Of a stretch of 64,000 bases of DNA, positions 1 to 64,000 are shown one piece after another. The DNA lies in IMG/VR virus record IMGVR_UViG_3300032286_001864, positions 1 to 64,000 of that record; one strand, given 5' to 3'. Below the pieces are notes generated by a model. That model worked only from the letters and a program-made list of their open reading frames with translations, did not search any database and had not been told where the DNA came from. The stretch is from a virus. How positions within the stretch are numbered: the stretch's first letter is position 1; the number at the start of each line of letters is the position of its first letter. Made by a program: the position numbers and the translations under genes.

Positions 1-99
1 AGCGAAGGAAGCTGTTCATGAACCGAAGCCGGCGTTACCGGGCGAGAGGACGTGAGCTGCTCAACAGGCGTGTGCACTGTTGAGTGAGCTCACTAGAAA

Positions 100-133
100 A
101 GCCTCCGATTCTGCGTGTGCGGAATCAGAGGCT
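100..133 (-). terminator. Strong stem-loop, terminator-like on the minus strand
   Basis: Two 15-base arms (100-114 and 119-133) pair with two mismatches around a GTGT loop. On the minus strand the stem is followed directly by TTTT, the layout of an intrinsic terminator. No minus-strand gene is evident upstream of it, so it may be a leftover or serve a transcript I cannot see. Confidence 0.5.
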
Positions 134-854
134 GTGCAAAAGCTGTATGCTTAGGAGCAGATGTATGCACAACTGGATGTGCTTGTGAACACCTCTTTCG
201 CCCCCTATGACGCGTGCGTGCGTGGTGGGCGGAGGGTGTGGTCGCGCGAGGAGTATGTGCGTTGGAGCTATTGATAAAGCAGGTGAGAAGGGTTGCGGTG
301 CAGGGGAAGTAGGGCGATTGAGGCGTGTGATGGGGTAAGGATAGGCATAGGGAATGCGTAGGTGTGTGCGGGTGAGGGGATGATTGCGGATGGTTGCAGT
401 TGTAAGGCGTGTGCGTGTGCATGAGTAGCGCATGAGGCGTGTGCGGCTGCTGCTGCGTGAGCGCCGCGAGTGCCGCGAGTGCGTAGCGTGAGCCGCTGCT
501 GCATGCGATTGTGTGCAGCGGAAGGCGTATGTTGCGTGCGCTATAGCAGTTGCGATCGCCGCGGCCTGCGAGGGCTGCTACTGCACCCCTGTTGCATGCC
601 TCTGCTGGCTGCTGCGCTGCTGCTCGCCGCTATTGACACCCGTGTGTACTGCTGAGTGCGCGCACTTCTTTTTTTTCCTACAGCCTTCACGCTGCTTAGG
701 GAGGGTTTTAATGTATCTAGCGCGCCGCAATAAAAAATAGAAAGCTCTATAGGGCCTCTTTTTGCTTCAGCTCAATGATTCATGGGGCAAAATCGCCTTT
801 TCGCATGCACACCGCAGCCCCGGACGCGGTGTAAGCCATGGAAATCAGCCCCGA

Positions 855-860
855 TAGACT
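855..860 (+). promoter_or_regulatory. -10-like element TAGACT
   Basis: TAGACT lies 32 nt before the ATG at 893, matching the TAGNNT elements before many genes here. It favours 893 over the upstream ATG at 782 as the start. Confidence 0.4.
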
Positions 861-892
861 CATCTGACGGCAATTCGCGGGACGAGCGGGCA

Positions 893-3800
893 ATGGCGAG
901 GCGGATCGGCGGCTTTCGAGACATTGGCGACCCCAATGACGCCCGCAGGAGGGTCGGTCCAAGGCCAATGGGCTCCGCTGCGCCCGGAATGCCCGGGTAT
1001 GGGGACGCCGTCGACGCCATGGTGCTTGGCCCCAGGCCAGCGGACCCTGTTGCGCTCGGAATACCCGGGTTCGGCCCTGGTATCAGCGTCACTCCCCAGG
1101 GAGTCGGGACTGGCTGGCGCTCATTGCCCCTGGGAGAGCGCGCACAGTGGTACAACCCCGGTAGCGGCGTTGTCGCCTCCCAGGACCAGGCCCCCTCGGC
1201 TGTCGGTCAATGGCTTCAAGGGGAAGACGAACAGAAATACAGGCACTCTCCGTTCAGGTACACCGGTTACGGCCAGCCTTCGCTGCTGCCAGGGGGCAGA
1301 GCGGAGGGTGTCAGCGCTCCCTACCGAGCTCCGGACCCTCTTTCGGAGGGCGGTAATCGGCGCTCAGCGGCCATTCCCTACTCCCAGCGCCTCCTGTCAC
1401 TCCTAGATGGAACGGATCAGGTTGTTCTGCAAGATCCAGCACTACTGAGCGGTTCGATCCGGAAACGCACGCAGACCCCGGGCGGTGTCAAGATTGCCGT
1501 CTCTCGCGACGATCTTGGCGCTGGGGCCGCATTTGCAGGCGCCGACCCAGGGGACGCCATGGGGGTGTATCGCGAGCTGTTTGGCAGCGAGAAAGCGAGA
1601 GAAGGCGAGCCTCGGGCGGAATACAGCGATGGAACCCCTGTCGAGCAGTTTCCCGTCAACTGGAGCACTGGGCTCCCCGATGACACCCCACTGTTCGCCA
1701 GGGGGAGATCAGGCGCCGACCGTGCGGAAACCAGGGCACTTGGAGGCACCGTGCTGGGCTCTATTGGCCAGGATCCCGCCCTCGTCTCAACCCAATTCCG
1801 TGGTAAGGCGTCAGGAGAAGAGCCCGAAACGATGGTTCCATACGTCTATCACAAAGGCGGAAGGGAATTTGAAATTCGCTACATTGACCCCACGCAGGTT
1901 GTTGAAAACATAGAGATTGACCCTAGTCAAAGAACCAGCGCACACACATCCGACTCGTTCAACGAAGTCACCCTTGCCAGCAAAATACAGAATGCACTTA
2001 ACGACGCAAAGATACCTCTTATGCCGCTTTCGGCCCTGGAGGATGCCAGGAGGCGCGGGCGGTTCCTCCCCAATCGGGACGAGCAGCGAGGCACTCTGGC
2101 TGGCTACATCTTGAACCAAGGCGTCCCGGGAAGTGCGTTAAGAAATTTCGCTTCCGCGGACGACATCCCAGAAGCGGACCTCGCGGCAAAAGCCGGCATC
2201 TGGAATCCCGTCTACGCGCCAGAGACTCGCGACGGCCGGCTCACGATGCGTCGAGACGTCCCGCCGGAGCGGGGGTATGGCAACGCAGAGGCAGTCCAAG
2301 AGCTGGCCTATCGAGTCGGGGGCCCTTTGAATCGCGATCCCAATCGCTTGCGCGAGTACCTCAAGGAGGCCCTCGGGCTGGCCGGCGTGCAGACATCTAG
2401 GGAATACGCAATCCCTTGGAAACTTGAAGACAGGAACCAGGGGCTCACGCATCTTGGGCGCCTGCAGAGCGGCATTGATCGCGGTTTCCAGGTTCTGCCT
2501 GCTACTCCTGGATCGCAGCCAATCGCACGCGAAGAGCTTGCCCCCCTCTTGCAGCGCATGAGAGGGCAAAAGGACGATCCGCTGGCGTCAGGACTGAACG
2601 TCGTCTACGACGGCAACACCGTTCACAGGCTCTTACCCGAGAGGGACCTGGGCGGCCGACTGACCGGTCGGTTCTACACGGCTCAGGAGCAGGAGATCGG
2701 CCCAGCCGTGCTGATTGAAGACGAGCTCTTGCGGCAAGAAGCAGAGAAGTTCGCCGAAAAACAGGGGCTCGGCAAGGGCGCCACGCTCGACGGCTTCGCC
2801 AGGGCGATGGCCAGCGCGGGGGCTATGGCGCCAAAGTTCGTGCCGCGCCCCCCGGCAAACGCGGATCCGATCGCCGCGCTTGTGGCCAAAGCGGCCTTGA
2901 GCAGGCAGGAGTTGGCGGCCAATCCCGCCCTGGCGGCTCACCTGGACCGCGTCACGGGGGATCGCCTTCCGTTCATGTTTCTCCCGAGGACCTTCAACGA
3001 GGCAGGCACTCCGCTCGTCCAAATTCCGCCGGTGATTGCGGCAAAAGGCTCCTACGACGCCGAGGACCTCCTGGCGCAAAGCGTGCACGACGTGACGGGC
3101 CAAAGAGTCCCCCTGGCAACGATTCGCGAACGCCTGCAGTACCAGGACCGACCTGCACCCGCGGAAACTCCCATGGACCGGGAGTTCGATCACTACGACC
3201 CTGTTGAGCGTCGCTGGTTGCCGACATCGAGGGGCCAGATCGTCGATGACGCCAGGCGGCAACGGGAAGATCACGTAGACCTGCCGGAAACGGTCTCAAA
3301 CACGTCCTGGGCCCCCTTGCAGGAGCAGGCCGCAGAACAGCTACTGGGCACCGGCGGCCAGCAGCTTGGCCTGCCGAGGGAGGGCAGTCGACTGACGGGC
3401 ACTCAGTTCCAATGGGCACCCGATCCCGCCACGGATGCGCTGCGGGAGTACATGGCGCTTCGTGCTAGGCAGATGCCGGCGAGGGTGCGCAATGTACAGC
3501 CCGCAGACCAGCTCCAGCTACCCCTGGATCCAGCGGTCGAGCAGCTGTCGTTGGGGCCAGCGCCGCAGCTCCGACTCAGCCCCTTCAGCCCGGAGATGGC
3601 TGCACGAATTTCGCGCCTGCGCACGGCGCCCGTAGTGCGGGCCGGCGAAGGCCGCGGACCGCGGGTCGATCAACTGGGCCTCCCACTGCAGACAGGGGTC
3701 TACGCCACGGCGAATGGCGAGGTGCGGCGCTCCTTCGACCCTCCGGATCGCCCTGGGTTCAGGCCGGCTCGCAGCGTTGGCCGCGCAGCAGGGCCCAATG

Positions 3801-4051
3801 CAGGCAGCGATTACTACGGCCTGGGCGGCGACGCCGGCGCCTACCAGCAGCCGATGACCATGGCAGGGGCCATGGGTGGATTCGACTACGGCGCCATGGC
3901 AGAAGGGCTTGGTGCAGCGCCAGGCAGCCCTGAGCACACCATGGCTATGGCTCAACTGGCTAGTCGAGTCGCCGCACGCCGGAGGGCGACCGCTGCTGGC
4001 TCTCAGCGCACCGTGACCCCCCAGATGGAGCAGATGGGCCTCCTGCCCTGA
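893..4051 (+). CDS. Large unknown protein, putative internal virion protein
   Basis: I do not recognise a family in this 1052-residue protein. The frame opens at 782, but the ATG at 893 has a -10-like element 32 nt upstream and gives a basic N-terminus (MARRIGG). The first 80 residues carry two similar Pro/Gly/Met-rich motifs (PxPMGSAAPGMPGYG-like). The middle is mixed alpha/beta with many charged residues, and the last 200 residues are Pro/Gln/Leu-rich with two PLQLPL-type stretches, suggesting disorder. It heads the plus-strand block that runs through terminase and portal, so an injected or internal head protein is the best guess. No catalytic motif or signal peptide is visible. Confidence 0.7.
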   Translation: MARRIGGFRDIGDPNDARRRVGPRPMGSAAPGMPGYGDAVDAMVLGPRPADPVALGIPGFGPGISVTPQGVGTGWRSLPLGERAQWYNPGSGVVASQDQAPSAVGQWLQGEDEQKYRHSPFRYTGYGQPSLLPGGRAEGVSAPYRAPDPLSEGGNRRSAAIPYSQRLLSLLDGTDQVVLQDPALLSGSIRKRTQTPGGVKIAVSRDDLGAGAAFAGADPGDAMGVYRELFGSEKAREGEPRAEYSDGTPVEQFPVNWSTGLPDDTPLFARGRSGADRAETRALGGTVLGSIGQDPALVSTQFRGKASGEEPETMVPYVYHKGGREFEIRYIDPTQVVENIEIDPSQRTSAHTSDSFNEVTLASKIQNALNDAKIPLMPLSALEDARRRGRFLPNRDEQRGTLAGYILNQGVPGSALRNFASADDIPEADLAAKAGIWNPVYAPETRDGRLTMRRDVPPERGYGNAEAVQELAYRVGGPLNRDPNRLREYLKEALGLAGVQTSREYAIPWKLEDRNQGLTHLGRLQSGIDRGFQVLPATPGSQPIAREELAPLLQRMRGQKDDPLASGLNVVYDGNTVHRLLPERDLGGRLTGRFYTAQEQEIGPAVLIEDELLRQEAEKFAEKQGLGKGATLDGFARAMASAGAMAPKFVPRPPANADPIAALVAKAALSRQELAANPALAAHLDRVTGDRLPFMFLPRTFNEAGTPLVQIPPVIAAKGSYDAEDLLAQSVHDVTGQRVPLATIRERLQYQDRPAPAETPMDREFDHYDPVERRWLPTSRGQIVDDARRQREDHVDLPETVSNTSWAPLQEQAAEQLLGTGGQQLGLPREGSRLTGTQFQWAPDPATDALREYMALRARQMPARVRNVQPADQLQLPLDPAVEQLSLGPAPQLRLSPFSPEMAARISRLRTAPVVRAGEGRGPRVDQLGLPLQTGVYATANGEVRRSFDPPDRPGFRPARSVGRAAGPNAGSDYYGLGGDAGAYQQPMTMAGAMGGFDYGAMAEGLGAAPGSPEHTMAMAQLASRVAARRRATAAGSQRTVTPQMEQMGLLP

Positions 4052-4078
4052 AGGCGATGAACTCCGCTCCGGCCCAAC

Positions 4079-4084
4079 TAGCAT
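4079..4084 (+). promoter_or_regulatory. -10-like element TAGCAT
   Basis: TAGCAT is 21 nt before the ATG at 4106, in the short gap after the stop at 4051. No -35 box is visible. Confidence 0.45.
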
Positions 4085-4105
4085 GCAATTATCAAGGCCT
4101 TGACC

Positions 4106-4396
4106 ATGGCTAGTCATACCGGCATCAACGTGGATCGCTACGCCGGCGAACACCTGATCGCAGCGCTCCATGCCGCCGACGATCAGAAGAAGAAGAAGCG
4201 CGATGTGTCCATGAGTTCTCAGGAGGGCGTATCCAACAAGACGCCGTCCAATGAGTTCCTCGCGATTGGCGTCAACCAAGGAGAGTTCGGCAAGGCAGCT
4301 GCAGATCCCAAGAACCCGTTCTTCAACGCCTATGTCGCTCGCTTGCAGCAATTCCCCGAGTCACAGCCTTCCCCCTCTTCGTCCTCAGCCGCCTGA
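4106..4396 (+). CDS. Small hypothetical protein (96 aa)
   Basis: Unknown function. The ATG at 4106 is preferred over a TTG at 4100 because of the promoter-like element and an AAGG stretch upstream. The protein is hydrophilic, with a KKKK run near residue 28 and a Ser/Pro/Ala-rich C-terminal tail; no membrane segment is seen. It precedes the next gene by six bases and is probably co-transcribed with it. Confidence 0.6.
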   Translation: MASHTGINVDRYAGEHLIAALHAADDQKKKKRDVSMSSQEGVSNKTPSNEFLAIGVNQGEFGKAAADPKNPFFNAYVARLQQFPESQPSPSSSSAA

Positions 4397-4402
4397 TTCG
4401 CC

Positions 4403-4951
4403 ATGAGATTCGCTGCTCAAGCATTGCAGGGTCTTAAGGGACTGGCCGGGAGTCGCGTCGGTCGGGCGGTCCTCCCCCAGACCGGTGCGGAATGGCTCAT
4501 GAGCGTCGGACCTAACGTGGCTTTTGCCGGCATGACGGCCATGAACCAGCCCGAAGGGACCGACGGCCTGACTCGCTTCGGGGCCGGCGTAGAGGACCTG
4601 TTTGGCAGCGGGTTACTGCAGACCGTGGGTCGCGGCTTTGGCCATGGGGTTGTTGGCGGGGCTCGCCGCATGGGAGTCCCCCTGAACAGCGAGTGGGGCA
4701 TGGGCATCAAGGGCTTCGCTGAGCTGGGCACCGAGGCACTCGGGTACGGCCTGGTACCAAGGCCTTTCGCGAACAGTGCTTATGAGAGGTTTGAAGAGCG
4801 CATGAGCGAACAGCAGCGCGCTGAACTGGCCGCTCGCGACGAAGAAATTCGCCGGGAGGCGCTGGTCGCTGCCGGGATTCGCGGCTATATGTTCCCGCCA
4901 GGGTTGCAGCTGCCAATGTTCGGCGGTGGCATGAACGAAGGTGCCATCTGA
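4403..4951 (+). CDS. Gly/Ala-rich putative virion protein (182 aa)
   Basis: The first 140 residues are a chain of weakly hydrophobic Gly-rich segments (LKGLAGSRVG, VGRGFGHGVVGG), and residues 128-155 form a charged helix. The C-terminus is Met/Gly/Pro-rich. It overlaps the next gene in an ATGA arrangement at 4949-4952, so translation is coupled. Its composition matches neighbouring proteins that look membrane-active, so an internal virion protein is inferred. Confidence 0.65.
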   Translation: MRFAAQALQGLKGLAGSRVGRAVLPQTGAEWLMSVGPNVAFAGMTAMNQPEGTDGLTRFGAGVEDLFGSGLLQTVGRGFGHGVVGGARRMGVPLNSEWGMGIKGFAELGTEALGYGLVPRPFANSAYERFEERMSEQQRAELAARDEEIRREALVAAGIRGYMFPPGLQLPMFGGGMNEGAI

Positions 4952-6261
4952 TGGAGACCCCCCGGATCCCCAGGTCAGGCCTTGGGCTGCGGGATGTCTT
5001 CAAGCAGGCTTTCATGGCCGATCCGGACTTCAGGTCCTATGGGAGCGTCGCGGATCCATTTGCGTGGCTGATGCGCCGCTCGAACATCCTCGATGCCGCC
5101 AGGCAGTACGCACCGGACTACCTGCTTGGATACGGCCCTGAAAAGCTCAAGGCGTTCGACGAGCAACGGGCAGTCGACCCCGAGATGCGGCAGAACACTC
5201 TGCGCGTCGGGGACTTCCCTGAGCTCGACGGCAAGGAGGTCAAGCAGGGGCGCGGGCCTGACCTTGCTCGCCGCGGTGCCCAGTTCGCCGGCGCCGCCGC
5301 CAAGGACGCCACGACACAAGGACTCCAGAGCATCTGGTGGTTCCTGAACGCCCCAGAAGCCGCTTCAGTGCTGGCCGCCAGCCAGGCGCAACACGGGGCG
5401 CTGGCGAGCCGCCTGCTGCCGTGGGAGGAGCCGATCCCTCAAGCCCCCGCAGGATCCCCGATCACTCGCCCATCGCTGAGGTTCGCCGCGGCGTTCCCTC
5501 TCGTCCTGGCCGCCTCCGCTGCATCGGGCACCCTGTTCCGTCAACCCGGCTACGGGGCTGTCCTGCCTACCGAGGAGGACAGGAAGGAGAGTGCCGATCC
5601 GATCACCGAGAGGCTCTACCGCACCGTCGGCCGCAGCGGTTCACTGCTGCCTTACAAGGAGTTTGTCCAGGAGCGCCCCGACGTGTCGCCCGGGGAGTAC
5701 GAGTCGTACAAGGCCTTCCTTCATGGCGACAAGGGACTCGTCAAGTTCACTCCGGATGGGATCCATGGGGCGGAGGTCAACTTTGTCGGCAAGTCGATCC
5801 CCCTGCTGACCGGCCTGCTGCCCCTGGTCGGTGGTCTTGCGGCTGGCCGAGCCGGATTGCGGATGGCCGGCAAGCGCTTGGCCGACTCCCCGAGCGGCAA
5901 TCGCTTCGAGGAGCTCCAATCCCTCAGGGAAGCCAAGGACAAAGCGAAGCTCAACCTGACCTACACCAAGGGAGGCTTCGCGCCTGAGGCCCCGGGCGGC
6001 GGGAAGCTGACGACCGAGGAAGCGACCAAGATTCACGCAAGAGCCGTTGAGGATTACACGGCAGCCGCGAATCACGTCGAGTCCAGGCTCCTGCTGGGCA
6101 CCCTGGCCGGCACCTCGGCGGGACTGGGGATCACCGGTGCCGGGGCAATGCTGCTCGAGCAGGTGCGCCGCGCCCGCAACCTGGAGGAACATCGCCTCGC
6201 CGCAGAGGAAGAAGCGAGGCAGCTACAGCTTTCAGGCAGGCCTCCCGAAGGCACCACATAG
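4951..6261 (+). CDS. Putative internal virion membrane protein (436 aa)
   Basis: Three hydrophobic Gly/Ala-rich segments could enter a membrane: about residues 170-195 (FPLVLAASAASGTLF), 275-300 (LLTGLLPLVGGLAAG) and 380-405 (LLLGTLAGTSAGLGITGAG). Between the second and third lies a charged helical stretch, and the tail is an acidic/basic coiled-coil-like helix. This layout resembles phage proteins ejected to form a channel across the host envelope, although I recognise no named family. The start is set by the ATGA overlap with the gene before. Confidence 0.65.
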   Translation: METPRIPRSGLGLRDVFKQAFMADPDFRSYGSVADPFAWLMRRSNILDAARQYAPDYLLGYGPEKLKAFDEQRAVDPEMRQNTLRVGDFPELDGKEVKQGRGPDLARRGAQFAGAAAKDATTQGLQSIWWFLNAPEAASVLAASQAQHGALASRLLPWEEPIPQAPAGSPITRPSLRFAAAFPLVLAASAASGTLFRQPGYGAVLPTEEDRKESADPITERLYRTVGRSGSLLPYKEFVQERPDVSPGEYESYKAFLHGDKGLVKFTPDGIHGAEVNFVGKSIPLLTGLLPLVGGLAAGRAGLRMAGKRLADSPSGNRFEELQSLREAKDKAKLNLTYTKGGFAPEAPGGGKLTTEEATKIHARAVEDYTAAANHVESRLLLGTLAGTSAGLGITGAGAMLLEQVRRARNLEEHRLAAEEEARQLQLSGRPPEGTT

Positions 6262-6264
6262 AAT
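6259..6264 (+). promoter_or_regulatory. -10-like element TAGAAT
   Basis: TAGAAT overlaps the stop of the preceding gene and lies 27 nt before the GTG start at 6292, one of the five exact TAGAAT copies in this role. Confidence 0.5.
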
Positions 6265-6291
6265 GCCTGGGTAGACAGAGCGAGAGCTAGC

Positions 6292-6648
6292 GTGAATAGC
6301 GGCTTTGATCCGTTCGATGGGCGCAATCCCTTCCAAGCGGCAGCAGCGCGTGGTCGTGCGAATGAATGGACCAAGATGCGCGCAGAGGAGCAAGCGAAGC
6401 AACGCAGCTACATGCAAGCCATGAACGCCAGCAACGGGCAGGGCGGTGCGCCCGCGCAAGCGCCTGCCTCCTCTCCCCTGCAGCAAGGGCTGGGTGCCGT
6501 GGCAGATAAGGCTGGCGGGTTCCTTGGCGGCGCCCTTGCTAAGGGCCTCTCTGGCATCCTTGGCGGCGGATCGACCGGCTCTTCCTTGTGGGACAAGAGC
6601 GCATCGATCGGCCCGTCGACCTGGATGTCCGGTTTCGGGATCAAGTAG
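6292..6648 (+). CDS. Small Gly-rich protein (118 aa)
   Basis: It starts with GTG (MNSGFDPFD). The first 55 residues are hydrophilic and helical; residues 65-95 form a glycine-zipper-like stretch (GGFLGGALAKGLSGILGGG) that could insert in a membrane. Function unknown. It resembles the 208-residue protein at 7886 in pattern and is probably another minor virion component. Confidence 0.6.
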   Translation: MNSGFDPFDGRNPFQAAAARGRANEWTKMRAEEQAKQRSYMQAMNASNGQGGAPAQAPASSPLQQGLGAVADKAGGFLGGALAKGLSGILGGGSTGSSLWDKSASIGPSTWMSGFGIK

Positions 6649-6650
6649 TC

Positions 6651-6983
6651 ATGGCAAGCCGTTTCACAGCTAACGGGTTCAACACCAGCGGGCTGGAAGC
6701 TGATGTGGCTGCTGGGCCAGGAAGTAGCACGAAATACTACGGCAACACGAGGTTCATGGATGGCTACCTAAACGAAGAAAGCGAACGTAATGCTTATGAA
6801 ATTGAGCAAAAGAATACCGACAGCTGGAGGAGGGCCTACGAGCTTTCGGACCTGCGCAGGCAAGCCACTGCTGGGGCAGGCGGCGGCCAGGCCAAGGCTC
6901 CGAACTTTGTCGGGGAGCTAGGCAAGGTTGCAGCCGGTTCGGCCGTCAGTGCTGCGGTGACCGCCGGCTTCGCGCTGATCTGA
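6651..6983 (+). CDS. Small putative virion protein (110 aa)
   Basis: The frame opens earlier (6588) but would overlap the preceding gene; the ATG at 6651, two bases after its stop, is the likely start (MASRFTANGF). Residues 30-75 are charged and helical. The C-terminus (AAGSAVSAAVTAGFALI) is hydrophobic and could be a membrane anchor. No family recognised. Confidence 0.6.
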   Translation: MASRFTANGFNTSGLEADVAAGPGSSTKYYGNTRFMDGYLNEESERNAYEIEQKNTDSWRRAYELSDLRRQATAGAGGGQAKAPNFVGELGKVAAGSAVSAAVTAGFALI

Positions 6984-6987
6984 CGCA

Positions 6988-7878
6988 ATGGATGACTTCT
7001 CCAAGCGCGTTGATCGAACCCTGGTGCTGATTGAGCGCGGTCACGAGTCGTTTCCGCTGAGCGCGGTGCTGTGGTCGGGCGGCAAGGACTCCATGGTCCT
7101 GCTGCACCTGCTGCATGACCTCGGGTTCCAGCCGCCGGTGATCTTCTTTCGCGAGCCATGGCAGCCGCGCCGGTACTCCTTCCACGACAGATTGATCCGG
7201 GATTGGGGATTGCAGGTGATCTCCTGGCATCCGAGCCTGGTCGCCTTCCAGTCGCATGGCGATGAGTTCGAGCTGCAGAACATCTACCGGCTCAACGGCG
7301 GCAACTTCTCCTGCCCCACGGGGATCACGCACCGCGGCCCTGCCCCAGCCGGTAAGAACAAAGACGAGCCCTGGGTTTGCGCGGTCGACATGGCGTACCG
7401 GCCGACCCAGGAGCGACTAAAGATGCAGACACCGTTCCAGGCGTTCTGGGTCGGGCACAAGGAGTGCGACACCGATGCCGTGCTGGGCGGCCCGGCTGGC
7501 ACCAAGGTGGACGCCGTGATGCGCGTCGATGGGGCCATGGCTCTGTTCCCTTTGCGGGACTGGAGCGATGCGGACATCTGGCGCTATATCGAGGCCTACA
7601 ACGTGCCCTACGACCGGGAGCGTTACCGGCTCATGGATCCGCTGCTCGGGCACCCGGTCGAGGATCCGGATCGCCGGCACAACATTGACTACGTGCATGC
7701 CTGCACGGCGTGCATCGATCCTCGGCCGGGCGCCCCTGAGTCCGTCTACTGCCCGAAGCTCGATTGCACGATCGCCAACTGCTCAGAACTGGTGCCCTGG
7801 ACGGAGCCAGTGAGGCCGAAATACATGGCCGAGAGGGAGCAGGAATCACTGCCTAGAATCGGCGCAGACTCGAAGTAG
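6988..7878 (+). CDS. PAPS reductase-family (adenine nucleotide alpha hydrolase-like) protein
   Basis: The PP-loop SGGKDS is at residues 30-35, the ATP-pyrophosphatase signature of PAPS reductases, ATP sulfurylase subunit CysD and DndC. Other family marks are the PLRDWSDADIWRYI segment near residue 190 and a Cys cluster in the last third (CTAC, then three more Cys), which could bind metal or an Fe-S cluster. Length (296 aa) suits the family. Phage copies have been linked in general to sulfur chemistry or DNA modification, but the substrate cannot be told here. It lies four bases after one presumed virion gene and seven before another, unusual company for an enzyme. Confidence 0.85.
   Translation: MDDFSKRVDRTLVLIERGHESFPLSAVLWSGGKDSMVLLHLLHDLGFQPPVIFFREPWQPRRYSFHDRLIRDWGLQVISWHPSLVAFQSHGDEFELQNIYRLNGGNFSCPTGITHRGPAPAGKNKDEPWVCAVDMAYRPTQERLKMQTPFQAFWVGHKECDTDAVLGGPAGTKVDAVMRVDGAMALFPLRDWSDADIWRYIEAYNVPYDRERYRLMDPLLGHPVEDPDRRHNIDYVHACTACIDPRPGAPESVYCPKLDCTIANCSELVPWTEPVRPKYMAEREQESLPRIGADSK
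7854..7859 (+). promoter_or_regulatory. -10-like element TAGAAT
   Basis: The sequence GCCTAGAATC inside the end of the PAPS-reductase-like gene is 26 nt before the ATG at 7886. The same GCCTAGAATC word recurs at 22306. Confidence 0.5.
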
Positions 7879-7885
7879 CAGAAAC

Positions 7886-8512
7886 ATGTCCGGCCTTGCC
7901 ACGGTTCCGGCTCATCAGAAGTTCCTGAACAACCTGACCCCTGCTCAGCGACGCTCTATCAGTGCCGCGGGCTTTGCGCTGAGCGGTGTTCCAATTGCGT
8001 TGAGCGCGATGAACGAGCTCAACGGCGACCCGACGAACCCCCTGGCGAACGCCGGCGGAGCGGTCGGGTCGCTGGGGCTTGGCGCAGCTGGCGGTTTCGT
8101 TGGCGGCCTCCTTGGCAGTCCTTTTGGTCCGCTGGGCGCTTTCGCCGGTCGAGCTCTTGGCGGCCTCGCCGGTAGCGCTCTGGGTGGCTCCCTCGGTGAG
8201 GGCGCCGTCAAGGGCGTGCAGGCGCTGACGACTGATCCGGTCGGTACAGAGATTGCTGCCAACGAACGCCGGACCGCGTCGGCCTTGAAGATGCAGCAGT
8301 TGGCCGCATGGCCGCAGCTCTCGATTCAGATGGCTGCTCAGAGGGCTGCTGATGCTTCGCAGGCGCGGCAGGCGACTATTGCGTCGGATCTCAATGCCAG
8401 GAACGCCTACATGCAGGCGCTATTCGGTGCGGCGATGAATCCTGGGCGCTCCTATTCGGATCCCAGCAGCTCTGCGATGCTTTCCAATATCTTTACTCAG
8501 GGGCTGGCCTGA
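7886..8512 (+). CDS. Glycine-zipper virion protein (208 aa)
   Basis: Residues 50-110 are a long glycine-zipper region (repeated GGxxG spaced by Leu/Ala/Phe), as in channel-forming or membrane-inserting proteins. Residues 120-180 form Ala/Gln-rich amphipathic helices. This suits a phage internal protein that forms part of a DNA-ejection channel; family unknown. The stop overlaps the next start (TGATG at 8510-8514). Confidence 0.65.
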   Translation: MSGLATVPAHQKFLNNLTPAQRRSISAAGFALSGVPIALSAMNELNGDPTNPLANAGGAVGSLGLGAAGGFVGGLLGSPFGPLGAFAGRALGGLAGSALGGSLGEGAVKGVQALTTDPVGTEIAANERRTASALKMQQLAAWPQLSIQMAAQRAADASQARQATIASDLNARNAYMQALFGAAMNPGRSYSDPSSSAMLSNIFTQGLA

Positions 8513-8979
8513 TGACCGTGATCACGCCTGAACCGTTCAGTGGCATCATGGGTGGCGCCTGGGATTACAAGGCTTCGCCCTTCCAGACGCACGAGCTTGC
8601 ACGGGTAAACAATCAGGCGTTACTCGATCAAGCCAGGATCCAGGCGGCCAATCAGATTGACGTGGTCAATGCACAGGGTGCAAACCTTCGCGAGACCAAC
8701 CGTCAGACGGCCCTACTCAATCGCCGGGCCAATGCCCGAGCCAATCTCTTCAACCTTGGCTCAGCATTTGCCAACCTTGGGGGAGTACGGAAGGCGGGCT
8801 CCTCCGACATCCAGGAGAGGCTTTTGGCCCTCGGGGCTCCGGTTTCGGTAAATGATCAGCTGGCCAGCGCCTACACGACCATGACAGGCTTGCGAGGCCT
8901 TCAGGGGGAGATGACCTCCTGGGATAGCCGAAGCGACGCCGCTGTTTCCGCCGCCCTGAGCAATGGCCTTTTCCAGTAG
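8512..8979 (+). CDS. Hypothetical virion-block protein (155 aa)
   Basis: Mostly helical: residues 30-85 are Gln/Asn/Ala/Arg-rich (repeated LLDQARIQAANQ-like pattern), consistent with a coiled coil. No membrane segment or catalytic motif is seen. Translationally coupled to the Gly-zipper protein upstream, suggesting the two act together. Confidence 0.65.
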   Translation: MTVITPEPFSGIMGGAWDYKASPFQTHELARVNNQALLDQARIQAANQIDVVNAQGANLRETNRQTALLNRRANARANLFNLGSAFANLGGVRKAGSSDIQERLLALGAPVSVNDQLASAYTTMTGLRGLQGEMTSWDSRSDAAVSAALSNGLFQ

Positions 8980-9015
8980 GCCCGCCTGCTGTAGCTGACG
9001 CTTTGTCACTTCTCC

Positions 9016-9021
9016 TAGAAT
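9016..9021 (+). promoter_or_regulatory. -10-like element TAGAAT
   Basis: CCTAGAATC sits in the 69-nt gap before the ATG at 9049, with a 27-nt leader. TTGTCA occurs 6 nt upstream, too close to be a -35 box. Confidence 0.5.
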
Positions 9022-9048
9022 CGGGCGATAAAGGCAGGACGCCGCTCC

Positions 9049-9735
9049 ATGGGTTTCTTCACTGACCTGACGGCCGGCGCCGGGAACGCCGCTTTTGCGC
9101 TCGGCCGACCGTTCCGGGAAGAGGCCAGGAGGGCGGTTGCTGATCAGGAGCAAAAGGCCGCTGCCGCCAAAGCGGATTTTGAGAAGTACTCGACAAAAGC
9201 TGAGAAGCTGAGGCGAGAGCATCAGCTTGAAGATGAAGATCGGGCCCCCGGACTGGCGGCCCAGGTACAGACCGTCCAGCAGCGTGGGCTAGATCGGGAT
9301 CACGACAGGGGCAAGGACTTCTTGACCCATCAGACCGATGAAGGGATTAGGGCCATTGGGGTGGCCGTCCCAGCCAAGATCGCTGTCAGTACGGCCGACT
9401 ACAACAATCAAGGGACCCTGGACACAACGCGCACCAGGAATGAAATTTCCAGGCTGAACGCAACCTACGGCGGCCAGCGGGGGCTTCTTGGTGGCACCTA
9501 CATGGACCTCCTTGATGCGCAGAGGAGGGCCGGCGCCGGCACTCAAGGGCGGTTCATTGGGTCGACTCCCTTGATGGAGCAGTTAGGGGCGAACCAAAGA
9601 GACAGTCAGCGCGACTACCTCAACACCGTGCTGGAGCTGGACAGGCGGAACCAGCCGCAGGGGATCGCAAAGTTTTCGCAGCAGCTCGCCCCAATCGTTG
9701 GCTTGGGCGCCTCGATCCTCAGTGCATTTCTTTGA
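9049..9735 (+). CDS. Hypothetical virion-block protein with coiled coil (228 aa)
   Basis: Residues 20-75 are a highly charged Lys/Glu/Arg/Ala helix, very likely a coiled coil. The centre is Gly/Thr-rich, and the last 15 residues are hydrophobic (APIVGLGASILSAF), a possible membrane-interacting tail. Function unknown; position and composition suggest an internal virion protein. Confidence 0.65.
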   Translation: MGFFTDLTAGAGNAAFALGRPFREEARRAVADQEQKAAAAKADFEKYSTKAEKLRREHQLEDEDRAPGLAAQVQTVQQRGLDRDHDRGKDFLTHQTDEGIRAIGVAVPAKIAVSTADYNNQGTLDTTRTRNEISRLNATYGGQRGLLGGTYMDLLDAQRRAGAGTQGRFIGSTPLMEQLGANQRDSQRDYLNTVLELDRRNQPQGIAKFSQQLAPIVGLGASILSAFL

Positions 9736-9738
9736 GCC

Positions 9739-10284
9739 ATGAGCAGTAGAGCAGGTCGCGTCGCGCGGGCAGAAGCCAGGGCCAGGGCGGCTCAGCAGCT
9801 GGCTCAACGCTCTGAGGAGTCGCCGAAGCCAGCGGAGCCGGACTACAACACGCCGAGTTCGTTCTACGGAGCGAGCCCCGAGTTATCGGGCTCAATCACT
9901 GGTTGGCTGAACAGCAACAAGGGCAACAAGGCCGTTGGTGCGGCCGGTGCCGACCTCTTCTACAACTCCGCGACTGCGGCGCTCAAGGAGGGCAGTGACG
10001 TGAGTTACGCCAAGGCCATGGCACCCCAGGCCCTGGATTACCAGAGGCAGTCGCAGGGGATCGCATCTGAGGCCAGGGACCGCGAGATCGCCTCTCAGGG
10101 CAAGGTCGACTACGACCGGACGAAGCTAACGACAGACACCACAAGAGATACCGCAAGGGAGGGCTATCAGAGCCAGGAGAGGCAGATCGGCCTGACCGGG
10201 GACGAAGCGCGCAAGACACTCCTTGCAGGCCGCGCGGATGCCCGGGGTGCCATGCGGGAACGGGGGCGGACGCTGTTTGCCTGA
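9739..10284 (+). CDS. Hypothetical hydrophilic protein (181 aa)
   Basis: Begins three bases after the preceding stop. Strongly hydrophilic with a basic Ala/Arg N-terminus (VARAEARARAAQQ). The second half is rich in Thr, Asp and Arg and probably extended or helical. The 3' end overlaps the next gene in another frame. No family recognised. Confidence 0.6.
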   Translation: MSSRAGRVARAEARARAAQQLAQRSEESPKPAEPDYNTPSSFYGASPELSGSITGWLNSNKGNKAVGAAGADLFYNSATAALKEGSDVSYAKAMAPQALDYQRQSQGIASEARDREIASQGKVDYDRTKLTTDTTRDTAREGYQSQERQIGLTGDEARKTLLAGRADARGAMRERGRTLFA

Positions 10285-10807
10285 GCCCTACCCGGCTGTT
10301 GCTGGCTTCCTGTCGTCCCTTGATGGCGTCCAGAGGGAGCGGTTCCTCGCTGCCTGCGAGGCTCGTGACTCCGCGTTGCAGACCTGGGTCTACGCCTGCG
10401 CGATGGGCTATGAGGGCGACTTCCTGGCCCTTGATGGTTGGTTGCAGGCGCGTTACCCCCGGCTGGACCGACGCAAGATGCTGCTTGCGGAGGCGATCAA
10501 GCTCGAGTCCGACATCGCCAAATTACGCGACCCGGACGGCCTTGTCGGCTCCGGTGATGACGGCGCTGCACCGGTCAGGCCGCTGGACGCAACGAAAAAC
10601 ATTGCCTCCCTCTCGAAGGAGATGCGCGGGCACCTTGTCGAGGTCGAGCGGATGACCCGAACCATGGATCGCCGCGGGCTCCTACTGACCGGTGCCGATC
10701 GGCTCCTGCGAATCCAGCAGGACATGTTTGCCGACAACGACGAGATGAAAGCGGCCCTCGAGCAGAGCTTTGAGGCGTTCTGGAGCCAAATGAACGACGA
10801 GCGCTAG
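10238..10807 (+). CDS. Candidate terminase small subunit
   Basis: The start is uncertain: ATG 10238, GTG 10247 and TTG 10277 all work, and the last would barely overlap the gene before. From residue 20 on the protein is helical, with an N-terminal LDGVQRERFLAACEARD stretch and a later segment (MTRTMDRRGLLLTGADRLL). It lies immediately before the large terminase gene, the usual place of the small subunit, and has the right size. The call rests on position and helical character, not on a recognised motif. Confidence 0.5.
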   Translation: MPGVPCGNGGGRCLPEPYPAVAGFLSSLDGVQRERFLAACEARDSALQTWVYACAMGYEGDFLALDGWLQARYPRLDRRKMLLAEAIKLESDIAKLRDPDGLVGSGDDGAAPVRPLDATKNIASLSKEMRGHLVEVERMTRTMDRRGLLLTGADRLLRIQQDMFADNDEMKAALEQSFEAFWSQMNDER

Positions 10808-10828
10808 CTCAGCGGTTACGCTTGTGCC

Positions 10829-12373
10829 ATGGCAGACCTTGCGCTTGCCAGGGCACACAAACGCTCTGGGCGTCTCACGGCGCGGCGCGTCCCTCAGTCC
10901 AAGGCCGACTTTGAAGTCGTCAGCGAGCGCGTCAAGCTGGCTCGTGACGATTTTGGCGTTTTCTGCACTGCGATGGGCAAGCCGCCGGCGCCGCACATGC
11001 TGGAGTGGCACCGAGAGCTAATTACCGGCAACAGTAATGAGCACCTGCTTGATATTGCAGGGGCTGATGAATGCTTACTAAGTCCGAGAGGTTCAGCCAA
11101 AAGTACAGTCATTGGCCTGCTTTGTGCTTGGTGTATCGGACGTCATACTCTAGCAAAGAAGTTATTACGAATCCTTTACGTTTCATTCATTGTCGACGTC
11201 GCCCGGGGCAAGAGCGCCGCGATCAAGAACACGATCCTCTCCGAGGCCTACCAGGAGATCTTCCCCTGCGTGCGGCTCTCCAAGACTCGCACCAGTGACG
11301 AGCTCTGGTCGATCGACTTCGAGCACGCCGAAATCGACATCCGCGGGGAGGACGCCTTCACGCTGGCCTGCGCGGGCCTTGCCGGTGCGATCACCTCAAA
11401 GCGATCAAACCTGGTCATCCTCGACGACTTGATCAAGTCCAAGAAGTCGATCGAGAACCCGGAGATCCGCCGGGAGATGGAAGCCAACTGGAACAGCGTG
11501 ATCGTTCCGACCATGTTCCAGGGCGCCCGGGCGATCGCCTTGGGCACTCGCTTCCACTTCGACGACGTGTTCGCAACGACCTTCATTGAGCGCAACGGCT
11601 GGAAGGTCATGATCCAGGCGGCGCTGATGTTCGACGACGAGGGCGTGCCCCGCTCGTATTGGCCGGAATGGTGGTCTCTCGAATACTTGCAGGACCTGCA
11701 GGAGAAGGATCGGGTCTCGTTCGCGTACCAGTACATGAACCGTGCGGTGCGCTCGACCGAGCTGGGTATCTCGCCAGATCTGTTCATTCGCGGCCAGATC
11801 CCCGATCAATTCGACTTAATTGGCGTCGGCATGGACCTCTCCTCCGGGATGAAGGAGCGCAACGACTACACCGTTTTCATGCTGGGCGGCTTGGACGGGG
11901 ACACCTTCTACATCATCGACAAGCGGCGGATCAAGACGATGGGAAACATCGAGAAGGTCGAGGCCCTCTGCGAGCTGCTGCACGAATGGAACCTGCTGGG
12001 GCGCGACCCGGATGGCCGCTACCTGCCGACCGGCTCGGACGTGACGATCTGGCCGGAAGCCGTCGCCTACCAGAAATCGTTCGAGGGCGACTTCAAACGG
12101 ATTGCGCATCAGGAGTCGAGCCTGGTCCGCGAGCCGCTTTTCAACCTGCGGGTCCGGCCGGTTACTGGAGTCCGCGGGGACAAGCTGGCTCGCTTCCGCG
12201 GTGTTATGGGCTTGTTCGAGACCGGCAAGGTCGTCTTCAATAGGTACCGAGACTTCCGCGTGGTCTTCGACGAGGTCGTGAACCTGGGCAACTCCCCGCA
12301 CGATGACTGCGCTGACGCCCTGCAGATTTTGCTAGATCAGGGGTCCCGGCGCGGCAAAATCCACATTGAGTGA
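10829..12373 (+). CDS. terL: Terminase large subunit
   Basis: ATP-driven DNA packaging motor and nuclease. The Walker A motif is SPRGSAKST (residues 85-93) and Walker B is LVILDD (195-200). A C-terminal RNase H-like nuclease begins at GVGMDLSSG (Asp336), with the late acidic pair in SPHDDCADAL near residue 495. At 514 aa it has a normal length. The ATG at 10829 is preceded by a TACGCT -10-like element only 6 nt upstream. A 59-nt gap separates it from the portal gene. Confidence 0.92.
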   Translation: MADLALARAHKRSGRLTARRVPQSKADFEVVSERVKLARDDFGVFCTAMGKPPAPHMLEWHRELITGNSNEHLLDIAGADECLLSPRGSAKSTVIGLLCAWCIGRHTLAKKLLRILYVSFIVDVARGKSAAIKNTILSEAYQEIFPCVRLSKTRTSDELWSIDFEHAEIDIRGEDAFTLACAGLAGAITSKRSNLVILDDLIKSKKSIENPEIRREMEANWNSVIVPTMFQGARAIALGTRFHFDDVFATTFIERNGWKVMIQAALMFDDEGVPRSYWPEWWSLEYLQDLQEKDRVSFAYQYMNRAVRSTELGISPDLFIRGQIPDQFDLIGVGMDLSSGMKERNDYTVFMLGGLDGDTFYIIDKRRIKTMGNIEKVEALCELLHEWNLLGRDPDGRYLPTGSDVTIWPEAVAYQKSFEGDFKRIAHQESSLVREPLFNLRVRPVTGVRGDKLARFRGVMGLFETGKVVFNRYRDFRVVFDEVVNLGNSPHDDCADALQILLDQGSRRGKIHIE

Positions 12374-12420
12374 GCGGCGAAACCAGCACTGAGCGACGTG
12401 TCTCGCGCCAGTGTCAACCC

Positions 12421-12426
12421 TAAGAT
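12421..12426 (+). promoter_or_regulatory. -10-like element TAAGAT with very short leader
   Basis: TAAGAT is only 6 nt before the ATG of the portal gene, so a transcript from it would be essentially leaderless. Confidence 0.35.
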
Positions 12427-12432
12427 GCACCC

Positions 12433-14634
12433 ATGGCCCAGCAAGACACCGGACGCTTTGAGCAGATCCTCGAGGCGGCTCGCGAACGGAAGAGCGACAA
12501 CGGCGCCGACACGACAATCGTGTCCGGGCATCTTGCACAGATGCGGCTGTTCATGCTCCGGCAGGGCATCGAGTTCTACCCCAGGGCCGACACTTACGGA
12601 TTCCGGCACCCGTTCCTTGAGAAGCTGATCGAAGAGAACGAGATCGATCAGCGGCTGGAGGGCATCACTGATGACTTCATCGCTCGGGGCAAGGGGTTGT
12701 GGTTCTTCCGCCCGGTCGGCAACAACTACCGCATCATGTGGTTTGGCCGTGACGACTATAAGGCGTACTACGACTCCGACCTGCAGCTCGAAGAGCTTGA
12801 CCTGATCTATTCCTTCCAGTCCCGGGCCAACGTGGGGGCTCCGGCTCTGCAGCAGCCCGGAGGGGCCAAGAAACAGTACGTCCGGTTGTCGGTCAAGCGG
12901 GATCAGATCGTCGAGAGCATCTCGGACGAGAGGCCGACATTCGATACGCCGCTCCCGGTCGACACTCTCACCGGCCGGCGCCGGACGACCAATAACTCGT
13001 TGGGGTTCGTCCCTGCTATCGAGGCCTTCAATTGGATGCGCTCGACCGGCATGGACGCCACGGGCGACTTCGCTGGACTTGAATCGCACATCCTCAAGCA
13101 CGACCGGCTGGTCCGGAACATCGGGGACAACATCAACTTCTTCGGGAGCCCGACTCTCGTCTCGAGCCGACCTAAGAGCGACCTGGTCGAGGCCGGTGAC
13201 GGCGCTTCCGCTCAGCGACCGACGATCAGCAGCCGTGCGGGCTTCTCCTCAGAGGATCGCTCAAGCACTCGCTTCTCCTTGACCGGTGCGCCGACACTGG
13301 ACGGAAGCGTCAGGGTGCCAAGGCTGATTGCCAATCTTGAGTCAACGGACCGGGTCCAGTACATCTCGCCGAATGCCGTCACCGGTGACCAGAACCTCTA
13401 CGCCCGCCAGTACCGGGAGGAAGTGCGCACGGCTCTCGGGGGCGTCGATGAACTGGGCATCAGCTCCGGCGCTACGGCCTACGAGATCAAGAGCCTCTTC
13501 GGGCGGGCGGCGACTACGGCCCTTCGTAAGTGCCGGGGGCTGCTGACCTACGGGCTCTGCAAGCTGCTGAGCCTGGTGATCTACAACGAGGAGCGGATCT
13601 TCCGCGAGAGCTTCTCGATGGCGGTGAACGTCTTGCCGCCGGATGCTCCGATGAAGGAAGACTTCGAGGGCGACGACGAGGCCTTCTCCGCCGCTGAAGA
13701 GAAGTACCGGGCCGGTTATGCCAAGTATCTGGACAAGCTGGATGCCGCGATCGGGAAGGCGATCGAGAAGCAGGAGTTTCCGCCGGGAGTGGTCGGGCTG
13801 ATCCCGGACGGGGATCGCCGGATCGAATGGCGCTGGAGAGGGCCGGTGTTCGAGGAGTCGACCGAGGACATCCTGAACAACTCGATCGTCGTCCGGAACC
13901 TACAGGAACTCGGGGTCAACTCAATCGAAGCCCTGCGCTACCTGTTCCCGAGCAAAACCGACGAGGAAAGGAGCGCTATGCTCAATGGGTACCCATTCAG
14001 GCTGGCTCAGGCGACGCAGCAAAGCATTGCGACGTTCCTGAACCTCATAGGATCGATGCGGCAAATACCGCATCCTCAAGCGCCCAATCTGCCACTCATC
14101 GCAGACGCCAGGCTCGACCTGACACCCTTCCTCTACCGAACCTTTGATTTCCTCAAGCGGGAGCTGACTTATGCAGGACAGTTTGGTGATGCCCCAGGCT
14201 CAGGCGACCCCGCAGAGCTCGATCCCATCCAACGTGCCCGCGTCAATGCAGGCCGCCCCGTCGATGCAACAGGCGCCGATCGGGCAGCCTTCGTACCCGA
14301 CGCAGCCCAGCTATCAGCAGCCCGCACCGCCGGCCCAGGATCCATGGCAGGCGGCGTACAGCAACCTGGCAGGTCGTTTGAGCGCGACGCCCCAATACCA
14401 GCCCCAGGAGCCCTCATGGGCACCGACCCTATCGGGAAGCGCCTACCAGGCTCCCTACCCTTCGGCCGTTCCCAGCTACCCCCCGGCATACAGTTCGGCG
14501 ACGCCGACCTACGCGCCCCAAGCAATGCCGGCGTATTCGCCGAGCTTGCAGAACGCGTGGCCAAGCGCCCCGAGCGCACCAGTCGCCCAGCACGCTCAGG
14601 GCGTCGACGGGTACCTCGACAACGTCAGCAATGA
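12433..14634 (+). CDS. Portal protein
   Basis: Large (733 aa) protein immediately after the large terminase, the canonical portal position. It is a mixed alpha/beta protein with a DNA-translocation-like core; the segment around residues 380-430 is helical and hydrophobic, and 430-470 is acidic. The last about 155 residues are Pro/Ala/Arg-rich and basic at the end (RPARSGRRRVPRQRQQ). That part lies over the beginning of the next gene in another frame and may be a late overprinted extension. A large podovirus-type portal is my reading; no short diagnostic motif exists. Confidence 0.75.
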   Translation: MAQQDTGRFEQILEAARERKSDNGADTTIVSGHLAQMRLFMLRQGIEFYPRADTYGFRHPFLEKLIEENEIDQRLEGITDDFIARGKGLWFFRPVGNNYRIMWFGRDDYKAYYDSDLQLEELDLIYSFQSRANVGAPALQQPGGAKKQYVRLSVKRDQIVESISDERPTFDTPLPVDTLTGRRRTTNNSLGFVPAIEAFNWMRSTGMDATGDFAGLESHILKHDRLVRNIGDNINFFGSPTLVSSRPKSDLVEAGDGASAQRPTISSRAGFSSEDRSSTRFSLTGAPTLDGSVRVPRLIANLESTDRVQYISPNAVTGDQNLYARQYREEVRTALGGVDELGISSGATAYEIKSLFGRAATTALRKCRGLLTYGLCKLLSLVIYNEERIFRESFSMAVNVLPPDAPMKEDFEGDDEAFSAAEEKYRAGYAKYLDKLDAAIGKAIEKQEFPPGVVGLIPDGDRRIEWRWRGPVFEESTEDILNNSIVVRNLQELGVNSIEALRYLFPSKTDEERSAMLNGYPFRLAQATQQSIATFLNLIGSMRQIPHPQAPNLPLIADARLDLTPFLYRTFDFLKRELTYAGQFGDAPGSGDPAELDPIQRARVNAGRPVDATGADRAAFVPDAAQLSAARTAGPGSMAGGVQQPGRSFERDAPIPAPGALMGTDPIGKRLPGSLPFGRSQLPPGIQFGDADLRAPSNAGVFAELAERVAKRPERTSRPARSGRRRVPRQRQQ

Positions 14635-15133
14635 GTCGCTGGAGGTCCTCCAGCACTTCGGCGGCGAAGCTCCGGCACTGCTGAACAAGTACGCCTGCGC
14701 CGTTGAGGATGCTTTGCTGGTGCAAGCGCAACAAAGTGCCGAGTCTCTGCAGCAATTGCAGCAGCTGCACGGCAACCTGCAGCAGCTGGAGCTTGCGTTG
14801 AACGCAACCCTGGAGGATAACCAGGCCTACAACCTGTTGACCACGAACCCCGACCTGCTTGCCGACTACGTCAACGAGTTCTTCGGGCCCAATGGTCCCG
14901 CTCCGGTGGAGCTGCCCCAGGATCGCCTCGAGGCCGAGGTCGCCGCTCGCAATCCCGGCTATCAGCGCCCGCAGATGGATATGCCAGCCCCTGGCTACCA
15001 GCCCGCTCAGAACTCCGAGTTCTGGGGCACCTTCTCGCAGGTCGCCGAAAAGCAGCCCGATCAGCTCTGGCGCCTTCTTTCGCAGGCCCCCGCTGAAGCC
15101 CTGCGCGGCAAGCTGCTGATCTCTGATTCCTGA
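14171..15133 (+). CDS. Putative scaffolding/head protein overlapping the portal gene
   Basis: Residues 1-155 are Pro/Gln/Tyr/Ser-rich (QPSYPTQPSYQQPAPP), clearly disordered. Residues 160-260 are a Leu/Gln/Ala helix with coiled-coil character, and the C-terminus is charged. This layout and its place between portal and capsid suit a scaffolding protein. The ATG at 14171 follows an in-frame TGA by one codon and has a GGGAG Shine-Dalgarno element 8 nt upstream, so the 464-nt overlap with the portal frame is not an artefact of over-extension. Confidence 0.7.
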   Translation: MQDSLVMPQAQATPQSSIPSNVPASMQAAPSMQQAPIGQPSYPTQPSYQQPAPPAQDPWQAAYSNLAGRLSATPQYQPQEPSWAPTLSGSAYQAPYPSAVPSYPPAYSSATPTYAPQAMPAYSPSLQNAWPSAPSAPVAQHAQGVDGYLDNVSNESLEVLQHFGGEAPALLNKYACAVEDALLVQAQQSAESLQQLQQLHGNLQQLELALNATLEDNQAYNLLTTNPDLLADYVNEFFGPNGPAPVELPQDRLEAEVAARNPGYQRPQMDMPAPGYQPAQNSEFWGTFSQVAEKQPDQLWRLLSQAPAEALRGKLLISDS

Positions 15134-15148
15134 TCACGGAGCAACTCC

Positions 15149-15514
15149 ATGAATCTGTTCACAGGCGGCAACCCAACGCTGCTGGGCAACTCCGCTGCTG
15201 GCGGATCATTCCATCAGTCCCGGATCAGGCCGGCACAAGTTCAGTCCGCTGCTGGCTCCCTGGCAATGACGGCTGGGCCCGTGAATGCTGCGGCCCAGGG
15301 TGATGCGCTCCGCAGCGCCGCCATGGAGGTCAACACCGAGCGGAGCCGGATGATGCAGGCCGGGCAAAACCAGCAGGCGGAAATGGCCGCAGCTCAGTCC
15401 CTGCTCAACGAGCACAAGACGCGAGCAATCCTGGGTGAATGCCATCGCTGTGGCATCGATCCCTCAGGCCTGGCCCTCCCGAAGCTTGCCCAAATGATGA
15501 TGGGCGCGGCCTGA
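15149..15514 (+). CDS. Small head-block protein (121 aa)
   Basis: A GGAG element precedes the ATG by 9 nt. The N-terminal 45 residues are Gly/Ser/Ala-rich; residues 45-100 form an Ala/Gln/Met/Glu helix; the C-terminus contains CHRCG, a possible half zinc site. Function unknown. It lies between the scaffold and the FGDP-domain gene. Confidence 0.6.
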   Translation: MNLFTGGNPTLLGNSAAGGSFHQSRIRPAQVQSAAGSLAMTAGPVNAAAQGDALRSAAMEVNTERSRMMQAGQNQQAEMAAAQSLLNEHKTRAILGECHRCGIDPSGLALPKLAQMMMGAA

Positions 15515-15524
15515 GAGCTGAGTC

Positions 15525-15845
15525 ATGGCTGATCGTGCCGCAGCCAAAGCGAGGGCCAGTGGTCACATCGAGGTTGCCGGCGAGCGCTTCGAGGGGCTGA
15601 ATCAGCCGAAGCGGACCCCGGGCGCCAACAAGAAATTCGCGGTAGCCGTCAGGAATCCCAGGACCGGTGATCCGCAGATTGTCCGATTCGGCGATCCCTC
15701 GATGGAGAACTACCGCAATGGTCCCAATGGCCGCGGGGGGCATGGCGACGAGGGCCGGCGTGACAACTTCAAGTCCCGGCACAACTGCAGCGAGAAGACC
15801 GACAAGACAACGCCCGGGTACTGGAGCTGTCACTGGTCCTGGTGA
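15525..15845 (+). CDS. Small phage head-type protein with FGDPSMENY motif
   Basis: A short basic N-terminus is followed by a compact domain of about 90 residues with RTPGANKKFAV, VRFGDPSMENYRN, RHNCSEK and a Trp-rich end (YWSCHWSW). From memory this resembles the DUF5872-type domain found alone or fused to phage head proteins. A clear paralogue lies at 53734-54018. Likely virion-associated, exact role unknown. Confidence 0.7.
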   Translation: MADRAAAKARASGHIEVAGERFEGLNQPKRTPGANKKFAVAVRNPRTGDPQIVRFGDPSMENYRNGPNGRGGHGDEGRRDNFKSRHNCSEKTDKTTPGYWSCHWSW

Positions 15846-15855
15846 TCGCCCTGGC

Positions 15856-15861
15856 TAGCAT
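15856..15861 (+). promoter_or_regulatory. -10-like element TAGCAT
   Basis: GGCTAGCATC is 23 nt before the ATG at 15885; almost the same word occurs at 31784. Confidence 0.45.
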
Positions 15862-15884
15862 CGAGGGAACTCAGGGTGTAGATC

Positions 15885-16148
15885 ATGCGGATGGCCGCAG
15901 CAGCGCCGATTGCCGGCCGGTTGTCTCAGCTTCTCCTAGATAGCGACGGCGTCTTGGCGGGCAACCCCAGCTTTGATCTGAGCTACCCCAAGATCCCCGG
16001 CAGGAACGTCGAAGGGGTTCCGAATGCCAACGAGCCGGAGATGCGCAAAAAACTGATGGAGCGATTTCTTCGGAACCCTAGCGGCGGCGAATATCTTCCC
16101 GGCTTCCTGAAGAAAGCAGAAGCGGAGTCTCCTTACCAGCTGCTTTGA
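15885..16148 (+). CDS. Small hypothetical protein (87 aa)
   Basis: Mixed composition with a C-terminal charged helix (MRKKLMERFLRNPSGGEYLPGFLKKAE). No membrane segment is evident. It has its own promoter-like element and stands apart from its neighbours by about 40 nt on each side. Function unknown. Confidence 0.55.
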   Translation: MRMAAAAPIAGRLSQLLLDSDGVLAGNPSFDLSYPKIPGRNVEGVPNANEPEMRKKLMERFLRNPSGGEYLPGFLKKAEAESPYQLL

Positions 16149-16158
16149 TTGCCTCATC

Positions 16159-16164
16159 TAGCAT
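16159..16164 (+). promoter_or_regulatory. -10-like element TAGCAT
   Basis: TAGCAT is 21 nt before the ATG at 16186, inside the short intergenic gap. Confidence 0.45.
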
Positions 16165-16185
16165 GGTGTTACTCCGTGTAAGACC

Positions 16186-16470
16186 ATGCGACTAGCAGGA
16201 AGCCCCGAGGTGTACCAGGCGCTGGTGAAGCACCTCACCAGTGACGAGATGCCACGGCCCGCGGCGGGGCACATGGCAGCCGAGGTGCTGACCCATGGCG
16301 AGGGCGTTGACACCAGTATTGAGCGCTTCAGGCAGGCCTACGAATCGTTCAAGCAGCAGGGGTTCAGCGACGAAGCCGCTCAACATCTCGCCGTTGAGTC
16401 GCTCGAAGAGGGAGAAAGCTACTCCGGAAGAGAGGCGGGAGAGGAGCAGTACCAATCACTGCGGGGCTGA
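16186..16470 (+). CDS. Small hypothetical acidic protein (94 aa)
   Basis: Helical, acidic protein. Residues 50-75 (FRQAYESFKQQGFSDEAAQHLAVESLEEG) look like a small helix-turn-helix bundle of unknown role. It ends four bases before the peptidase gene and probably shares its transcript. Confidence 0.6.
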   Translation: MRLAGSPEVYQALVKHLTSDEMPRPAAGHMAAEVLTHGEGVDTSIERFRQAYESFKQQGFSDEAAQHLAVESLEEGESYSGREAGEEQYQSLRG

Positions 16471-16474
16471 CGCG

Positions 16475-17245
16475 ATGACAACGGTTCCCATTTCCAGCTA
16501 CATCAGCTCCTTCGATCCGGGGAGGGCTCATCATCGCGCCTGGCTGCAGGCGGTCCTCGAGGAGCTGGTGCGCCTGGATCCGGATGCTCTGGATCGGGAG
16601 GGCAGCCTGCACTCGATCTGGAGCGCAGCGGTGCCGGCTAAGCCGTCTACCCCGGCTGGCGTTCCTGCGCCCCTCAGGATCCCGAGCAAGCCCCTGGCGG
16701 TGCCGTATTACAGCCAGAGGGACTCAGCGACGTCCCAAGCGCAGCGGATGTGCTTCTCCAGTTCCTGCGCCATGCTGCTGAGCTACCTGCGCCCGGACGC
16801 CTTGAAGGGTCCGAATGGGGACGATCAGTACCTGCGCACGGTTCAAAGCTTTGGAGACACGACTGATGCGCAGGCTCAGCTGAAGGCCCTGGCCAAGTTC
16901 GGTGTCAAGGCGCGCTACGTGCAGGACGCTGACTTCCGGTTGATCCAGAGTCAGATCGATCGAGACGTCCCGGTACCTTGCGGCTACCTGCACCGCGGGC
17001 CGATTGAGCGGCCCTCGGGCGGAGGGCACTGGCTGATCGTGATCGGATACAACACCAAGGGCATCATCGTGAACGACCCGTTCGGGGAGCCCGACCTGCT
17101 GAGGGGCACGACTTTGAACTCTTCCGGGAAGGGGCTGAGCTTGACGAGGGAGAACTTCGGCCGGCGTTGGATGGTTGAAGCGGTAGGCGGCGGAGGGTAT
17201 CGCTACGCCCCGGGGAAGGGCTGGGCGATCGTTGCTGAGCCCTGA
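16475..17245 (+). CDS. C39-like papain-fold cysteine peptidase
   Basis: The frame opens at 16295, but the ATG at 16475 directly after the previous stop is the natural start (256 aa). After an N-terminal region of 70 residues comes a C39_2-like domain: VPYYSQRD, the Cys pair in RMCFSSSCAM (Cys93 and Cys98), then GGGHWLIVIGY with His185 and VNDPFGE with Asp201, the expected Cys-His-Asp order. Members cleave peptides or, in phages, may act as cell-wall endopeptidases. A virion-associated peptidase or lysin is likely. It is the last plus-strand gene before an inverted island. Confidence 0.75.
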   Translation: MTTVPISSYISSFDPGRAHHRAWLQAVLEELVRLDPDALDREGSLHSIWSAAVPAKPSTPAGVPAPLRIPSKPLAVPYYSQRDSATSQAQRMCFSSSCAMLLSYLRPDALKGPNGDDQYLRTVQSFGDTTDAQAQLKALAKFGVKARYVQDADFRLIQSQIDRDVPVPCGYLHRGPIERPSGGGHWLIVIGYNTKGIIVNDPFGEPDLLRGTTLNSSGKGLSLTRENFGRRWMVEAVGGGGYRYAPGKGWAIVAEP

Positions 17246-17260
17246 GCGATTGCGCTCCGC

Positions 17261-17680
17261 TCAGACCTCCTTGAGGACGAGTCCTGCAACCGAGAAGCGA
17301 ACGGCATCGCCGACAGCGATCGCCAGGGGGCTGGTGAGGGTGCCGTACTCAAGGAAGTTGCCAGCTGTTGCGGCGTCCCAGCACCCGAAGTAGGTAATGG
17401 TTGCGGCGCCCACTGCTGAAGAAGAGAGGGTGACCACGGCGGTGTTGCTGCTCTCGAAGGACGTGGTACTCCCGGCCACTACCGACGTTGGGGCGCTCCA
17501 GTTTGCGGAGGCGATCGACCCCCTGCCCCCGACAGTCGCGACCGTGACATCACCTTGCGTACCGTTGGGGCCCGGTAGCGAGCTGTGCAGGCTGATGTAG
17601 ATCGTCGCAGGTGCCGCCGGCATGGCTGTACCGCGGTGCCAGTTCAGCAGGTTGTAGGCCAGGTACTGAGAGAAGGGCAT
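17261..17680 (-). CDS. Tail-appendage protein, paralogue of the N-domain of the long fibre
   Basis: 139 residues starting MPFSQYLAYNLLNWHRG, then ATIYISLHSSLPGPNGTQGD and a beta-rich body with a YFGCWDAA motif. The same segments in the same order form the first about 130 residues of the long fibre at 26148. The family resembles short phage tail-fibre/adaptor proteins of the 'ATLYLALxxxxPG' type. It ends 15 bases from the convergent peptidase gene. The 5' leader is also conserved between the two copies. Confidence 0.7.
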   Translation of the reverse strand: MPFSQYLAYNLLNWHRGTAMPAAPATIYISLHSSLPGPNGTQGDVTVATVGGRGSIASANWSAPTSVVAGSTTSFESSNTAVVTLSSSAVGAATITYFGCWDAATAGNFLEYGTLTSPLAIAVGDAVRFSVAGLVLKEV

Positions 17681-17715
17681 GCCAGGGCTGTCAATACGCT
17701 CATTCTGACAGGCGG

Positions 17716-18525
17716 TTAGGGGCCGTAAGGCGAGGTCCGAGTGATCGTGCCGCTCGGGGTGGCCTGCATGGTGGCGGCGCCACTCAGCTCGCCCTGCTGG
17801 AAAAGCCGCCCGTCGGGGATGGCGCGCATTTCCGCCTTCCCTTCAAGCTTGGCGAGACCGATCCTTGCGTACGATTCGTCCAGCAGCTCGCAAACCCCAA
17901 ACAGATCTCCCGGGGGACTGATAGAGATCTGGAATCTGTACGGCAGCTGCGGCCACTGCGAGTTGGAGATCACGATGCGGTACAGCCCCGCAGGCATGAT
18001 TGCCGCAAACGGCGAAGTGAACTCCGCAGATGGGTCACTGACTCCTGTCCCTCCTGACTCCGTGACGACAGCAGAGCTTTTGGCGCAGTCGTCCTCGCAG
18101 TAGCCCGTGACCCAGTAGTCACAGGCGACGTAGCCCAGGTCAAGCGATAGCAGCACGGCCGACTCCAGGTCCCGAGGCGTCAGGACGGAGGAGTTACCGA
18201 AACCATCGATCCCGATCGGAACGGGCCCGGCTTCGTTGTTCAGGGTGATTGAAATATATTGGTCGGTGTAGCGATTAAGCAGGACCCGACGCAAACCGAT
18301 CCTCGATGGCTGGAGCGCCCGGAAGAAAAAGAAAAGAGTCTGAGAGCCGCTTTCTGCCCCGACGACACCCTCGAGATCGAACCCGGCGCTGTAGATCTGA
18401 CCGAGGTCCCTCGGCTCGTGGACTGAGGTATATCGAACGTAACGCGGCCGATTGAAGCTGGGCGAAGCGATGTCACTGCCGCCGTAAGACTGCGTTACGG
18501 CGAGCTGGAATACGGAATCATCCAC
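17716..18525 (-). CDS. Putative tail-appendage protein (269 aa)
   Basis: Beta-rich, aromatic and Ser/Gly-rich. A GAGGAGGT Shine-Dalgarno element lies 7 nt before the ATG. The C-terminal motif (LSGAATMQATPSGTITR) recurs in the long fibre at 26148, once after its N-domain and once at its end, which ties the three genes together as parts of one appendage system. The centre contains Cys-rich DYWVTGYCEDDC. No catalytic motif is recognised. Confidence 0.65.
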   Translation of the reverse strand: MDDSVFQLAVTQSYGGSDIASPSFNRPRYVRYTSVHEPRDLGQIYSAGFDLEGVVGAESGSQTLFFFFRALQPSRIGLRRVLLNRYTDQYISITLNNEAGPVPIGIDGFGNSSVLTPRDLESAVLLSLDLGYVACDYWVTGYCEDDCAKSSAVVTESGGTGVSDPSAEFTSPFAAIMPAGLYRIVISNSQWPQLPYRFQISISPPGDLFGVCELLDESYARIGLAKLEGKAEMRAIPDGRLFQQGELSGAATMQATPSGTITRTSPYGP

Positions 18526-18628
18526 TGGACCTCCTCAGCGTGTTGACATGCCCCCGCCGGCCGCGGAAGGGAGCCGGGATACTGTTTTCCGGCGCGACCC
18601 TTGGATCCTAGGAAGCCGCCGGATGGGC

Positions 18629-19222
18629 TCATTTGTCTGTGGACTGGATCAAGGCACGGCCATGTGAGCTGCCAAGACGCAGCGTATGTCGCATGGAGCG
18701 ATGGACCAGGGGCCTCAAGCAGGACGCAAGGTCGTGCATCTGTTGCGGGCCAAAGCGGATGATGGGCCTCGTGCCAGGCAAGAGGGACGAGGCGACACCC
18801 AGTTGCTGGATCGCATGATTGACGAGTGCGGCTTCGTCTGATGAGTCAAGCCAAATCTCGCCGCTGCGGCAGATCCAGCGGCCACGATCAAGCCAAAGGC
18901 ACGCAATGCCCTGGGCTCCGGCGACCTGGAGGGCCTCTTCATTGATGCCGCCTTCGAGGATCTCGACGGCTCTTTCCAGGTACGGTGATTGGATCCGTAC
19001 GCGGCGGAGGTCGTAGTACCCCCTGCCGGAGATGTCGTCTTCCTCGACACGGATTGGTTGACGAATCGAGCGCCTCAGCGCGCGGACTTGGTGCTCAAGG
19101 TATGTGGCCTCGGTTTCCAGGCGGCGCATTTCCAACCATGGTCGCTGGCGAACCCCTTTGCGGCACAGTTGTCCGATCCCGAGCGAGTAGGCGACGGCCA
19201 GGCTGACGAAGCTTGCCGTCAT
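18629..19222 (-). CDS. Degenerate LAGLIDADG-type homing endonuclease-like protein
   Basis: 197 aa. Residues 10-45 align with a first LAGLIDADG motif and its following strand (SLGIGQLCRKG, then WLEMRRLETEATYLEHQ), but the catalytic acid is replaced (LGIG instead of LGDG, Ile16). The second motif is LWLDRG near residue 110, with its acid kept, after the usual 'SP.LE...IL' linker. The C-terminal half (IRFGPQQMHDLASCLRPLV) matches the neighbour's (LLFGPEQATRLREALRPHA). Probably nuclease-dead or repurposed. The start overlaps the neighbour's stop (ATGA). Confidence 0.6.
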   Translation of the reverse strand: MTASFVSLAVAYSLGIGQLCRKGVRQRPWLEMRRLETEATYLEHQVRALRRSIRQPIRVEEDDISGRGYYDLRRVRIQSPYLERAVEILEGGINEEALQVAGAQGIACLWLDRGRWICRSGEIWLDSSDEAALVNHAIQQLGVASSLLPGTRPIIRFGPQQMHDLASCLRPLVHRSMRHTLRLGSSHGRALIQSTDK

Positions 19223-19917
19223 TGCCAGTCCGGAGCGAATAGGTGTGCCCTACTGGAAGGAGCATGCGGCCTAAGCGCCTCCCGCAGACGCGTAGCTTGC
19301 TCAGGCCCGAAGAGAAGGCGAGGTGAGCCCGTGCTCCTTCCTGCCTTGAGCCGGGGGTACATCGCGGTCGAGGCCGCACCGGTGAGGGATTCAAGCCAGC
19401 TGCTGACGATCCGCGCTTCTCCTTCGGTTTGACCGACCCGGCGCAGAAGGATCCCCTGGTCCATGAAGGGCCTTGCGCCCTCAGCCCAAAGCCAGGCTGC
19501 TGCCCTTGCATCGAGGATTTCAAGCGCTGGCGATGTGATCTCACGCTCGCCGCAGGGGTAGAGGAGGTTGTAGATCAGGAGCAGCTTGTCCGACGTGAAA
19601 CGGAAGCGGAGCACGGTTGTCGAGCGACCCGATTCGCGCTGCTGGGTTCGATAGGGAGTAATGCGCGCCGTCGTCGGCACCCAGCGGCGAATCTCTTCGG
19701 CCTTCTCCTCCAGGAAGCTGCGCTCGCTCTCGCCGCCGTGCATTGCCGCGGTGATGCGTTCTTTCGTTGGCGTGCGACTGCGGACTAGGCAGCCGTCTGC
19801 CAGCAGCACGCCAAGCACTCCCCGTACGCCCTGTGTGTTCAATTTCGCCACATCGCTGCCGCTAGCGTAAGGCCTGGCACGCAACCCGCGCGCTTTATCC
19901 CTCATCGCTCGGAGCAT
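19219..19917 (-). CDS. LAGLIDADG homing endonuclease
   Basis: The frame is open into the capsid gene, but the first sensible ATGs are at 19917 and 19905 (232 or 228 aa). Motif 1 is GVLGVLLADGCL (Asp41 from 19917) and motif 2 is AAWLWAEGARP, both with the acidic residue kept, separated by about 110 residues as in single-chain LAGLIDADG enzymes. It cuts long DNA targets to promote its own spread. It is divergent from the capsid gene with only 8 nt between the two start codons, a usual target locus for mobile endonucleases. Confidence 0.75.
   Translation of the reverse strand: MLRAMRDKARGLRARPYASGSDVAKLNTQGVRGVLGVLLADGCLVRSRTPTKERITAAMHGGESERSFLEEKAEEIRRWVPTTARITPYRTQQRESGRSTTVLRFRFTSDKLLLIYNLLYPCGEREITSPALEILDARAAAWLWAEGARPFMDQGILLRRVGQTEGEARIVSSWLESLTGAASTAMYPRLKAGRSTGSPRLLFGPEQATRLREALRPHAPSSRAHLFAPDWQ
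19863..19868 (+). promoter_or_regulatory. Candidate promoter of the capsid gene inside the divergent endonuclease gene
   Basis: GCTAGCGT resembles the GCTAGCAT elements elsewhere and points at the capsid gene, with a 57-nt leader. It lies inside the N-terminal codons of the minus-strand endonuclease gene. Confidence 0.3.
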
Positions 19918-19925
19918 TTCTTCCC

Positions 19926-21068
19926 ATGTGGGTCGATAATGATTTCCCGAAGGTGCTGGGTGCCGAGCTCTACCGGCCCCATCCCGCCTACGTGATCGAA
20001 ATGGCCGTGGACCCCGTTGTGGTCCATGACTTCGGTGCGCAGCCCGGGCAAACGGTGCAGCTGGATCGGTACCGCTATTGGGGGAATCCTGGCACCAAGG
20101 ATTCCCGCGAGCGCACCGCTGATCAGACCATCGGCACAAGCTCCTCTCGGAACATCGTCAAGGAAAAGGTCCCTGTGACCCTTAAGGAGTACACGGGTCC
20201 TGCCGACCCGCAGAACTCCAGTCAGGCGAGCACCTTCAAGGTCGCTCGGGAAACCCTGATCACTGCTCAGCGCCTGCTGATTGACACAGCGTCCCTGCCG
20301 GTCTTCCACCAGAGCATCGGTTCGATGACCCTGCTGGACGACTATCGCCGCTGGCGCGATCGCGTCTTCGCGGACGAGCTGTTCAAGGCCGAGGCCAACG
20401 GGAAGTCCGACTCCGTCCAGGGCGGCTACTACTTCCCCAAGAGCAAGACCAAGACGGGTGTCACCGTCGCGGCGTACGACGCGAACCAGTCTGCCAAGTT
20501 CGGCGTGAAGGATGACCTCCTCGAGGTCGTTCTGCAGCTGCGCAAGCGCAACGTGCCGACCTTCGCTGATGGGAACTATCGAGCCATCCTCGATCCCACC
20601 GCGATGAAGCACATGCGGCAGGACTCCGACTTCCGCGAAGTGGCCCGCTATCCCGGCTCCGGGATGGTTGACCCCAGCCAGCCGTACCTCGCTCCTAACG
20701 CCAGCTTCTACACGGGCATGGGCCCTGGCTACGGCCAGGCCGGCTTCGTGGCAGGGCAACCTGTCATGCCGACCGGCTTCGTGTTTGAGGGCGTTCGCTT
20801 CTTCGAGTCGACCAACCTGCCCGAGAAGTCGTTTACCGCAACCATTCCGGTGACCGGTAACAGCTCCTCCGCTACCTATGAAGCAGCCCCCCTGCTGTTC
20901 TTCGGGATGCAGGCAATCGGTGTCGGCATCGGTGGCGAGAACGCTCAGATCCTGCTGAACAACAACGACGACTTCAGTCGTTTCATCATCATGATCTGGT
21001 CGCTGTACGCCGGTTTCGAGATCCTGAACAGGGATTTCGTGACGGTTGCATACTCTTTCGTCTACTGA
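19926..21068 (+). CDS. Major capsid protein
   Basis: 380 aa. Segments such as LDRYRYWG, RLLIDTASLPVFHQSIG, DDYRRWRDRVF and AILDPTAMKHMRQDSDFREV look like an HK97-fold capsid protein of the N4/P22-like branch, from memory of such proteins rather than a diagnostic motif. It follows the scaffold gene cluster, apart from the inverted island, and precedes a decoration-type protein, which supports the call. The ATG at 19926 lacks a clear Shine-Dalgarno element, surprising for so abundant a protein. Confidence 0.7.
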   Translation: MWVDNDFPKVLGAELYRPHPAYVIEMAVDPVVVHDFGAQPGQTVQLDRYRYWGNPGTKDSRERTADQTIGTSSSRNIVKEKVPVTLKEYTGPADPQNSSQASTFKVARETLITAQRLLIDTASLPVFHQSIGSMTLLDDYRRWRDRVFADELFKAEANGKSDSVQGGYYFPKSKTKTGVTVAAYDANQSAKFGVKDDLLEVVLQLRKRNVPTFADGNYRAILDPTAMKHMRQDSDFREVARYPGSGMVDPSQPYLAPNASFYTGMGPGYGQAGFVAGQPVMPTGFVFEGVRFFESTNLPEKSFTATIPVTGNSSSATYEAAPLLFFGMQAIGVGIGGENAQILLNNNDDFSRFIIMIWSLYAGFEILNRDFVTVAYSFVY

Positions 21069-21083
21069 TCGGAGGAAACGACC

Positions 21084-21770
21084 ATGAGCATCGCCAAGTC
21101 CATCTACCCCGGCAACTGGGTTGCACCGCTGAGTTCCTACCAGAACCAGCCGGTGATCGCCCTCCCTGGCCGGGTGTACTACCACCGAGTGGGTTACGTC
21201 AAAGTCACCTCCGTCGGTGCCACGTCGTTCGACGTGATCATCCCCAGCCCCGACAAGCGCCCCGACGACAAGCCGCGGGCCGACATCACCGGGCTGGTCA
21301 TTCCCCAGAACGCCTACCTGTATCACGTCGGACTGCGCATTCTCGATGCGCGGAAAGATCGCAGCAAGGGCACGGCCCGCTCCGGATTGACCTGGAGCAA
21401 CGGCGCCGATCGGATCAAGCTGGCCAGTGCCGTGACCGTGGGTACAACCGCGGGTGCCATCACGGCGACCACTGCCAGCACGCCGCCGCTGGATGACGCC
21501 TCGCTGACCATCGCTCCTTCTGGAGCGGCTGGCTCGGTGTTCCAGGTCATCACGCCGGTGCTGATCACGCAGTCCGGGGGCTTGACCCTCAAGCTGTACC
21601 TCGACAACGGCAGCACAGGTTCACTCGCTGCCGGCGCGGGCACCCTCTCCTCTACCGAGATTGACGGGAGCTTCTTGATTGCCGAAGCCGCCTTCTACAC
21701 CGAAGACGGCGTTAGCGATGAGTCGGTCTTCGGCGGTCTGCCGAATCCAACGCAGTCCTCCGGGGCCTGA
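21084..21770 (+). CDS. Putative capsid decoration or minor head protein
   Basis: A strong GGAGGAAA Shine-Dalgarno element precedes the ATG. 228 aa, beta-rich; residues 110-170 are Thr/Ala/Gly/Ser-rich. Sixteen bases after the capsid gene with a good ribosome site, it is likely made in high amount, as expected for a cement protein. No named family is recognised. Confidence 0.6.
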   Translation: MSIAKSIYPGNWVAPLSSYQNQPVIALPGRVYYHRVGYVKVTSVGATSFDVIIPSPDKRPDDKPRADITGLVIPQNAYLYHVGLRILDARKDRSKGTARSGLTWSNGADRIKLASAVTVGTTAGAITATTASTPPLDDASLTIAPSGAAGSVFQVITPVLITQSGGLTLKLYLDNGSTGSLAAGAGTLSSTEIDGSFLIAEAAFYTEDGVSDESVFGGLPNPTQSSGA

Positions 21771-21819
21771 AGTTGAGTACGGAGCAGGTAGGCCACACGG
21801 CTTTCCTGCTCCGCTCACT

Positions 21820-21825
21820 TAGGAT
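21820..21825 (+). promoter_or_regulatory. -10-like element TAGGAT
   Basis: TAGGAT is 39 nt before the ATG at 21865, in a 94-nt gap after the decoration gene. Confidence 0.4.
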
Positions 21826-21864
21826 CTGAAACTGCAGGACCGCGGCCTTGACCAAGGGAAGAGC

Positions 21865-22296
21865 ATGAGCCTTTACCAGAACCAGAAGACCGGGCAAATC
21901 GTGGAGCTGATTAGCTACCACGACAAGGATTACGCCATGGTCAAGACGCAGACAGGCGCCATCAACTACGTTGACCTGGCCGACCTGCACGAATACGAAC
22001 CCGGTAAGGGGCGCACCGGCGAGCAGCCTGCCTCTCCGATGAAGAAGGATGATGCGGATCCGGAGGTTGTACCCAAGCAGGCGATTCCGCCCGACGTGCG
22101 GCTGAACCTGAACCTGGCCAGCGCCGAGATGATCGCCGACCGCATCAAAGGCGTCGGCTATTCCACGGCCAAGCGCGTCATCGAAGTTCGCATGAGCCTG
22201 CCCGGTGAACGCTTTGCGACCCTCGAGCAGCTCAAGCAGATCAAGCGCGTCGACTGGGACGAAGTTTTCAAGGCTGACCTCGTCTACGTCGCCTGA
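21865..22296 (+). CDS. Helix-hairpin-helix (ComEA-like) protein, possible connector
   Basis: 143 aa. Residues 1-50 are beta-rich (KTGQIVELISYHDKDYAMV). Residues 75-140 form two helix-hairpin-helix units (LNLASAEMIADRIKGVG, then FATLEQLKQI), the fold used by ComEA for non-specific DNA binding. Position between the capsid and tail genes suggests a head-completion or head-tail connector role that touches DNA. An alternative is a regulator. Confidence 0.65.
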   Translation: MSLYQNQKTGQIVELISYHDKDYAMVKTQTGAINYVDLADLHEYEPGKGRTGEQPASPMKKDDADPEVVPKQAIPPDVRLNLNLASAEMIADRIKGVGYSTAKRVIEVRMSLPGERFATLEQLKQIKRVDWDEVFKADLVYVA

Positions 22297-22305
22297 GTGG
22301 TTGCC

Positions 22306-22311
22306 TAGAAT
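22306..22311 (+). promoter_or_regulatory. -10-like element TAGAAT
   Basis: GCCTAGAATC, identical to the word at 7854, lies 23 nt before the GTG at 22335. Confidence 0.5.
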
Positions 22312-22334
22312 CTGCTGAGGCAAGCCCCGGCAGC

Positions 22335-22820
22335 GTGGAGCTCAACCAGTACGACAAATCACGTTGCCGTTTTCACCTCGGCTTCAACAGCGGCGCGCAG
22401 GTTCCAGCGGGCGATCTCGCTCGACTGGAGGAAGCGATGGCGCGCATCCCTGACTCCTACTTCTACGATCGCGTGGCCGAGCACCTTGGCCGGTGCGATC
22501 GGGCATACAGGCTCTCGGAAGTGCTGCGCAATGACACTCAGCCGATGCCAAGTCGGGTTGAGTGGATCGTTGGGGACACGGACCGCGGGATCTATCAGTC
22601 GGACCCCGAGAAATCGGATCGTCTGTACCGAGAAATCTACCTGCGAGAAGTCGATAGGCTTGCTGAGACCCTGTACGTCCCCAACTACCGGCGGGAGGAC
22701 GTCCGCCGCTACGCCTTCACGCGCAGCGGTGCCGAGTTCATCAATGCGATCCCGGGCCCAGCTGATACGTCAGTGGGCACACGCGTGATGACTCTGACCG
22801 GCGCCATCAACTGGAGATAG
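22335..22820 (+). CDS. Putative head-tail connector (161 aa)
   Basis: Starts with GTG (MELNQYDKSRCRFHLG). Mostly helical and charged: residues 30-60 and 95-125 are Arg/Glu/Leu helices. It lies four bases before the next structural gene. Size and position between decoration and tail genes suit a connector or adaptor protein; no motif proves it. Confidence 0.6.
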   Translation: MELNQYDKSRCRFHLGFNSGAQVPAGDLARLEEAMARIPDSYFYDRVAEHLGRCDRAYRLSEVLRNDTQPMPSRVEWIVGDTDRGIYQSDPEKSDRLYREIYLREVDRLAETLYVPNYRREDVRRYAFTRSGAEFINAIPGPADTSVGTRVMTLTGAINWR

Positions 22821-22824
22821 GACC

Positions 22825-24111
22825 ATGCCGCAGAACTACTCGGACGCTCAAGGCACCGTCTATGACTGGCGGACCGGGCGCCCTATCAGTGGCAAGGGCG
22901 GGGTTGGCAGCATCCCCCCGTCCAGGGTCCCTCCCTCGGGGCGCGCTACGAGCAGCCGCGCACCTCTCGGCGGCACTGCACCCCGCAGTAGCGCTCCCTC
23001 GCCTCGGACGCAATCCGGGCGAATCAACCAAGCCTGGGGCACCGTCCCCGATAGCGCAAACGAACAAGGATTTGGCTACCGCAGGGGGTCCACTGCGAGC
23101 TACTCGGATGCTCAGGGGCGCGAATACAACGCCGCCACGGGTCGGCCTATGTCTGGCATCAGTGGAGTAGGCGCTATCCCTCCCTCCCTCCAGACACCCC
23201 CCGCCCCCGTTCGTTCGACACCCCCTGCTACCCCTCCCCGCCAGGTGTCTCCCGCTGCTGCCCCTGTCCGCTCGGCTCCGATGCCGGGCCTTGGGACGCC
23301 GCGGGTGGAGATCCGCGCCGGTGGTCGGCGGGCGGCGGCCCTGAACAACCAGGCCCAGCAAGCGGGTTCGCCGGCTCGGTACGCCTCGGTCGGCGATGAC
23401 GTCCGCCTGGCTCAGAGCGCACGCAGCGGCATGATCAGGAGTGCCCGCGAAGCGGGCAATGAAGTGCCGGCGAACTTGACTCCCGCCAGTGAGTCGTACT
23501 GGAACGACGCCGACATCCGAGCCTGGGCCCAAAAGAACAAAGGCCTCGCCAATCAACTGCGCAAGGAGAACGGTTTGCCCGATCTGGACGCCAACGGGCA
23601 GGCTCCCTGGGCTGCTCCGAATGTGACCTGGAGCGGCGACATCGATCGCAACCCCAGCCTGGCCTACGGCATGCAGAGCAACCTGGCTCCAGGGGCCGCT
23701 CAGGCCGGTGCTGCGATGAATGTTCCAGCTCAGACATGGAACGGCCCTGACCAAAGTGCGCTCGGCTTCAATCCGGACGTCAATCTGTCTGCACCGGAAC
23801 GGTTCCGCGCCCCGGCTAACACCTGGAACATGCAATCGAAATTCAACCCCGGACTGGACCTTGGCACCGGCTATGGGCAGCCCGGGAACTTCCAGGGCAG
23901 CTCGTCGGTGCCCGTGGCGTCGGCCTACTCCAGCGGCATGGACTTGATGGGACGGGGCACCCCGACACCCCCGTCCGGGGTCGCGGCGACCAGTTACGGG
24001 GTGCCAGGTGCGCAAGACTTCAGCCAGGGGGCTCTTGCGCAGGTTCGCAAGATGAAGGGCAGTTACGGGGGCGCTGGCCGGTTGAACTTCAACCCGCAGT
24101 CCTTCCGCTGA
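22825..24111 (+). CDS. Pro/Ser/Gly-rich structural protein with an internal repeat
   Basis: 428 aa. A unit of about 30 residues occurs twice: residues 5-33 begin NYSDAQGTVYDWRTGRPISG and residues 92-120 begin SYSDAQGREYNAATGRPMSG, both ending in a GVGxIPPS motif. Between and after them are Pro/Ser/Arg linkers. The last 180 residues are Asn/Gly/Tyr-rich with repeated TWNxP/NFNPQ motifs. Likely a low-complexity minor virion protein. A long open frame on the opposite strand is a GC-composition shadow. Confidence 0.65.
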   Translation: MPQNYSDAQGTVYDWRTGRPISGKGGVGSIPPSRVPPSGRATSSRAPLGGTAPRSSAPSPRTQSGRINQAWGTVPDSANEQGFGYRRGSTASYSDAQGREYNAATGRPMSGISGVGAIPPSLQTPPAPVRSTPPATPPRQVSPAAAPVRSAPMPGLGTPRVEIRAGGRRAAALNNQAQQAGSPARYASVGDDVRLAQSARSGMIRSAREAGNEVPANLTPASESYWNDADIRAWAQKNKGLANQLRKENGLPDLDANGQAPWAAPNVTWSGDIDRNPSLAYGMQSNLAPGAAQAGAAMNVPAQTWNGPDQSALGFNPDVNLSAPERFRAPANTWNMQSKFNPGLDLGTGYGQPGNFQGSSSVPVASAYSSGMDLMGRGTPTPPSGVAATSYGVPGAQDFSQGALAQVRKMKGSYGGAGRLNFNPQSFR

Positions 24112-24131
24112 TCGCCTTGGTTGACTCTCGA

Positions 24132-24137
24132 TAAGAT
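24132..24137 (+). promoter_or_regulatory. -10-like element TAAGAT
   Basis: TAAGAT is 23 nt before the GTG at 24161. Confidence 0.4.
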
Positions 24138-24160
24138 GAGGCAATCAACGGCCTCTTCCT

Positions 24161-24682
24161 GTGAGTAGCACGAGTACGAACAAGCAACCCCTGCTGGTTG
24201 ATCGCCCTCTTCACCGGTGGGCGACGCTTGGCCCGACTGCGGCGCTGACGAGCAACGCGAACTACTCGACGATCGTCGGCGGCGGCTGCGTTGAGCTGGT
24301 GAGCTGCATCGACAACGATGGGGCCGTCATCGACAGCCTCTCGGTCGTGGCGATGCAGGCCGGGACGACTGCTGTGGTTGTTCTGTTCTTCTTGAGCACC
24401 TCCTCGACGACCTTTGGGATCACGGACGCCAATACGTCCCTGGTCGCCTCGGTGACGGTCGGCTCTACGACAGCTGGTGAGCGGACCAATGTCGCCCTGC
24501 CTCCGCTGACGGTTCCGGTCCCAAGCCTGGGAGGGCAGGCGTCGCCGACGGAGACCTCCAAGAAGAACACTGGTCTCTACATCGAGAAGAGCCAGGTGCT
24601 CTACGTGGGGCTGAACACCGCGATCCTGGCCCCCAGCCCGGCCACGAAGATCACGGTCTTTGCCCAGGGCGGCAACTTCTAA
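24161..24682 (+). CDS. Putative tail or head structural protein (173 aa)
   Basis: Starts with GTG (MSSTSTNKQPLLVDRPLHRW). Beta-rich with many Thr/Val/Ser, no charged helices, as expected of a small jelly-roll or tail-tube-like fold. TAATG overlap with the next gene (24680-24684) shows coupling. Family unknown. Confidence 0.6.
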   Translation: MSSTSTNKQPLLVDRPLHRWATLGPTAALTSNANYSTIVGGGCVELVSCIDNDGAVIDSLSVVAMQAGTTAVVVLFFLSTSSTTFGITDANTSLVASVTVGSTTAGERTNVALPPLTVPVPSLGGQASPTETSKKNTGLYIEKSQVLYVGLNTAILAPSPATKITVFAQGGNF

Positions 24683-26112
24683 TGCCCGGCGGGTATGGCC
24701 GCAGGGTCGACGGCAGCAGTCCCGGCGGGTCTGTCGGGCGCGTTGATCGCCCCATGAAGCCGCGCTCGCCGGGCTCAAGCCGCACGGCAGACCGGGCGCC
24801 GCAAGGGACGGGTGGAACGATCTATCCGACCGTGATCGAGGCTTACAACCGCGACAGCGATTACAAACGCTGGCGGGCCGGGGCGGACTACTGGCAGGGG
24901 AGCGGCCAGGGCTGGAGCGACATCGAGCAGTTCTACCTGGTGCGTCTGTTCAGGGACCTTGGCACCGACCCGGGGCCGCAGCTGGTGAGTGCCACGTACT
25001 TCCCCAGTGACAGCTCTCCAGACTCTTCGTGGGTCGTCACCTGCCGCCGCCGAGGAGCGGTGATCTTGCCGCAGCTGTTGCGCCAGGAGGACATCGTGCT
25101 GGATACGAGTCATCCGAACCCTGAGCGGCATCGGCTCATCCTTGATGTGAGTCAGACGCTGAGCAGTGAGCAGCTCGATACCTGGCCCCTGCTGATCGGT
25201 GATCAGTTCGAAGACTCGGCGACCGGAACGGGCTTCCCCTCTGGCCTGATCAAAGAGCCGATCGACACGATCGCTTACACGCTGGCAGAGGTCGACAAGG
25301 GCGGCGGCAAGCTGCTGTTCGACCTCTCGCGGCCCTTCATGAGGAGCCGGCCTAACAGCGAGATCCCTCGTGCGTTCTGGGGCCGCGTTCAGTACGACAG
25401 GAAGTTCCCGATGTCATGGCGGAACAACGGCACTCGCTACCTCTGCAGCAGCCATCGGTTCTATTGCAGTTGCCCCGACTTCAGTGGATACAGCACGGCA
25501 AGCCTCCAGGGGGAACAGAGCGCAAGCCAGGCGCTGTTCCCACGTCCTTCTGCCGGGCGAAGGACAGGCAGCACCTGGGAGCGCGGCAGCGTTGGGTACC
25601 TGCGCAGATGGCGGGACCTGTCGTTTCGTGTCGACCAGCGGCGGGAGTGCAAGCACATTCACGCGACGCGTTGGTCGGTCGCCTATCCCTTCTACGAGCC
25701 CAGCGATTACGAGGTCGGCAACAGTGAGCGCCATTTCACCGGCGGAGCGATCGGCCCTCTGCACACGGGCAAGGTGATGCGGTATCACCAGCAGCGAGGG
25801 CTGACGTTGGATCGCCTGGCTCCAGCGCTGGCCGACGCTATCGGGGTCCTTCTCGATGCTGGAGAGACGGTCTCGCTGGACGAGGAGGCACCCGCCCAGC
25901 CCGGCAGAAGGCCCGTACTTTGGACAACGGAGCGCGAGCCCGCCGCGTTTAGGGCCGTGTCCGATGACTGGTGGCTGCAGATCGGAACGGCAACACTGCG
26001 GGTGTTCGATCCGGCGATGCAGAGGTTCGTCGAAACGAAGGTTGTCGACGGACAGAGGGTTCCTGTTGTTCAGCTGGCGGGAGCCACCGATCTGGTTACG
26101 GCAGGGGGCTAA
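24682..26112 (+). CDS. Tail-region protein with a SWIM-type zinc finger
   Basis: 476 aa. The N-terminal 45 residues are Gly/Ser/Arg-rich. Residues 250-330 contain CSC at 262-264 (FYCSCPDF) and CKH at 323-325 (RRECKHIHA), the CxCxnCxH pattern of SWIM zinc fingers, normally used for DNA or protein binding. The rest is mixed alpha/beta with no second motif. Neighbours are structural, so a virion protein with a zinc-stabilised domain is likely, though a DNA-contacting role cannot be excluded. Confidence 0.65.
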   Translation: MPGGYGRRVDGSSPGGSVGRVDRPMKPRSPGSSRTADRAPQGTGGTIYPTVIEAYNRDSDYKRWRAGADYWQGSGQGWSDIEQFYLVRLFRDLGTDPGPQLVSATYFPSDSSPDSSWVVTCRRRGAVILPQLLRQEDIVLDTSHPNPERHRLILDVSQTLSSEQLDTWPLLIGDQFEDSATGTGFPSGLIKEPIDTIAYTLAEVDKGGGKLLFDLSRPFMRSRPNSEIPRAFWGRVQYDRKFPMSWRNNGTRYLCSSHRFYCSCPDFSGYSTASLQGEQSASQALFPRPSAGRRTGSTWERGSVGYLRRWRDLSFRVDQRRECKHIHATRWSVAYPFYEPSDYEVGNSERHFTGGAIGPLHTGKVMRYHQQRGLTLDRLAPALADAIGVLLDAGETVSLDEEAPAQPGRRPVLWTTEREPAAFRAVSDDWWLQIGTATLRVFDPAMQRFVETKVVDGQRVPVVQLAGATDLVTAGG

Positions 26113-26118
26113 TTGCCT

Positions 26119-26150
26119 GCCAGAATGAGCGGATTGAAAGCTTTGGCGTG
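26119..26150 (+). promoter_or_regulatory. Conserved 5' leader shared by two tail-appendage genes
   Basis: The bases before the GTG at 26148 (a GCCTGCCAGAATGAGCG block, then ATTGA and AGC..TGGC) match the leader of the minus-strand paralogue before 17680. CAGAAT could be the -10 element. Confidence 0.5.
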
Positions 26151-28409
26151 CCGTTCTCGCAGTATCTGGCCTCGAATCTGCTGAATTGGCATCGGCGTAT
26201 AGGGATGCCAACGCCACCGGCGGCGATCTATATCTCCCTGCATATCGGCTCGCCAGGGAGGAGCGGCACGCAAGGTGATGTCACGGTTGGCTTGATCAGG
26301 ACTCGCGGGGTCATCAAGGCAGCTGACTGGAGTGCGCCGATGACGAGCCGACAGGGGGACACCTGGCTGTTTGTGATCACCAACCTGGTCGTCGTGCCGC
26401 TGGCGACAAAGGCAGGCGCAACGGTGACCATCTCACACTTCGGCTGCTGGGATGCCGAGCAGGGAGGCAACTTCCTCAATCACGGCACGATCGCAGGACC
26501 GTTCACGGTGATCGCTGGTGATGCTGTCCGTTTTCCGCCCGGCAGCTTGATCATCCAGGTCCCATCACCGGCGGTGTTGTTCCCGGTGGCGATCCTCAGT
26601 GGTCCTGCCTTGATGCAATTGCTACCGGCGGGGACGTTGACCAGAACGGCCGACCCTTGCGCTCCGGGCGCTGTGACAGTGCCCGCCTTTACGTTACCCG
26701 CAAACCCTAATACAATAACACCTGATGATACCATTCGTACTTTTGGCTTCCAGTTTATAACAACCATTGATCGGGTGCTCAAGAAGGTTGGGATCTACGC
26801 TTGGACAACAACTGCCCACAGTATCGGCATCTGGGATTTTACACCAAGCTCCCCTCAGCTGCTATGGCAGAAGCAGATACTCCTGTCGGACCCATACATC
26901 CTTGATCAGGGGTTCCGCTGGTATGACGGACCTAACTTGATCCTAAGGGCAGGGAGGTTCTATGCGATTGCAGCAACCTGGAGTGGGCCTGATCCGATCC
27001 CGGCTCAGCTTAATCCGGTTGTTGGCGATGCAGTTACCAACATAGCCAATTTCTCGCTAAACAATACCGCCGTGCGGATAAACGGTCCTCTTCCATCGTC
27101 GCACCTGACCGACTTGAACGCATTCGCCCCGGCAGGGACCTCCGGCACTGATAACAAGGGGTATTACACGGTTAACATGCAGCTCTCTGACTGTATCCCA
27201 ACCGCCCCTTGTGATCCAGGTTACCCGACAGTGCCCACCTTTACGTTACCTGCAAACCCCAGCACAATAACACCTGGCTCAGCAGTTCGTGTTTTTGGCT
27301 ATAATTTTGATACGGAAATTGATCGGGTCGTCAAAAAAGTTGGTATTTACGCTCAGACAGCAAGGGATCACACTATTGGCATCTGGGATTTTACAGGCGC
27401 TCCCCAGCTGCTATGGCAGAAGCAGATACTCCTGTCGAACCCATACATCCTTGATCAGGGGTTCCGCTGGTATGACGGACCTAACTTGATTCTAAAAGCG
27501 GGGAGGCGTTACGCAATTGCAGCAACCTGGGGCAGTAGCGAGCCTGTGCCCGCTGGAGTAAGCCCAGGTGACATTGCGGTCAACATAAACCGACTGAGCT
27601 TGAACGACAGTGCAAGAAGAGTGCCGGGAAACCCTCTGCCGTCGTCATACCTGACCGACCTGAACGCCTTCCCCCCGGACGGGACTTCCGTCACTGATAA
27701 CAAGGGGTATTACACGGTTAACATGCAGCTCTCTGACTGTATCCCAACCGCCCCTTGTGATCCAGGTTACCCGACAGTGCCCACCTTTACGTTACCCGCG
27801 AATCCCAGGACAATAACGCCTGATAATAACATTCGTGTTTTTGGTTTTGCTTTTAGTACAGGGATCAACCGTGTGATCAAGAAGGTTGGTATCTACGCTC
27901 AGACAACAACTGACCATAGTATCGGCGTCTGGGATTTTTCCGCCACTCCGCCCCGGCTGCTATGGCAGAAGCAAATCTCCTTGTCGGACCCGTACATCCT
28001 TGATCAGGGGTACCGCTGGTATGATACGCCCGACATCTTGCTACGAGGCGAACTCCCTCCCAGCATCCTGTCTCGTTACGTGATAGGAACAACCTGGGCT
28101 GGCGAACCGATCCCCGCTCAGCTTGATCCGGCCTACGGAATCGCAACCATCAATATACTTAATTTCTCATTAGACAACACCGCGAGGATTGCATCGGGAA
28201 GCCCTCGACCATCGTCGCATCTGACTGACCTGAACGCTTACCCCCCGGCTGGTACCTCCGGCACTGATGAAAAGGGGTACTACACGGTTAACATGCAGCT
28301 CTCTGACTGTGTTCCTGAGTCACTGCTGTTCCCACAGAAGACCCTCTATGGCTCTGCCTTGATGCAAGCCCCGGCGGCGGGGACGCTGACGAGGATCCGC
28401 CCGGCTTAG
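26148..28409 (+). CDS. Long tail fibre with N-terminal adaptor domain and three tandem repeats
   Basis: The frame opens at 25971, but the GTG at 26148 starts a sequence matching the paralogue at 17680 (MPFSQYLASNLLNWHRR), so 753 aa. Residues 1-130 are the adaptor domain. A GPALMQLLPAGTLTR motif follows. Then come three repeats of about 183 residues, each with FTLPANPxTITP, KKVGIYA, LLWQKQI, DQGFRWYD and GYYTVNMQLSDC. The last residues repeat the SALMQAPAAGTLTR motif. Repeats are beta-rich, probably jelly-roll domains that form the shaft or bind host glycans. Confidence 0.75.
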   Translation: MPFSQYLASNLLNWHRRIGMPTPPAAIYISLHIGSPGRSGTQGDVTVGLIRTRGVIKAADWSAPMTSRQGDTWLFVITNLVVVPLATKAGATVTISHFGCWDAEQGGNFLNHGTIAGPFTVIAGDAVRFPPGSLIIQVPSPAVLFPVAILSGPALMQLLPAGTLTRTADPCAPGAVTVPAFTLPANPNTITPDDTIRTFGFQFITTIDRVLKKVGIYAWTTTAHSIGIWDFTPSSPQLLWQKQILLSDPYILDQGFRWYDGPNLILRAGRFYAIAATWSGPDPIPAQLNPVVGDAVTNIANFSLNNTAVRINGPLPSSHLTDLNAFAPAGTSGTDNKGYYTVNMQLSDCIPTAPCDPGYPTVPTFTLPANPSTITPGSAVRVFGYNFDTEIDRVVKKVGIYAQTARDHTIGIWDFTGAPQLLWQKQILLSNPYILDQGFRWYDGPNLILKAGRRYAIAATWGSSEPVPAGVSPGDIAVNINRLSLNDSARRVPGNPLPSSYLTDLNAFPPDGTSVTDNKGYYTVNMQLSDCIPTAPCDPGYPTVPTFTLPANPRTITPDNNIRVFGFAFSTGINRVIKKVGIYAQTTTDHSIGVWDFSATPPRLLWQKQISLSDPYILDQGYRWYDTPDILLRGELPPSILSRYVIGTTWAGEPIPAQLDPAYGIATINILNFSLDNTARIASGSPRPSSHLTDLNAYPPAGTSGTDEKGYYTVNMQLSDCVPESLLFPQKTLYGSALMQAPAAGTLTRIRPA
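26674..28320 (+). repeat. Three direct repeats of about 549 bp inside the fibre gene
   Basis: Units at about 26674-27223, 27224-27770 and 27771-28320. Long stretches are identical at base level between units 1 and 2, so duplication was recent or is kept alike by gene conversion. Unit 3 is more diverged in its centre. Base composition is more AT-rich than the flanks. Confidence 0.8.
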
Positions 28410-28429
28410 AGCAGGGAGCGCTGCTTCGC

Positions 28430-28435
28430 TAGAAT
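28430..28435 (+). promoter_or_regulatory. -10-like element TAGAAT
   Basis: GCTAGAATC lies 43 nt before the ATG at 28479, just after a weak GAGCAG/CTGCTT hairpin that could end the fibre transcript. Confidence 0.45.
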
Positions 28436-28478
28436 CACCAGGCACGGCCTCTCGCATCGATTCGTCCGGACGTAAGCC

Positions 28479-29126
28479 ATGGCCCTTATTACGACTCGGA
28501 ACCAGAAGGGCGCTGCACTGACCTTCAGTGAGGTTGATGCCAACTTTGTTGCCCTAAACAACGATATTGCCAACCTGTCTTCGAGCGTCTATACCGCTGT
28601 GCCGGTTGGAACGGTCATTTCCTTTGCGGGGTTTTCACCTCCCTACGGCTGGCTGAAGGCAAACGGCGATACAGTTACCAACGGCTTGGGAACAGTCCAA
28701 GGCGTTACAGCGAACTTCGCCGCTTTGTATGCCGTGCTAGGCGCGCCCGGGAGGCTCCCTGATCTTCGCGGTGAGTTTGTGCGGGGCGCGGACGATGGAC
28801 GCGGCGTTGACCCCTCCAGGGCGATCGGCAGCTTGCAGGGCGGCAGCTTTCAAAGCCACGACCACGGAATCTCCGATCCGGGCCACGACCACGGCGCCGC
28901 CGACCTTGGTCACTCGCACAGTTACACCCGGAGCGGGGATAACAACCAGGTCCTAGCAGGCGGCCAAGCCGGGCGGTGTAACTCGGGCGTCTTCCCCAGC
29001 AATACCGACCCTGGCGCTGCCAACATCGTTGTCTATCCCCACGGGACCAACATCGCCGTCCAAGCTGCGGGTGGGAGCGAGACGCGCCCGCGCAACGTGG
29101 CACTGCTGTACTGCATCAAGTATTGA
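28479..29126 (+). CDS. Tail-collar fibre protein
   Basis: 215 aa. Residues 40-70 hold the collar signature PVGTVISFAGFSPPYGWLKA, followed by LPDLRGEFVRG and DDGRGVD. HDHG, GHDHG and GHSHS around residues 127-147 are HxH motifs like the iron-binding triplets in T4 short fibre gp12, and the end (ETRPRNVALLYCIKY) is typical of the family. It is a receptor-binding or baseplate-fibre tip protein. Its tail overlaps a convergent minus-strand gene by 11 bases. Confidence 0.85.
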   Translation: MALITTRNQKGAALTFSEVDANFVALNNDIANLSSSVYTAVPVGTVISFAGFSPPYGWLKANGDTVTNGLGTVQGVTANFAALYAVLGAPGRLPDLRGEFVRGADDGRGVDPSRAIGSLQGGSFQSHDHGISDPGHDHGAADLGHSHSYTRSGDNNQVLAGGQAGRCNSGVFPSNTDPGAANIVVYPHGTNIAVQAAGGSETRPRNVALLYCIKY

Positions 29127-29322
29127 GTGCTGACTGCTGGTCGCCGACTACGGGGCGCGGCACAAACGCCCGGATCAGGCTGCCAGCTTCCAGCTTCTCG
29201 AGTGTCGTCCAGCGGATCTGGCAAAGCCGGCAGCCGCGTCGTCGCCGGACAGCGCCGTCACCGCGGTGAACAGTATTGAGCACGCAGGCATGGTCAATAG
29301 AATCGCAGTTCGGGCAACGCAT
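29116..29322 (-). CDS. NrdR-like zinc-ribbon protein without ATP cone
   Basis: 68 aa starting at an internal ATG of a longer frame. MRCPNC (Cys3, Cys6), DGAVRRRRGC, CRLC (Cys31, Cys34) and RWTTLEKLE match the zinc ribbon of the ribonucleotide-reductase repressor NrdR almost motif for motif. NrdR is about 150 aa and senses nucleotides with an ATP-cone domain, which is absent here. A stand-alone DNA-binding ribbon could mimic or block the host regulator. A TAGCAC element lies 19 nt upstream. Confidence 0.65.
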   Translation of the reverse strand: MRCPNCDSIDHACVLNTVHRGDGAVRRRRGCRLCQIRWTTLEKLEAGSLIRAFVPRPVVGDQQSALNT

Positions 29323-29341
29323 CAGCCGAGCCGGGAGCAAA

Positions 29342-29347
29342 GTGCTA
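29342..29347 (-). promoter_or_regulatory. -10-like element TAGCAC, minus strand
   Basis: GGCTAGCAC read on the minus strand lies 19 nt before the ATG at 29322 and resembles the GCTAGCAT elements. Divergent to it, TAACCT at 29379-29384 is 21 nt before the ATG at 29406. Confidence 0.35.
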
Positions 29348-29405
29348 GCCAAGGCTGGCAGAACGCCAAGGCAGGCGGTAACCTGCTGGCACCGATGCAG
29401 CCGCG

Positions 29406-29900
29406 ATGACCGCCGAGTCTTACGAACAGCAGCCTTTGCCGGGGCTTGAGCACCTGTGCCCGCCTGTCTTAGCTGATACCCAGCGGCAGCTTGCCCTGAG
29501 CAAGGCCAGAGTCGAGATGACGGAAGCCATGTACCAAGCCAGCGGGCGGAGCGATCCGACTCATCCGATGAACGGAAAGTACACCGGGCTCTGGGTCGAG
29601 CTCTGCCTGACGACCGGGCGGGCACTGCTGGAGCACGCCCTGCTTTATCCGGAGGACGTGCAGGTGACCGCACGATCGGCGCCCCAAAGCCATGACGTCG
29701 ATCTCGGTTCGGTAGGGCCGTCCCTCGAGGGGATGTTCGCTATTCGCAAGCAGGCGCTCGCCGATGGGGCCGAATCGATCCGCTTGCAACGCGAGTCCGA
29801 CCGGTTGCGCGCTGCCTACTTCCATGGCTTGGCAGCTCTGGACGACTCCCCGGGAGACAGCCCGTTTGCGGTGCTGGGGACGTCGGCGGTGCACTTGTGA
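29406..29900 (+). CDS. Hypothetical protein (164 aa)
   Basis: Helical, acidic protein with a central stretch GLWVELCLTTGRALLEHALLYP and a charged helix near the C-terminus. Its stop overlaps the next start (29897) by four bases. Position after the collar gene suggests a small tail-assembly or packaging-related role; no family is recognised. Confidence 0.55.
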   Translation: MTAESYEQQPLPGLEHLCPPVLADTQRQLALSKARVEMTEAMYQASGRSDPTHPMNGKYTGLWVELCLTTGRALLEHALLYPEDVQVTARSAPQSHDVDLGSVGPSLEGMFAIRKQALADGAESIRLQRESDRLRAAYFHGLAALDDSPGDSPFAVLGTSAVHL

Positions 29901-30247
29901 AGGTAGACGACATTGAGCGGCTGCTCGCTGGGCGGCGGCTAGAGGACGTCCTCTTCGAGAGCAATGCCGCCGAGTACGCGGACTGCGTCAAGGCCCGTCA
30001 GGCCAGCGCCATTTACCGAGCCTATGGACCCGACGCCCTACGAAACCAGCATCCAGGAAGTCGCCGCGGTCCTTCAAGCCCGGACCCTACTGCTGCGTCT
30101 CAGCGATCACCAGCTGACACCGCGGGTCCCTCGGGAGATACGAGCAGAGGCTCGTGCGCTTCTGCGCTGGTTCCCTCGGGCAGAGCGACTGAGGCCTGTC
30201 CTGGAGGGACCGGCGCATCTGCAGCGACAAGCCAGGCGCCTCCTTGA
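29897..30247 (+). CDS. Small protein, first part of an overlapping pair
   Basis: The first about 45 residues (MKVDDIERLLAGRRLEDVLF, then AAEYADCVKARQASAIYRAYG) look like a real helical protein. Beyond residue 45 the composition becomes Ser/Pro/Gly/Thr-rich and looks like a shadow of the frame that starts at 30024. Either this is a short protein with a non-functional tail, or a +1 frameshift near 30020-30040 joins both. Confidence 0.45.
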   Translation: MKVDDIERLLAGRRLEDVLFESNAAEYADCVKARQASAIYRAYGPDALRNQHPGSRRGPSSPDPTAASQRSPADTAGPSGDTSRGSCASALVPSGRATEACPGGTGASAATSQAPP

Positions 30248-30320
30248 GGCCGAAACTTTTCGTAATAACCCAATTCCAAGCCCCGAAACAACCCAAGGCG
30301 GGACCCCTTCTTCTCTGTAG
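30024..30320 (+). CDS. Small helical protein, second part of an overlapping pair
   Basis: 98 aa from the ATG at 30024 (MDPTPYETSIQEVAAVLQAR). Residues 5-85 are Arg/Leu/Ala-rich helices, clearly protein-like, while the overlapping frame loses that quality at this point. It could be an independent gene or the distal half of a frameshifted product. It ends 25 bases from the convergent recombinase gene. Confidence 0.5.
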   Translation: MDPTPYETSIQEVAAVLQARTLLLRLSDHQLTPRVPREIRAEARALLRWFPRAERLRPVLEGPAHLQRQARRLLEAETFRNNPIPSPETTQGGTPSSL

Positions 30321-30345
30321 CACCATGGACGCCAGGACTGCTTTG

Positions 30346-31614
30346 TTACGAATTGCTGCTCGGGCGGTCTCGCAGCCGAATTTCGACCCGGTTGGGATCC
30401 CCGACGTAGAGAACCTCGTCAACAAGCTCCAGCAGCACTGCCCGGAGTTCTTCCGTGGTAGCGGCTTCAAGCACGCCGGGTCGCAACAGGAGCTCCTGCA
30501 GGCCGGTCCAGTTCGCTGAATTGATCGGCGGCGGCGCCAGCAACTCCAGTCGCAGTGTTTCGATGGCCTGAGCCAGGCCGGGTACCCCCTGGGCGGCTAA
30601 GGCTTCCAGCTGCTCGAGATGTGCTCGCTTGATGCGTTCCTCTGGGCTGGGCTCAACTTCCCCCGAGGACGCGGCATTGAGGGGACCCAACAGGGCGGCA
30701 CCTCGCAGGGCTTCGAGCGCCTGGTTGATGACCTTCCATTCCGCAAGGCCGCGACCCCAGCGCGGGCAGTGCAGATGCGTGCACTTCAGCCGGGGGAGGC
30801 CATGAGCAATGGTGTAGTGCATGGCCTTGCCGCACTCCGAGCAGCGGACCAGGCCGGAGAGAGCGCGAATCACCCGAGGGGCTCTGGTGCCTCCCCTCTG
30901 GCGGGAGTCGATCAGCCGCCGCGCCTGTTGCCATTCCTGCCAGGAGATCAGAGCGGCGACTCGGTCTGGCTCGTTGCTGACGATGCCCCGCAGGATGGGA
31001 TTGTCGATCCAGCGGGCCAGGCCGCGAGGGCTCCAGTCCAGGCCGTGCAAGCGGATCGTGCCCGGCAGGTTGAACTCTTGCGCGGCTAGCTGCTCCCAGA
31101 GATTACGGGCCTCTGGAAATCGCTCTGGATGGGGTACCACCTGGGAGCCGTCGTACAGGTAGCCGAAGGGGACCCGGCCGCAGGCATAGTGACCGGCGGC
31201 CTTCCTGCGCGATAGGCCGTTTTTGATGTTGATGCTCTTGATCATGGAGTCGACCTCGTTGACTACGCTCATCACCCCGGTGATCATCCGATCGGCCGGT
31301 TTGTCGACCTGAGACGGCGTACCGTCCAGAAGCCGTACCTCGATTCCCAGTCGAGCGCAGATCCGGAACAGTTGCACGTCTTCCCCCCGGCGGCTCATCC
31401 GTTGCTGGGACCCAAAGACGACCCGACGAACGCGCCCTGATGCGACGAGTCCGAGTAGCTCCTCCCAGCCCGGGCGCGTGCCGTCCTTGAATGCTGACTT
31501 CCGTTCAGAGATCACGCGATCGCAGCCGGCTCCGTACAGCTGCTGGATTTGTCCCTCGATACTGGTGTCCTGCTCGACTTTGTCGGTCGAGACGCGGGCG
31601 TAGCCGATGATCAC
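30346..31614 (-). CDS. Large serine recombinase, XisF-type integrase
   Basis: 422 aa. Catalytic resolvase domain at residues 1-140: IIGYARVSTD with the nucleophile Ser9, then the helix D/E region (ADRMITGVMSVVNEVDSM). A recombinase domain follows (residues 145-220, CGRVPFGYLYDG), then a zinc ribbon with CSECGK and CTHLHC, then a C-terminal helix. The layout matches cyanobacterial XisF-type recombinases and phage serine integrases, though it is on the short side. It probably integrates and excises the phage. An imperfect inverted repeat 27 bp upstream is an att candidate. Confidence 0.88.
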   Translation of the reverse strand: MIIGYARVSTDKVEQDTSIEGQIQQLYGAGCDRVISERKSAFKDGTRPGWEELLGLVASGRVRRVVFGSQQRMSRRGEDVQLFRICARLGIEVRLLDGTPSQVDKPADRMITGVMSVVNEVDSMIKSINIKNGLSRRKAAGHYACGRVPFGYLYDGSQVVPHPERFPEARNLWEQLAAQEFNLPGTIRLHGLDWSPRGLARWIDNPILRGIVSNEPDRVAALISWQEWQQARRLIDSRQRGGTRAPRVIRALSGLVRCSECGKAMHYTIAHGLPRLKCTHLHCPRWGRGLAEWKVINQALEALRGAALLGPLNAASSGEVEPSPEERIKRAHLEQLEALAAQGVPGLAQAIETLRLELLAPPPINSANWTGLQELLLRPGVLEAATTEELRAVLLELVDEVLYVGDPNRVEIRLRDRPSSNS

Positions 31615-31640
31615 GGGCCAGGAGCAGCTAAGAGGAGCGT

Positions 31641-31684
31641 AGTGCTTAGCGGCCCTTTTCCTTGGAGAAGGCCTCTTAAGTACT
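31641..31684. repeat. Imperfect inverted repeat next to the recombinase, candidate attachment site
   Basis: Arms of about 20 bases (starting AGTGCTTA and ending TTAAGTACT) face each other around TTGG. Serine recombinases act on such imperfect dyads near their own gene. A terminator or a recombinase operator is the alternative. Confidence 0.45.
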
Positions 31685-31783
31685 AGGCGGCTTAACTCGG
31701 AGCCCCAGTGCCCTGGTGCACGGAATCGACGAACACCGCGGAGCGTGAACCAAGGCCGCGGATGAGGCGATGCTTGCCCTGGC

Positions 31784-31789
31784 TAGCAT
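31784..31789 (+). promoter_or_regulatory. -10-like element TAGCAT
   Basis: GGCTAGCATG is 26 nt before the ATG at 31816 and nearly the same as the word at 15856. Confidence 0.45.
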
Positions 31790-31815
31790 GGCGTTAGCTA
31801 GGAGCAGAATCCAAG

Positions 31816-32955
31816 ATGGCGACCAGGAGGTTATTCGGGCAGACCTACGACGAGATCGCCATCGTTGCCGCTGCGCCGATTCCGGTGGACGTTGGCTCAG
31901 CCGTGGTCAACATTGGGACGGCTGTTGAAATATCGAACGACGCCGGGAACCCGCTGCCGGTTTCGGGAAGCGTCAGCATCACCGGAAGCGCAGCGGTCAC
32001 CGGCCCGCTCACGGACACGCAGCTCAGGGCTACTGCGGTGCCTGTCTCCGGCACGTTCTGGCAGGCCACTCAGCCAATTTCGGGAAGCGTTTCGATCACG
32101 GGGACCCCAACCGTTACCGGGCCACTGACTGACACACAGCTGCGAGCGACCGCTGTTCCCGTCTCTGGCACGTTCTGGCAGGCCACTCAGCCAGTAAGCG
32201 GCAGCGTTTCGATCACGGGCACCGCAGCAGTTTCAGGACCGCTCACGGACACCCAGCTCCGCGCTACTGCGGTGCCTGTCTCCGGCACGTTCTGGCAGGC
32301 CACGCAGCCTGTCTCCGCCGCTTCCCTGCCGCTCCCCAGTGGCGCTGCGACAAGCGCCAACCAGACCACCACCAACACCAGCCTGAGCAGCATCGACGGC
32401 AAGTTGGCTGCCTTGCAATCTGGAGCCGTCCCGATCGGCGACAACAGCGCCAGCCTCACCGTTGACGGCACCGCCTACGCCGCCACGGTGTCGTTCACCA
32501 GGCCTGCCAATACGACGGCCTACACCGCTGGCGATGTGATTGGAACCGGCGCCAGCAACGACGCCATTCACACCCTGAGCAGCATTGGCAGCAGCGGCGG
32601 CTATGTGGTGGTGCAGAGCATCGAGCTGGTCTTGGGGATCAGCGCGGTGCCGTCTGGCATGACGTCATTCCGAGTTCACTTTTACGACAGCTCGCCCACC
32701 GCAGCGGCCGACAACTCCGTGTTCGATGTTGCCAGCGGCGACCGCGCCAAGTATTTGGGCTACATCGACATGCCTGCCCCGGTTGACCTGGGCTCCACGT
32801 GCTTCACGCAGATCGACTACCCCGGCAAGCTGTTCAAATTGGCCAGTGCCAGCACTTCCCTGTTCTGCGAGTTGCAGACCATCGGGGGCTTCACCCCTGC
32901 GGCTAACTCCGAGGCCTACATCCTGCGGGTCAAGACCCTGGAAGCTGGTAAGTAA
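31816..32955 (+). CDS. Tail fibre with three 39-residue repeats
   Basis: 379 aa. After a 47-residue head come three copies of a 39-residue beta unit containing SGSVSITG, GPLTDTQLRATAVPVSG and FWQATQ. A Ser/Thr/Ala linker and a globular beta domain of about 170 residues follow (YVVVQSIELVLGI, FRVHFYDSSP). Shaft repeats plus a C-terminal head are typical of phage fibres. A single-base overlap joins it to the next gene. Confidence 0.75.
   Translation: MATRRLFGQTYDEIAIVAAAPIPVDVGSAVVNIGTAVEISNDAGNPLPVSGSVSITGSAAVTGPLTDTQLRATAVPVSGTFWQATQPISGSVSITGTPTVTGPLTDTQLRATAVPVSGTFWQATQPVSGSVSITGTAAVSGPLTDTQLRATAVPVSGTFWQATQPVSAASLPLPSGAATSANQTTTNTSLSSIDGKLAALQSGAVPIGDNSASLTVDGTAYAATVSFTRPANTTAYTAGDVIGTGASNDAIHTLSSIGSSGGYVVVQSIELVLGISAVPSGMTSFRVHFYDSSPTAAADNSVFDVASGDRAKYLGYIDMPAPVDLGSTCFTQIDYPGKLFKLASASTSLFCELQTIGGFTPAANSEAYILRVKTLEAGK
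31957..32307 (+). repeat. Three 117-bp tandem repeats
   Basis: Exact spacing of 117 bp (31957, 32074, 32191, next partial at 32308), in frame with the fibre gene, coding for 39-residue shaft units. Copy number could change by slippage or recombination. Confidence 0.85.
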
Positions 32956-34232
32956 TGGGCCATCCAATCCGCAGAACGCAAGCTGCACCCTGGCTGAAGG
33001 ATTCGTTATGGCGCGGGGCGCTGGCGGTGCCGTCGCTCGATCTGCGCTTTGCTGATAACAAGTCTTTGATGGATTCGGTTTCGGGTCAGAACCTGATCAC
33101 GTTCTCCCGTGCCAGTTCGGCAACGTACATCGACTCCACGGGGACACTGCAAACGGCCTCAACGGATGTGCCGAGGTTTGATCACAACCCAACCACCGGG
33201 GAGAGCTTGGGGCTGCTGGTGGAGGAGCAGAGGACAAATTTGTTGTTACAGTCGGAGAATCTTGGGACAACTTGGACGCTTTCTGAAGCGACTGTCTCAT
33301 TAAATACAGCCATTGCTCCAGACGGTCAAACCACGGCAGATACTGTAATACCTAGCAATGGTGCTCTTGGAGTTCCTCGCCAAGATGTTCTACTCTCAGA
33401 CTCAACTATTTATACTTTTTCAGTATTTTTTAAAACGGCTGGCCTCAACAGTGTTAATCTTCAATTTTTCAACAAAACAAATACTTTTCATGGAAGTAAA
33501 AATTTAGATTTATCCACTGGTGCTCTTTCTGGTAGCGAATATATAGGCGCTACATCAGTTGTTGCCTATGGTAATGGCTGGTATAGATTGATACTGGCCA
33601 ACCTTGGCAGTGGCACAGGAGCAACCAGTCCAAACGTTCGCATTGTTCCTAGTACAACAGGCAACGGTACTTCAGGGTTTTATATCTGGGGCGCACAACT
33701 AGAAGCCGGATCTTTCCCCACCAGCTACATCCCCACCACCACCGCAGCCGCCACCAGGGCCGCCGATGTTGCAACGATTACGGGCACGGCGTTCAGTTCG
33801 TGGTATCGGCAGGATGAGGGGACGGTGTTTGCAGCAGTTTACTTGCCTCAATTAGGAAAGGCGGCACGGATTATAGCGGTTGATGATGGAAACTTCGTCA
33901 ACATGTTAGATATAACAACAACCGGCTTAGATACTATGGGGATTGAAGCAGTAGCTAGCGGTAGCTATGGAGGAGGCATTATATCGTCAAATTCTTTTGC
34001 AAATGCCAATCCAAAGATTGCTGCAACGTACAGCTCTGGTGCAAATGAATCGGCGTGCCTTAATGGGGGCACAGTTGCAAGTGGAAATATCACGCTGCCA
34101 TCAACATCATTGACAACAATGCGGTTGGGGTGGCAATCAAATTTTGCGAATTTCTTAAACGGCACCATCCGCCGCCTCACCTACTTCCCCGCCCGCCTCC
34201 CCGACACCACGTTGCAGAGGCTCACGCAGTGA
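32955..34232 (+). CDS. Tail-fibre tip protein with lectin-like domains
   Basis: 425 aa. Residues 25-110 follow a common phage fibre pattern (SLDLRFADNKSLMDSVSG, FSRASSATY, RFDHNPTTGESLGLLVEEQ). A central carbohydrate-binding-like beta domain (WTLSEATVSLN to YIWGAQLEAGS) and a C-terminal LamG-like domain follow. It probably binds a host surface glycan. Codons of the central part (about 33240-34150) are markedly AT-rich compared with both flanks, a sign of acquired DNA. Confidence 0.75.
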   Translation: MGHPIRRTQAAPWLKDSLWRGALAVPSLDLRFADNKSLMDSVSGQNLITFSRASSATYIDSTGTLQTASTDVPRFDHNPTTGESLGLLVEEQRTNLLLQSENLGTTWTLSEATVSLNTAIAPDGQTTADTVIPSNGALGVPRQDVLLSDSTIYTFSVFFKTAGLNSVNLQFFNKTNTFHGSKNLDLSTGALSGSEYIGATSVVAYGNGWYRLILANLGSGTGATSPNVRIVPSTTGNGTSGFYIWGAQLEAGSFPTSYIPTTTAAATRAADVATITGTAFSSWYRQDEGTVFAAVYLPQLGKAARIIAVDDGNFVNMLDITTTGLDTMGIEAVASGSYGGGIISSNSFANANPKIAATYSSGANESACLNGGTVASGNITLPSTSLTTMRLGWQSNFANFLNGTIRRLTYFPARLPDTTLQRLTQ

Positions 34233-34576
34233 TCTGCTATCAATTCCCCAGCCGCGCAATCTGGAGAACCCTGGCCCTACAGACCGGCCTGGCTGCCTTG
34301 GTAGGCGGAGAGTTCCAACTACTCGGCGGCCACAATATTGCCATCGACGAAGTTGGAACGGTGGTAGATGTTGAGGCAATGCTTGATGCCAATGGGACTG
34401 TGATCACCCCTGCCGTCCTGGCGCCTGGGTTTCATGTCAACCTGATCCACCCCGACCCGCCGCAGCAGCTTGACTCATATTTGATCGTGGTCAACTCTCC
34501 CAGCCGAATCTTCCTGGGTCAGGACGGGTCGGTCCCCGATGACGAACTCCTGGCCACCATTGAAACCCTGTTGTAG
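34229..34576 (+). CDS. Small tail-fibre accessory protein (115 aa)
   Basis: The longer frame starting at 34130 is a shadow; the GTG at 34229 overlaps the previous stop (GTGA) and starts MICYQFPSRAIWRTLAL. Mixed beta content (PGFHVNLIHPDPP, YLIVVNSPSRIFLG). A chaperone or accessory for the fibre, as often follows fibre genes, is a guess. Confidence 0.6.
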   Translation: MICYQFPSRAIWRTLALQTGLAALVGGEFQLLGGHNIAIDEVGTVVDVEAMLDANGTVITPAVLAPGFHVNLIHPDPPQQLDSYLIVVNSPSRIFLGQDGSVPDDELLATIETLL

Positions 34577-34578
34577 CC

Positions 34579-34716
34579 ATGCCTGAAAATCCCTACCTCC
34601 GCGCTGCTCGCACCCCTGCCGGGAAGCTGCGGCTCAGGCCCATGGTTGTCAGGATCCGGTTAAAGCGTCCCAGGCCGCCGAAGCCGCCGGGGAAAGCGGG
34701 GAAGGGTGCAGCCTGA
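34579..34716 (+). CDS. Very small basic protein (45 aa)
   Basis: The ATG lies two bases after the previous stop. The product begins MPENPYLRAARTPAGKLRLR and ends in a Pro/Lys/Arg-rich tail (RPRPPKPPGKAGKG). High positive charge suggests binding to nucleic acid or an acidic partner. Its tight spacing supports expression; function unknown. Confidence 0.45.
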   Translation: MPENPYLRAARTPAGKLRLRPMVVRIRLKRPRPPKPPGKAGKGAA

Positions 34717-34750
34717 GCCAGGCGCCATGACCGCCCCGTTTGCTCGCTCC

Positions 34751-34756
34751 TAGGCT
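34751..34756 (+). promoter_or_regulatory. -10-like element TAGGCT
   Basis: TAGGCT is 21 nt before the GTG start of the NblA-like gene, so this gene could be expressed independently of the fibre genes. Confidence 0.4.
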
Positions 34757-34777
34757 GATCCCAACCGGGGTACACGC

Positions 34778-35125
34778 GTGGAGGAAGAAGTCCTACCGCT
34801 TGAGCAGCTGTTCCAGCTGCGTCGCCTGCGGGACCAGTTGCAGGGCCATGACCGCGAAGAGCTGATGGAGATCATCCTGCAGGGGCACGAGAGGCTGCTG
34901 ATCGAGCGTCGCTGGTTTCGAATGGTCATGGAAGCTACGGGGATCGAGACCAGCGAAAGCAGCGGCGAGTTTCAGCTCATGCCCGAAACAGAGGAGGAAT
35001 TGATCGCGGTCTTCGGGAGGGTGCCGAGCGAAGAGGAGCTGACCGCCTACGTGAATGAACGCCTTGAGGCCGCCAGAATAGACGACGTGGACATCGAGGC
35101 GATCGCCCTCGGCTTGGAGGATTGA
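34778..35125 (+). CDS. nblA-like: NblA-like phycobilisome degradation protein with C-terminal extension
   Basis: Residues 6-53 follow the NblA pattern: LPLEQLFQLRRLRDQ (the L-EQ-F-L motif), then REELMEII and LIERRWFRMVM, the two-helix hairpin by which NblA binds phycobiliprotein and brings Clp protease to the antenna. Cyanobacterial NblA is about 55-65 aa; here an acidic extension of about 60 residues (ETEEELIAVFGR, EEELTAYVNERLEAARIDDV) follows. NblA is known from some freshwater cyanophages. It has its own promoter-like element and sits beside the lysis genes, so late expression is likely. Supply of amino acids or relief from light stress is the inferred benefit. Confidence 0.72.
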   Translation: MEEEVLPLEQLFQLRRLRDQLQGHDREELMEIILQGHERLLIERRWFRMVMEATGIETSESSGEFQLMPETEEELIAVFGRVPSEEELTAYVNERLEAARIDDVDIEAIALGLED

Positions 35126-35128
35126 GCC

Positions 35129-36349
35129 TTGGACCGGAACACAGTCATACAGGCGGCCAGGGAGGCGGCAAGAAGCCAGGGGATCCGAGAAGGGCTCTAC
35201 CTCGGGCTGGTTGATACGGAGTCCGGGTTCAGGGTCGACGACAGGAGCCCGGTAGGTGCGGAAGGGCCTGCGCAACTGATGCCTGCGACGGCGGCGGAGC
35301 TGGGTGTCAATCCGGCTGATCCAATCCAGAACCTCAGGGGAGGAGCCAAGTACCTCAGGCAGCAGCTTGATCGCTTTGGCGGCGACGAGCAGAGAGCATT
35401 GGCGGCCTACAACGCTGGCCCCGGAGCCGTCCAGAAATACGGCGGCATCCCCCCTTACGCGGAGACCCAGAACTACGTCAAAAAGGTCCTTGGGAAGGCC
35501 GCTGCTTACTCGGGCGCGCCTGCCGCCACTGCCGGGGCGACGCCTGGTCTCCAGCCCGCTCTCCTTCAAGGATCGCCTGCGCGCCTGACCGGAGGGAATC
35601 CACTGGAAGGGCTGATAAAGGGACTGGTGAGTGACGCTCTAAGCCCTGGCGGCTTTGGTACGCCGAGCGCTGCCCGGGCGGGAGGCACACAAAGCCAACC
35701 AAGTAGCACACCGCCGGCCAACAACATCAGGGGACTGAGCCGAGACGAGATCAAGCAAACGATCATCGGGGGCCTTCTTGGCCATTCCCCTGGTAGCCCT
35801 GGGGCGACTTCCCTCGGGGGGTCGGGTAATCGCATGGCGGCCAGTGATCCGTTTGCGAGTGCCCTTGCCCTTGCCCAAGGCAGAAAACAGACCGCTTCAT
35901 CCGCCGGTGGTGCGGGTGAGGATTCATTCGACACCGCGGTGGACGGACTGATTACTGGCATCTTCGCCCCTAGGGGCGCAGCAGCCCAGAAGCCGGCCAC
36001 TGGCGACGGCGGCGTGGCTGCTCAGGGCGGAACGGGGGGACCCCGGATTGTCGAGTACCTGACTGGCGACAAGTCGCATCCCGGCTACGATGCCAGCCAC
36101 GGAGGATCCAACTATCACGAGCACCTGGCATTTGGAAGTACGACTGAACGCGACGCGGCCATGAAGTTACTCAAGGGCCAGGGCATCCAGATCGGGTCCG
36201 TCAACGACGGCAGGCACGCTTCAAAGAGTTATCACTACTCCGACCAAGCGTTTGACGTGCCCGCCTCACAAGTCCCCGTGGGACAGGAGCAAGTGCTTTC
36301 GCGCCGGGTGCGGGAGATTCTCAGGGGCGGCGGCTTCCAAGGGCTTTGA
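35129..36349 (+). CDS. Two-domain lysin: SLT transglycosylase plus M15-like domain
   Basis: TTG start three bases after the previous stop (406 aa). Residues 20-125 are a soluble lytic transglycosylase domain with catalytic Glu31 in DTESGF, then GPAQLMPATA and LAAYNAGPGAV. A Gly/Ser/Ala linker of about 170 residues follows. The last 110 residues hold GYDASHGGSNYHEHLAFG and SYHYSDQAFDVP, reminiscent of zinc D-Ala-D-Ala peptidases of the M15 group. It cuts the peptidoglycan glycan and possibly its peptides, as an endolysin or tail lysin. Confidence 0.8.
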   Translation: MDRNTVIQAAREAARSQGIREGLYLGLVDTESGFRVDDRSPVGAEGPAQLMPATAAELGVNPADPIQNLRGGAKYLRQQLDRFGGDEQRALAAYNAGPGAVQKYGGIPPYAETQNYVKKVLGKAAAYSGAPAATAGATPGLQPALLQGSPARLTGGNPLEGLIKGLVSDALSPGGFGTPSAARAGGTQSQPSSTPPANNIRGLSRDEIKQTIIGGLLGHSPGSPGATSLGGSGNRMAASDPFASALALAQGRKQTASSAGGAGEDSFDTAVDGLITGIFAPRGAAAQKPATGDGGVAAQGGTGGPRIVEYLTGDKSHPGYDASHGGSNYHEHLAFGSTTERDAAMKLLKGQGIQIGSVNDGRHASKSYHYSDQAFDVPASQVPVGQEQVLSRRVREILRGGGFQGL

Positions 36350-36368
36350 GGAAGGCTCCGAAGCAAGC

Positions 36369-36374
36369 TAGCCT
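36369..36374 (+). promoter_or_regulatory. -10-like element TAGCCT
   Basis: GCTAGCCTGGGCTG lies 55 nt before the holin candidate at 36430. Similar TAGCCTGGGCT words occur at 46693 and 55261. Confidence 0.35.
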
Positions 36375-36429
36375 GGGCTGACAGCGAGCGCGCTAGGGCA
36401 ATCGCTGGGCGGTATCACTGGACACGAGC

Positions 36430-36615
36430 ATGAATTACCTCGCTGAATACGCGTCCCTGATCGTGGCCCTCCACACGGCGGCTCTGATCATCGTCAATCT
36501 GACACCTACTCCCAAGGACGACGAGGCCCTGGGGGCAGCCGGTAGCCTCATCGTCAAGCTCTACCGTGCGCTGGAGATTATCGCGGGTCTTGTGACGCCC
36601 TTGGCCAAGCGCTGA
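36430..36615 (+). CDS. Putative holin
   Basis: 61 aa. One membrane segment (SLIVALHTAALIIVNL, residues 9-24), then TPTPKDDE, a motif seen in a group of small phage holins, then a second amphipathic-hydrophobic helix (LIVKLYRALEIIAGLV). It follows the lysin gene by 80 nt. It would make the hole that lets the lysin reach the wall. Size and pattern fit well, though no assay-level motif exists. Confidence 0.6.
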   Translation: MNYLAEYASLIVALHTAALIIVNLTPTPKDDEALGAAGSLIVKLYRALEIIAGLVTPLAKR

Positions 36616-36685
36616 TATTGATGAAGCCGCATGCCCTGGCAGGCATGATGCTTGATACATTCATGGGGTCGCTTCCATCGGCCCC

Positions 36686-37309
36686 ATGTTCACGACTGCA
36701 TTCGCCATCATCCTGGGCTCCATCGGGGCCGGCACCGGCTTCGCGTCCCTGTTGGCCTGCCTGCTGACCTTCCGCAAGCAGCGTCTTTTCGAAGAAAGGA
36801 TGTTCCACGAGAGCCTCTCGGTTGCGGAGTTCTTGCAGCGGAAGATCGAGACCAATTCAGCTCAGGTGTTCAGGGCTGCCGAATCGCAGTCCGCCCAGAT
36901 GGTTGCAGAAGGCGTCAACGAAGTGAACGGAACGGTCGCAGTCCTGATCAATCGCCTGGATGGCTTGGAGTTCGCAACCGCGGAAGAGTTGATCACCAGG
37001 GCTGAGGTCAGCGCTGCCTTCGCTGAGCTTGCGGCCATCGAGGAGCAGCGTCAGCGGCAGTCGATGCGGGATCCCGGGACGGTCAATGCCATGCCAGTCA
37101 ATCGATTCGGGCCGTTTTTAACTGGCGCTCAGGTGGAAATCGCCCCTTCTGCATTTTCCACGGAGGCAGTGCCCGGGCAGGCCGACCCTTGGAAGACATC
37201 GGATCAGGTCAACGCGGCGCCGGCTGATCCTGCGGCCCTACTGAAGGAGATCGCAGCGATGAATCAGCGGCTCCAGGGACGCCTCAGCGCCATGGGGGGA
37301 GCCTCTTGA
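36686..37309 (+). CDS. Membrane-anchored coiled-coil protein, possible lysis accessory
   Basis: 207 aa. N-terminal membrane segment (residues 4-28, IILGSIGAGTGFASLLACLL), then about 110 residues of Glu/Gln/Arg/Ala coiled coil, and a Pro-rich hydrophilic tail ending in another short helix. An N-anchored coiled coil after lysin and holin resembles an inner-membrane spanin, but the family is not recognised. Confidence 0.55.
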   Translation: MFTTAFAIILGSIGAGTGFASLLACLLTFRKQRLFEERMFHESLSVAEFLQRKIETNSAQVFRAAESQSAQMVAEGVNEVNGTVAVLINRLDGLEFATAEELITRAEVSAAFAELAAIEEQRQRQSMRDPGTVNAMPVNRFGPFLTGAQVEIAPSAFSTEAVPGQADPWKTSDQVNAAPADPAALLKEIAAMNQRLQGRLSAMGGAS

Positions 37310-37317
37310 CCCTTGGC

Positions 37318-37323
37318 TAGGGT
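37318..37323 (+). promoter_or_regulatory. -10-like element TAGGGT
   Basis: TAGGGT is 21 nt before the TTG at 37345 and supports that frame over the competing frame that starts at 37313. Confidence 0.3.
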
Positions 37324-37344
37324 TGCCCCGCTGCAGCCACGGAA

Positions 37345-37662
37345 TTGGATCGCCGCTACAAGGAGAACAAAGGAGCTTCTGGCAGCACCGGCAGGCGCAG
37401 TGAAGCTCTCTCTCGAGCGCGCCTACGTAGGGCGCGAGTCAGCGCTCGCTCAATCACGGCTGACGACTCGAAGAGCCCCGATGGCGGACGCGACGCGAGC
37501 AACAGGGCCCTGGCGACTCGCAACCAGGCTCGAGGCCAAGAGCGTCAAGGGAACCAAGAGATCTTTAACGAGGAGGGGTCCGGGACGTACGGAGCCGGGA
37601 TTTCTTTTGAGGACGCACGGCGGGGGGCAAAGATGGGAGAAGGTCTGATTGGCCTGAGATGA
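37345..37662 (+). CDS. Small basic hydrophilic protein (105 aa)
   Basis: TTG start (MDRRYKENKGASGS). Arg/Ser/Ala-rich with no hydrophobic core, probably disordered, with a more structured end (SFEDARRGAKMGEGL). A competing frame covers the same bases, and the 3' end overlaps a convergent minus-strand gene by 98 bases. Last plus-strand gene of the left arm. Confidence 0.45.
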   Translation: MDRRYKENKGASGSTGRRSEALSRARLRRARVSARSITADDSKSPDGGRDASNRALATRNQARGQERQGNQEIFNEEGSGTYGAGISFEDARRGAKMGEGLIGLR

Positions 37663-38107
37663 ATGAGCTGACTTCGGGGCCGACAAGCCTGGCATCGATC
37701 AGCTTGCCAGGGGATTCACTCAGCTCGATGTGACTGAGACCGTCGACAGAGCGAGAGGCGTCGATGACGTCACTGCAGGAGATCCCGTCGATGGAGAAGA
37801 GGCAAGAGCAGGCGCTCTGCTCCAGCTCCGAGCCTGGCTCCCACCAGCGGCTGAAGCGGAACGGCGTGTCGTCCAGGTTGGAATACCCAGGCAGCTGCTG
37901 ATGCAAGACATGAAGCCGTTCCGCGAGCGCGGTAATCAGGTCCGCGGCGCAGCTGGTGAGACGAGCCCGCTTCGATCGGCTGCGGGGCAGGGCTTGGCGC
38001 CAAGAGATCCAGCTGTCGAAAGCAATGGTTCGATCCAGCAGGAGCCAGCCTTCTGTTGGATGAAAAAACTCATCGTCGTCGTCGGTGGCAAAGGGTAGGT
38101 GCGGCAT
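37565..38107 (-). CDS. Hypothetical protein at the end of the minus-strand cluster (180 aa)
   Basis: The long frame is trimmed to the ATG at 38107, two bases after the previous stop (MPHLPFATDDDDEFFHPTEG). Mixed alpha/beta; acidic start, a helix (LITALAERLHVLHQQL), Cys-rich CSCLFSIDGISCSDV and a basic tail. No family is recognised. Its 3' end lies antisense to the gene at 37345. Confidence 0.55.
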   Translation of the reverse strand: MPHLPFATDDDDEFFHPTEGWLLLDRTIAFDSWISWRQALPRSRSKRARLTSCAADLITALAERLHVLHQQLPGYSNLDDTPFRFSRWWEPGSELEQSACSCLFSIDGISCSDVIDASRSVDGLSHIELSESPGKLIDARLVGPEVSSFISGQSDLLPSLPPAVRPQKKSRLRTSRTPPR

Positions 38108-38109
38108 GG

Positions 38110-38748
38110 TCAGCTCTGCATTTGCCCTGCGCGCTTGCCGTACTTCCTGCCCGTGGCAGCCCGGTAGCAATCGCGCCAGCGGCTTTCCCCGCTCCATTGG
38201 TCCAGTACGACCCTGCCGTAGGGCGCCGCAGCGGCATGGAAGCGTGCCAGCCCGGAAGTGAACGCTGAGGAGGGGAACGCTGGGGGCAGGTAAACGATTG
38301 GCGACCAGTCGACCGGGGCGACACGAATGGATTTCTCTAGCTCGTCGTCCCAGAAGGTCGGCGCTAGGCGCGACCAGGGGATACAAATCGGGAAGTCCCA
38401 GATCCACGGGCAGCCGACCAGTGCTTCGTTGCATCCCAACCAGAGAACAGCCTGCACAACGTGCCCGTCCCGGTACTCCTGCAAGAGCTTGTTGGCCAGG
38501 GCGCGGCTGGCTGTCATGCCGCTAGGGATCGCCAGCAGCAAGCGCTTCTGTCCAGCTGGGCTCCAGTGGCGCCCTGCAGCAATCTCAAGGTCGTCATCGC
38601 GCTCGAGATAGCGCGCCGCTTGGACGACGTGATTGACCTCGGCGGTGCTGTAAGGATCGAGGTCGATGGCGCCCATCGTGCAGCGCGCCACGTCGATCAC
38701 CGCTGCGGGTGGTGCAAGGTCACGGCGATCGGCGCGGACGGGCATCAC
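38110..38748 (-). CDS. Phage Dam-like adenine methyltransferase homologue, motif altered
   Basis: 212 aa. AIDLDPYSTAEVNH corresponds to the 'LDPCA' SAM-binding part of phage N6-adenine methyltransferases, and AVLWLGCNEAL plus FPICIPWSRLAP to the later strands. The catalytic NPPY/DPPY motif should stand near residue 75 but reads LLAIPSGM. Either the enzyme is inactive, it uses another target, or it is a distant relative. It overlaps its neighbour by four bases. Confidence 0.55.
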   Translation of the reverse strand: MMPVRADRRDLAPPAAVIDVARCTMGAIDLDPYSTAEVNHVVQAARYLERDDDLEIAAGRHWSPAGQKRLLLAIPSGMTASRALANKLLQEYRDGHVVQAVLWLGCNEALVGCPWIWDFPICIPWSRLAPTFWDDELEKSIRVAPVDWSPIVYLPPAFPSSAFTSGLARFHAAAAPYGRVVLDQWSGESRWRDCYRAATGRKYGKRAGQMQS

Positions 38749-39008
38749 CTGTCTTCTGGCTCCAGGATTTCCAGCAGGGTGTCGCCAGAACCTTCACCGG
38801 ATGAGAGCAACCGGCACCAGCCGGTGTCGACAAGCGCCTGAAGATCAGGCTCGGAAAATTGCATCTCGCGACGCGAACCGCCAACGCGCAGGGTGATCAT
38901 CACCGTAAGGGCGCCCTTGTCGAGGTTGTCTTCCGAACGGCGAACAACTTCCCATCGGTCGGGATGAACGCCCCGGTAAACGTCGCCCAGTTCGATGCGC
39001 CGGCTCAC
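38745..39008 (-). CDS. Small hypothetical protein (87 aa)
   Basis: GTG start overlapping the previous stop (GTGA). Begins MSRRIELGDVYRGVHPDRWEV and has beta strands typical of a small barrel (ALTVMITLRVGG), with an acidic end. Function unknown; coupled to both neighbours. Confidence 0.6.
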   Translation of the reverse strand: MSRRIELGDVYRGVHPDRWEVVRRSEDNLDKGALTVMITLRVGGSRREMQFSEPDLQALVDTGWCRLLSSGEGSGDTLLEILEPEDR

Positions 39009-39448
39009 AGCGTGGCGGCCTCCTGGGCCCTCTGAATACTGCGCGCCGGCTGATCCCTGGGGATCGGCAGCAGGCTTGCCTTGCTGCGATCGATCAGCAG
39101 CAGCAGCACCCGCTCCTCGTAGTTGTTGAGCCGGACGACGGAGATCATGTCCCTGAGCATGCTGCTGACATCGTCTTGGCCCATGGCATCGGCAGCCAGT
39201 AAATCCCCGCACAGTTCATCGAGGGTGACGTAGCAACCGCCGCGATCCCGCAGCGCCAGGTTGAGACTCAAGACGCCGGCGCCCCTCTCCTTGAAGGACC
39301 TGTCGAAGAGGCCAATCATGTCGGCCAGGACGGCTTCGCAAGCGCGAGTGTTGATGGCAATGGCGGCCTCTGTCTCGCCACCGGTGCCGGTGTCACCGAG
39401 CTCGGGGAAGAATTTGCGAAGCAACTCAAGGCGGGAGGGACGTGCCAT
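39005..39448 (-). CDS. Hypothetical helical protein (147 aa)
   Basis: Helical and acidic in the first half (ELLRKFFPELGDTGTGGETE), with EERVLLLLIDRSKASLLPI near the end. No motif. It starts three bases after the thyX stop, so it is part of the same transcript. Confidence 0.6.
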   Translation of the reverse strand: MARPSRLELLRKFFPELGDTGTGGETEAAIAINTRACEAVLADMIGLFDRSFKERGAGVLSLNLALRDRGGCYVTLDELCGDLLAADAMGQDDVSSMLRDMISVVRLNNYEERVLLLLIDRSKASLLPIPRDQPARSIQRAQEAATL

Positions 39449-39451
39449 GGC

Positions 39452-40210
39452 TCAAGGGGCAAGGAGGGCGCGATTGAGCCGGTTGGTTTCGTACCAGGCG
39501 TAGATCTCGGGGATCCAGTTCTTGACGTGCCCAGCGACGAGCTCCATGACCCAACGAACCTCCTGCTGAGCGTCCCCCTTGCTGCGCACATCGAGCAGGT
39601 GAAACCAGCTGCGGATGTTGCCGGTCAGGCAGACGTTCTGCAGGTAGCTGGTCGGCAAGACGTAGCGGGCATGCTCTTCTGTGACATTCTTGGCGCGAAG
39701 GTCGGCGTAGTCCTGCGCGGCATTGAGCGCCAGGATCTTGAGCGTGGTGTTCTGCTGCTCCGTCCACTCGTAGCCATCCCCCTGGCGATCGCGGTAGACG
39801 CCTGGCGGACGGAAGTAAAAGACGTCTTCTACGGGGACTTCACCCCGGGCGACGCGCTCGATGCGGTGACCGGTGTAGCGCATCGATTGAACATCAAAGC
39901 TCAGGCCGACACGGTGCGTGCGGAGCTGCACCATCGAGTTGTGATCCATCTGGACCAGCAACGTCATATGGGCGTGCTCCAGGGGGCCGAAATGGCCGCG
40001 CTTGCTCTCCAGCAGCCGGGCGATGGCGATCTCGCCGCAGCGATCCTCGGGGATGTCGGTCGTCGGACAGAACTCCTCCGAGTAGTCGGTATGCAGGGCG
40101 ACGTAGGCGACCTGCTGCGGCAGCTCGTAGGCGCCGACACGCTCGGCCTTGAAAGGATTCTGCACGAGGAAGCGCTGGACTCCAGCGGAACCGTAACCCT
40201 TGGCGCGCAC
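39452..40210 (-). CDS. thyX: Flavin-dependent thymidylate synthase
   Basis: 252 aa, GTG start. Makes dTMP from dUMP with FAD, NADPH and methylene-THF. The ThyX signature is LRTHRVGLSFDVQSMRYTG (residues 96-114), with the RxHRxxxS core, and HFGPLEHAH precedes it as the usual HxPxEH-type helix. Common in cyanobacteria and their phages. It works with the dNMP kinase upstream in the same cluster to supply DNA precursors. Confidence 0.9.
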   Translation of the reverse strand: MRAKGYGSAGVQRFLVQNPFKAERVGAYELPQQVAYVALHTDYSEEFCPTTDIPEDRCGEIAIARLLESKRGHFGPLEHAHMTLLVQMDHNSMVQLRTHRVGLSFDVQSMRYTGHRIERVARGEVPVEDVFYFRPPGVYRDRQGDGYEWTEQQNTTLKILALNAAQDYADLRAKNVTEEHARYVLPTSYLQNVCLTGNIRSWFHLLDVRSKGDAQQEVRWVMELVAGHVKNWIPEIYAWYETNRLNRALLAP

Positions 40211-40235
40211 AGTTGCAAGCTGTGGCGATCAAACG

Positions 40236-40907
40236 TCACGGCTCCCCGAGGTCCGGATCGTCATCAAGCAGGGGTTCGCCGCGGTTGATGCGTCGCCGGA
40301 TCCAGTCGGAATTGACGGCCTCCAGCTTGGCGAAGACGCCGGGCAGTTGCCGTTGGGTGACCTCCAGGTACTCCTGGGTATCTCGGACCAAGCGGTGCCG
40401 GCTAGCGGCCAGTTCGATTGTCGTCAAGTGCCGCCGGTGATGGAAGTGATTGACCCCCTTGACTCTGATGTGAAGCGGATTGCAGCAGAAATTGTTACTG
40501 CAGGCATGGGTGAGCGGCAGCCGGCCGATGTCACCCCAGGTGAACCAGGTCGCCACACGCGGCGCCGAATACTGGCGGCCCTTGCCCCAGTGCCGCATGA
40601 AGGGAAAGTAGGTGGAAGAGCCGTTGCCGTAGACGTGCCCCTGCCAATCCCAGCATTCGCCAGGGTCGGCAATAGCGACAAACGACCAGAACTCAAGGAA
40701 CTTGCGCCGGTGGATCCTGTGGATCCGGTTGATGCTGAGCTCCAGTCGGCCCTCCGTCAGGGCGCCAATGCAGCGAACGCAGGCGTGGCTGTCGTCGTAG
40801 CGGGGGATCTGGCCATCAAGGCTGCCGTAGCTGTGTTCAGTGAAGGGGCACAGTGGCCCCTGAGTGATGCGACTGTGAAGGTCCCGGGGGATCGGCCATT
40901 GGGCCAT
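40236..40907 (-). CDS. HNH homing endonuclease
   Basis: The ATG at 40907 is chosen (223 aa); the longer frame would run into the next gene. A zinc site (CPFTEH with CVRC) near the N-terminus is followed by CWDWQG, an APRVATWFTWG helix, LTHACSNNFCCNPLHI and a basic helix, the HNH_3-type core with its H-N-H residues kept. Such free-standing nucleases often lie beside thymidylate synthase and reductase genes, as here next to thyX. Confidence 0.75.
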   Translation of the reverse strand: MAQWPIPRDLHSRITQGPLCPFTEHSYGSLDGQIPRYDDSHACVRCIGALTEGRLELSINRIHRIHRRKFLEFWSFVAIADPGECWDWQGHVYGNGSSTYFPFMRHWGKGRQYSAPRVATWFTWGDIGRLPLTHACSNNFCCNPLHIRVKGVNHFHHRRHLTTIELAASRHRLVRDTQEYLEVTQRQLPGVFAKLEAVNSDWIRRRINRGEPLLDDDPDLGEP

Positions 40908-40941
40908 CGGTGATTCCGCTCGATTAAGCCCGAAGCCACTG

Positions 40942-41853
40942 CTATCCCAGCTGGCCCCGGAAAAGGTCGTTGGACAGATCCGCTGACGCAGCCCCAAGAG
41001 CGGCGTTTGAGAGAGGCAGAGCTGCGTAGGAGAGCAAAGGGATGATCGCCTGAGCAGCGTACCTTCGTCTACTGACACCCATGGCCTTGGCGTACTCAGC
41101 GCCGCGACGCCAGGCTTCCGCCTCTACGGCAAACAGGGGGAGGCCGGTCGCTGCACCGACTAGACCGCCGACCGCGGCACCGTTATCTCCCAGGAGAGCG
41201 CCTGCTCCGATCCCTGCCAATGCGCCCGCCGCAGGGAGGAAGGATCTCTTCCAGTCGCTGCCGGTCTTACCGGTAGCCATAGCCTGGATCGGCGGCAGCC
41301 AGTCGACCTTGTTTTCTTGCAACTGGCTGATCAGGTCGGAAGCGGCGTTGTTGATCTGGTTCGCCCTTGCGTACATCTCAGCGTGTCCCATCTCGTGGGC
41401 CAGCGTGGCCGGATCGGCCTGGACCTGCACGGCGACCTCCGGCCCCTGGCCAGCTCTCCTGAAGAAGTTGCGATGCCTCTCCGCGCTGAGGACGTCGTTG
41501 TTGGATTGACGAATCCTGATCCCTTGTTCATGCGAAGGCTCAAATTCGTCGGGATCCGTGTATTCGTGATAGTTGCCCTCTGGATCTCTAACTGTGCGGG
41601 TAAGCAGTTTTCTCTCCTGCTTGGGAGGGGCATACTTGTCATCCCATATCTTCTTGGCGATCGCCGTATTGGTCGACCAGGCCTGCCGCTCTTGCTCAGT
41701 GGGCTCCGCCGTGTACTTCATCCGCCTGCGCGCCAAGGCGGGCGCCAAGGCGACCCCACGGAGAAGGAGCGCCGCAACGGCCAACTCTCCAGCCCCGCTC
41801 AACGCGCCATCGTCGTATTGACCTTGAGTGGCCGCCAACTGTTGACTGTCCAC
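40942..41853 (-). CDS. HExxH zincin with glycine-rich membrane segments
   Basis: The GTG at 41853 (303 aa) is preferred because a TACAGT element stands 25 nt upstream and it avoids overlap with the preceding gene. An N-terminal hydrophobic segment (ELAVAALLLRGVALAPALA) is followed by a hydrophilic region, then ATLAHEMGHAEMYA with the zinc-binding HEMGH at residues 153-157. Next come a glycine-zipper membrane hairpin (GALAGIGAGALLGDNGAAVGG) and a C-terminal hydrophobic helix. It looks like a membrane metallopeptidase of unknown target. Confidence 0.65.
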   Translation of the reverse strand: MDSQQLAATQGQYDDGALSGAGELAVAALLLRGVALAPALARRRMKYTAEPTEQERQAWSTNTAIAKKIWDDKYAPPKQERKLLTRTVRDPEGNYHEYTDPDEFEPSHEQGIRIRQSNNDVLSAERHRNFFRRAGQGPEVAVQVQADPATLAHEMGHAEMYARANQINNAASDLISQLQENKVDWLPPIQAMATGKTGSDWKRSFLPAAGALAGIGAGALLGDNGAAVGGLVGAATGLPLFAVEAEAWRRGAEYAKAMGVSRRRYAAQAIIPLLSYAALPLSNAALGAASADLSNDLFRGQLG

Positions 41854-41878
41854 GCGTCGCTCTACCGCTCTACCGGCC

Positions 41879-41884
41879 ACTGTA
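41879..41884 (-). promoter_or_regulatory. -10-like element TACAGT, minus strand
   Basis: TACAGT lies just after the stem-loop at 41884-41907 (minus direction) and 25 nt before the GTG at 41853. Confidence 0.35.
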
Positions 41885-41907
41885 GAAGCGCTTCGCGAGG
41901 CGCTTCT
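41884..41907 (-). terminator. Perfect 8-bp stem-loop between operon segments
   Basis: AGAAGCGC and GCGCTTCT pair around an 8-base loop, four bases after the stop of the upstream minus-strand gene. There is no U tract, so it may be an RNA-end or attenuation structure rather than a classical terminator. Confidence 0.45.
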
Positions 41908-41911
41908 GAGA

Positions 41912-42109
41912 TCAGTATCGCTGCCTGAGATCTGCAAGGGCTCGCGTCAGGTCCAAACAAGCGCGCCTGCAGGCGCCTGATTCCTTGGAGTGCCAGATGA
42001 GTCTGCCGTCGTCGCGGCCCCGAGAGATCTCTCGTTCTTGCAATCGGCGAGCGGCCACCAAGAAGCGCTCGGCTTCTGCGATGGCAGCGTCAAGGGTGCG
42101 CTCAGCCAT
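41912..42109 (-). CDS. Small hypothetical protein (65 aa)
   Basis: ATG at 42109 with an 8-base overlap of the previous stop. Helical and charged (LDAAIAEAERFLVAARRLQE), with two Cys near the end. Unknown function. Confidence 0.55.
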   Translation of the reverse strand: MAERTLDAAIAEAERFLVAARRLQEREISRGRDDGRLIWHSKESGACRRACLDLTRALADLRQRY

Positions 42110-42362
42110 TGGACCCCTCCAGTTCGTCGGCGATGGCGAGGAGTTTGCGACGAATCGACTGCAAATTGAAACGGATTGCCGTAGTAGGGTAGTTTTCATA
42201 CTCGCTCGAAGGTTTCCACTGCTCCGGCACCACCTGATCCGCAGCGGCGCGGAGGGCGGCACCGAGGGGTTGGTCCATATCCTCTAGAGGCCCTTGGGCT
42301 TCGTAGGCATTGCTCCAGGCGTCCCAGACAGCCTGCGCGGCGGGGGAGAGGTGGGTGGTCAT
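42102..42362 (-). CDS. Small hypothetical protein (86 aa), SPAAQAVWDA family
   Basis: Begins MTTHLSPAAQAVWDAWSNAY and contains LGAALRAAADQVVP. The same signature (LSPSAQAVKDAALSMY, then VVAAALRAIAKN) occurs in the gene at 42589-43041, so the two share a domain. Such repeated small domains are common in freshwater cyanophage accessory clusters, role unknown. ATGA-coupled to the preceding gene. Confidence 0.6.
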   Translation of the reverse strand: MTTHLSPAAQAVWDAWSNAYEAQGPLEDMDQPLGAALRAAADQVVPEQWKPSSEYENYPTTAIRFNLQSIRRKLLAIADELEGSNG

Positions 42363-42592
42363 AGCGGTTTGGCCTGTTTTTTGATGATCTGGAAAATACG
42401 CCTCCTGGCCTTGTCCGATTCGGCCTCGGTGAGGATGCAGCGGACACGAAGGCGCGTCACCGCATCGGCATCGCGCTGTAGGTGATCACGCTGCAGAGGG
42501 TCCATGTCGAGCCTTAGCCCCTGCCCTCTGAGCTGTTCGTCAATCGGTGGGGAGAGGGCACCAAAGGAGATGCGGATGTTCCGCTGGCTCAT
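42359..42592 (-). CDS. Small basic protein (77 aa)
   Basis: Begins MSQRNIRISFGALSPPIDEQ; the C-terminal half is a basic helix (RRRIFQIIKKQAK). ATGA overlaps on both sides show coupled translation. Possibly nucleic-acid binding, from charge alone. Confidence 0.6.
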   Translation of the reverse strand: MSQRNIRISFGALSPPIDEQLRGQGLRLDMDPLQRDHLQRDADAVTRLRVRCILTEAESDKARRRIFQIIKKQAKPL

Positions 42593-43041
42593 GACTGCCC
42601 TCTTGGTTCGGCGGGGATGGCAGTGGCGTTGATGGTTATTGAAACCTCTAAGTCTTCGGCAAGTTCGTTCAATGCGTCAATGCAGTTTCTAATGCCGTCA
42701 ATGAACTCATTCCTTGGTTGCTGCTGTATTTCAGCCGCCCAATTTTTGGCAATAGCACGAAGGGCGGCGGCGACGACCAGCATGTCCAGGGGGCAGGCCA
42801 GCCTTTTTATGTTGCAATCGGCGTACATTGACAGCGCAGCGTCTTTCACCGCCTGCGCGGATGGGCTCAGGGGGGTGGGCTGAGGTGCCGAGGATTCTTC
42901 GGTGGCTGCGGGCTTCATCCATGGCAGCCCTGACTGCGGCGCCGGGATTGATCGCCAGGGGCCATTCGGGTGGTCTGCGCCCTGCCATTCGTTGTCGCGC
43001 TGGCGGATGTAGCGGGGGAGGTCAGGTAGACATTCGCTCAT
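42589..43041 (-). CDS. Hypothetical protein sharing the SPxAQAVxDA domain (150 aa)
   Basis: The ATG at 43041 overlaps the stop of the micropeptide upstream. A hydrophilic N-terminal half (Trp/Pro-rich: EWQGADHPNGPWRS) precedes a domain related to the protein at 42102. The end is helical and acidic (IRNCIDALNELAEDLEV). Unknown role. Confidence 0.6.
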   Translation of the reverse strand: MSECLPDLPRYIRQRDNEWQGADHPNGPWRSIPAPQSGLPWMKPAATEESSAPQPTPLSPSAQAVKDAALSMYADCNIKRLACPLDMLVVAAALRAIAKNWAAEIQQQPRNEFIDGIRNCIDALNELAEDLEVSITINATAIPAEPRGQS

Positions 43042-43109
43042 CGGGTCACCCAAGCAACAATGGCAATAACAACAGCACCAAATAATAGTGTTGTCTGATA
43101 GTCAGTCAT
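43038..43109 (-). CDS. 23-residue membrane micropeptide
   Basis: Product MTDYQTTLLFGAVVIAIVAW followed by VTR: one membrane helix with a tiny acidic head and a single basic end residue. Its ATG overlaps the previous stop (ATGA) and its stop overlaps the next start (ATGA), so it is placed exactly as a coupled gene. It could modulate a membrane protein or the antenna; this is inference. Confidence 0.5.
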   Translation of the reverse strand: MTDYQTTLLFGAVVIAIVAWVTR

Positions 43110-43573
43110 CGGTCCATCTCCTCACGCAGCCAAAGCGAGCAGCCGTGAAGCCCATACCGATCCAGCCAAACTGCCACCTCGCGGATAGCAGCGCGGGCAT
43201 TCTCTTCTAAATCAATCTCGCCAGCCACCATGACTTTCTTGACCAACCCCCCGGCAGGAGCGGGCGGTGCAGGCGGCGATTCGTTGACTGGAAGCACCAA
43301 GGTGCCTTTTTGATGATTGTCATAAATGATCTTGCCGTCAGCAATTCTTCGGATTTCAATCCAGCAGGTTTCGAGGCAGTGAACTATAACTTTTGGCAAC
43401 TCATCATCCGTGGCCACCGGGGCAGCCTCGGGGGTGGGGGCAGACTGGGCCAGGGTGGCGCGGGCGGCGGCGATAGCAGTTTGCCAATCCTGGATCCAGC
43501 CGGCCGCTGTCTTCATCGATACGGTGTCATCCAACCCAACCAGCCGCTCCAGGGCGGTGCGGATATCACTCAT
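43106..43573 (-). CDS. Hypothetical protein (155 aa)
   Basis: Begins MSDIRTALERLVGLDDTVSM. A helical N-terminal domain, a Pro/Ala linker around residues 100-110, then a C-terminal helix with Cys and Trp (YGLHGCSLWLREEMDR). Overlaps both neighbours. A charged helical start with an ARATLAQ motif also appears in the protein at 61919 (ARAALAQ), suggesting shared small domains. Confidence 0.6.
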   Translation of the reverse strand: MSDIRTALERLVGLDDTVSMKTAAGWIQDWQTAIAAARATLAQSAPTPEAAPVATDDELPKVIVHCLETCWIEIRRIADGKIIYDNHQKGTLVLPVNESPPAPPAPAGGLVKKVMVAGEIDLEENARAAIREVAVWLDRYGLHGCSLWLREEMDR

Positions 43574-43874
43574 GGCTGTTCCCCCAGCGATACAGGAATC
43601 CCTTCAGGATCTCCCGCCCACGAATCACCGGCTCCCTGTGCGTGGCCAGGCCCTGGATAGCCATCACCACCTGGTCTAGCTGCTGATCCGTCGGCGGGGC
43701 TTTTATTGATCTCGTCGTTGGCCATGCTGCAGCGACTACAAAGGGCAGGAAAATACCAAAAGAAATGCTAAACCATTTGATTGCAAACAAGCGCGAGTTT
43801 GGCTTTGATCTGCGCCGACCTTTGACGCGAACCTTTTTAGGTGGTTCGTCGTAGATATTAGATGAATTACTCAT
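43566..43874 (-). CDS. Membrane protein with a DQLDxxVxAIQ domain (102 aa)
   Basis: The ATG at 43874 overlaps the stop of the previous gene. A basic N-terminus (KKVRVKGRRRSK) precedes one membrane helix (WFSISFGIFLPFVVAAAW), so the N-terminus is probably cytoplasmic. The C-terminal domain (DQQLDQVVMAIQGL, then RGREILKGFLYRWG) is also found in the protein at 61919 (EDQLDVTVIAIQAL, then RGHEILQRALARWG). Confidence 0.6.
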   Translation of the reverse strand: MSNSSNIYDEPPKKVRVKGRRRSKPNSRLFAIKWFSISFGIFLPFVVAAAWPTTRSIKAPPTDQQLDQVVMAIQGLATHREPVIRGREILKGFLYRWGNSHE

Positions 43875-44055
43875 GACCAGCCTCCCGCGGGCCGGGCAGC
43901 GGCTGCAATTCAGTCCAGGTGGCGGGAGCTTCGTCGTTGCCAACGATCAGCCACCAGGCGCGGCCAAACTGATCAATTGCGTCAAGAATATGGATGCCGT
44001 TCGGGTTGACCGTGCGGGTCAATCTGACAAAGCGGCGGGGTCGTTGTTCAGGCAT
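43867..44055 (-). CDS. Small hypothetical protein (62 aa)
   Basis: Begins MPEQRPRRFVRLTRTVNPNG. Basic start followed by a short beta/Trp-rich part (FGRAWWLIVGNDEAP). Overlaps the next start by eight bases. About 105 nt to the preceding gene hold nothing I can identify. Confidence 0.5.
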   Translation of the reverse strand: MPEQRPRRFVRLTRTVNPNGIHILDAIDQFGRAWWLIVGNDEAPATWTELQPLPGPREAGHE

Positions 44056-44160
44056 GGGAGTCTGAGGGTGAGGTGGGTGAACTTGGGACTTACAGCGCTG
44101 CCGTAAGGGGCAGGGCGGGAGCTTGAGGCATGACAGGAGCGGGTAAAGAACAGGTGCTGA

Positions 44161-44448
44161 TCAAGAGCGGCGTGTGACCAGTGGGTAGCCCTTGGGGGGC
44201 TGGAAGAGTCCGCCAAGGGAGGGCAGCTGCTCCTCGAGGGGGAGCAAGGTGAGCTCAGCGAGGGGCCACTGCTCCGTTCTGCCGCTAGAGGAACCCTCCG
44301 GCATGACCTCCGCCCAGGGCAGCCCCCTGCTGTTTCTGACGACACGATCCACCGGGACCTCAATGACGAGGCCGGTGCGGGCGGGGCCTGATGGCGGGGT
44401 GCGATGGACGCGGGCGCCGCGGCGGATCGTGAGCTTCTCGTCAGGCAT
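44161..44448 (-). CDS. Small beta-rich protein (95 aa)
   Basis: ATG at 44448, overlapping the deaminase-like gene by eight bases. Strands such as KLTIRRGARVHRTPP, TGLVIEVPVDRVV and LAELTLLPLEEQ suggest a small SH3- or KOW-like barrel. Function unknown. Confidence 0.55.
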   Translation of the reverse strand: MPDEKLTIRRGARVHRTPPSGPARTGLVIEVPVDRVVRNSRGLPWAEVMPEGSSSGRTEQWPLAELTLLPLEEQLPSLGGLFQPPKGYPLVTRRS

Positions 44449-44908
44449 GGGGATGAAGAAGAGGCGAGAAGACCACGTCGAGGTCGATCTGGACAATCTC
44501 GACACCCAGGGAAGACGCCGCCCAGCGGCAAGCGTGTTCGTCGTCTTTCAGCCGCTTGGGCACCGGCGCATCGGGAATCAGCACTTTTGAGATGCCGCAC
44601 CCGAGCAGGAGTTGGAAGTCCTCCTGAGGCCCTAGGCCGGGGAACAGGAAGATGGCCGCTCCCCGCAAGCAAATGCCGTACTTGGCAGCCTGAGTGATCA
44701 GGCTGCGAATCGCGCTCTGGGAGGAGTCGGAACCGGCGACAGCGACAACGCGGTCGCAGCCGTCAGGGCAGGGGCGCACGGCAACGATTCCAGTGGCGCG
44801 GCTGGAGCGATCCCTGGCCCCGGAAGCAAGCCAGGCAACACGCATCCAGATGCGGTTACCGTCATTGGGCGGAGTAGGGAAAGGAGAGGCTTCCATGGCG
44901 TCACTCAT
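44441..44908 (-). CDS. dCMP-deaminase-fold protein lacking the zinc ligands
   Basis: 155 aa. Layout follows phage dCMP deaminases: WLASGARDRSSRATGIVAV, then VVAVAGSDS, AIRSLITQAAKYGI, RGAAIFLF, LLLGCGISKVLIPD and a final LGVEIVQIDL strand. In active enzymes H/CxE and PCxxC bind zinc; here the matching places read RSLITQ and GLGPQED. No catalysis is expected by the known mechanism. Between dNMP kinase and thyX it may be an allosteric partner or pool sensor. Confidence 0.6.
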   Translation of the reverse strand: MSDAMEASPFPTPPNDGNRIWMRVAWLASGARDRSSRATGIVAVRPCPDGCDRVVAVAGSDSSQSAIRSLITQAAKYGICLRGAAIFLFPGLGPQEDFQLLLGCGISKVLIPDAPVPKRLKDDEHACRWAASSLGVEIVQIDLDVVFSPLLHPHA

Positions 44909-44911
44909 CGT

Positions 44912-45688
44912 TCAAGCCGGCCCAATAGGGCGACGGAGGGGGACAACAAGGCCGGTGCCGTTGCTCTCGACCTGAGCGCCGGTAGGGGTAGCGTCGAAAG
45001 GCCCCAAGCCATTGAGCGGGAAGCCGAGGGAGGTCACCTCCTTCCGGACCTGCTGCAGGAGGTCATGGATCGTTCCGTCGTTGCGAAACCGGGCATCGAA
45101 GCAGGGGTAGTGATTGAGACCGCCCTCGCTGGGATGCAAGGAAGAAAAGAGCTTCCAGGGCAGAAGCTGTTGCGGTGAACGCAGGAATCGCCCAGGACTA
45201 AAGCGACGGCACAACTCGCGCTGCCGCTCTTGACGGGTCCGCGGCCTTTCGACCATCCACATGAATCCCCCAAGCGTGCGGATCAAGTCGGCTTCGCTGG
45301 GGAAGCGGACGTCATCGACAACGACATGAAGGTCGCGGCCTCCGTCATGAGCGGCGTGACGCAGTTGCATCAGGCTTTGCTCCCAGATCGTTGTCCATAG
45401 GTGGGGCGAGATGCAACGGCGGCCCCAGTCCGTACCAAGGGTCTGCAGCAGGTGCCGGCCAGTGACCCCGATCTCCGGGATGACGATGTTGCGCTCGTGG
45501 TAGAGGAAGCGCTTGGCATCGAACCGGCTGACCCCGGCCTCACGGAGGATGACGCCGCCGATCCGCTTGAGCGGTTCAGCTAGGGGCAGCCGCACAAAGC
45601 CAGCATTGTTGACCAGGGCCTGAGCAACAGTCGTTTTGCCCGAGCCGGCGCGGGAGGCGGCAATGCCGATCACGGTTGGTTTGTGCAT
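44912..45688 (-). CDS. Deoxynucleoside monophosphate kinase-like protein
   Basis: 258 aa. P-loop GSGKTT at residues 15-20 (GIAASRAGSGKTTVAQAL), then LAEPLKRIGG, LLQTLGTDWGR near residue 85 and VVVDDVRFPSEADLI. These mark the T4 gp1-like dNMP kinase family, which phosphorylates dNMPs in phage nucleotide synthesis. It fits with ThyX in the same cluster. The C-terminal 60 residues are an extension beyond the usual kinase. Confidence 0.82.
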   Translation of the reverse strand: MHKPTVIGIAASRAGSGKTTVAQALVNNAGFVRLPLAEPLKRIGGVILREAGVSRFDAKRFLYHERNIVIPEIGVTGRHLLQTLGTDWGRRCISPHLWTTIWEQSLMQLRHAAHDGGRDLHVVVDDVRFPSEADLIRTLGGFMWMVERPRTRQERQRELCRRFSPGRFLRSPQQLLPWKLFSSLHPSEGGLNHYPCFDARFRNDGTIHDLLQQVRKEVTSLGFPLNGLGPFDATPTGAQVESNGTGLVVPLRRPIGPA

Positions 45689-45690
45689 GG

Positions 45691-46050
45691 TCAGTCCTCC
45701 ACGTCAGCGCCGGAACCGATGGCCTCTGCCGAGAGCGCTGCCGTAGGCGTCCAGCCAGAACGCCAGATGGCTCGGGTCATGGAGAAGAGTTCCGCCTGGC
45801 TCAGCGACCAGTTCCTGAGCACTCGGTTCAGCAGGTCGCGCAGGTCGGCAGAAAGCCGGGAGTCGCGGTAGCGAGTGATCAGCCGGGCGGCGTTGACCAG
45901 GTCGAGGTCGGAGGGCTCCCTGGCGAGAAGGAGGCCATCAATCGTCTTGCGGTCGAGGTGATCGAGCGGGTGGAGCCCGGCAGGGATGCCACGACCGGGG
46001 GCATCCGGCAGTCGCGCATAAGAGACAGGGGGCGACCAGGCGGGAGACAT
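45691..46050 (-). CDS. Hypothetical first gene of the metabolic cluster (119 aa)
   Basis: Helical. Contains ADLRDLLNRVLRNWSLSQAEL and TRAIWRSGW, a pattern I associate with small unnamed cyanophage/cyanobacterial proteins. It ends two bases before the kinase gene. As the first gene after the control region it would be expressed earliest. Confidence 0.55.
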   Translation of the reverse strand: MSPAWSPPVSYARLPDAPGRGIPAGLHPLDHLDRKTIDGLLLAREPSDLDLVNAARLITRYRDSRLSADLRDLLNRVLRNWSLSQAELFSMTRAIWRSGWTPTAALSAEAIGSGADVED

Positions 46051-46378
46051 AGGGCGTACGACCGGTGACGGCCAGATCGTACAGGGTCATGCAACCCCTG
46101 TCTCGCATCGTGGATACCAAGGCGAAGGGGGCTTAGGGGGCGAAAAAGTGGCCCAGCGGGGGATTCTCTGAGAAGCCTTGCAGTGACTGGGGCCTTGAGA
46201 AGTGGCCCAGGGGGGGCCACCGTGACTCCTACTCTTCCCAGAAAAATCCTTTCCCCTCTGGGAGTGCCCCCAGACCCAGAGCAAACACTAGCGAGTTGAA
46301 GGGTACGCAGGTGAGTCCCGAAACAAGACAAGTGATCGTTGACGCGAGTTGAGCGCTCCAAGAGGGAGGGGAGGGGTC

Positions 46379-46555
46379 ATGAATTTCTTTTTTCCGCAGA
46401 AGAGGGAGTCGCGGTGGGCACGGTGGGCCACTTCCCGAGAAGCCTTGCTACAACTACAAAACGCTCAACAGGGTGCTGGGCCATTTTGCCGCCCAGATCC
46501 GGTAATTCCGGAAGCAAGTCTCATGGGTCTCACCAGTTACGGACCGATTCGATAG
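46379..46555 (+). CDS. Possible small protein inside the control region (58 aa)
   Basis: ATG at 46379 preceded by a purine-rich GGAGGGGAGGGG. The product starts MNFFFPQKRESRWARWATSR. It covers one copy of the AGTGGCCCA and GAGAAGCCTTGC elements. Composition is not convincing, so the frame may be fortuitous. Confidence 0.3.
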   Translation: MNFFFPQKRESRWARWATSREALLQLQNAQQGAGPFCRPDPVIPEASLMGLTSYGPIR

Positions 46556-46692
46556 GGAGAGCTCATTCATCGCACTAGGTGTCTGCTGAGTCTTACAGCA
46601 AGAATGAAGGGTCTTGTCTCGCATCGTGTCCAATGAGTCTCACCGCATGCGACACGAAGACCCGAATCAGGTGGCGTGCCGCCAGGCGCCGG

Positions 46693-46698
46693 TAGCCT
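46693..46698 (+). promoter_or_regulatory. -10-like element TAGCCT
   Basis: GGTAGCCTGGGCT is 28 nt before the ATG at 46727; a TAGCCTGGGCT word also occurs at 36369 and 55261. Confidence 0.4.
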
Positions 46699-46726
46699 GG
46701 GCTCGCATTGCTACCCCTTGCGTGCC

Positions 46727-46957
46727 ATGTCTGACCAGTTGGCCCTGACTGTCGTGCAGCAGTTCGAGGTCGAGCGGATGGGCCGGGTGATCGATGCGAC
46801 CAGCGACATCGAGGCACTGCGAAAACTCAGCAAGCAACTGGTGCAGGCTTGGCACTGCCAGAAAGCGGCGACTCGCTGGGTGATGGGCCATGTCACCGGG
46901 CCGCCGATCCCTGGCCCCGATCCGTCGAGCTTCGGGGATCCTGAAGTGCTCAGCTGA
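46727..46957 (+). CDS. Small helical protein of cyanobacterial type (76 aa)
   Basis: Residues 3-50 form two helices: LALTVVQQFEVERMGRVID and EALRKLSKQLVQAWHCQKAA, ending in TRWVMG. The QQF motif, helix lengths and spacing recall NblA-type hairpins, but key NblA residues are not clearly there, and unnamed small cyanobacterial proteins with QKAATRWVM ends are an equally good match. Convergent with the primase gene, two bases apart. Confidence 0.55.
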   Translation: MSDQLALTVVQQFEVERMGRVIDATSDIEALRKLSKQLVQAWHCQKAATRWVMGHVTGPPIPGPDPSSFGDPEVLS

Positions 46958-46959
46958 GA

Positions 46960-49560
46960 TCAGGAGCCCCAGTCGGAGGGGAAGTCCCCGTCGGTGGTGC
47001 CCTTCTTGGGGGGATTGGCTAGAAACCAGATCCGCAGCCTGGTGCCGTACCTCCGGATCCGCGTGCTGGTGTAGCCGAGGCGCTTGAGCTCGTCGGTCAC
47101 GCCGGTGCTGAGCCCCGGGCGAGGGTCGATCGGGAGATCGAGCCATTTGTAGATGTCATCGAGCCTGTAGGCAGGCTGGTCCTCGTGCATGAACGAATGG
47201 TTGCGAGACAGCACGTTCTGAAGCGCACCCGTCAACGGGCTGTCGACCGTGTGGTTGTTCAGGTAGTCGTCAATGAAGCTGATTTCGTAGGAGGAGAACT
47301 CGTAGACGGGCTCATCGAGGTAGCCCTGCAGGGCAGCAGCCCAGATCCGCATGCGATCAATCTTGACCCGGTCCAGGTCGATGATCCGCACGGCGGGGTC
47401 CTGGGGACTGGGTGCTACGCCATGCACGGTGATCGGCATGAAGCGGCGGTTGCCGGACGGATCGACCAGGAAGTCACTGCTGTTGGTGCAGCCGACCAGC
47501 ACGAAGGACCGGCGGAATGTCCGCTCGTTCTCGTAGAGGCGCCTGGAGCGGTCAACCGAGACGGTGACTAGGTTCTTGAACTCTTCTGTGTACTGGCGAC
47601 GGAAGAAGCGCTCGACCTCATCAAGGTTGATGATCCAGCCGGCATGCAGGGCGTGCGGCTTCTCCTTGAGGTACGCGATCCCTTGCTGGATCGTTGGGCA
47701 CCAGGCGTAGTCGTTGCTCAGCGGGTTGGGCGGAGTCAGGTATTGGAAGAAATTCGTTTTGCCGACGTTCTGCGGACCGATCAGGATCGGCATCCAGCCC
47801 ATTGAGCAGCCTGGCTCCTTGGCCCTGGCTACGGCAGCGATCAGGAAGCGGCGCAGGATCAGATCAGCGAGCAGGCGCCCGCAGGGCATGCGCGGATTCT
47901 CTGGCCCTTCCTCGGCGACCCCAAGCAAGGTCGAGGCAAGGGTATCGAAGTACTCGATCGGCTCGTACTTGGAGCAGTCGTCGAGGAAGCGGTGAACTGG
48001 GTTGTAGCCGTTTCGTTGAGCGGAGAGGTGAATGGCGTCGTACACATGCGTCTTAGCGAAGGGCTTGTCTTCTGTTTCGGAGATCAGCAGATAAGCCTTG
48101 TCGGCGTCATCGATCAGCTTGGGCTCGTCCATGGGGCCGCACTCGAGCTGCATCGTGAGTTGGTTGAGCCGCAGCCCGGGGTAGAGGGCCTTGACCTTGG
48201 CGCGGATCCTGGACACTTCGCTGCCAGCGGGACCAGCTCCTTTGGCCGGCCGACCGCGCTTCTTCTTGCCCGGCGGCTCAGGGGGCAATGAAGCGTCGCC
48301 TGTGGGCATGGGAATCAGGAGGTCGTCTGGACTGCCCATGAACTCGGGATCGGCTTCGTCGACACCTGGAACCGCTACTGCCAGCAGAGCCGCAATGTGA
48401 GCCGGCATCTTGGGCATGTCGTCATGGACGTCAGCCGGCTCGGAAGGGGCCTCTACTGAGGATGTCTCAGAGTGAGACTCATCTACCGTTACTGGGATTC
48501 CAGCAACGGAATGTCCCGTCTCAAGCTGAGGGCTTTGAGCCGCCTGGGCCGCAGCCCATTCGAGGATGGAAGGGGTGCGGAGCTTGCCGGCCTTAGGCAG
48601 GTCGTACTCCGGATCGCTGTGGCCGAGGAAGTCCTCGTGCCGGTAGCCAGGGGGCAGCTTGGAGTCGTAGTTCCCTGAGGAACGCAGATCGTCAGGCAGG
48701 GAGTCGCGCCAGTCGGGGTCCCGCTCAGAGGCCAGGAAAAACAGGGTACCCAGCGAGGAGCGACCAGAAAAACCGCGGAAGAATCTCTCACTGGCCTGCC
48801 GGCTGTTCTTGCCGCTGCCGTGGTGCCCTCGAATCGCCCAGTCCGACCAGGCGGGAAAGAGGGGATCGCCGGCCGAGGCTGCCGCTGCCGTGATTCGCAC
48901 GAAGAGATCGCGCTCTCCGTCCGCGGTGGGGTCAAGGACGTTTTCAAGGACGTAGATCGCTTGGCCGATCGAGGTCTCGTCGTATTCGTCTGAGCGTTCC
49001 TCAAAGCTCGAGCGCTGGCTCAAGGCTTCCTTGCGAGCATCGGCGATGAAGCTCTTGGGCAGGCAGGCGCCCGACTTGCCGGACCAGTCCTGGCAGTTGC
49101 TGTTGCCGTAGTAGAGGCGGCAAGGGTCACTGCAGTTCTTGTCGCCGCCAAGGGCGCGGATCAAGGCAGTGGTAACGGCTTTGTAAAGGCCAGGGTCTGC
49201 GATCCGCTCCGGCAGGCGAAAGATGACCCGGAAGCGATGCTTGCCGGGTTCGTCCTGGTGGCTGCAGCTGGTGTAGGTCAAGCAGGCGTGCTTGGCCAGC
49301 GGATGGGCGCGGAAGTCATCAAGGTCGAGGCCGTGATCGATGTCGACAACGGCCAGGTCGGCATGGAGGAAAGCGGATGAGCTCCGGTGAGAGGAGCTCA
49401 TCGCTGCGGCGATGAAGGCATACCCCAGGTGGATCGTCTCCCGCAGGCCGTCAAGGTCAGTCTCGACGGACTGCCAGTTGTCGGCGAACTCGTCCCTCCA
49501 GGCGGAGGGCTTGTTGCGGATGCGGGTATTGAGTGAAACCGCCAGGGTTTGTGTGCTCAT
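46960..49560 (-). CDS. PrimPol/VirE-type primase-helicase
   Basis: 866 aa. N-terminal primase-polymerase part: VVDIDHG (Asp73, Asp75), GKHRFRVIF (residues 107-115) and DPCRLYYG (145-152), the DxD/HRF/DPxRxxYG set of bifunctional PrimPols. Residues 330-445 are a Pro/Asp/Ser linker with an AT-hook-like KKKRGRPAK. The C-terminus is a VirE/VapE-type ATPase: Walker A LIGPQNVGKT (594-602), Walker B WIINLDEV (643-650), then FVLVGCTNSSDFL and GNRRFMPI. It should prime and unwind phage DNA. TGATG overlap with the gene upstream. Confidence 0.82.
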   Translation of the reverse strand: MSTQTLAVSLNTRIRNKPSAWRDEFADNWQSVETDLDGLRETIHLGYAFIAAAMSSSHRSSSAFLHADLAVVDIDHGLDLDDFRAHPLAKHACLTYTSCSHQDEPGKHRFRVIFRLPERIADPGLYKAVTTALIRALGGDKNCSDPCRLYYGNSNCQDWSGKSGACLPKSFIADARKEALSQRSSFEERSDEYDETSIGQAIYVLENVLDPTADGERDLFVRITAAAASAGDPLFPAWSDWAIRGHHGSGKNSRQASERFFRGFSGRSSLGTLFFLASERDPDWRDSLPDDLRSSGNYDSKLPPGYRHEDFLGHSDPEYDLPKAGKLRTPSILEWAAAQAAQSPQLETGHSVAGIPVTVDESHSETSSVEAPSEPADVHDDMPKMPAHIAALLAVAVPGVDEADPEFMGSPDDLLIPMPTGDASLPPEPPGKKKRGRPAKGAGPAGSEVSRIRAKVKALYPGLRLNQLTMQLECGPMDEPKLIDDADKAYLLISETEDKPFAKTHVYDAIHLSAQRNGYNPVHRFLDDCSKYEPIEYFDTLASTLLGVAEEGPENPRMPCGRLLADLILRRFLIAAVARAKEPGCSMGWMPILIGPQNVGKTNFFQYLTPPNPLSNDYAWCPTIQQGIAYLKEKPHALHAGWIINLDEVERFFRRQYTEEFKNLVTVSVDRSRRLYENERTFRRSFVLVGCTNSSDFLVDPSGNRRFMPITVHGVAPSPQDPAVRIIDLDRVKIDRMRIWAAALQGYLDEPVYEFSSYEISFIDDYLNNHTVDSPLTGALQNVLSRNHSFMHEDQPAYRLDDIYKWLDLPIDPRPGLSTGVTDELKRLGYTSTRIRRYGTRLRIWFLANPPKKGTTDGDFPSDWGS

Positions 49561-50090
49561 CAGGCCTTCTTCTGGTTGCCAGCGGACGTGGTCAGGGGCC
49601 CGGAGGGCGCGGTTCCCTGGGGAACGGTTCTCCGGTAGTCGGTCGGCGTGATCGCCAGATCGAAGGGAACGCCGCGGTCAAGCCGTGAGCGGAGCGTGAT
49701 CTCGTTCACGCCCATGTGCTGGGCCCAGTCGTGGAGGGTGCGAGCTTCTCCGTTGAGCTCAAAGACACGGGCGACGCGCCCGGGACGGCGAGGCCCGGAG
49801 ATCTGGGCCCAGACGAAGTTGCCCGGGCCGCAGGGCGACTCGGGATCTGGGCAGAGGGGGCGATGGTCCTCTGGGCAGGGGCCAACGTCATCGAGGAAGG
49901 CATCGAAGGAACGGATCCAACGGAGGTCGACAGCGGGGATGGTTTTGCGGGAGTTGGGACTGCGGAGAGGGGGACGGTTCTGGATGCGTAGCCAGGCCTT
50001 GTGGGTCCGGCGGATCTCCGGAGGGGAGTCCTTGCCAGATGGCTTGAGGATTGAGCGCTTGCGGAGCTGAGGAAATGCCTTGGTTGTCAT
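49560..50090 (-). CDS. Degenerate HNH/AP2-like domain protein with C-terminal HTH
   Basis: ATG at 50090 (176 aa). A basic N-terminus leads to THKAWLRIQNRP, then RWIRSFDAFLDDVGP and GPGNFVW, which follow the pattern of a widespread phage HNH/AP2 domain (normally YxxWxxMxxRC to WxxSFxxFLxDMG to NYxPxNCRW). The catalytic 'LDRID' part is replaced by a Pro/Cys-rich stretch. The end, ARTLHDWAQHMGVNEITLRS, is a NUMOD-like helix-turn-helix. Possibly a regulator derived from an endonuclease, divergent to the repressor. Confidence 0.55.
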   Translation of the reverse strand: MTTKAFPQLRKRSILKPSGKDSPPEIRRTHKAWLRIQNRPPLRSPNSRKTIPAVDLRWIRSFDAFLDDVGPCPEDHRPLCPDPESPCGPGNFVWAQISGPRRPGRVARVFELNGEARTLHDWAQHMGVNEITLRSRLDRGVPFDLAITPTDYRRTVPQGTAPSGPLTTSAGNQKKA

Positions 50091-50280
50091 GCGTTGTGAT
50101 TGCTGTGGCAAGCGGCACAGTGCCTCAGGTGTGCCGGGCGCGCAAGCCCTGGCGACACACAAAGCCGCAAGCTGGTGCACGCACAATCTCAGGAAATGCA
50201 AAGGACTGTTAAATGCAGCAGATGTGAGGGAAGTTTTCTGTAGGAGTGGGCAAGCAATGTTAAATGTGTTGGTACAATCC
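50091..50280. promoter_or_regulatory. Lysogeny-switch-like intergenic region
   Basis: 190 bp between divergent genes. TGTTAAATG occurs twice exactly 50 bp apart (50208-50216 and 50258-50266), and GGCACAGTGCC at 50114-50124 is a perfect palindrome. Both look like repressor-binding sites. TACAAT at 50273-50278 would drive the repressor gene. Confidence 0.5.
50273..50278 (+). promoter_or_regulatory. -10 element TACAAT of the repressor gene
   Basis: A good -10 box ending only two bases before the ATG at 50281, so the transcript would be leaderless, as for lambda cI. Confidence 0.5.
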
Positions 50281-50934
50281 ATGGCACCGATGAGAACCGC
50301 TTTGGAATCCGCAGGCAAGACCGCACCGCCAGAAGCGGTGACAGCCGCAGAAGCTGCGCAGACTCAGCGCTTTGCCCAGGCGCTCCGGCAAGCGATGGTT
50401 CGCAACCGGCTGAGTGAACGCAGGCTAGCGACCGAGCTGGGTATCACGATCGGCACGACCCAGAAGTACTTCCGCTTCCGTGTGCAGCCGCTCAAGGTGG
50501 CAACAGGCATCAACCGCCAGCTGGCCCGCTTGCTGGGGATCACGCTGGACGCCCTGGTGAGCTTTTACGAAACCGGAGAGTTTCGTAATGCCTTGAGCTT
50601 CGACGAAGTGGCCTCCTGGCTGCGCTCAGATGCCGGCATCGAGCATCTGGCGCCGGTCCTTGAGGCGATGAGCGATCTGAGCAAGAAGGCCACCAGCTGC
50701 GGTGGCGCGCCCGAGCTGCCGCCAGCGCGTTATACCTGGCCCTTAGAAGAGTTGGAGCAGGCCAAGGTATCGCCGGCCCTGCGGCAACGCATGGGCTTAA
50801 CAGAGGGAGCACTGGAAGCTCTAGCAACGGAAGGGGTATTTACGGACGAGCTCGTTGAGGCCTTCAGCATTGCGGTCAATCTGGATGAAGGGGCTGTCCG
50901 CGAAGCATTCGCGGCACGCACCGCTGTGTTATGA
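50281..50934 (+). CDS. HTH transcriptional regulator, probable repressor
   Basis: The frame opens at 50080 but the ATG at 50281 (MAPMRTALESAGK) right after the TACAAT box is the likely start (217 aa). Residues 35-80 are a Cro/cI-type helix-turn-helix (QALRQAMVRNRLSERRLATE, then LGITIGTTQKYF), followed by LARLLGITLDALVSFYETGE. The C-terminal half is helical and acidic, maybe for dimer or oligomer formation; no LexA-type protease site is seen. It is followed by a strong terminator. Confidence 0.7.
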   Translation: MAPMRTALESAGKTAPPEAVTAAEAAQTQRFAQALRQAMVRNRLSERRLATELGITIGTTQKYFRFRVQPLKVATGINRQLARLLGITLDALVSFYETGEFRNALSFDEVASWLRSDAGIEHLAPVLEAMSDLSKKATSCGGAPELPPARYTWPLEELEQAKVSPALRQRMGLTEGALEALATEGVFTDELVEAFSIAVNLDEGAVREAFAARTAVL

Positions 50935-50996
50935 GCTGGGCTCCAGCGTGGTACGCTCACATCGGTCGGAAACGAGGCCGACCAACAGAGAGGACG

Positions 50997-51026
50997 GGCG
51001 AACCCCTGAGAAGGTTCGCCTTTTTT
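50997..51026 (+). terminator. Intrinsic terminator after the repressor gene
   Basis: Eight-base arms GGCGAACC and GGTTCGCC around an 8-base loop, followed by TTTTTT. It isolates the repressor transcript from the accessory block downstream. Confidence 0.85.
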
Positions 51027-51045
51027 GTGCCCGGATGACCATCGC

Positions 51046-51051
51046 TAGACT
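51046..51051 (+). promoter_or_regulatory. -10-like element TAGACT
   Basis: GCTAGACT follows the terminator and is 23 nt before the ATG at 51075 (20 nt before the alternative GTG at 51072). Confidence 0.4.
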
Positions 51052-51074
51052 CAGCTGAAGGTCTGACTGCTGTG

Positions 51075-51461
51075 ATGTTCAGGCGTTCAGTTGCTGAGGT
51101 GCTGTCGCGGGGGACCGCCGAGACGCTCGGGGATGCCATCCGCAGTGGCGTGATGACGGACATCGAGGGTTACCCGATGTTCTTCCGTGATGCGCCGAGC
51201 GAGGATGCGCAGCGGCGGATCACCAAGAAGTTGGGGCATCCGGAGGGGAGGACGTTCACGGCCGAGGAGCTCGAGGCGATCGCCAGAGGAGCCGGGGTGA
51301 ATGGGGAGATCAACGATGAGCTGCTCAAGGCGATGCAAGCCCTGTACGACAACCACGACCCACGGCGGATGGCAGGGGCCGCGTTGCTGGGGGCCCTGGG
51401 CGCCGGCACTGGGATTGCGCTGCTGACGCCGGGCAAGGAGGAGCGGGGGTCCCATGCCTGA
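51075..51461 (+). CDS. Hypothetical protein (128 aa)
   Basis: Start at ATG 51075 or GTG 51072. Contains RTFTAEELEAIARGAGVNGE, an EF-hand-like or HTH-like helix pair, and a C-terminal Ala/Gly-rich hydrophobic end (AALLGALGAGTGIALL) that may insert in a membrane. Its stop overlaps the next start by eight bases. Confidence 0.55.
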   Translation: MFRRSVAEVLSRGTAETLGDAIRSGVMTDIEGYPMFFRDAPSEDAQRRITKKLGHPEGRTFTAEELEAIARGAGVNGEINDELLKAMQALYDNHDPRRMAGAALLGALGAGTGIALLTPGKEERGSHA

Positions 51462-52731
51462 TTACTCGGCCGGTTGGATCACAGTTCCGGGCAAGGGGCG
51501 CAGGTGGCGTACTAGCAAAGGCGAGTACATGGCGCAGCGCCCGGCAGGTGACGCGCCTGGGGTGATGGGCGCGATTCAAGGGGCTTGGGCCGGGGCGGAT
51601 AGGGCCGTGGGCGGCTGGCTGCCCGGGGGCGGCGTAGCAAACCCCGCAAGCGGGGCGGTTCGAGGTGTCTCGAAAGCGGCCCTAGGGGGCGGTGTCCTTG
51701 CCTCGATGCCTCGTCTAGCCGTGGGTGACGCAGCGGGAATCGGGGGCTACTTTGGCATTGCGGCAGCGGCAGGTGCCCTTACCCCTGTGCTCCAGAAGAT
51801 CGCGGGGAGCGGAGGCCGGCCCTCGGTAGGAGTGCTGGGCCAACAAATGAAAGTACTGAATAGTGCGCACAAGTATCTGGGCGAGATGGGATCGGGCGTT
51901 AATCAGGGCGCGATGATCGAAGACGCAACCCGTGACGCAAAGGGGCTGGAGCCTGCTCCTCGCCCCGCCAAGGGCAAGATGATTGACTTCAGTACGGATG
52001 GCTCGCCTATCGGACCGGCCTACCAGCCAGTGGGGTCTGCTTACCTAAAAGGAAAGGTTGCAATAAATCAAGACACGCCGGCCTGGGTGCTCGCTCACGA
52101 GTTTGGCCATGCAGCTGATCACGTCAAAAGACCCGGCTCGTTCACGTCGACTGACCAATTGCAGAATATGCCAAGATCACAGCAAGAGGGATACGTGAAC
52201 AGCGCAAGGTCAAGGATGACCGGCGCGAGCGCAGGAGTTGGGACTTTGTTTGCCCGTCCCGGTGATGGGAACCGCAGCGTGCTGGAAGCCGGCGTCCAAG
52301 GAGCTCTCTTGGGCCTTGCATCCAATTGGGACACCCTGGCCAAGGAAGCAAGGGCGGACATCCATGGGATGAGGATTGCCAGGAATGCAGGCGTACCCTG
52401 GAACACGAAACAGAACCTTGCCGCCAAAGGCTCGTACGTGCTGGGCACAGCGGGTCCCGGCTTCATCCAAGGCGCCGCCGGAGAGGTAATTTCGAGGGGG
52501 GTGGATCAAGCGTCAAAGGTGTTGAAAGATGCCGTCGTCGATCCAGCGTTGCGCAACGTTCGTGGCGGCGATAGCCCCGCGGAACAGAGCTTGCGTAAGT
52601 ACGGATACAACCCCGAGCAGTATGCGCTGGGCGCCCCCTCTGACCAAGGGGAGTCTTTTGGCCGGGGGGACCTCGGGGTAAGGAAGCGCCATCCGATTGG
52701 CTCAGCGGTGATGCGAGGGTGGGCGAAATGA
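51454..52731 (+). CDS. Second HExxH zincin, putative virion or injected protein
   Basis: 425 aa. Gly/Ala-rich N-terminal 120 residues with a hydrophobic region near 80-115. WVLAHEFGHAADHV places the zinc motif HEFGH at 215-219. The sequence after it (QGALLGLASNWDTLAKEARADIHGM) supplies Glu/Asp candidates for the third ligand. The last 100 residues are charged. It recalls the protein at 40942 in having HExxH plus Gly-rich hydrophobic parts, though sequences differ. Target unknown. Confidence 0.65.
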   Translation: MPDYSAGWITVPGKGRRWRTSKGEYMAQRPAGDAPGVMGAIQGAWAGADRAVGGWLPGGGVANPASGAVRGVSKAALGGGVLASMPRLAVGDAAGIGGYFGIAAAAGALTPVLQKIAGSGGRPSVGVLGQQMKVLNSAHKYLGEMGSGVNQGAMIEDATRDAKGLEPAPRPAKGKMIDFSTDGSPIGPAYQPVGSAYLKGKVAINQDTPAWVLAHEFGHAADHVKRPGSFTSTDQLQNMPRSQQEGYVNSARSRMTGASAGVGTLFARPGDGNRSVLEAGVQGALLGLASNWDTLAKEARADIHGMRIARNAGVPWNTKQNLAAKGSYVLGTAGPGFIQGAAGEVISRGVDQASKVLKDAVVDPALRNVRGGDSPAEQSLRKYGYNPEQYALGAPSDQGESFGRGDLGVRKRHPIGSAVMRGWAK

Positions 52732-53087
52732 GCGGCATGCGAATGGCTGGTGCTGCGTTTGGAGCAGGGGCCGCGCTCGGGGCTGGAGGCCTTGCCCTGG
52801 CCCAGCACCTGATTGAGCAGGGCACGCCGACCTACGCGCGCGAGATGTCGCAAGAGGAGCATGCAAAGAACAACCTGGGCGGCCTCCGGCAGCGCCAGGG
52901 TGACATGTCGGTGAAGGACCTGGCCCTCTACGAAGGGATCCGCCAAGGGCTGATGTCCGGTGAGGTCAGCGGCGAGGAGGTGTACGGGCTCGTGAAGGGC
53001 GGGAAGCTGCCGGCGCGGGTCGTCTCCTTGCTGGGTGATGTGATCGACCTGGGCGCGTATATGCCGCCTCCAACTCCAGGAGCCTGA
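52728..53087 (+). CDS. Small protein with N-terminal hydrophobic segment (119 aa)
   Basis: ATGA overlap with the zincin. Starts with a Gly/Ala-rich membrane-like segment (MAGAAFGAGAALGAGGLALA), then a charged helical domain (EEHAKNNLGGLRQRQ) and a Val/Leu-rich part (RVVSLLGDVIDLGAYM). Probably works with the gene before it. Confidence 0.55.
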   Translation: MSGMRMAGAAFGAGAALGAGGLALAQHLIEQGTPTYAREMSQEEHAKNNLGGLRQRQGDMSVKDLALYEGIRQGLMSGEVSGEEVYGLVKGGKLPARVVSLLGDVIDLGAYMPPPTPGA

Positions 53088-53089
53088 CC

Positions 53090-53218
53090 ATGGCCATCCG
53101 CAAAGCCGGAGACAAGCTTGCCGCCGCCTGCTGGAAGGGCTACGAAGCCATCGGCACGAAGATCAAGGACGGCCGCCAGGTGCCGAATTGCGTGCCAGTG
53201 AAGAAGGGGCGCCGCTGA
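53090..53218 (+). CDS. Very small basic protein with PNCVP motif (42 aa)
   Basis: ATG two bases after the previous stop; TGATG overlap with what follows. The product starts MAIRKAGDKLAAACWKGYEA and contains KDGRQVPNCVPV, a motif I associate with the ends of many phage virion proteins. Three Lys/Arg-rich stretches. Expression is plausible from the tight spacing. Confidence 0.5.
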   Translation: MAIRKAGDKLAAACWKGYEAIGTKIKDGRQVPNCVPVKKGRR

Positions 53219-53271
53219 TGGCCAGTATTCGCGAAAGAAGCACAGGTACAGCAGCCGTAGAATCACCATGA
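53218..53271 (+). pseudogene. 17-codon remnant resembling the start of the FGDP-domain gene
   Basis: ATGGCCAGTATTCGC here and ATGGCCAGCATCCGT at 53734 both encode MASIR. The remnant runs into a stop after 17 codons, and its bases also hold the TAGAAT element for the next gene. It looks like a broken or truncated duplicate start rather than a functional gene. Confidence 0.35.
53258..53263 (+). promoter_or_regulatory. -10-like element TAGAAT
   Basis: GTAGAATCACCA lies 21 nt before the ATG at 53285. Confidence 0.45.
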
Positions 53272-53284
53272 CGCTCTAGCTGCC

Positions 53285-53734
53285 ATGACACCTGCCCCGT
53301 ACGCAAGAACTGCTTCGCAGTACATGAGTGCTCCAAGTGCGTCTCTTGCTGAAGCGTTGCTTGCCAGCTACTTGGAAAAAGCTAAACAGGTTGCCGCCAA
53401 TAACCCCAAAGCTCGGTTTGGTTACTACGACGAGAACGGGGTTCCTCAGTACAGCTCGAACCCTGAGTATGCGGGCTTGAATTGGCGGAATCAAACAGCA
53501 GAGGGAGGGCCTGACGTGGAAGGGAATTTGTACGACCCGAATCATCCTTCATTGCCGATGATGTGGAGTAGCGATGCACCTAGCGTGATGCGCAGAAACT
53601 TGCTGGGGATGCAGGCCACAGAAGAGTGGGATGGAGCAAGACACCTTGGAGCTGGACAGAGCAGCCTGCCCGCCCAGCGGGAACTAGAGCTTGCTTATCT
53701 TCGGCCCCTGGCTGCGGACGATTTGCCGTACTAA
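53285..53734 (+). CDS. Hypothetical protein (149 aa)
   Basis: Hydrophilic with aromatic residues. An Ala/Lys helix (AEALLASYLEKAKQVAA) is followed by YYDENGVPQYSSNPEYAG and an Asp/Pro-rich middle. Stop overlaps the next start (TAATG), so it is coupled to the FGDP-domain gene and may be a partner of it. Confidence 0.6.
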   Translation: MTPAPYARTASQYMSAPSASLAEALLASYLEKAKQVAANNPKARFGYYDENGVPQYSSNPEYAGLNWRNQTAEGGPDVEGNLYDPNHPSLPMMWSSDAPSVMRRNLLGMQATEEWDGARHLGAGQSSLPAQRELELAYLRPLAADDLPY

Positions 53735-54018
53735 TGGCCAGCATCCGTTACGCCGGCGAAATCTTTCAGGGCTACAACCAGCCCAAGCGAACGCCTGGCG
53801 AAAACAAGAAGTTCGCCGTGCTGGTCAAGGACAACGACGGTGATCAGAAGATCGTGCGCTTTGGGGATCCATCGATGGAGAACTACCGCAATGGCCCGCA
53901 CGGCAGGGGCGGCCATGGCGATGAGGATCGTAGGGTGAATTTCAAGGCCCGCCACAACTGCAGCGAGAAGAACGACAAGACCACACCGGGGTACTGGAGT
54001 TACCACTGGAGCTGGTGA
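53734..54018 (+). CDS. Second copy of the FGDPSMENY head-type protein
   Basis: 94 aa. Shares with the protein at 15525 the segments NQPKRTPGxNKKFAV, RFGDPSMENYRNGP, GRGGHGDE, RHNCSEK and the YWSxHWSW end; identity is high over about 80 residues. The N-terminus is shorter and different. Duplication of a head-gene into the accessory block suggests a variant virion component or a moved copy. Confidence 0.7.
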   Translation: MASIRYAGEIFQGYNQPKRTPGENKKFAVLVKDNDGDQKIVRFGDPSMENYRNGPHGRGGHGDEDRRVNFKARHNCSEKNDKTTPGYWSYHWSW

Positions 54019-54305
54019 GATTCATGGAGAACCGCATGGCCGGCGAAAAACTGGCACTGCTGATTGCCAGGAAGTACGCGGAGGGCGACCACTTGGTCGA
54101 CGGTGGACCCGATGTCGGACTGTTCTGGGCAAGCAACATCCAGGACCCGTCGACTTTGCCCGTGCTTTCGATACAACACGCGCGAGACGTGCTGGCCGCT
54201 CGAGGGACAGAACAGAGAGGTCGTATTCACTTCACCGATTATGCCCTGCAAGGCTCAAGTGATCGATGGTCGCCGCAAGTCGGCAGCTGGCCGGAGGCAG
54301 CATGA
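54015..54305 (+). CDS. Small hypothetical protein (96 aa)
   Basis: GTG 54015 overlaps the previous stop (GTGA); ATGs at 54024 and 54036 are alternatives. Helical N-terminal half (LALLIARKYAEGDHLV), then beta/acidic parts. The stop overlaps the start of the ASCH-SLOG-like gene (ATGA), so both are made together. Confidence 0.5.
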   Translation: MRFMENRMAGEKLALLIARKYAEGDHLVDGGPDVGLFWASNIQDPSTLPVLSIQHARDVLAARGTEQRGRIHFTDYALQGSSDRWSPQVGSWPEAA

Positions 54306-55249
54306 CGTTTCAGATGCCCATGAACTTCAAGTACACCCGGCAGGGCCCGGATGGCTGGAAGTTCTATGGCACGCCGGGTACGCCGGCGACCACGATGGAC
54401 GCCATCATGCAGGGTCTGCGCACATCGACATTGCGCAAAGGATTGAGTCGAGGCCTTGAGCCTGGGTCCAACGTCCTGTTCACGGATAACGATGGCCGCC
54501 GCCAGCCGGCAATCGTGACCGGCAAGCGCATGGTCGATCCCTCCATGGCGGAGGAATTGTCCAGGACCGAGCGCTGGACACCGGAGTTCCTGCGCTGGTA
54601 CATGGGTCAGAACGGCCTGGACAACGGTCGGATGGAGCAGCTGCTGTACCAACTGCCAAGCCAGGGCGTGATTGCAACCCCGCGCATGGCCGGAGACGCC
54701 TTGATCGCCGCGGCTGCAGCGCCGACCGGGCCGATCTGGGCCTTTGGCGGGGCAAGAGCTACTCCGCCGGACGTGCTTGAGCTGATCTCCCAGATCGGCA
54801 AGAAGCACGCCGAGAGCGGCGGACGCATCGTCCATGGCGGAGCCCCCGGCGCAGATCGCGCTGCATCGCGGCTGGTGAGCAATCCAGAGGCGCTATCGAT
54901 TCTTCTGCCTGGTCCCAACGATCCCCGCGGGCCGGATCCTCAGTACGCCGGGGGACGCGTCTTCGATGCCACTCAGCTTCCAACTTGGGAGCGGGCTCAT
55001 GCGATCGCCAGGCAGTACGAAGACCCGTACCGTCCGGGCGGACGGAACTACAACGCTCGCAACGTGATGGTGCTGCTGGGGCCCGGGCTTGATGCACCTC
55101 GAGAGAAGCTCGTGGTCTGGTCACCGGGCGCGCAAGCCATCGGTGGCACTGGCCACGCCATCCGCACCGCCGAGGGCCACGGGATCCCGGTACGGAACCT
55201 GGCGGACCCCGCAATTCGGGCTGCCGCGGAGCAGTGGCTGAGGGCCTGA
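54302..55249 (+). CDS. ASCH-like plus SLOG-like fusion protein
   Basis: 315 aa from the ATG at 54302. Residues 20-105 (TMDAIMQGLRTSTLRKGLSR, then PGSNVLFTDNDGRR) resemble an ASCH domain, a small RNA- or nucleotide-binding barrel. Residues 140-315 resemble a DprA/YspA-type SLOG Rossmann domain: WAFGGARATPPDVLELISQ, then GRIVHGGAPGADRAASRLV with the GGAxGADxxA signature, and a late VMVLLGPGLDAPREK strand. SLOG domains bind nucleotides or their derivatives and act as sensors in several defence systems. A nucleotide-sensing role is inferred. Confidence 0.65.
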   Translation: MTFQMPMNFKYTRQGPDGWKFYGTPGTPATTMDAIMQGLRTSTLRKGLSRGLEPGSNVLFTDNDGRRQPAIVTGKRMVDPSMAEELSRTERWTPEFLRWYMGQNGLDNGRMEQLLYQLPSQGVIATPRMAGDALIAAAAAPTGPIWAFGGARATPPDVLELISQIGKKHAESGGRIVHGGAPGADRAASRLVSNPEALSILLPGPNDPRGPDPQYAGGRVFDATQLPTWERAHAIARQYEDPYRPGGRNYNARNVMVLLGPGLDAPREKLVVWSPGAQAIGGTGHAIRTAEGHGIPVRNLADPAIRAAAEQWLRA

Positions 55250-55260
55250 GTCGCCCTCGT

Positions 55261-55266
55261 TAGCCT
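55261..55266 (+). promoter_or_regulatory. -10-like element TAGCCT
   Basis: GTTAGCCTGGGCTGGCG lies 35 nt before the GTG at 55302. Confidence 0.35.
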
Positions 55267-55301
55267 GGGCTGGCGCCTGACAACCAGCGAGACGGAAGCC
55301 T

Positions 55302-55628
55302 GTGTCTCACAGAATCGAAGGGTCGGAGCTGGTTTCGAAACGTGTCACCAAGAACAGCTTCAGGCGAGAGATCATCAACGCCTGGGACGGGTGCTGCGCC
55401 TACTGCGGCTGTCGGCCTGAGAAGATCACGCTCGATCATGTGGTGCCCAAGGTCAAGGCCGGGACAACGCAGAAGAGCAACCTGGTGCCAGCCTGCGCTC
55501 CATGCAACGTCTCAAAGAACCACTGCGATGTCTGGCAGTGGTACGCAGAGCAGGCGTTCTACTGCGCTGGCAAGGAGGGAGTGATCAGGGAATGGTTGGA
55601 ATCCAACGCCGCCGCGGACGGGGGTTGA
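55302..55628 (+). CDS. HNH endonuclease
   Basis: 108 aa, GTG start. Core: CAYCG (Cys32, Cys35), TLDHVVPKVKAG with the Asp45-His46 pair, NLVPACAPCN (Asn60, Cys65, Cys68, Asn69). All zinc and catalytic positions of a small HNH nuclease are present. It may be a free homing nuclease or a packaging-type HNH. It stands 52 bases after the ASCH-SLOG-like gene with its own promoter-like element. Confidence 0.85.
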   Translation: MSHRIEGSELVSKRVTKNSFRREIINAWDGCCAYCGCRPEKITLDHVVPKVKAGTTQKSNLVPACAPCNVSKNHCDVWQWYAEQAFYCAGKEGVIREWLESNAAADGG

Positions 55629-55643
55629 GCGGCTGCCTGGCGG

Positions 55644-55877
55644 TCAGAAGTAACCAGCGACGGCACCAACCGGCACGATGGGGATGCCAGCGCCGCGGAC
55701 GACCAGGCAACCGTAGTTGCCCTGACCGCAGCTGTTGTTCATGAGCTTGCCGATGTTGCGAACCCAGCCGTAGCCGCCGGCACCAAGGACTACGACAAGG
55801 ATGAGGACGAGAATGCCGGTGGAGACAGCCTCGGGGTCAAAGCCAAATGAGCGAGAGGAGTTCTTGGGGCCGTCCAT
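55644..55877 (-). CDS. Single-span membrane protein (77 aa)
   Basis: ATG at 55877. Polar N-terminus (MDGPKNSSRSFGFD), one strong membrane helix (GILVLILVVVLGAGGYGWV), then a short part with two Cys and a Gly/Val/Pro tail. Unknown; convergent with the HNH gene. Confidence 0.55.
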   Translation of the reverse strand: MDGPKNSSRSFGFDPEAVSTGILVLILVVVLGAGGYGWVRNIGKLMNNSCGQGNYGCLVVRGAGIPIVPVGAVAGYF

Positions 55878-55952
55878 GAAACGTCTTGAGGTGCAGAGGT
55901 GTTCTACAGGAGCGGCGGGCAGGTTGCAAGCCGTGTCAAGCGCCAGCAACCC

Positions 55953-56150
55953 CTAGCCCCACTTGCTGGCGTTGAGAGCGAAGTTGGCCTTCTTGACCAG
56001 GCCAGGGCTGTGCTCGTCTTTGTGGGCCAGGACATGCCGGGCGTACTCCTGCACGCCCGTGCCGGCTTTGGTGGCAGAGGCGGTGAAGGATCCCTTCGTG
56101 CCGCCTTGCGACATGGCCTTCTGCATGCGCTCACCAGCGAAGCGTGTCAT
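55953..56150 (-). CDS. Small hypothetical protein (65 aa)
   Basis: Begins MTRFAGERMQKAMSQGGTKG. Basic, Ala/Lys/His-rich, no membrane helix. ATGA overlap with the preceding gene. Its start (TRFAG) repeats that of its neighbour (NTRFAGS), possibly an old duplication of the 5' end. Confidence 0.5.
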   Translation of the reverse strand: MTRFAGERMQKAMSQGGTKGSFTASATKAGTGVQEYARHVLAHKDEHSPGLVKKANFALNASKWG

Positions 56151-56521
56151 GGGTGCTGCGGCTGCTCCTGATCCCGCATCATCATGACGGCCGGGATCCC
56201 GCCTGCGATGGCACCGGCCAGGGCTCCGTAGGCACCGCGACGAGCGCTCTGACGTTCGAGTCGCTCGACCTCAAGGAGACTCTTAACGGAACGGGGCCTG
56301 ACTGAGTGAGCTCCGGCAAGGGCGCCTCCCGTGGCGGTTGCGTAGGGCAGTAGGGAGATGAGTAGGTTGAGAGGAATCTCTCCAGAGTTCGACCCGTTGG
56401 TATCGCCCAAGAAGAGGTCGGCGGCGCCGTAGATGCCAGTAGTCCCCAGCCCCAGCTGAGCAAGAGTGTTGACAGCCAATGCGTGCAGGTCTGAATCGCT
56501 GCCCGCAAAACGCGTGTTCAT
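56147..56521 (-). CDS. Membrane protein with two to three helices (124 aa)
   Basis: Hydrophobic segments at about 15-35 (LAQLGLGTTGIYGAADLFL), 50-70 (LNLLISLLPYATATGGALAG) and 95-112 (AYGALAGAIAGGIPAVMM), the last a glycine-rich helix. A basic stretch (RSVKSLLEVERLERQSARR) lies between. Possibly a small membrane-remodelling or virion membrane protein. Confidence 0.55.
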   Translation of the reverse strand: MNTRFAGSDSDLHALAVNTLAQLGLGTTGIYGAADLFLGDTNGSNSGEIPLNLLISLLPYATATGGALAGAHSVRPRSVKSLLEVERLERQSARRGAYGALAGAIAGGIPAVMMMRDQEQPQHP

Positions 56522-56524
56522 GAC

Positions 56525-56743
56525 TCAGCGCCCCTGAGCAGGCCGCTGCTGTCCCTGCGACGTGGGCTGCTGGTTGGGGCGTTGCCCGGGGCGATAGCCA
56601 GCCTGGAGGTTGGGATCGCCTTGCTCCTGCCCGACGGCTTGGTTGTCCTTGCCGCGGCGCATCATCTTCTTGGCCCGGTCCTTGTGCTTGTTGAGCACGC
56701 CCTGGCGATCGTTGGGGGCGGCGCCTTGCTGCGGGCTGTTCAT
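56525..56743 (-). CDS. Gln/Arg-rich disordered protein (72 aa)
   Basis: Begins MNSPQQGAAPNDRQGVLNKH; repeated Gln/Pro/Arg/Gly blocks and a basic KHKDRAKKMMRRGKD centre. Overlaps the start of the nuclease gene's stop (ATGA). Probably a nucleic-acid or partner-binding tail protein. Confidence 0.5.
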   Translation of the reverse strand: MNSPQQGAAPNDRQGVLNKHKDRAKKMMRRGKDNQAVGQEQGDPNLQAGYRPGQRPNQQPTSQGQQRPAQGR

Positions 56744-57564
56744 GCGTGGACCAGAAGCTTCTGGCCTATGTTAGAAGGAACAATCGGAGCCTCCTCCTTG
56801 TCGAGCCCCAGGGCTGCAAGCTCCTTCTCGCGGGCAAGGATCTGGTAGTAGTCGGCAACACGCTGGGTCCACTTGTAGCGCCAGGCGTGGAGCTCATGGC
56901 CGCGGAGCAGGAAGCTCTGAGTGATGCGCGGCGTGGTCACCAGGATCTGGGCCATCTCGACCGAGATCCCCAGGGTTTCTTCGAGGGCGATCGCATAGGC
57001 GCCCAGCTGGAGGGCGCACTTGTTGAACTTCATCCAGCCGCCGTAATGCTCCCTGGGGACACCGTTCTCCTCGCCCTTGGGGAAGTAGCGGCAGTAGGGG
57101 CCGTTGCTGGACTTGACGTCAGCGAGAACGACGATGCCGCCGCGGACGCCGACGATGTCGGGACAGCCGCAGTATCCGTGCTGGTGAGACCAGATCCTGG
57201 AGATGCCATCGTCCCCGATACAGAAGTTCCACTCAGGCCGTAGCGGCTTCTCCGACCAGGTGAAGTAGTCGTAGGAGTCGAGGTGGGGAGCTACTCCGTT
57301 CCAGTAGGGCAGGATCTCATCGGGGATTTCGACAGCTTTGCCACGAAGATGGTCTTCACAGGCCTTGTGGATGATTGAACCGCGGTTGGCAGCGGCTTCC
57401 TTGCCGCCCGGGTTCTTGATGTTCCACTGCTCGAGGGTTTGCTTGGAGCGGGCGCTGGCGGTCTTACCCAGGATCGCAGTGACAGAAGGGTAGGCGCAGT
57501 CTGGCCGGTCACCCGTCCGATAGTGGCGAACACCATCGATTTCGAAGCGGGTTGGCCGTTTCAA
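56740..57564 (-). CDS. PD-(D/E)XK exonuclease
   Basis: 274 aa, TTG start at 57564 with GAGAGG upstream. Motifs of the RecB/Cas4-like nuclease family: RGSIIHKACE (GxxxH, Gly62 and His66), GCPDIVGV (Asp136), VLADVKSS (Asp149, Lys151) and KCALQLGAYAIALE (QxxxY). These residues bind the metal and cut DNA ends. It probably supports phage recombination or host DNA breakdown, upstream of an SSB and clamp group. Confidence 0.82.
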   Translation of the reverse strand: MKRPTRFEIDGVRHYRTGDRPDCAYPSVTAILGKTASARSKQTLEQWNIKNPGGKEAAANRGSIIHKACEDHLRGKAVEIPDEILPYWNGVAPHLDSYDYFTWSEKPLRPEWNFCIGDDGISRIWSHQHGYCGCPDIVGVRGGIVVLADVKSSNGPYCRYFPKGEENGVPREHYGGWMKFNKCALQLGAYAIALEETLGISVEMAQILVTTPRITQSFLLRGHELHAWRYKWTQRVADYYQILAREKELAALGLDKEEAPIVPSNIGQKLLVHA

Positions 57565-57584
57565 TCTCGCCTCTCTTTACAGAG

Positions 57585-57590
57585 AATGTA
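57585..57590 (-). promoter_or_regulatory. -10-like element TACATT, minus strand
   Basis: TACATT is 20 nt before the TTG at 57564, in an 82-nt gap that follows the upstream stop. Confidence 0.35.
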
Positions 57591-57646
57591 GCGAGACCTG
57601 AGAGACGCAGGATGAGAGAGCAGCGGGTTCGCCGCTTTGGCTGCGA

Positions 57647-58084
57647 TCAGCCGTTGGACTTGATGTCGCCGAAGTTGGCTTCCAGGTAGTCAAGAGCGCC
57701 TCGTTCGCCTTGGTAGGCGTCGAGAGTGCGCAGGAGCTGGCGGGCCAAGACAGCAGCGCCCTTGGTCATCTCCTCGAGGTAGTCGCCTTCCTTTGGGCGA
57801 GTGCCATCGATGCGGTCACCAAGGATCGGCCCCAAGATGGCGGCATAGACCATCACCAGGGGGCTGACCTGGTAGGCCTGGAAGGACGAACCCCCGGACG
57901 TGAAGCCTTCCAGTAGCCGAGCAACATCGGCCAAGCTCCGGGCGATCTGCTCTTGCCGCTCCCCCTGCTGGTGACCCAGAGCAAGGAGAGCGGAGAGCTG
58001 TTCACGGATCCTCGTCAACTCGCTCAGCTCGGTCGGAACGGGCTTCGGGGAGAGGCCCTTCGGGGTTGGTGATGACGGTTCCAT
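57647..58084 (-). CDS. Hypothetical protein (145 aa)
   Basis: Pro/Ser-rich N-terminus, then a helical stretch (ELTRIREQLSALLALGHQQG), then VSPLVMVYAAILGPILGDRI, a hydrophobic segment, and a helical acidic end. Start overlaps the 3' part of the gene at 58002 by 83 bases in another frame. Unknown. Confidence 0.55.
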   Translation of the reverse strand: MEPSSPTPKGLSPKPVPTELSELTRIREQLSALLALGHQQGERQEQIARSLADVARLLEGFTSGGSSFQAYQVSPLVMVYAAILGPILGDRIDGTRPKEGDYLEEMTKGAAVLARQLLRTLDAYQGERGALDYLEANFGDIKSNG

Positions 58085-58280
58085 CGAATAGCCGGCAGAT
58101 GTGAAGAGCGCCGCGCTCAGCAGGGCTCAGCTGCTGCCAAGCCCTGTTGACGCTCTCATGATCATGGCGCTCCTGAAGAGCCCTGACATCAGAGCTTCGG
58201 GTGGCACGCTGCAGGGCAAGCAGGATCGACGGATCGTAAGACAAGGATGGCAGTGAGGTTGTGGGGGCAAGACATGGCAT
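58002..58280 (-). CDS. Small hypothetical protein (92 aa)
   Basis: ATG at 58280 (MPCLAPTTSLPSLSYDPSIL). Helical Arg/Leu/Ala middle (LLALQRATRSSDVRALQERH) and a Pro/Glu/Arg tail. It overlaps both neighbours by about 90 bases each in different frames, so the exact ends are uncertain, but its composition is protein-like. Confidence 0.45.
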   Translation of the reverse strand: MPCLAPTTSLPSLSYDPSILLALQRATRSSDVRALQERHDHESVNRAWQQLSPAERGALHICRLFDGTVITNPEGPLPEARSDRAERVDEDP

Positions 58281-58563
58281 GGTCGTCGATGGTGCCGTTT
58301 TCGAGCCCTCGAACAAAGAGGACGTCTCCTTCTGCTAGGAGCCGGCGAAAGGCTGCGATCACCTCGTCTGCAACAGCAGTGGACGGGACGAAGAGGACTT
58401 GGGCGTAGGCTTTCGCCCCTTCCTTGCTCGGATGAGCTACCGGAACGGAAAAGGAAGGTGAGCCAAGCTGCAGCAGCAGGACTGCGCAAAGATCGTCTGC
58501 GTCAGGGCGCAGGGGCAGGTCTTGCCAGGTTGAATCCAGCGCAGGCATTGCTTTTGTAGACAT
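58189..58563 (-). CDS. Hypothetical protein (124 aa)
   Basis: Begins MSTKAMPALDSTWQDLPLRP. Mixed alpha/beta (DDLCAVLLLQLG, AKAYAQVLFVPSTAVADEVI). No family is recognised. The ATG follows a long leader with an eleven-base U tract and a stem-loop further upstream, unusual for this genome. Confidence 0.55.
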   Translation of the reverse strand: MSTKAMPALDSTWQDLPLRPDADDLCAVLLLQLGSPSFSVPVAHPSKEGAKAYAQVLFVPSTAVADEVIAAFRRLLAEGDVLFVRGLENGTIDDHAMSCPHNLTAILVLRSVDPACPAACHPKL

Positions 58564-58572
58564 GAATCTGCT

Positions 58573-58583
58573 AAAAAAAAAAA
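58573..58583 (-). promoter_or_regulatory. Eleven-base T tract in the 5' leader (minus strand)
   Basis: Reading toward the ATG at 58563, eleven T lie 10-20 nt upstream, with TACTCT (58598-58603) about 34 nt upstream as a possible -10 box. Transcript slippage could occur here. Confidence 0.4.
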
Positions 58584-58631
58584 GTTTTGAATTTGAAAGA
58601 GTACCCTGTGAGCGGGCACTGTGAAGCGTTC

Positions 58632-58660
58632 GGGGTGGACTTCGGGGGAAGTCCGACCCC
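58632..58660 (-). terminator. Stem-loop after the SSB-like gene
   Basis: Arms GGGGTGGACTTC and GAAGTCCGACCCC pair with one bulge around a short G loop, 20 bases after the stop at 58681 (minus direction). It has no U tract next to it. Attenuator or RNA-stability element are alternatives. Confidence 0.45.
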
Positions 58661-58680
58661 TTAAGTGAAGTAACTCCGAG

Positions 58681-59370
58681 TTACCAGCCCGCAGCAGGAA
58701 GTTCCCTTCCACCGGCGATCTCCTCGTCGGCGCCCAGCTCATCGCGGCGGGTCATCGGTTCCTGGGAGGGGGCCTTTGATCCGGCGGGGCGGCCTTCGAA
58801 TGGATCGCCGCCCTCGAAGAGCGCTGGCAACCACATGTGATCAGCCCGGGCGTGCCAGTGCTTGGTCTCAGCAGCTGACGCCGCCTTGAGAACCGGGGTG
58901 ACGTCGTACTTGGTGTCCAACTTCTGGCCGCGACGGGTGATCGTCAGATAGAAGTTGGCCATCTCGCCGTTCTCGATGGTGTAATCCTCGATGTTGAGAA
59001 TCGCTTCGATGGCTTCGCGGACCTTGAGCTGAGTGATGTCAAAGACCTGGTAGTCGTCGGCTTCCTTGCGCTTGCAGGCCCAGGCCAGGAAAAAGGTAGG
59101 AACGGCCTTTTCGGTGCCGCCGCTCTTCTTGGCGTCATAGGTCAGACCGATGTCGTCCATGTACGACTTGGGGAAAGTCGGGAAACGCCGGGGCTTGCCT
59201 TCCATCGTGAAGTACTGGTAGCCGGCAATGCAGTGACCGCTATCGCCCGTGCCGCAAAGGCGTATGGTCGTGCTCTCGCCGTCAGCGAGCTTCTTGAGCT
59301 CGAAGTATTTGGCGGGAACGGCGGGGTCTTCTTGGTTGGTGGCAACGTAGTTGGAGGGGAAGATCGACAT
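58681..59370 (-). CDS. Putative single-stranded DNA-binding protein (229 aa)
   Basis: ATG at 59370 (MSIFPSNYVATNQEDPAVPA). Contains AKYFELKKLADGESTTIRLC, FTMEGKPRRFPTFP and FLAWACKRKEADDYQVFDIT, then NFYLTITRRGQKLDTKYDV, a layout resembling the OB-fold ssDNA-binding proteins of several phages that lack a close E. coli SSB relative. The tail is acidic/Pro-rich, as in many SSBs. Neighbour of a clearer SSB and a clamp-like gene, which supports a replication role. Confidence 0.55.
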   Translation of the reverse strand: MSIFPSNYVATNQEDPAVPAKYFELKKLADGESTTIRLCGTGDSGHCIAGYQYFTMEGKPRRFPTFPKSYMDDIGLTYDAKKSGGTEKAVPTFFLAWACKRKEADDYQVFDITQLKVREAIEAILNIEDYTIENGEMANFYLTITRRGQKLDTKYDVTPVLKAASAAETKHWHARADHMWLPALFEGGDPFEGRPAGSKAPSQEPMTRRDELGADEEIAGGRELPAAGW

Positions 59371-59416
59371 CGGGTTGGAAGGATTTGCGAAAGGGATGAA
59401 AAGGAAGTAGCTGTTG

Positions 59417-60094
59417 CTACCAATTGGTGGGGCAATCGTCGGGCTGGCCTTGGAAGGATTCGTGGCTGTAGCCAACAGCGCTTGTGCCAGCAGCTGGATT
59501 GCTGCTCTTGGAGCCGCGGTGAACGCGAACAAAGCGGGCCTTGACCTCGACGTAGGGTGTGCCATCGGCGCTGGTCATCTGCGTGAAGCAGCCGTTGATC
59601 TCGACAAGAGCGCCGACGTCGGCGGCGCTCAGGCGATCCTTGGTGAAACCGAAAGCGCGGATGGAGAACCAGTCGGTGACTTCGACGGGCTCAGTGGCCT
59701 CCGGGTCTGGGCTGCGGAAAAAGCGATTAACGGCGACCGAACGCCTCGTGGACTTGCCGCTTTCGGCGTCCTTGGCGGTGCTGCCGATACGGCCGACGAT
59801 GACGACCTCGTTAAGGTACTGGTCGTCACCGGCGGGCGAGATCACAGCCGTGGTGATGATCGGCACGTCGCCATCGGGTTGCACGAGGGAGGCTTCCCCG
59901 GAGGCAATCAGGCGGTCACCGGTGTCCTTCTCGGCTAGGGCCTTGGCGGCGACGCTGTCTGCGTAGGCCCGCACGAGGACGGCGATGGGTTCCTGGCCGC
60001 AGATGACAGCTGAGGCGGCCAGATAGTCCCTGCCGTCGAAGGAGCGGACAGCCGGCTTCTCGTTCAGAGCAACGATTGATGAGGCATAGCTCAT
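59417..60094 (-). CDS. OB-fold SSB-like protein (225 aa)
   Basis: ATG at 60094 (MSYASSIVALNEKPAVRSFD). Residues 95-205 hold an SSB-like OB fold: LNEVVIVGRIGS, RRSVAVNRFF, TDWFSIRAFGF, GALVEINGCFTQM and YVEVKARFVRVH. The first 80 residues may be another strand-rich domain. Ser/Pro/Asn/Gly-rich tail, but no DDDIPF end. It would coat single-stranded phage DNA in replication. A TATGCT element lies 23 nt upstream. Confidence 0.68.
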   Translation of the reverse strand: MSYASSIVALNEKPAVRSFDGRDYLAASAVICGQEPIAVLVRAYADSVAAKALAEKDTGDRLIASGEASLVQPDGDVPIITTAVISPAGDDQYLNEVVIVGRIGSTAKDAESGKSTRRSVAVNRFFRSPDPEATEPVEVTDWFSIRAFGFTKDRLSAADVGALVEINGCFTQMTSADGTPYVEVKARFVRVHRGSKSSNPAAGTSAVGYSHESFQGQPDDCPTNW

Positions 60095-60117
60095 GATGTG
60101 CTGCAGAGGGCACGCCA

Positions 60118-60123
60118 GCATAA
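60118..60123 (-). promoter_or_regulatory. -10-like element TATGCT, minus strand
   Basis: TATGCT is 23 nt before the ATG at 60094, directly after a perfect stem-loop (60131-60146). Confidence 0.4.
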
Positions 60124-60130
60124 GCCTTGC

Positions 60131-60146
60131 GCTTGCTGTGGCAAGC
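60131..60146 (-). terminator. Small perfect stem-loop
   Basis: GCTTGC and GCAAGC pair around a 4-base loop between the clamp-like and SSB-like genes. No U tract; possibly an RNA-processing or weak termination signal before the SSB promoter. Confidence 0.35.
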
Positions 60147-60161
60147 AGCCCTCTATACGTG

Positions 60162-60800
60162 TCAGACGCGGGCGTACTGACTGAGCCAGTCCGGTGCGGC
60201 GGGGATCGGCTGAGCGGTTTGCGGCATCAGCAAGACGACCATCTGGATGTCCTCCCGCTGGAGCCGGAGCGGTCCGCCGTGGTAGCCAGAGAGGACCAGT
60301 GAATCGCTGTCGTCGACCATGGCCTTGATCGCTGGGAGCAGCAGGCTGAGGTCATAGCGACCAGCGGTCGTCGAGGTCTCGGGTGTCGTGCCCCAGCGCT
60401 CAAGGGCGGCGGCGATCGCGGGGCGATAGGAGGGGAGCTCACTCGAAGCGCGGATCGTGAAGTCCTTAAACGTGTTGTGCTCCTTGTAATACGTGGTCAC
60501 CCGGGCGGCCAGGGATGACAGTTCGTCGCCTTCGATACAGACGTCGCGCCCGGCCGTCTTGATGCCATTGGCGGCCTTGACCAGGGCGCTGTCGGGGAAG
60601 ATCAAAGCGCTGGCATCCGCCTTGCCCTCCGGGTCGTAGCCGATCATGCCGACGGCGCCGCGATTGAAGGCGGCGATGGTCACGCCGGAGTCAAGGTCGC
60701 CGTAACGCAGGGGAGCGACCTCAATGCCCTGGTCGGTGCCGAACTTGCCGGTGAAGGCGGCGGCGTAGGCGAGAAGTGCCGAGTTGAAGGTCAGCCTCAT
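60162..60800 (-). CDS. Sliding-clamp-like protein
   Basis: ATG at 60800 (MRLTFNSALLAYAAAFTG, 212 aa). The end, LVLSGYHGGPLRLQREDIQM with VVLLMPQ, resembles the last strands of a beta clamp (the 'PL.I...VIMP' pattern), and the earlier TIRASSELPSYRPAIAAALE resembles its helix-strand pattern. It is shorter than bacterial DnaN (about 370 aa), so a trimmed or trimeric clamp is possible. Beside SSB genes, it probably serves the phage polymerase. Confidence 0.5.
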   Translation of the reverse strand: MRLTFNSALLAYAAAFTGKFGTDQGIEVAPLRYGDLDSGVTIAAFNRGAVGMIGYDPEGKADASALIFPDSALVKAANGIKTAGRDVCIEGDELSSLAARVTTYYKEHNTFKDFTIRASSELPSYRPAIAAALERWGTTPETSTTAGRYDLSLLLPAIKAMVDDSDSLVLSGYHGGPLRLQREDIQMVVLLMPQTAQPIPAAPDWLSQYARV

Positions 60801-60821
60801 GGGGGACGCCGTGGTGCCACG

Positions 60822-60827
60822 AAGGTA
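60822..60827 (-). promoter_or_regulatory. -10-like element TACCTT, minus strand
   Basis: TACCTT is 21 nt before the ATG at 60800. Confidence 0.3.
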
Positions 60828-60881
60828 GCCCAGCATGCAAGCCCTGTCCTGCAACTGCTGGTTTCGCCAAGCGGCCCTTCG

Positions 60882-60887
60882 TAGGAT
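60882..60887 (+). promoter_or_regulatory. -10-like element TAGGAT with near-leaderless start
   Basis: TAGGAT is only 3 nt before the GTG at 60891. If it is the promoter, the transcript would begin within the coding sequence, so translation might start further downstream. Confidence 0.3.
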
Positions 60888-60890
60888 TGC

Positions 60891-61094
60891 GTGAGTGCAC
60901 CGGCATGGCTGGCGATGGGAGCGGAGGCGATCGTTGCTTTAGGGGCCTTGGGGTGCTCCGGCGTCGTGGCACTCTGGAAGATCGCCAATGGTCTCGGGCG
61001 TTTTGAGGCAAGGACCGGGACGATCCTCGAGGGGATCCAGAAGATGCTGGGGGACCACGAGGCTCGGCTAAGGGACCTGGAGAGCGACCGCTAG
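60891..61094 (+). CDS. Small membrane protein (67 aa)
   Basis: GTG start. One membrane helix (GAEAIVALGALGCSGVVALW), then a charged coiled-coil-like helix (LGDHEARLRDLESDR). Resembles small phage membrane proteins such as holin or lysis accessories, or a replication-complex anchor. Function unknown. Confidence 0.5.
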   Translation: MSAPAWLAMGAEAIVALGALGCSGVVALWKIANGLGRFEARTGTILEGIQKMLGDHEARLRDLESDR

Positions 61095-61240
61095 TCCGCT
61101 AGCCGTGTAGCGCAGAGGACCTTGCGCATGCAGGACAGGTCGCTAGCCTGAACGCGGTTGTGATCACCCGGGGAAGCGCGCTGCGTGAAGCGGCAATCGA
61201 GCCCCGGGTCCGCGACCCTTACCCATCATGAGGTCCGGCC

Positions 61241-61618
61241 ATGGACTTCGGTCTAGCAAGGTTGGTCAGGTTTTTCCGGAAGCTTGACAAGAACCTTGAT
61301 CTAATCCCACTGCAATCTCACGCAATGTCCGCTCTTTCCGATCGCGTAGCCACAGTCGTCAAGTTCCTGCTTGACGAAAAGGCCGCTCTCCTTGCCGAAG
61401 TCGCCGTGACCAAAGAGGCCCTGGCGACTGCCCTGTCGAACGACGCCGCCGACGCCGAAGCTATCGCTGCTGCGACGGCTGACGCCGAGGTTTCCAAGGC
61501 CGCCGTTCAGGAAGCCGAAGCCAAGGCCGCCGCTCTCCAAGAGCTCGCCGACGCCGACGCCGCCGAAGACGAAGCCATCACCGCTGTACTGGACTCCGTC
61601 ACCATTCAGCCCGAGTGA
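61241..61618 (+). CDS. Ala/Glu-rich coiled-coil protein (125 aa)
   Basis: ATG 61241 has a GAGG element 8 nt upstream; ATG 61325 (97 aa) is the alternative start, where the typical sequence begins (MSALSDRVATVVKFLLDEKA). From there it is a single long Ala/Glu/Asp-rich helix, almost surely a coiled coil, acidic throughout. Such proteins are common in phage early regions as adaptor or inhibitor proteins. Followed by a strong terminator. Confidence 0.6.
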   Translation: MDFGLARLVRFFRKLDKNLDLIPLQSHAMSALSDRVATVVKFLLDEKAALLAEVAVTKEALATALSNDAADAEAIAAATADAEVSKAAVQEAEAKAAALQELADADAAEDEAITAVLDSVTIQPE

Positions 61619-61643
61619 TCTCACTCGCCACTTAAGGCACATG

Positions 61644-61671
61644 GCCCCCGGTTCACCGGGGGCTTTTGTTT
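61644..61671 (+). terminator. Intrinsic terminator
   Basis: GCCCCCGG and CCGGGGGC pair perfectly around TTCA, followed by TTTTGTTT. It ends the short plus-strand unit. Confidence 0.9.
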
Positions 61672-61688
61672 GGCCAGTGCTCAGACGA

Positions 61689-61922
61689 TCAGACAGCTTC
61701 GACTTCGATCAAGCCGCCGTGGTCGCGGAGGCGGACGACACGGAGGGTGCCACCGCAGACGAGGGATGCGCGATCTCCTAGTTCGAATGCGCCGGCGCGA
61801 GTGTCGAAGCGATCGGCACTGCTGAGAGAGCAGAACTCAGGCACCCTGCTGTTGGGGTTCATGCGGATTCCAAAGCCCCAGCTGTTGCCGTCATGGGCTT
61901 CGACGCGGTAGGTGACGGTCAT
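61689..61922 (-). CDS. Small beta-rich protein (77 aa)
   Basis: ATG at 61922 overlapping the previous stop (ATGA). Begins MTVTYRVEAHDGNSWGFGIR; beta strands throughout (GDRASLVCGGTLRVVRLRDH). Unknown function, last gene of its minus-strand group. Confidence 0.6.
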   Translation of the reverse strand: MTVTYRVEAHDGNSWGFGIRMNPNSRVPEFCSLSSADRFDTRAGAFELGDRASLVCGGTLRVVRLRDHGGLIEVEAV

Positions 61923-62830
61923 GACTGTGCCTCCCCGGCCCGGGGCAGTAAATTCAGTTCTTTTGCTCGGCAATCAGCTACCCACTTCAACCCAAGCACG
62001 ACAGATTCACCTAGCGTGTCGGCGTAGACCCACTTCGTGGTGTAGCGCCCCCAGCTGTAGGTGCTTGTAGTACCCCGCATGACCGGAGTAGCAAACTGAA
62101 CAAAAAAGCCTAGCCGTTCGTTCCGTACCAACCATTCCACGATCTCAGTGTATTCCTCGTTATCAATACCTTCAAGCAGGTTCTCAGGTATACCAGGAAA
62201 AAACTCAAGCAATTCCTTGTTGCTTTGCTCCCCAAGCATTTCCCTTAGGCATTCCGGGAGCGTATCAGCATCCGCCGTCATGCCGCCAATATGCAGCAGC
62301 GTTTCGATTCTTGCCGTAGCAGCGTCGAGCTCCTGAAGAATCTTTCTGTTTGTTGCGAGCTCCATGGATAGGTCGGTGGTGGTGAAATTGGAGGCCGGGG
62401 CGGGCGCGGAGAGCTGCTGGAGCAGGGTGGCGGCGCTGCTGAGAATTTTGGCATCGCCAAACTGGCAGGCCGCAGCCGCATGATTGGCCATCAGCTCCAC
62501 TTCAGCTACCAACTCCGCCACCTCCCCTGGCTCCGGCGCGGGTGACGCAGGGCGACCCCAGCGGGCGAGGGCACGCTGCAGAATCTCGTGGCCACGGTCA
62601 ACCGCCTCCAGGCTGTGGGTGTCCCATGGATTTGGGGATGGAATCAACGCCTGGATGGCGATCACCGTGACATCAAGTTGGTCCTCTGTCAACCCATGAC
62701 CATCTGGCTGGGCCAGGGCGGCGCGGGCGCGGGCAATCAGATCGAGTACGTCTTGGGGAATGTCGCCCCAGGTGTAGTCAATCTTTTCGATCAGCTCAGC
62801 GCACAGGGCGCGAATGTCGGGGGTGGTCAT
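61919..62830 (-). CDS. Hypothetical protein with a DQLDxxVxAIQ domain (303 aa)
   Basis: Begins MTTPDIRALCAELIEKIDYT. A helical start and the domain EDQLDVTVIAIQAL to RGHEILQRALARWG, shared with the membrane protein at 43566. Then a Pro/Ala linker and a second helical part (LATNRKILQELDAATARIE), with a conserved-looking Trp/Tyr-rich end (YSWGRYTTKWVYADTLG). The second half has more AT-rich codons than the first. Function unknown. Confidence 0.6.
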   Translation of the reverse strand: MTTPDIRALCAELIEKIDYTWGDIPQDVLDLIARARAALAQPDGHGLTEDQLDVTVIAIQALIPSPNPWDTHSLEAVDRGHEILQRALARWGRPASPAPEPGEVAELVAEVELMANHAAAACQFGDAKILSSAATLLQQLSAPAPASNFTTTDLSMELATNRKILQELDAATARIETLLHIGGMTADADTLPECLREMLGEQSNKELLEFFPGIPENLLEGIDNEEYTEIVEWLVRNERLGFFVQFATPVMRGTTSTYSWGRYTTKWVYADTLGESVVLGLKWVADCRAKELNLLPRAGEAQS

Positions 62831-63045
62831 TGCTTGTGCTCCTGTGTGCCGGTGCTAACCAGCCGAACGACTGAGATCTGTGCATCGGCTGGGACTTTAG
62901 GGTCCTTGCCGCGGACGTGATCAAAGAAGTGCTCGGCGGCTTCTTCGCAGGAGGCGCACTCTTCGATACCGGTGAAGCCGAAGCGCCCGCAGGGGCGTTC
63001 CCAAACAACGGAATAGGCGTTGTTTGACTTGGTGGGACTGGTCAT
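62827..63045 (-). CDS. Small hypothetical protein with Cys pair (72 aa)
   Basis: ATG at 63045 overlapping the previous stop. Contains ERPCGRFGFTGIEECASCEE, a possible zinc site, and a basic/beta end. It overlaps the next gene by four bases. Function unknown. Confidence 0.55.
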   Translation of the reverse strand: MTSPTKSNNAYSVVWERPCGRFGFTGIEECASCEEAAEHFFDHVRGKDPKVPADAQISVVRLVSTGTQEHKQ

Positions 63046-63263
63046 ACGAGGTGGTAGTTGGGGTCGTTTGGGCAGAATCGTTTGAGGTAAGCAGGCTCGA
63101 GGACCTGCAGCCACTGCTGAGCGCAGAGGGTGCGACCGCTCTGCTGGTTGAGCTCGAGGGCAGCGAGCGGGAACCCGTGGGGGAGTCCCGCCGCTTCCAG
63201 AGCCAGGGCAGTCGTAAGGCGGAGCAGGCAGTGGCTGGTGATCTCGATGGACTCAGGCGGCAA
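63042..63263 (-). CDS. Small hypothetical protein (73 aa)
   Basis: TTG start at 63263 with GGAGG 5 nt upstream, overlapping the end of the GP88-like gene. Begins MPPESIEITSHCLLRLTTAL; helical with QQWLQVLEPAYLKRFCPNDP at its end. The longer open frame upstream is a GC shadow. Confidence 0.5.
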   Translation of the reverse strand: MPPESIEITSHCLLRLTTALALEAAGLPHGFPLAALELNQQSGRTLCAQQWLQVLEPAYLKRFCPNDPNYHLV

Positions 63264-64000
63264 GCTGCCTCCGGTTCCTGCTGGTGCCGTAACCGGTGAA
63301 GTCGCCTTTGCGGCGGCGCGCGGCGATGGCTTGACCGGCAGCGCTACCGGCGGGCTGCATGCCGTGGCTGAGGTGGCAGAAGTGAATGGGCTCGTCCTGC
63401 CAGGCAAGGCAGTCGGTTGTGTCGATCGGCAGGCCCATGCGTTCGGCTTCGGCGCGGGTGTGCACCACGCGAGCGGTGCGGGGGAAGAGGGGGGCGAGGT
63501 AGTCGAACTTGCCGCCCCAGGATGCCACAACTCGCAGATTGCCGGGTAAGTCAATCACACGCTCGTAGGAGGGAGCAAGCAGGGGCAGGTTCTTGGTGTA
63601 GAAGTAGTGAACGAGGTCCTCGGTTTCGCGGCAGGCCTGGAAGATCGAGTCCCGCAGGACGACCGAGTAGAGGTCACCGCCGACGAACCAGCGGCAATGA
63701 GTGCTCTTGTGATCAAGGGCCTGGCCGATGCCAGCGAGCAGTAGGTCGGTGACCTCGGTGGGGTTGAGGCCGCGGATGATGTCGAAGTTCTTCCAGCGGC
63801 TGGCACGCACGTTGGGGCGGAAGTTCTCGATCGAGGCCTCGTGGCAGCGGAAGGCTTGCTGCGGGCCATCGGAGATCTTGCCGGTTTCCCGGTCTGCCAG
63901 GGCCAGGCATTGGAGAGCGCCTGGGCAGGTGTGACCCGATGGCAGCGCGAAGGTCAAGGTCGAATCGGGGAGCTTGCTGTTGCCGCGACCGAAGAAAGGA
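63253..64000 (-). CDS. GP88-like protein, cut by the window edge
   Basis: The frame stays open to base 64000, so the N-terminus lies outside. The start of the visible part (GRGNSKLPDSTLTFALPSG, then HTCPGALQCLALADRETG) matches the GP88-type pattern NxKL...SLPAGxxCPGAxxC seen in mycobacteriophage gp88 and related phage proteins. RWKNFDIIRGL and WGGKFDYL follow. The C-terminus is basic. The role of the family is not known to me beyond being a phage core protein. Confidence 0.65.
   Translation of the reverse strand, partial: PFFGRGNSKLPDSTLTFALPSGHTCPGALQCLALADRETGKISDGPQQAFRCHEASIENFRPNVRASRWKNFDIIRGLNPTEVTDLLLAGIGQALDHKSTHCRWFVGGDLYSVVLRDSIFQACRETEDLVHYFYTKNLPLLAPSYERVIDLPGNLRVVASWGGKFDYLAPLFPRTARVVHTRAEAERMGLPIDTTDCLAWQDEPIHFCHLSHGMQPAGSAAGQAIAARRRKGDFTGYGTSRNRRQLAA

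Follow-up and report, generated by a model that had tools for sequence, protein, structure and literature searches.

An out-of-frame overlap of 464 nt between the portal gene and a probable scaffold gene in a relative of Synechococcus phage S-EIV1

The Nu3 scaffold of phage lambda starts inside the upstream head-assembly gene C by internal initiation. Embedded or overlapped gene architectures are also found in the Rz/Rz1 two-component spanins (PMC6139136). Among 5,976 surveyed virus reference genomes, overlaps longer than 50 nt were common in dsDNA phages as annotated, and 84% of overlaps were shorter than 50 nt; the longest overlap shared at 95% nucleotide identity was 185 nt across families and 112 nt across genera (PMC7017920). 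In phage P22, the scaffold combines a long-helix column with a base domain and a C-terminal hook, its N-terminal loop is unresolved, and the C-terminal barrel of the portal is unstructured in the procapsid (PMC12005531). Out-of-frame overlaps are already known; a portal-scaffold pair of the sort described here is not known to us.

The window analyzed herein comprises positions 1 to 64,000 of a virus record of 81,948 bases and comes from a relative of Synechococcus phage S-EIV1. The portal gene (12433..14634, + strand) encodes 733 aa, matches phrog_20475 (virion structural protein, E 4e-164), and adjoins the terminase large subunit gene (10829..12373, + strand; phrog_38, E 8e-72; Terminase_6C). 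The window portal and the S-EIV1 portal are 42% identical. The following gene (14171..15133, + strand, 320 aa) lies in the +1 frame relative to the portal and is a probable scaffolding-protein gene by synteny with S-EIV1. The two ORFs share positions 14171..14634 of the + strand, as the first-pass annotation had reported, and these 464 nt encode portal residues 580-733 and scaffold residues 1-154. The portal tail had been given as 155 residues; the tail is indeed shared, and the count is 154 residues plus the stop. The 154 portal-tail residues consist of 16% A, 13% G, 13% R, and 12% P, and the 154 scaffold N-terminal residues of 19% P, 17% A, 14% S, 14% Q, and 7% Y. The proposed internal initiation site (14160..14173, + strand) is formed by GGAG at 14160-14163, a 7-nt spacer, and ATG at 14171-14173. 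The scaffold frame reads TGA (14165-14167), CTT, and then this ATG, which agrees with the earlier description of a frame opening one codon past an in-frame stop with a ribosome site. On sequence evidence, the 464 nt most probably represent a genuine, long-maintained out-of-frame overlap of two virion-assembly genes, the downstream one probably a scaffold and internally initiated. The probability of this reading is put at about 0.88. Dual coding, with the scaffold starting within the portal gene, had been proposed by the first-pass annotation, and both frames are kept and selected in relatives, as detailed below.

It could be argued that the portal frame alone is real, that the scaffold starts after the portal stop, where the S-EIV1 annotation places it, and that the GC-rich composition leaves the +1 frame open by chance. 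The window was examined with the portal protein held fixed. When the synonymous codons of the tail itself were shuffled, none of 2000 trials left the +1 frame open; when codons were drawn from portal usage, 9.5% of the redraws did. With the scaffold protein held fixed, the portal frame remained open in 13% of shuffles and 6% of redraws. The single window sequence, at 67% GC, provides moderate evidence for dual coding.

The comparison across relatives provides strong sequence evidence for dual coding, far beyond chance. Relatives were gathered from IMG/VR virus contigs and GTDB genome contigs, which gave 253 different judgeable overlap sequences from S-EIV1-like phages. Of these, 252 keep both frames open with the register unchanged at +1, and their overlaps measure 443-662 nt (554 nt in the isolate S-EIV1). 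These include genomes with about 56-60% GC in the overlap, for many of which the chance of an open +1 frame is near 0-1%. All lineages of a 39-taxon portal-core tree have the overlap, down to about 44-50% protein identity, and so does the divergent lineage of L041, L046, and L348. Control counts for the other frames came from 184 divergent representatives, of which 2 have an open third sense frame and 0, 2, and 10 have the respective antisense frames open.

The start of the scaffold frame is conserved as well. The start codon is ATG in 201 relatives and GTG in 52, and it falls exactly at the homologous place in 238 of 243 sequences. A stop codon stands one codon before it in 193 of the 253, and a purine-rich SD-like tract precedes it in nearly all. 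In about 50 different sequences of the L026-like clade (for example, L026 4521), the scaffold frame starts with a GTG placed one codon downstream of the position that ATG occupies in the other clades, and this GTG is preceded by the tract TAAGGAGTTAAGTTACA. These features bear on a further alternative, in which a portal-scaffold fusion is made by +1 frameshifting, beside or instead of internal initiation. The frames do differ by +1, so that a shift anywhere in the overlap would fuse the ORFs. However, a conserved start codon with an SD-like tract lies exactly where the second frame opens, and a stop lies immediately upstream of that start, which makes a fusion very unlikely.

The first-pass annotation had named relatives with one frame interrupted and the other kept as the pattern that would speak against dual coding. 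Only 1 of the 253 sequences is broken, and there both frames are broken. This exception, L105 (5640-6330), lacks 56 nt present in L093, and the deletion brings its portal tail into the reading frame of the scaffold start codon. It may be a mutant or an assembly error.

Selection was analyzed in 97 sequence pairs sharing no sequence, with portal-core nucleotide identities of 74-96%; not all of the pairs are phylogenetically independent. The divergence at portal third positions was 0.117 in the overlap versus 0.327 in the single-coding portal, which is 2.8 times slower. Scaffold wobble positions similarly diverged by 0.156 in the overlap versus 0.331 outside. The rate was 0.066 at sites nonsynonymous in both frames, 0.130 at sites silent in the portal only, and 0.191 at sites silent in the scaffold only. 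The rate at sites silent in both frames was 0.552, versus 0.614 at comparable portal-core sites; such sites are few (about 250), and the comparisons near the window contain few of them. Since these sites diverge about normally, the slowdown is not due to a low local mutation rate. The sliding profile of divergence changes at the overlap boundaries.

A raw dNN/dNS-type ratio is unsafe here, because it departs from 1 even for an unused frame, being 0.79 in the portal core. Pseudo-frame controls were therefore run. The portal dNS/dSS was 0.35 in the overlap, and the control, the portal frame in the single-coding part of the scaffold, gave 1.13. The scaffold dSN/dSS was 0.24 in the overlap, versus 0.75 for the same unused frame in the portal core. 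The bootstrap intervals of the overlap ratios and of the controls do not overlap, and the purifying pattern is visible in every third of the overlap. The dN/dS comparison across relatives, suggested earlier as a check, thus points to purifying selection on both frames. A chance open frame in GC-rich DNA was ruled out by the relatives, the other-frame control, and the substitution pattern. The reading with a real portal frame only is already largely refuted, as it accounts neither for the slow portal third positions nor for the scaffold ratio and the conserved start with its SD-like tract, and it is regarded as extremely improbable.

The reverse alternative is that the scaffold frame alone is real, ribosomes on the portal gene terminate or shift before the tail, and the tail is unused. 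The scaffold frame is in fact somewhat more constrained than the portal frame within the overlap, and the portal tail is predicted to be disordered. Both the portal tail and the scaffold N-terminus show looser constraint than the ordered parts of each protein. However, the portal-tail ratios of 0.35-0.51 are set against 1.1-1.4 for the pseudo-frame, and the portal frame has no stop in 252 of the 253 sequences. The tail also keeps the invariant residues R603, P656, G659, G689, and D692. Its C-terminus is conserved as basic, with a mean net charge of +6.4 over the last 25 residues and a charge of at least +4 in 98% of the sequences. An unused tail is scarcely credible on these data. The scaffold N-terminus has a mean net charge of -6 and hardly any K or R. 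The opposition of charge between the two tails is partly built in, because, in this register, a portal arginine codon of the CGN type leaves the scaffold only G, A, V, D, or E.

AlphaFold2 models of the portal and of the second protein were built with alignments of relatives. The portal model is ordered to about residue 576-580, with its last long helix at 564-580, and is mostly disordered from residue 577 to the end at 733. The scaffold start codon falls at portal residue 580. The scaffold model, which is weak (pTM 0.23), is disordered over residues 1-153 except for a short helix at 58-71, followed by a long helix at 154-225 and C-terminal helices at 282-319, and the portal stop falls at scaffold residue 155. 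In these models, the shared DNA encodes almost exactly the predicted disordered part of each protein. The portal model matches the solved portals of SaPI1, phiCD508, SPP1, T7, lambda, and P22 with Z of 16-20. The match to the SaPI1 portal has Z 20.1 and an rmsd of 4.2 A over 299 residues, and all 50 of the matches listed in the fold search are portals or portal-containing complexes. The name portal, given earlier from the sequence, is upheld by this fold match at Z 20.

The portal C-terminal part had been suggested as the newer of the two frames. This suggestion finds no support, as all lineages found have both tails and the codon usage conflicts. By codon usage, the portal tail looks like the older frame in 140 of 166 representatives, and in the window's own high-GC genome the result is the reverse, against the portal tail as the older frame. 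The overlap cannot be polarized, because every lineage found has both tails. A tblastn search (E up to 10) of 50,697 phage records found no outgroup without the overlap, S-EIV1 being the only credible relative among them. The greater constraint on the scaffold frame does not establish age. Overprinting at some point is very likely.

The downstream gene is probably the scaffold, as suggested by gene order and predicted helices. The 320-aa protein gave no family or profile match to known scaffolds; scaffolds diverge quickly, and a match is not strictly required. In the window, the major capsid protein (MCP; 19926..21068, + strand; phrog_1357, E 5e-19; 67% identical to S-EIV1 60859-61989) lies 4.8 kb downstream of the second gene, with other genes between them. 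The missing family match and this separation would also fit a different protein of the inner head (for instance, an ejection or core protein), with the dual coding left standing. On the other side, the order in S-EIV1 is terminase, portal (57537-59840), this gene (to 60264), a gene of 158 aa, and MCP (60859-61989), so that the gene directly follows the portal and stands one gene before MCP. The predicted long helix and C-terminal helices resemble those of the P22 scaffold (PMC12005531), and no alternative scaffold candidate was seen adjoining MCP. Another inner-head protein is thus a possible, but rather unlikely, identity, and a scaffold is the preferred one.

The S-EIV1 record (KJ410740.1) starts the post-portal gene at 59863, past the portal stop. 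The conserved scaffold start lies about 576 nt upstream of this annotated one (KJ410740.1 59287-59863, corresponding to L001 5751-6327). The S-EIV1 annotation is corrected accordingly, as about 190 residues of the probable scaffold are missing from the record. The shorter product from 59863 could also be made. In the same record, the segment 60784-62010 (L417) holds an MCP homologue in an intact + strand ORF (60859-61989), 67% identical to window 19926-21065; at this site the record instead lists one ORF on the minus strand and a shorter one on the + strand.

Other genes were observed in the window. A LAGLIDADG homing endonuclease (19222-20139, - strand; Pfam E 4e-6) lies between a peptidase/endolysin gene and the capsid gene. 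The listed ORF reaches into the start of the capsid ORF, so the endonuclease probably begins at a more internal codon. The ORF at 18632-19222 (- strand) resembles this neighboring homing endonuclease and has no Pfam match. A PAPS reductase domain protein at 6988-7875 is a possible auxiliary metabolic gene. Two + strand ORFs, 24682-26112 and 25971-28409, overlap by 142 nt; the second starts from GTG and has a Gp80 fiber-type domain.

The single-coding portal segment just before the internal start (13855..14169, + strand) shows low synonymous divergence and strong predicted RNA folding, and its function can be suggested from these signals. In the four clades with several pairs, the synonymous divergence of the last ~100 single-coding portal codons is about half that further upstream. 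A third overlapping gene was ruled out as the cause of this constraint, as no other frame is kept open there. The third-position GC in the segment departs from the genome bias, going up in the AT-rich S-EIV1-like phages and down in the window's GC-rich clade. The mean folding z was -3.0 for the 300 nt before the start versus -1.0 for the preceding 300 nt, with codon shuffles restricted to each region and the regions differing in GC3. The window carries a perfect hairpin, GATGCGG-CAAATA-CCGCATC, at 14055-14074 (+ strand) inside the segment.

A structure of 29 pairs was derived from one clade of 30 sequences and so favors itself there; it is kept in 97% of the cells of that clade, and its score was reached in 0 of 500 shuffles. 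Covariation was seen in the 3' hairpin of this clade, with changes of C-G to U-A, U-A to A-U, and G-C to C-G. Elsewhere the structure is only partly kept (77% of cells on the cross-clade alignment). RNAalifold did not find a single consensus structure across all clades (5 pairs), and an Rfam search of the segment gave no match. It is tentatively proposed that these ~300 nt form a folded RNA control element governing scaffold initiation. The ~770-nt stretch would then encode two proteins together with a translational switch that sets the portal:scaffold ratio. By analogy, such a switch might possibly be autogenous, like the P22 scaffold gene, which is reported to be autoregulated (Wyckoff and Casjens 1985, cited in PMC5744158).

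A mechanism can be outlined from these observations. The portal would be read through to 14634, and ribosomes entering separately at the internal SD-like site would begin at ATG 14171 and translate the downstream gene in the +1 frame. Internal initiation would allow the scaffold to be made from the portal mRNA at its own rate, higher than that of the 12-copy portal, and the folded RNA just upstream may tune this translation. Both the portal tail, which is basic, and the scaffold N-terminus, which is net-negative and poor in K and R, would project into the procapsid lumen, and the 12-copy portal and the many scaffold copies may meet in the procapsid interior. The overlap would be confined to disordered segments because such segments tolerate codon compromise. 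Its persistence may be due to the absence of any need for a fixed fold in either tail and to the difficulty of undoing the overlap once both tails are needed.

These results describe about 500 nt read in two frames across a widespread group of cyanobacterial viruses, in two head-assembly genes and kept through the whole group diversity found. Hundreds of natural sequences become available for studying two disordered segments that evolve on one DNA. The results suggest that overlap is tolerated up to limits given by the order/disorder boundaries. It becomes testable whether the portal:scaffold stoichiometry is set by the overlap or by the upstream folded RNA.

Compared with known systems, the window pair is like lambda C/Nu3 in its internal start; unlike it, Nu3 is in frame with C and there is no dual coding. 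To our knowledge, no such portal-scaffold overlap occurs in the P22/SPP1/T7-type modules. In the literature searched, which comprised open-licence papers, no comparable portal-scaffold overlap was found. The portal-scaffold-coat modules of P22, SPP1, and T7 are like the window pair in gene order, portal fold, and the long helix and C-terminal helices, which are predicted for the window scaffold (PMC12005531 for P22). An unresolved scaffold N-terminus and, in the P22 procapsid, an unstructured portal C-terminus are further points of likeness (PMC12005531). The terminal overlaps of phiX174, such as A/K, are similar in that the same bases encode the 3' end of one gene and the 5' start of its neighbor (PMC8227390); however, phiX174 has a small ssDNA genome and the window phage a dsDNA genome of ~80 kb. 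Discussion of long dual coding usually centers on tiny genomes, and a phage of ~80 kb has no obvious need to save 500 bases. The portal/scaffold overlap of ~500 nt is kept down to ~45% protein identity, versus the 185 and 112 nt of the survey, the criteria of the two comparisons being different (PMC7017920). The Rz/Rz1 genes are like the window pair in being out of frame on the same strand, with cooperating products and an own start inside the upstream gene that annotators often miss, and in using the +1 frame in lambda, T7, and P2 (PMC6139136). Unlike the window pair, they encode a lysis lipoprotein and a membrane protein and do not serve virion assembly; the spanins also show several architectures across phages, whereas the portal/scaffold overlap has one architecture in all relatives found (PMC6139136).

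Follow-up and report, generated by a model that had tools for sequence, protein, structure and literature searches.

The gene at positions 34778..35125 (+) of the analysed window (64,000 nucleotides out of the 81,948 bp of a virus record) encodes a protein of 115 aa, which combines an N-terminal part homologous to NblA with a conserved acidic C-terminal extension and is encoded directly in front of a lysin gene. NblA is a small adaptor protein by which cyanobacteria are induced to degrade their own light-harvesting antennae. Phage NblA as such is already known; the protein described here, with its conserved second acidic module, is taken as a homologue and not as a strict equivalog. The reading we prefer, with a probability of about 65%, is that the gene encodes a late-expressed Clp adaptor of NblA type, which would deliver phycobilisome proteins to ClpC-ClpP and is supplied with an added module.

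The reading frame begins with GTG, ends with TGA and contains the motifs by which the initial annotation had recognised an NblA hairpin at residues 6–53: LEQ-F-L (residues 8–14), REEL (26–29) and RRWFRM (44–49). Pfam NblA (PF04485) was the best Pfam match of the protein (E 8.5e-5, 23.4 bits, residues 6–48 aligned with positions 2–44 of the 50-position model), and in the genome search the window copy received 24.6 bits against a curated gathering cut-off of 25 bits. Three relatives of identical architecture, L003 (30.6 bits), L004 (31.7 bits) and L006 (34.7 bits), exceed this cut-off, and for this reason the NblA signal is not ascribed to chance; the copy of L001 stayed below it with 19.4 bits. 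Alignments of L004 and L006 cover nearly the whole model (1–47 of 50, 32–35 bits). The HMM check envisaged for the hairpin therefore gave a significant result, marginal in the window copy and above the curated cut-off in relatives. Searched against PDB chains by phmmer, the window protein found NblA structures only weakly (E 0.19 and worse), and a profile made from four relatives found the NblA crystal structures 2qdo, 2q8v and 3cs5 at E about 2e-4. The PHROGs search gave no convincing match for the protein. The NCBIfam equivalog model of NblA (NF045916) did not match the window copy, and the family as a whole reached 20.7–28.7 bits where 100 bits are required. Judged by these profiles, approximately the first 53 residues are homologous to NblA, and the extended protein is best classed as an NblA homologue outside the strict equivalog of about 60 aa. 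A reading frame at 46637–46954, flagged by a small home-made HMM as a second NblA of the window, was dropped, as Pfam gave it no support.

AlphaFold2, supplied with 13 viral sequences, predicted helices at residues 8–21, 26–53, 72–79 and 85–110 with moderate confidence (mean pLDDT 71, pTM 0.40), the hairpin block being modelled at pLDDT of about 75–82. The two-helix hairpin (residues 8–21 and 26–53) is thus present in the predicted fold, and in this model the first two helices correspond to the helix-loop-helix of NblA, which occupies residues 6–53 (34793..34936 (+)). The acidic tail of about 60 residues described initially is equally real: residues 57–115 (34946..35122 (+)) have a net charge of −15 and a pI of about 4, and the extension is present in five viral contigs. 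It is composed of a variable linker (57–68), a helix (72–79) and a long helix (85–110), whose placement relative to the hairpin is uncertain in the model, and carries the motif LPETEEE..FG..PS.EEL.AYV with the near-invariant tail RIDDVDIEAIALGLED. Foldseek with both models against PDB and viral structures returned nothing significant, a result that is uninformative for a short helical model, and the extension alone had no significant match among PDB sequences. Two resemblances were too weak to be accepted: that of residues 54–115 to an HNH endonuclease of an E. coli phage (36%, E 0.09) and that between one relative and sigma-70 region 3 (E 0.038).

IMG/VR contained five more contigs with the full architecture, four of them distinct and one a duplicate. 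Their identity to the window protein is 70% (L003), 62% (L001), 50% (L004) and 47% (L006 and L007, the proteins of which are identical), and protein length is kept at 115–118 aa across the five viral contigs, window included. A scan of the genome collection with the viral family gave no relative. A profile of five viral sequences matched 92 of 386 cyanobacterial genomes (E ≤ 0.01), nearly all matches beginning at residue 2–6 and ending between 46 and 68; one extended to residue 83, running through a stop codon. All 12 loci that were read are recognisable nblA genes, often in tandem pairs, which end shortly after helix 2, and the extension (residues 57–115) found no match in any of the 386 genomes. 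Cyanobacterial NblA (PF04485; 1ojh, 2qdo, 2q8v, 3cs5) shares with the viral protein the LxLEQxFxLR motif, the two-helix hairpin and reciprocal profile matches, but averages about 63 aa (PMC4103541), whereas the viral protein adds about 60 acidic conserved residues.

Conservation along the protein was estimated by a codon comparison of five distinct sequences, from which the close L004–L006 pair was excluded. As synonymous differences are mostly 0.4–0.86, silent sites are close to saturation, and the comparison was left at pN and pS, without fitted rates. The most conserved stretch of the whole protein is formed by its last 19 residues (97–115), for which pN is 0–0.07 versus pS of mostly 0.46–0.75, followed by residues 69–96 (pN 0.15–0.26) and the N-terminal motif (0.16–0.27). 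Helix 2 is the fastest-changing part (pN 0.23–0.51), and in more distant pairs it changes nearly as much as synonymous sites do. Identity in the extension and in helix 2 differed at p 5.5e-6 (Fisher, single-pair test of window versus L004). The main exception is the tail in the pair of window and L001, where pS is 0.15: approximately the last 60 nt (35065–35122 in the window) are nearly identical DNA while the rest has diverged, which could be due to recent exchange or to a constraint or signal at the DNA level. In other pairs the tail protein is conserved despite silent change. The extension is therefore under strong purifying selection and is not an appendage.

NblA is described as an adaptor of ClpC, which binds ClpC by its N-terminal motif and phycobiliproteins by its C-terminal motif (PMC4103541, PMC7966870, PMC9602691). 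The first of them, LxLEQxFxLR, is kept in the viral protein, residues L6, L8, E9, Q10, Q13, L14 and R15 being invariant in the family, and the end of helix 2, where the phycobiliprotein-binding motif is reported, is poorly conserved. Since it is the reported phycobiliprotein-binding half that is least conserved, the cargo may have changed. With its N-terminal motif and extension conserved and its helix 2 changing fast, the protein could be either an NblA that has gained a further contact or an adaptor whose cargo has changed.

The location beside lysis genes that had been proposed for the gene was confirmed: it lies between tail-fibre genes and an SLT lysin, and the neighbourhood of lysis genes is kept across five contigs. 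Upstream, a tail (fibre) protein gene (32955..34232 (+), phrog_5939) is followed by a small ORF (34130..34576 (+), phrog_18574). Downstream, a lysin with an SLT transglycosylase domain (35129..36349 (+); Pfam SLT 8.1e-19, phrog_669 endolysin 1.3e-33) precedes a gene for a small membrane protein of 61 aa, weakly assigned as holin-like (36430..36615 (+); Pfam Holin_SPP1 at E 0.19 only, phrog_9685 at 1.9e-4), which is also conserved in this position in L001 and L003. The nblA-like gene is directly 5' of the lysin in all five viral copies; the window lysin starts 3 nt past its stop, stop and start overlap in L001 and L004, and 9 nt separate them in L003. The two genes are thus arranged as a unit. 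The promoter-like element that the initial annotation had attributed to the gene was not found: the sigma-70 scan of 33.8–37.7 kb gave no promoter, and the exact consensus is absent from the whole window. A TAGGCT box (34751..34756 (+)), situated about 21 nt 5' of the start codon and common to L001 and L003 at a similar distance, hints faintly at a possible −10 element; it is absent upstream in L004 and L006. Three relatives (L001:4652-4900(-), L003:1355-1744(-), L004:2395-2739(-)) have, upstream of the nblA-like gene, a divergent gene of an excisionase-like helix-turn-helix protein (phrog_539, E 2.8e-4 to 9.4e-7), and none was seen at the equivalent position of the window.

A comparable gene was registered in the freshwater Synechococcus phage S-EIV1, where AHV82245.1 (106 aa, annotated as hypothetical; KJ410740.1 73902-74222, in our coordinates L010:23902-24222) is NblA-like with an acidic tail, matches Pfam NblA with 16.3 bits (model 2–48) and is encoded 20 nt 3' of the lysozyme gene. 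Used as a query, it found 31 IMG/VR loci, all complete ones ending in an acidic tail, and members of this type reach 26.5–27.4 bits on Pfam NblA. A lysozyme-like gene precedes the nblA-like one, at a distance of about 20–40 nt, in all six contexts that were read, and three of these six neighbours were confirmed as Phage_lysozyme. AHV82245.1 and its approximately 30 IMG/VR relatives thus resemble the window protein in joining the NblA hairpin to an acidic tail, in adjoining a lytic gene and in belonging to a related lineage, but their tail is shorter (about 40 aa against about 60 aa) and partly low-complexity, and their gene comes after the lytic enzyme, not before it. Between the two families an alignment is obtained for the hairpins (P 1.6e-4), and for the extensions no homology could be demonstrated (profile P 0.33). 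Table 2 of PMC5332604 has no nblA entry for the S-EIV1 group. An unannotated nblA-like gene is added here to S-EIV1, whose lineage is described as widespread.

Picocyanobacteria, the likely hosts, were searched with a 13-row profile including the S-EIV1 type. Among 400 genomes of this family it gave a single match, itself of S-EIV1 type, and Pfam NblA exceeded its cut-off in two, one of them by the same S-EIV1-type gene; recognisable nblA is therefore rare there. The matched gene (G118:C41, L147:5402-5710 (-)) lies near a nuclease-like ORF on a contig that also bears a trigger-factor-like ORF, and may be a relic prophage, a host gene or a binning artefact.

If the preferred reading of a late-expressed NblA-type Clp adaptor is correct, the N-terminal motif would dock on host ClpC, and the hairpin, alone or together with the extension, would contact phycobiliproteins. 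The separate S-EIV1-type family, with an acidic tail of its own beside lysozyme, and the lack of psbA in records of these lineages count in favour of this reading. The extension would give the adaptor a further contact, with ClpC or with the cargo, or would set the adaptor's own turnover; an altered engagement of Clp or of the phycobilisome, as supposed in the initial annotation, is a plausible idea. If expressed late, together with the lysin, the adaptor would cause the antenna to be taken apart just ahead of lysis, which would free amino acids and reduce light damage. An extended NblA gene placed before a lysis gene thus suggests a modified antenna-degradation signal late in infection, and, to judge from the link with lysis, the antenna may be broken down as a late step that precedes it. 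Engagement of ClpC and of the phycobilisome by NblA is so far only partly mapped, and a natural NblA in which the added half is the most conserved could show which part sets Clp recruitment and which the choice of cargo. A bolder version, to be taken as tentative, is that the extension is a new domain recognising substrate or protease. The protein would then be a phage Clp adaptor of two domains, with a cargo or an efficiency that host NblA does not have, and in two cyanophage lineages NblA would independently have acquired an acidic module and its gene a link to lysis.

It is conceivable that the adaptor was retargeted, i.e. that the ClpC-docking half was kept, the phycobilisome is no longer the cargo, and the extension recognises a different protein, of the host or of the phage, and passes this on to ClpCP. 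The conservation of the N-terminal motif and of the extension, together with a helix 2 changing in distant pairs nearly as fast as synonymous sites, agrees with this idea, and so does the rarity of canonical NblA in the picocyanobacterial family sampled, since the adaptor may then work independently of NblA partners in the host. However, rapid change of helix 2 could equally track varying phycobiliproteins, and L004 and L006 still match almost the entire NblA model, so that we regard retargeting as rather unlikely. It appears less probable still that the hairpin protein works with the adjoining lysin or holin as a chaperone, inhibitor or lysis timer. That a lysis gene adjoins it in two quite dissimilar arrangements, before the SLT lysin and after the S-EIV1-type lysozyme, speaks for such a role, but shared late expression accounts for this adjacency as well, and the hairpin is recognisably that of NblA. 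Moreover, the lytic enzyme is not the same in every lineage (SLT, M23, phage lysozyme), which makes one dedicated lysin partner unlikely. Finally, one can suppose that a charged helical hairpin merely resembles a short NblA model by chance, as the window copy is under the gathering cut-off of a model of just 50 positions. Several relatives above the cut-off, profile matches to structure chains and a reverse search that landed on nblA loci make this explanation so improbable that it was rejected.

According to the literature, cyanopodoviruses and cyanomyoviruses of marine and estuarine waters also have predicted nblA homologues (PMC9602691), and the initial statement, by which NblA is known from a few freshwater cyanophages, is too narrow. 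When expressed, phage NblA causes pigment loss (PMC4103541, PMC9602691, PMC7966870). Expression and pigment loss have literature evidence for NblA of the freshwater phages Ma-LMM01, MaMV-DC and PaV-LD (PMC4103541, PMC9602691); that of Ma-LMM01 is described as being of the ordinary kind, with the conserved residues (PMC4103541). S-SCSM1, S-TIM5 and related myoviruses encode a homologue of the 54-aa type (PMC9602691); the S-SCSM1 protein (54 aa) is without extension, is encoded beside virion and helicase genes and was not recognised by the Pfam NblA model in our search. The same HMMs found no NblA in Syn5, which was searched as a cyanopodovirus. No NblA with a conserved second module was found in the searched literature, the coverage of which is incomplete, so that an earlier description is possible.

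The window phage appears to be an S-EIV1-related cyanophage of freshwater type. Its terminase large subunit (10829..12373 (+)), the lineage marker, is 51.6% identical to that of S-EIV1 over 97%, the next-best phage records being near 24%. The virion structural protein encoded after it (12433..14634 (+), phrog_20475), judging by this position probably the portal, is 42% identical to S-EIV1 over 96%, the sole phage record matched. HIP1 sites are in excess (12 versus 3.2 expected), which is consistent with a cyanobacterial host; this excess and the similarity to S-EIV1 are the two grounds on which such a host is assumed. The photosynthesis gene psbA was not found in five records of the window and S-EIV1 lineages (G000, L001, L003, L007 and S-EIV1), and the nblA-bearing phage Ma-LMM01 likewise lacks it. 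A serine integrase or recombinase gene among the tail genes (30346-31614 (-), phrog_95, 1.1e-37) suggests a temperate or formerly temperate phage, and an S-EIV1-like prophage was reported in S. elongatus UTEX 3055 (PMC9239245). The window also contains a ThyX-type thymidylate synthase gene (39452-40210 (-), PF02511, 2.5e-34), a LAGLIDADG endonuclease-like ORF that runs opposite to the structural genes (19222-20139 (-), PF03161, 3.8e-6) and a gene for a PAPS-reductase-domain protein (6988-7878, PF01507, 2.4e-11), possibly a sulfur-related auxiliary or DNA-modification gene. A small basic protein gene is present in two copies (15665-15845 and 53838-54018, 80% DNA identity), the products of which end in GYWS(C/Y)HWSW, and a similar basic protein is encoded 5' of the lysozyme in S-EIV1-type phages.
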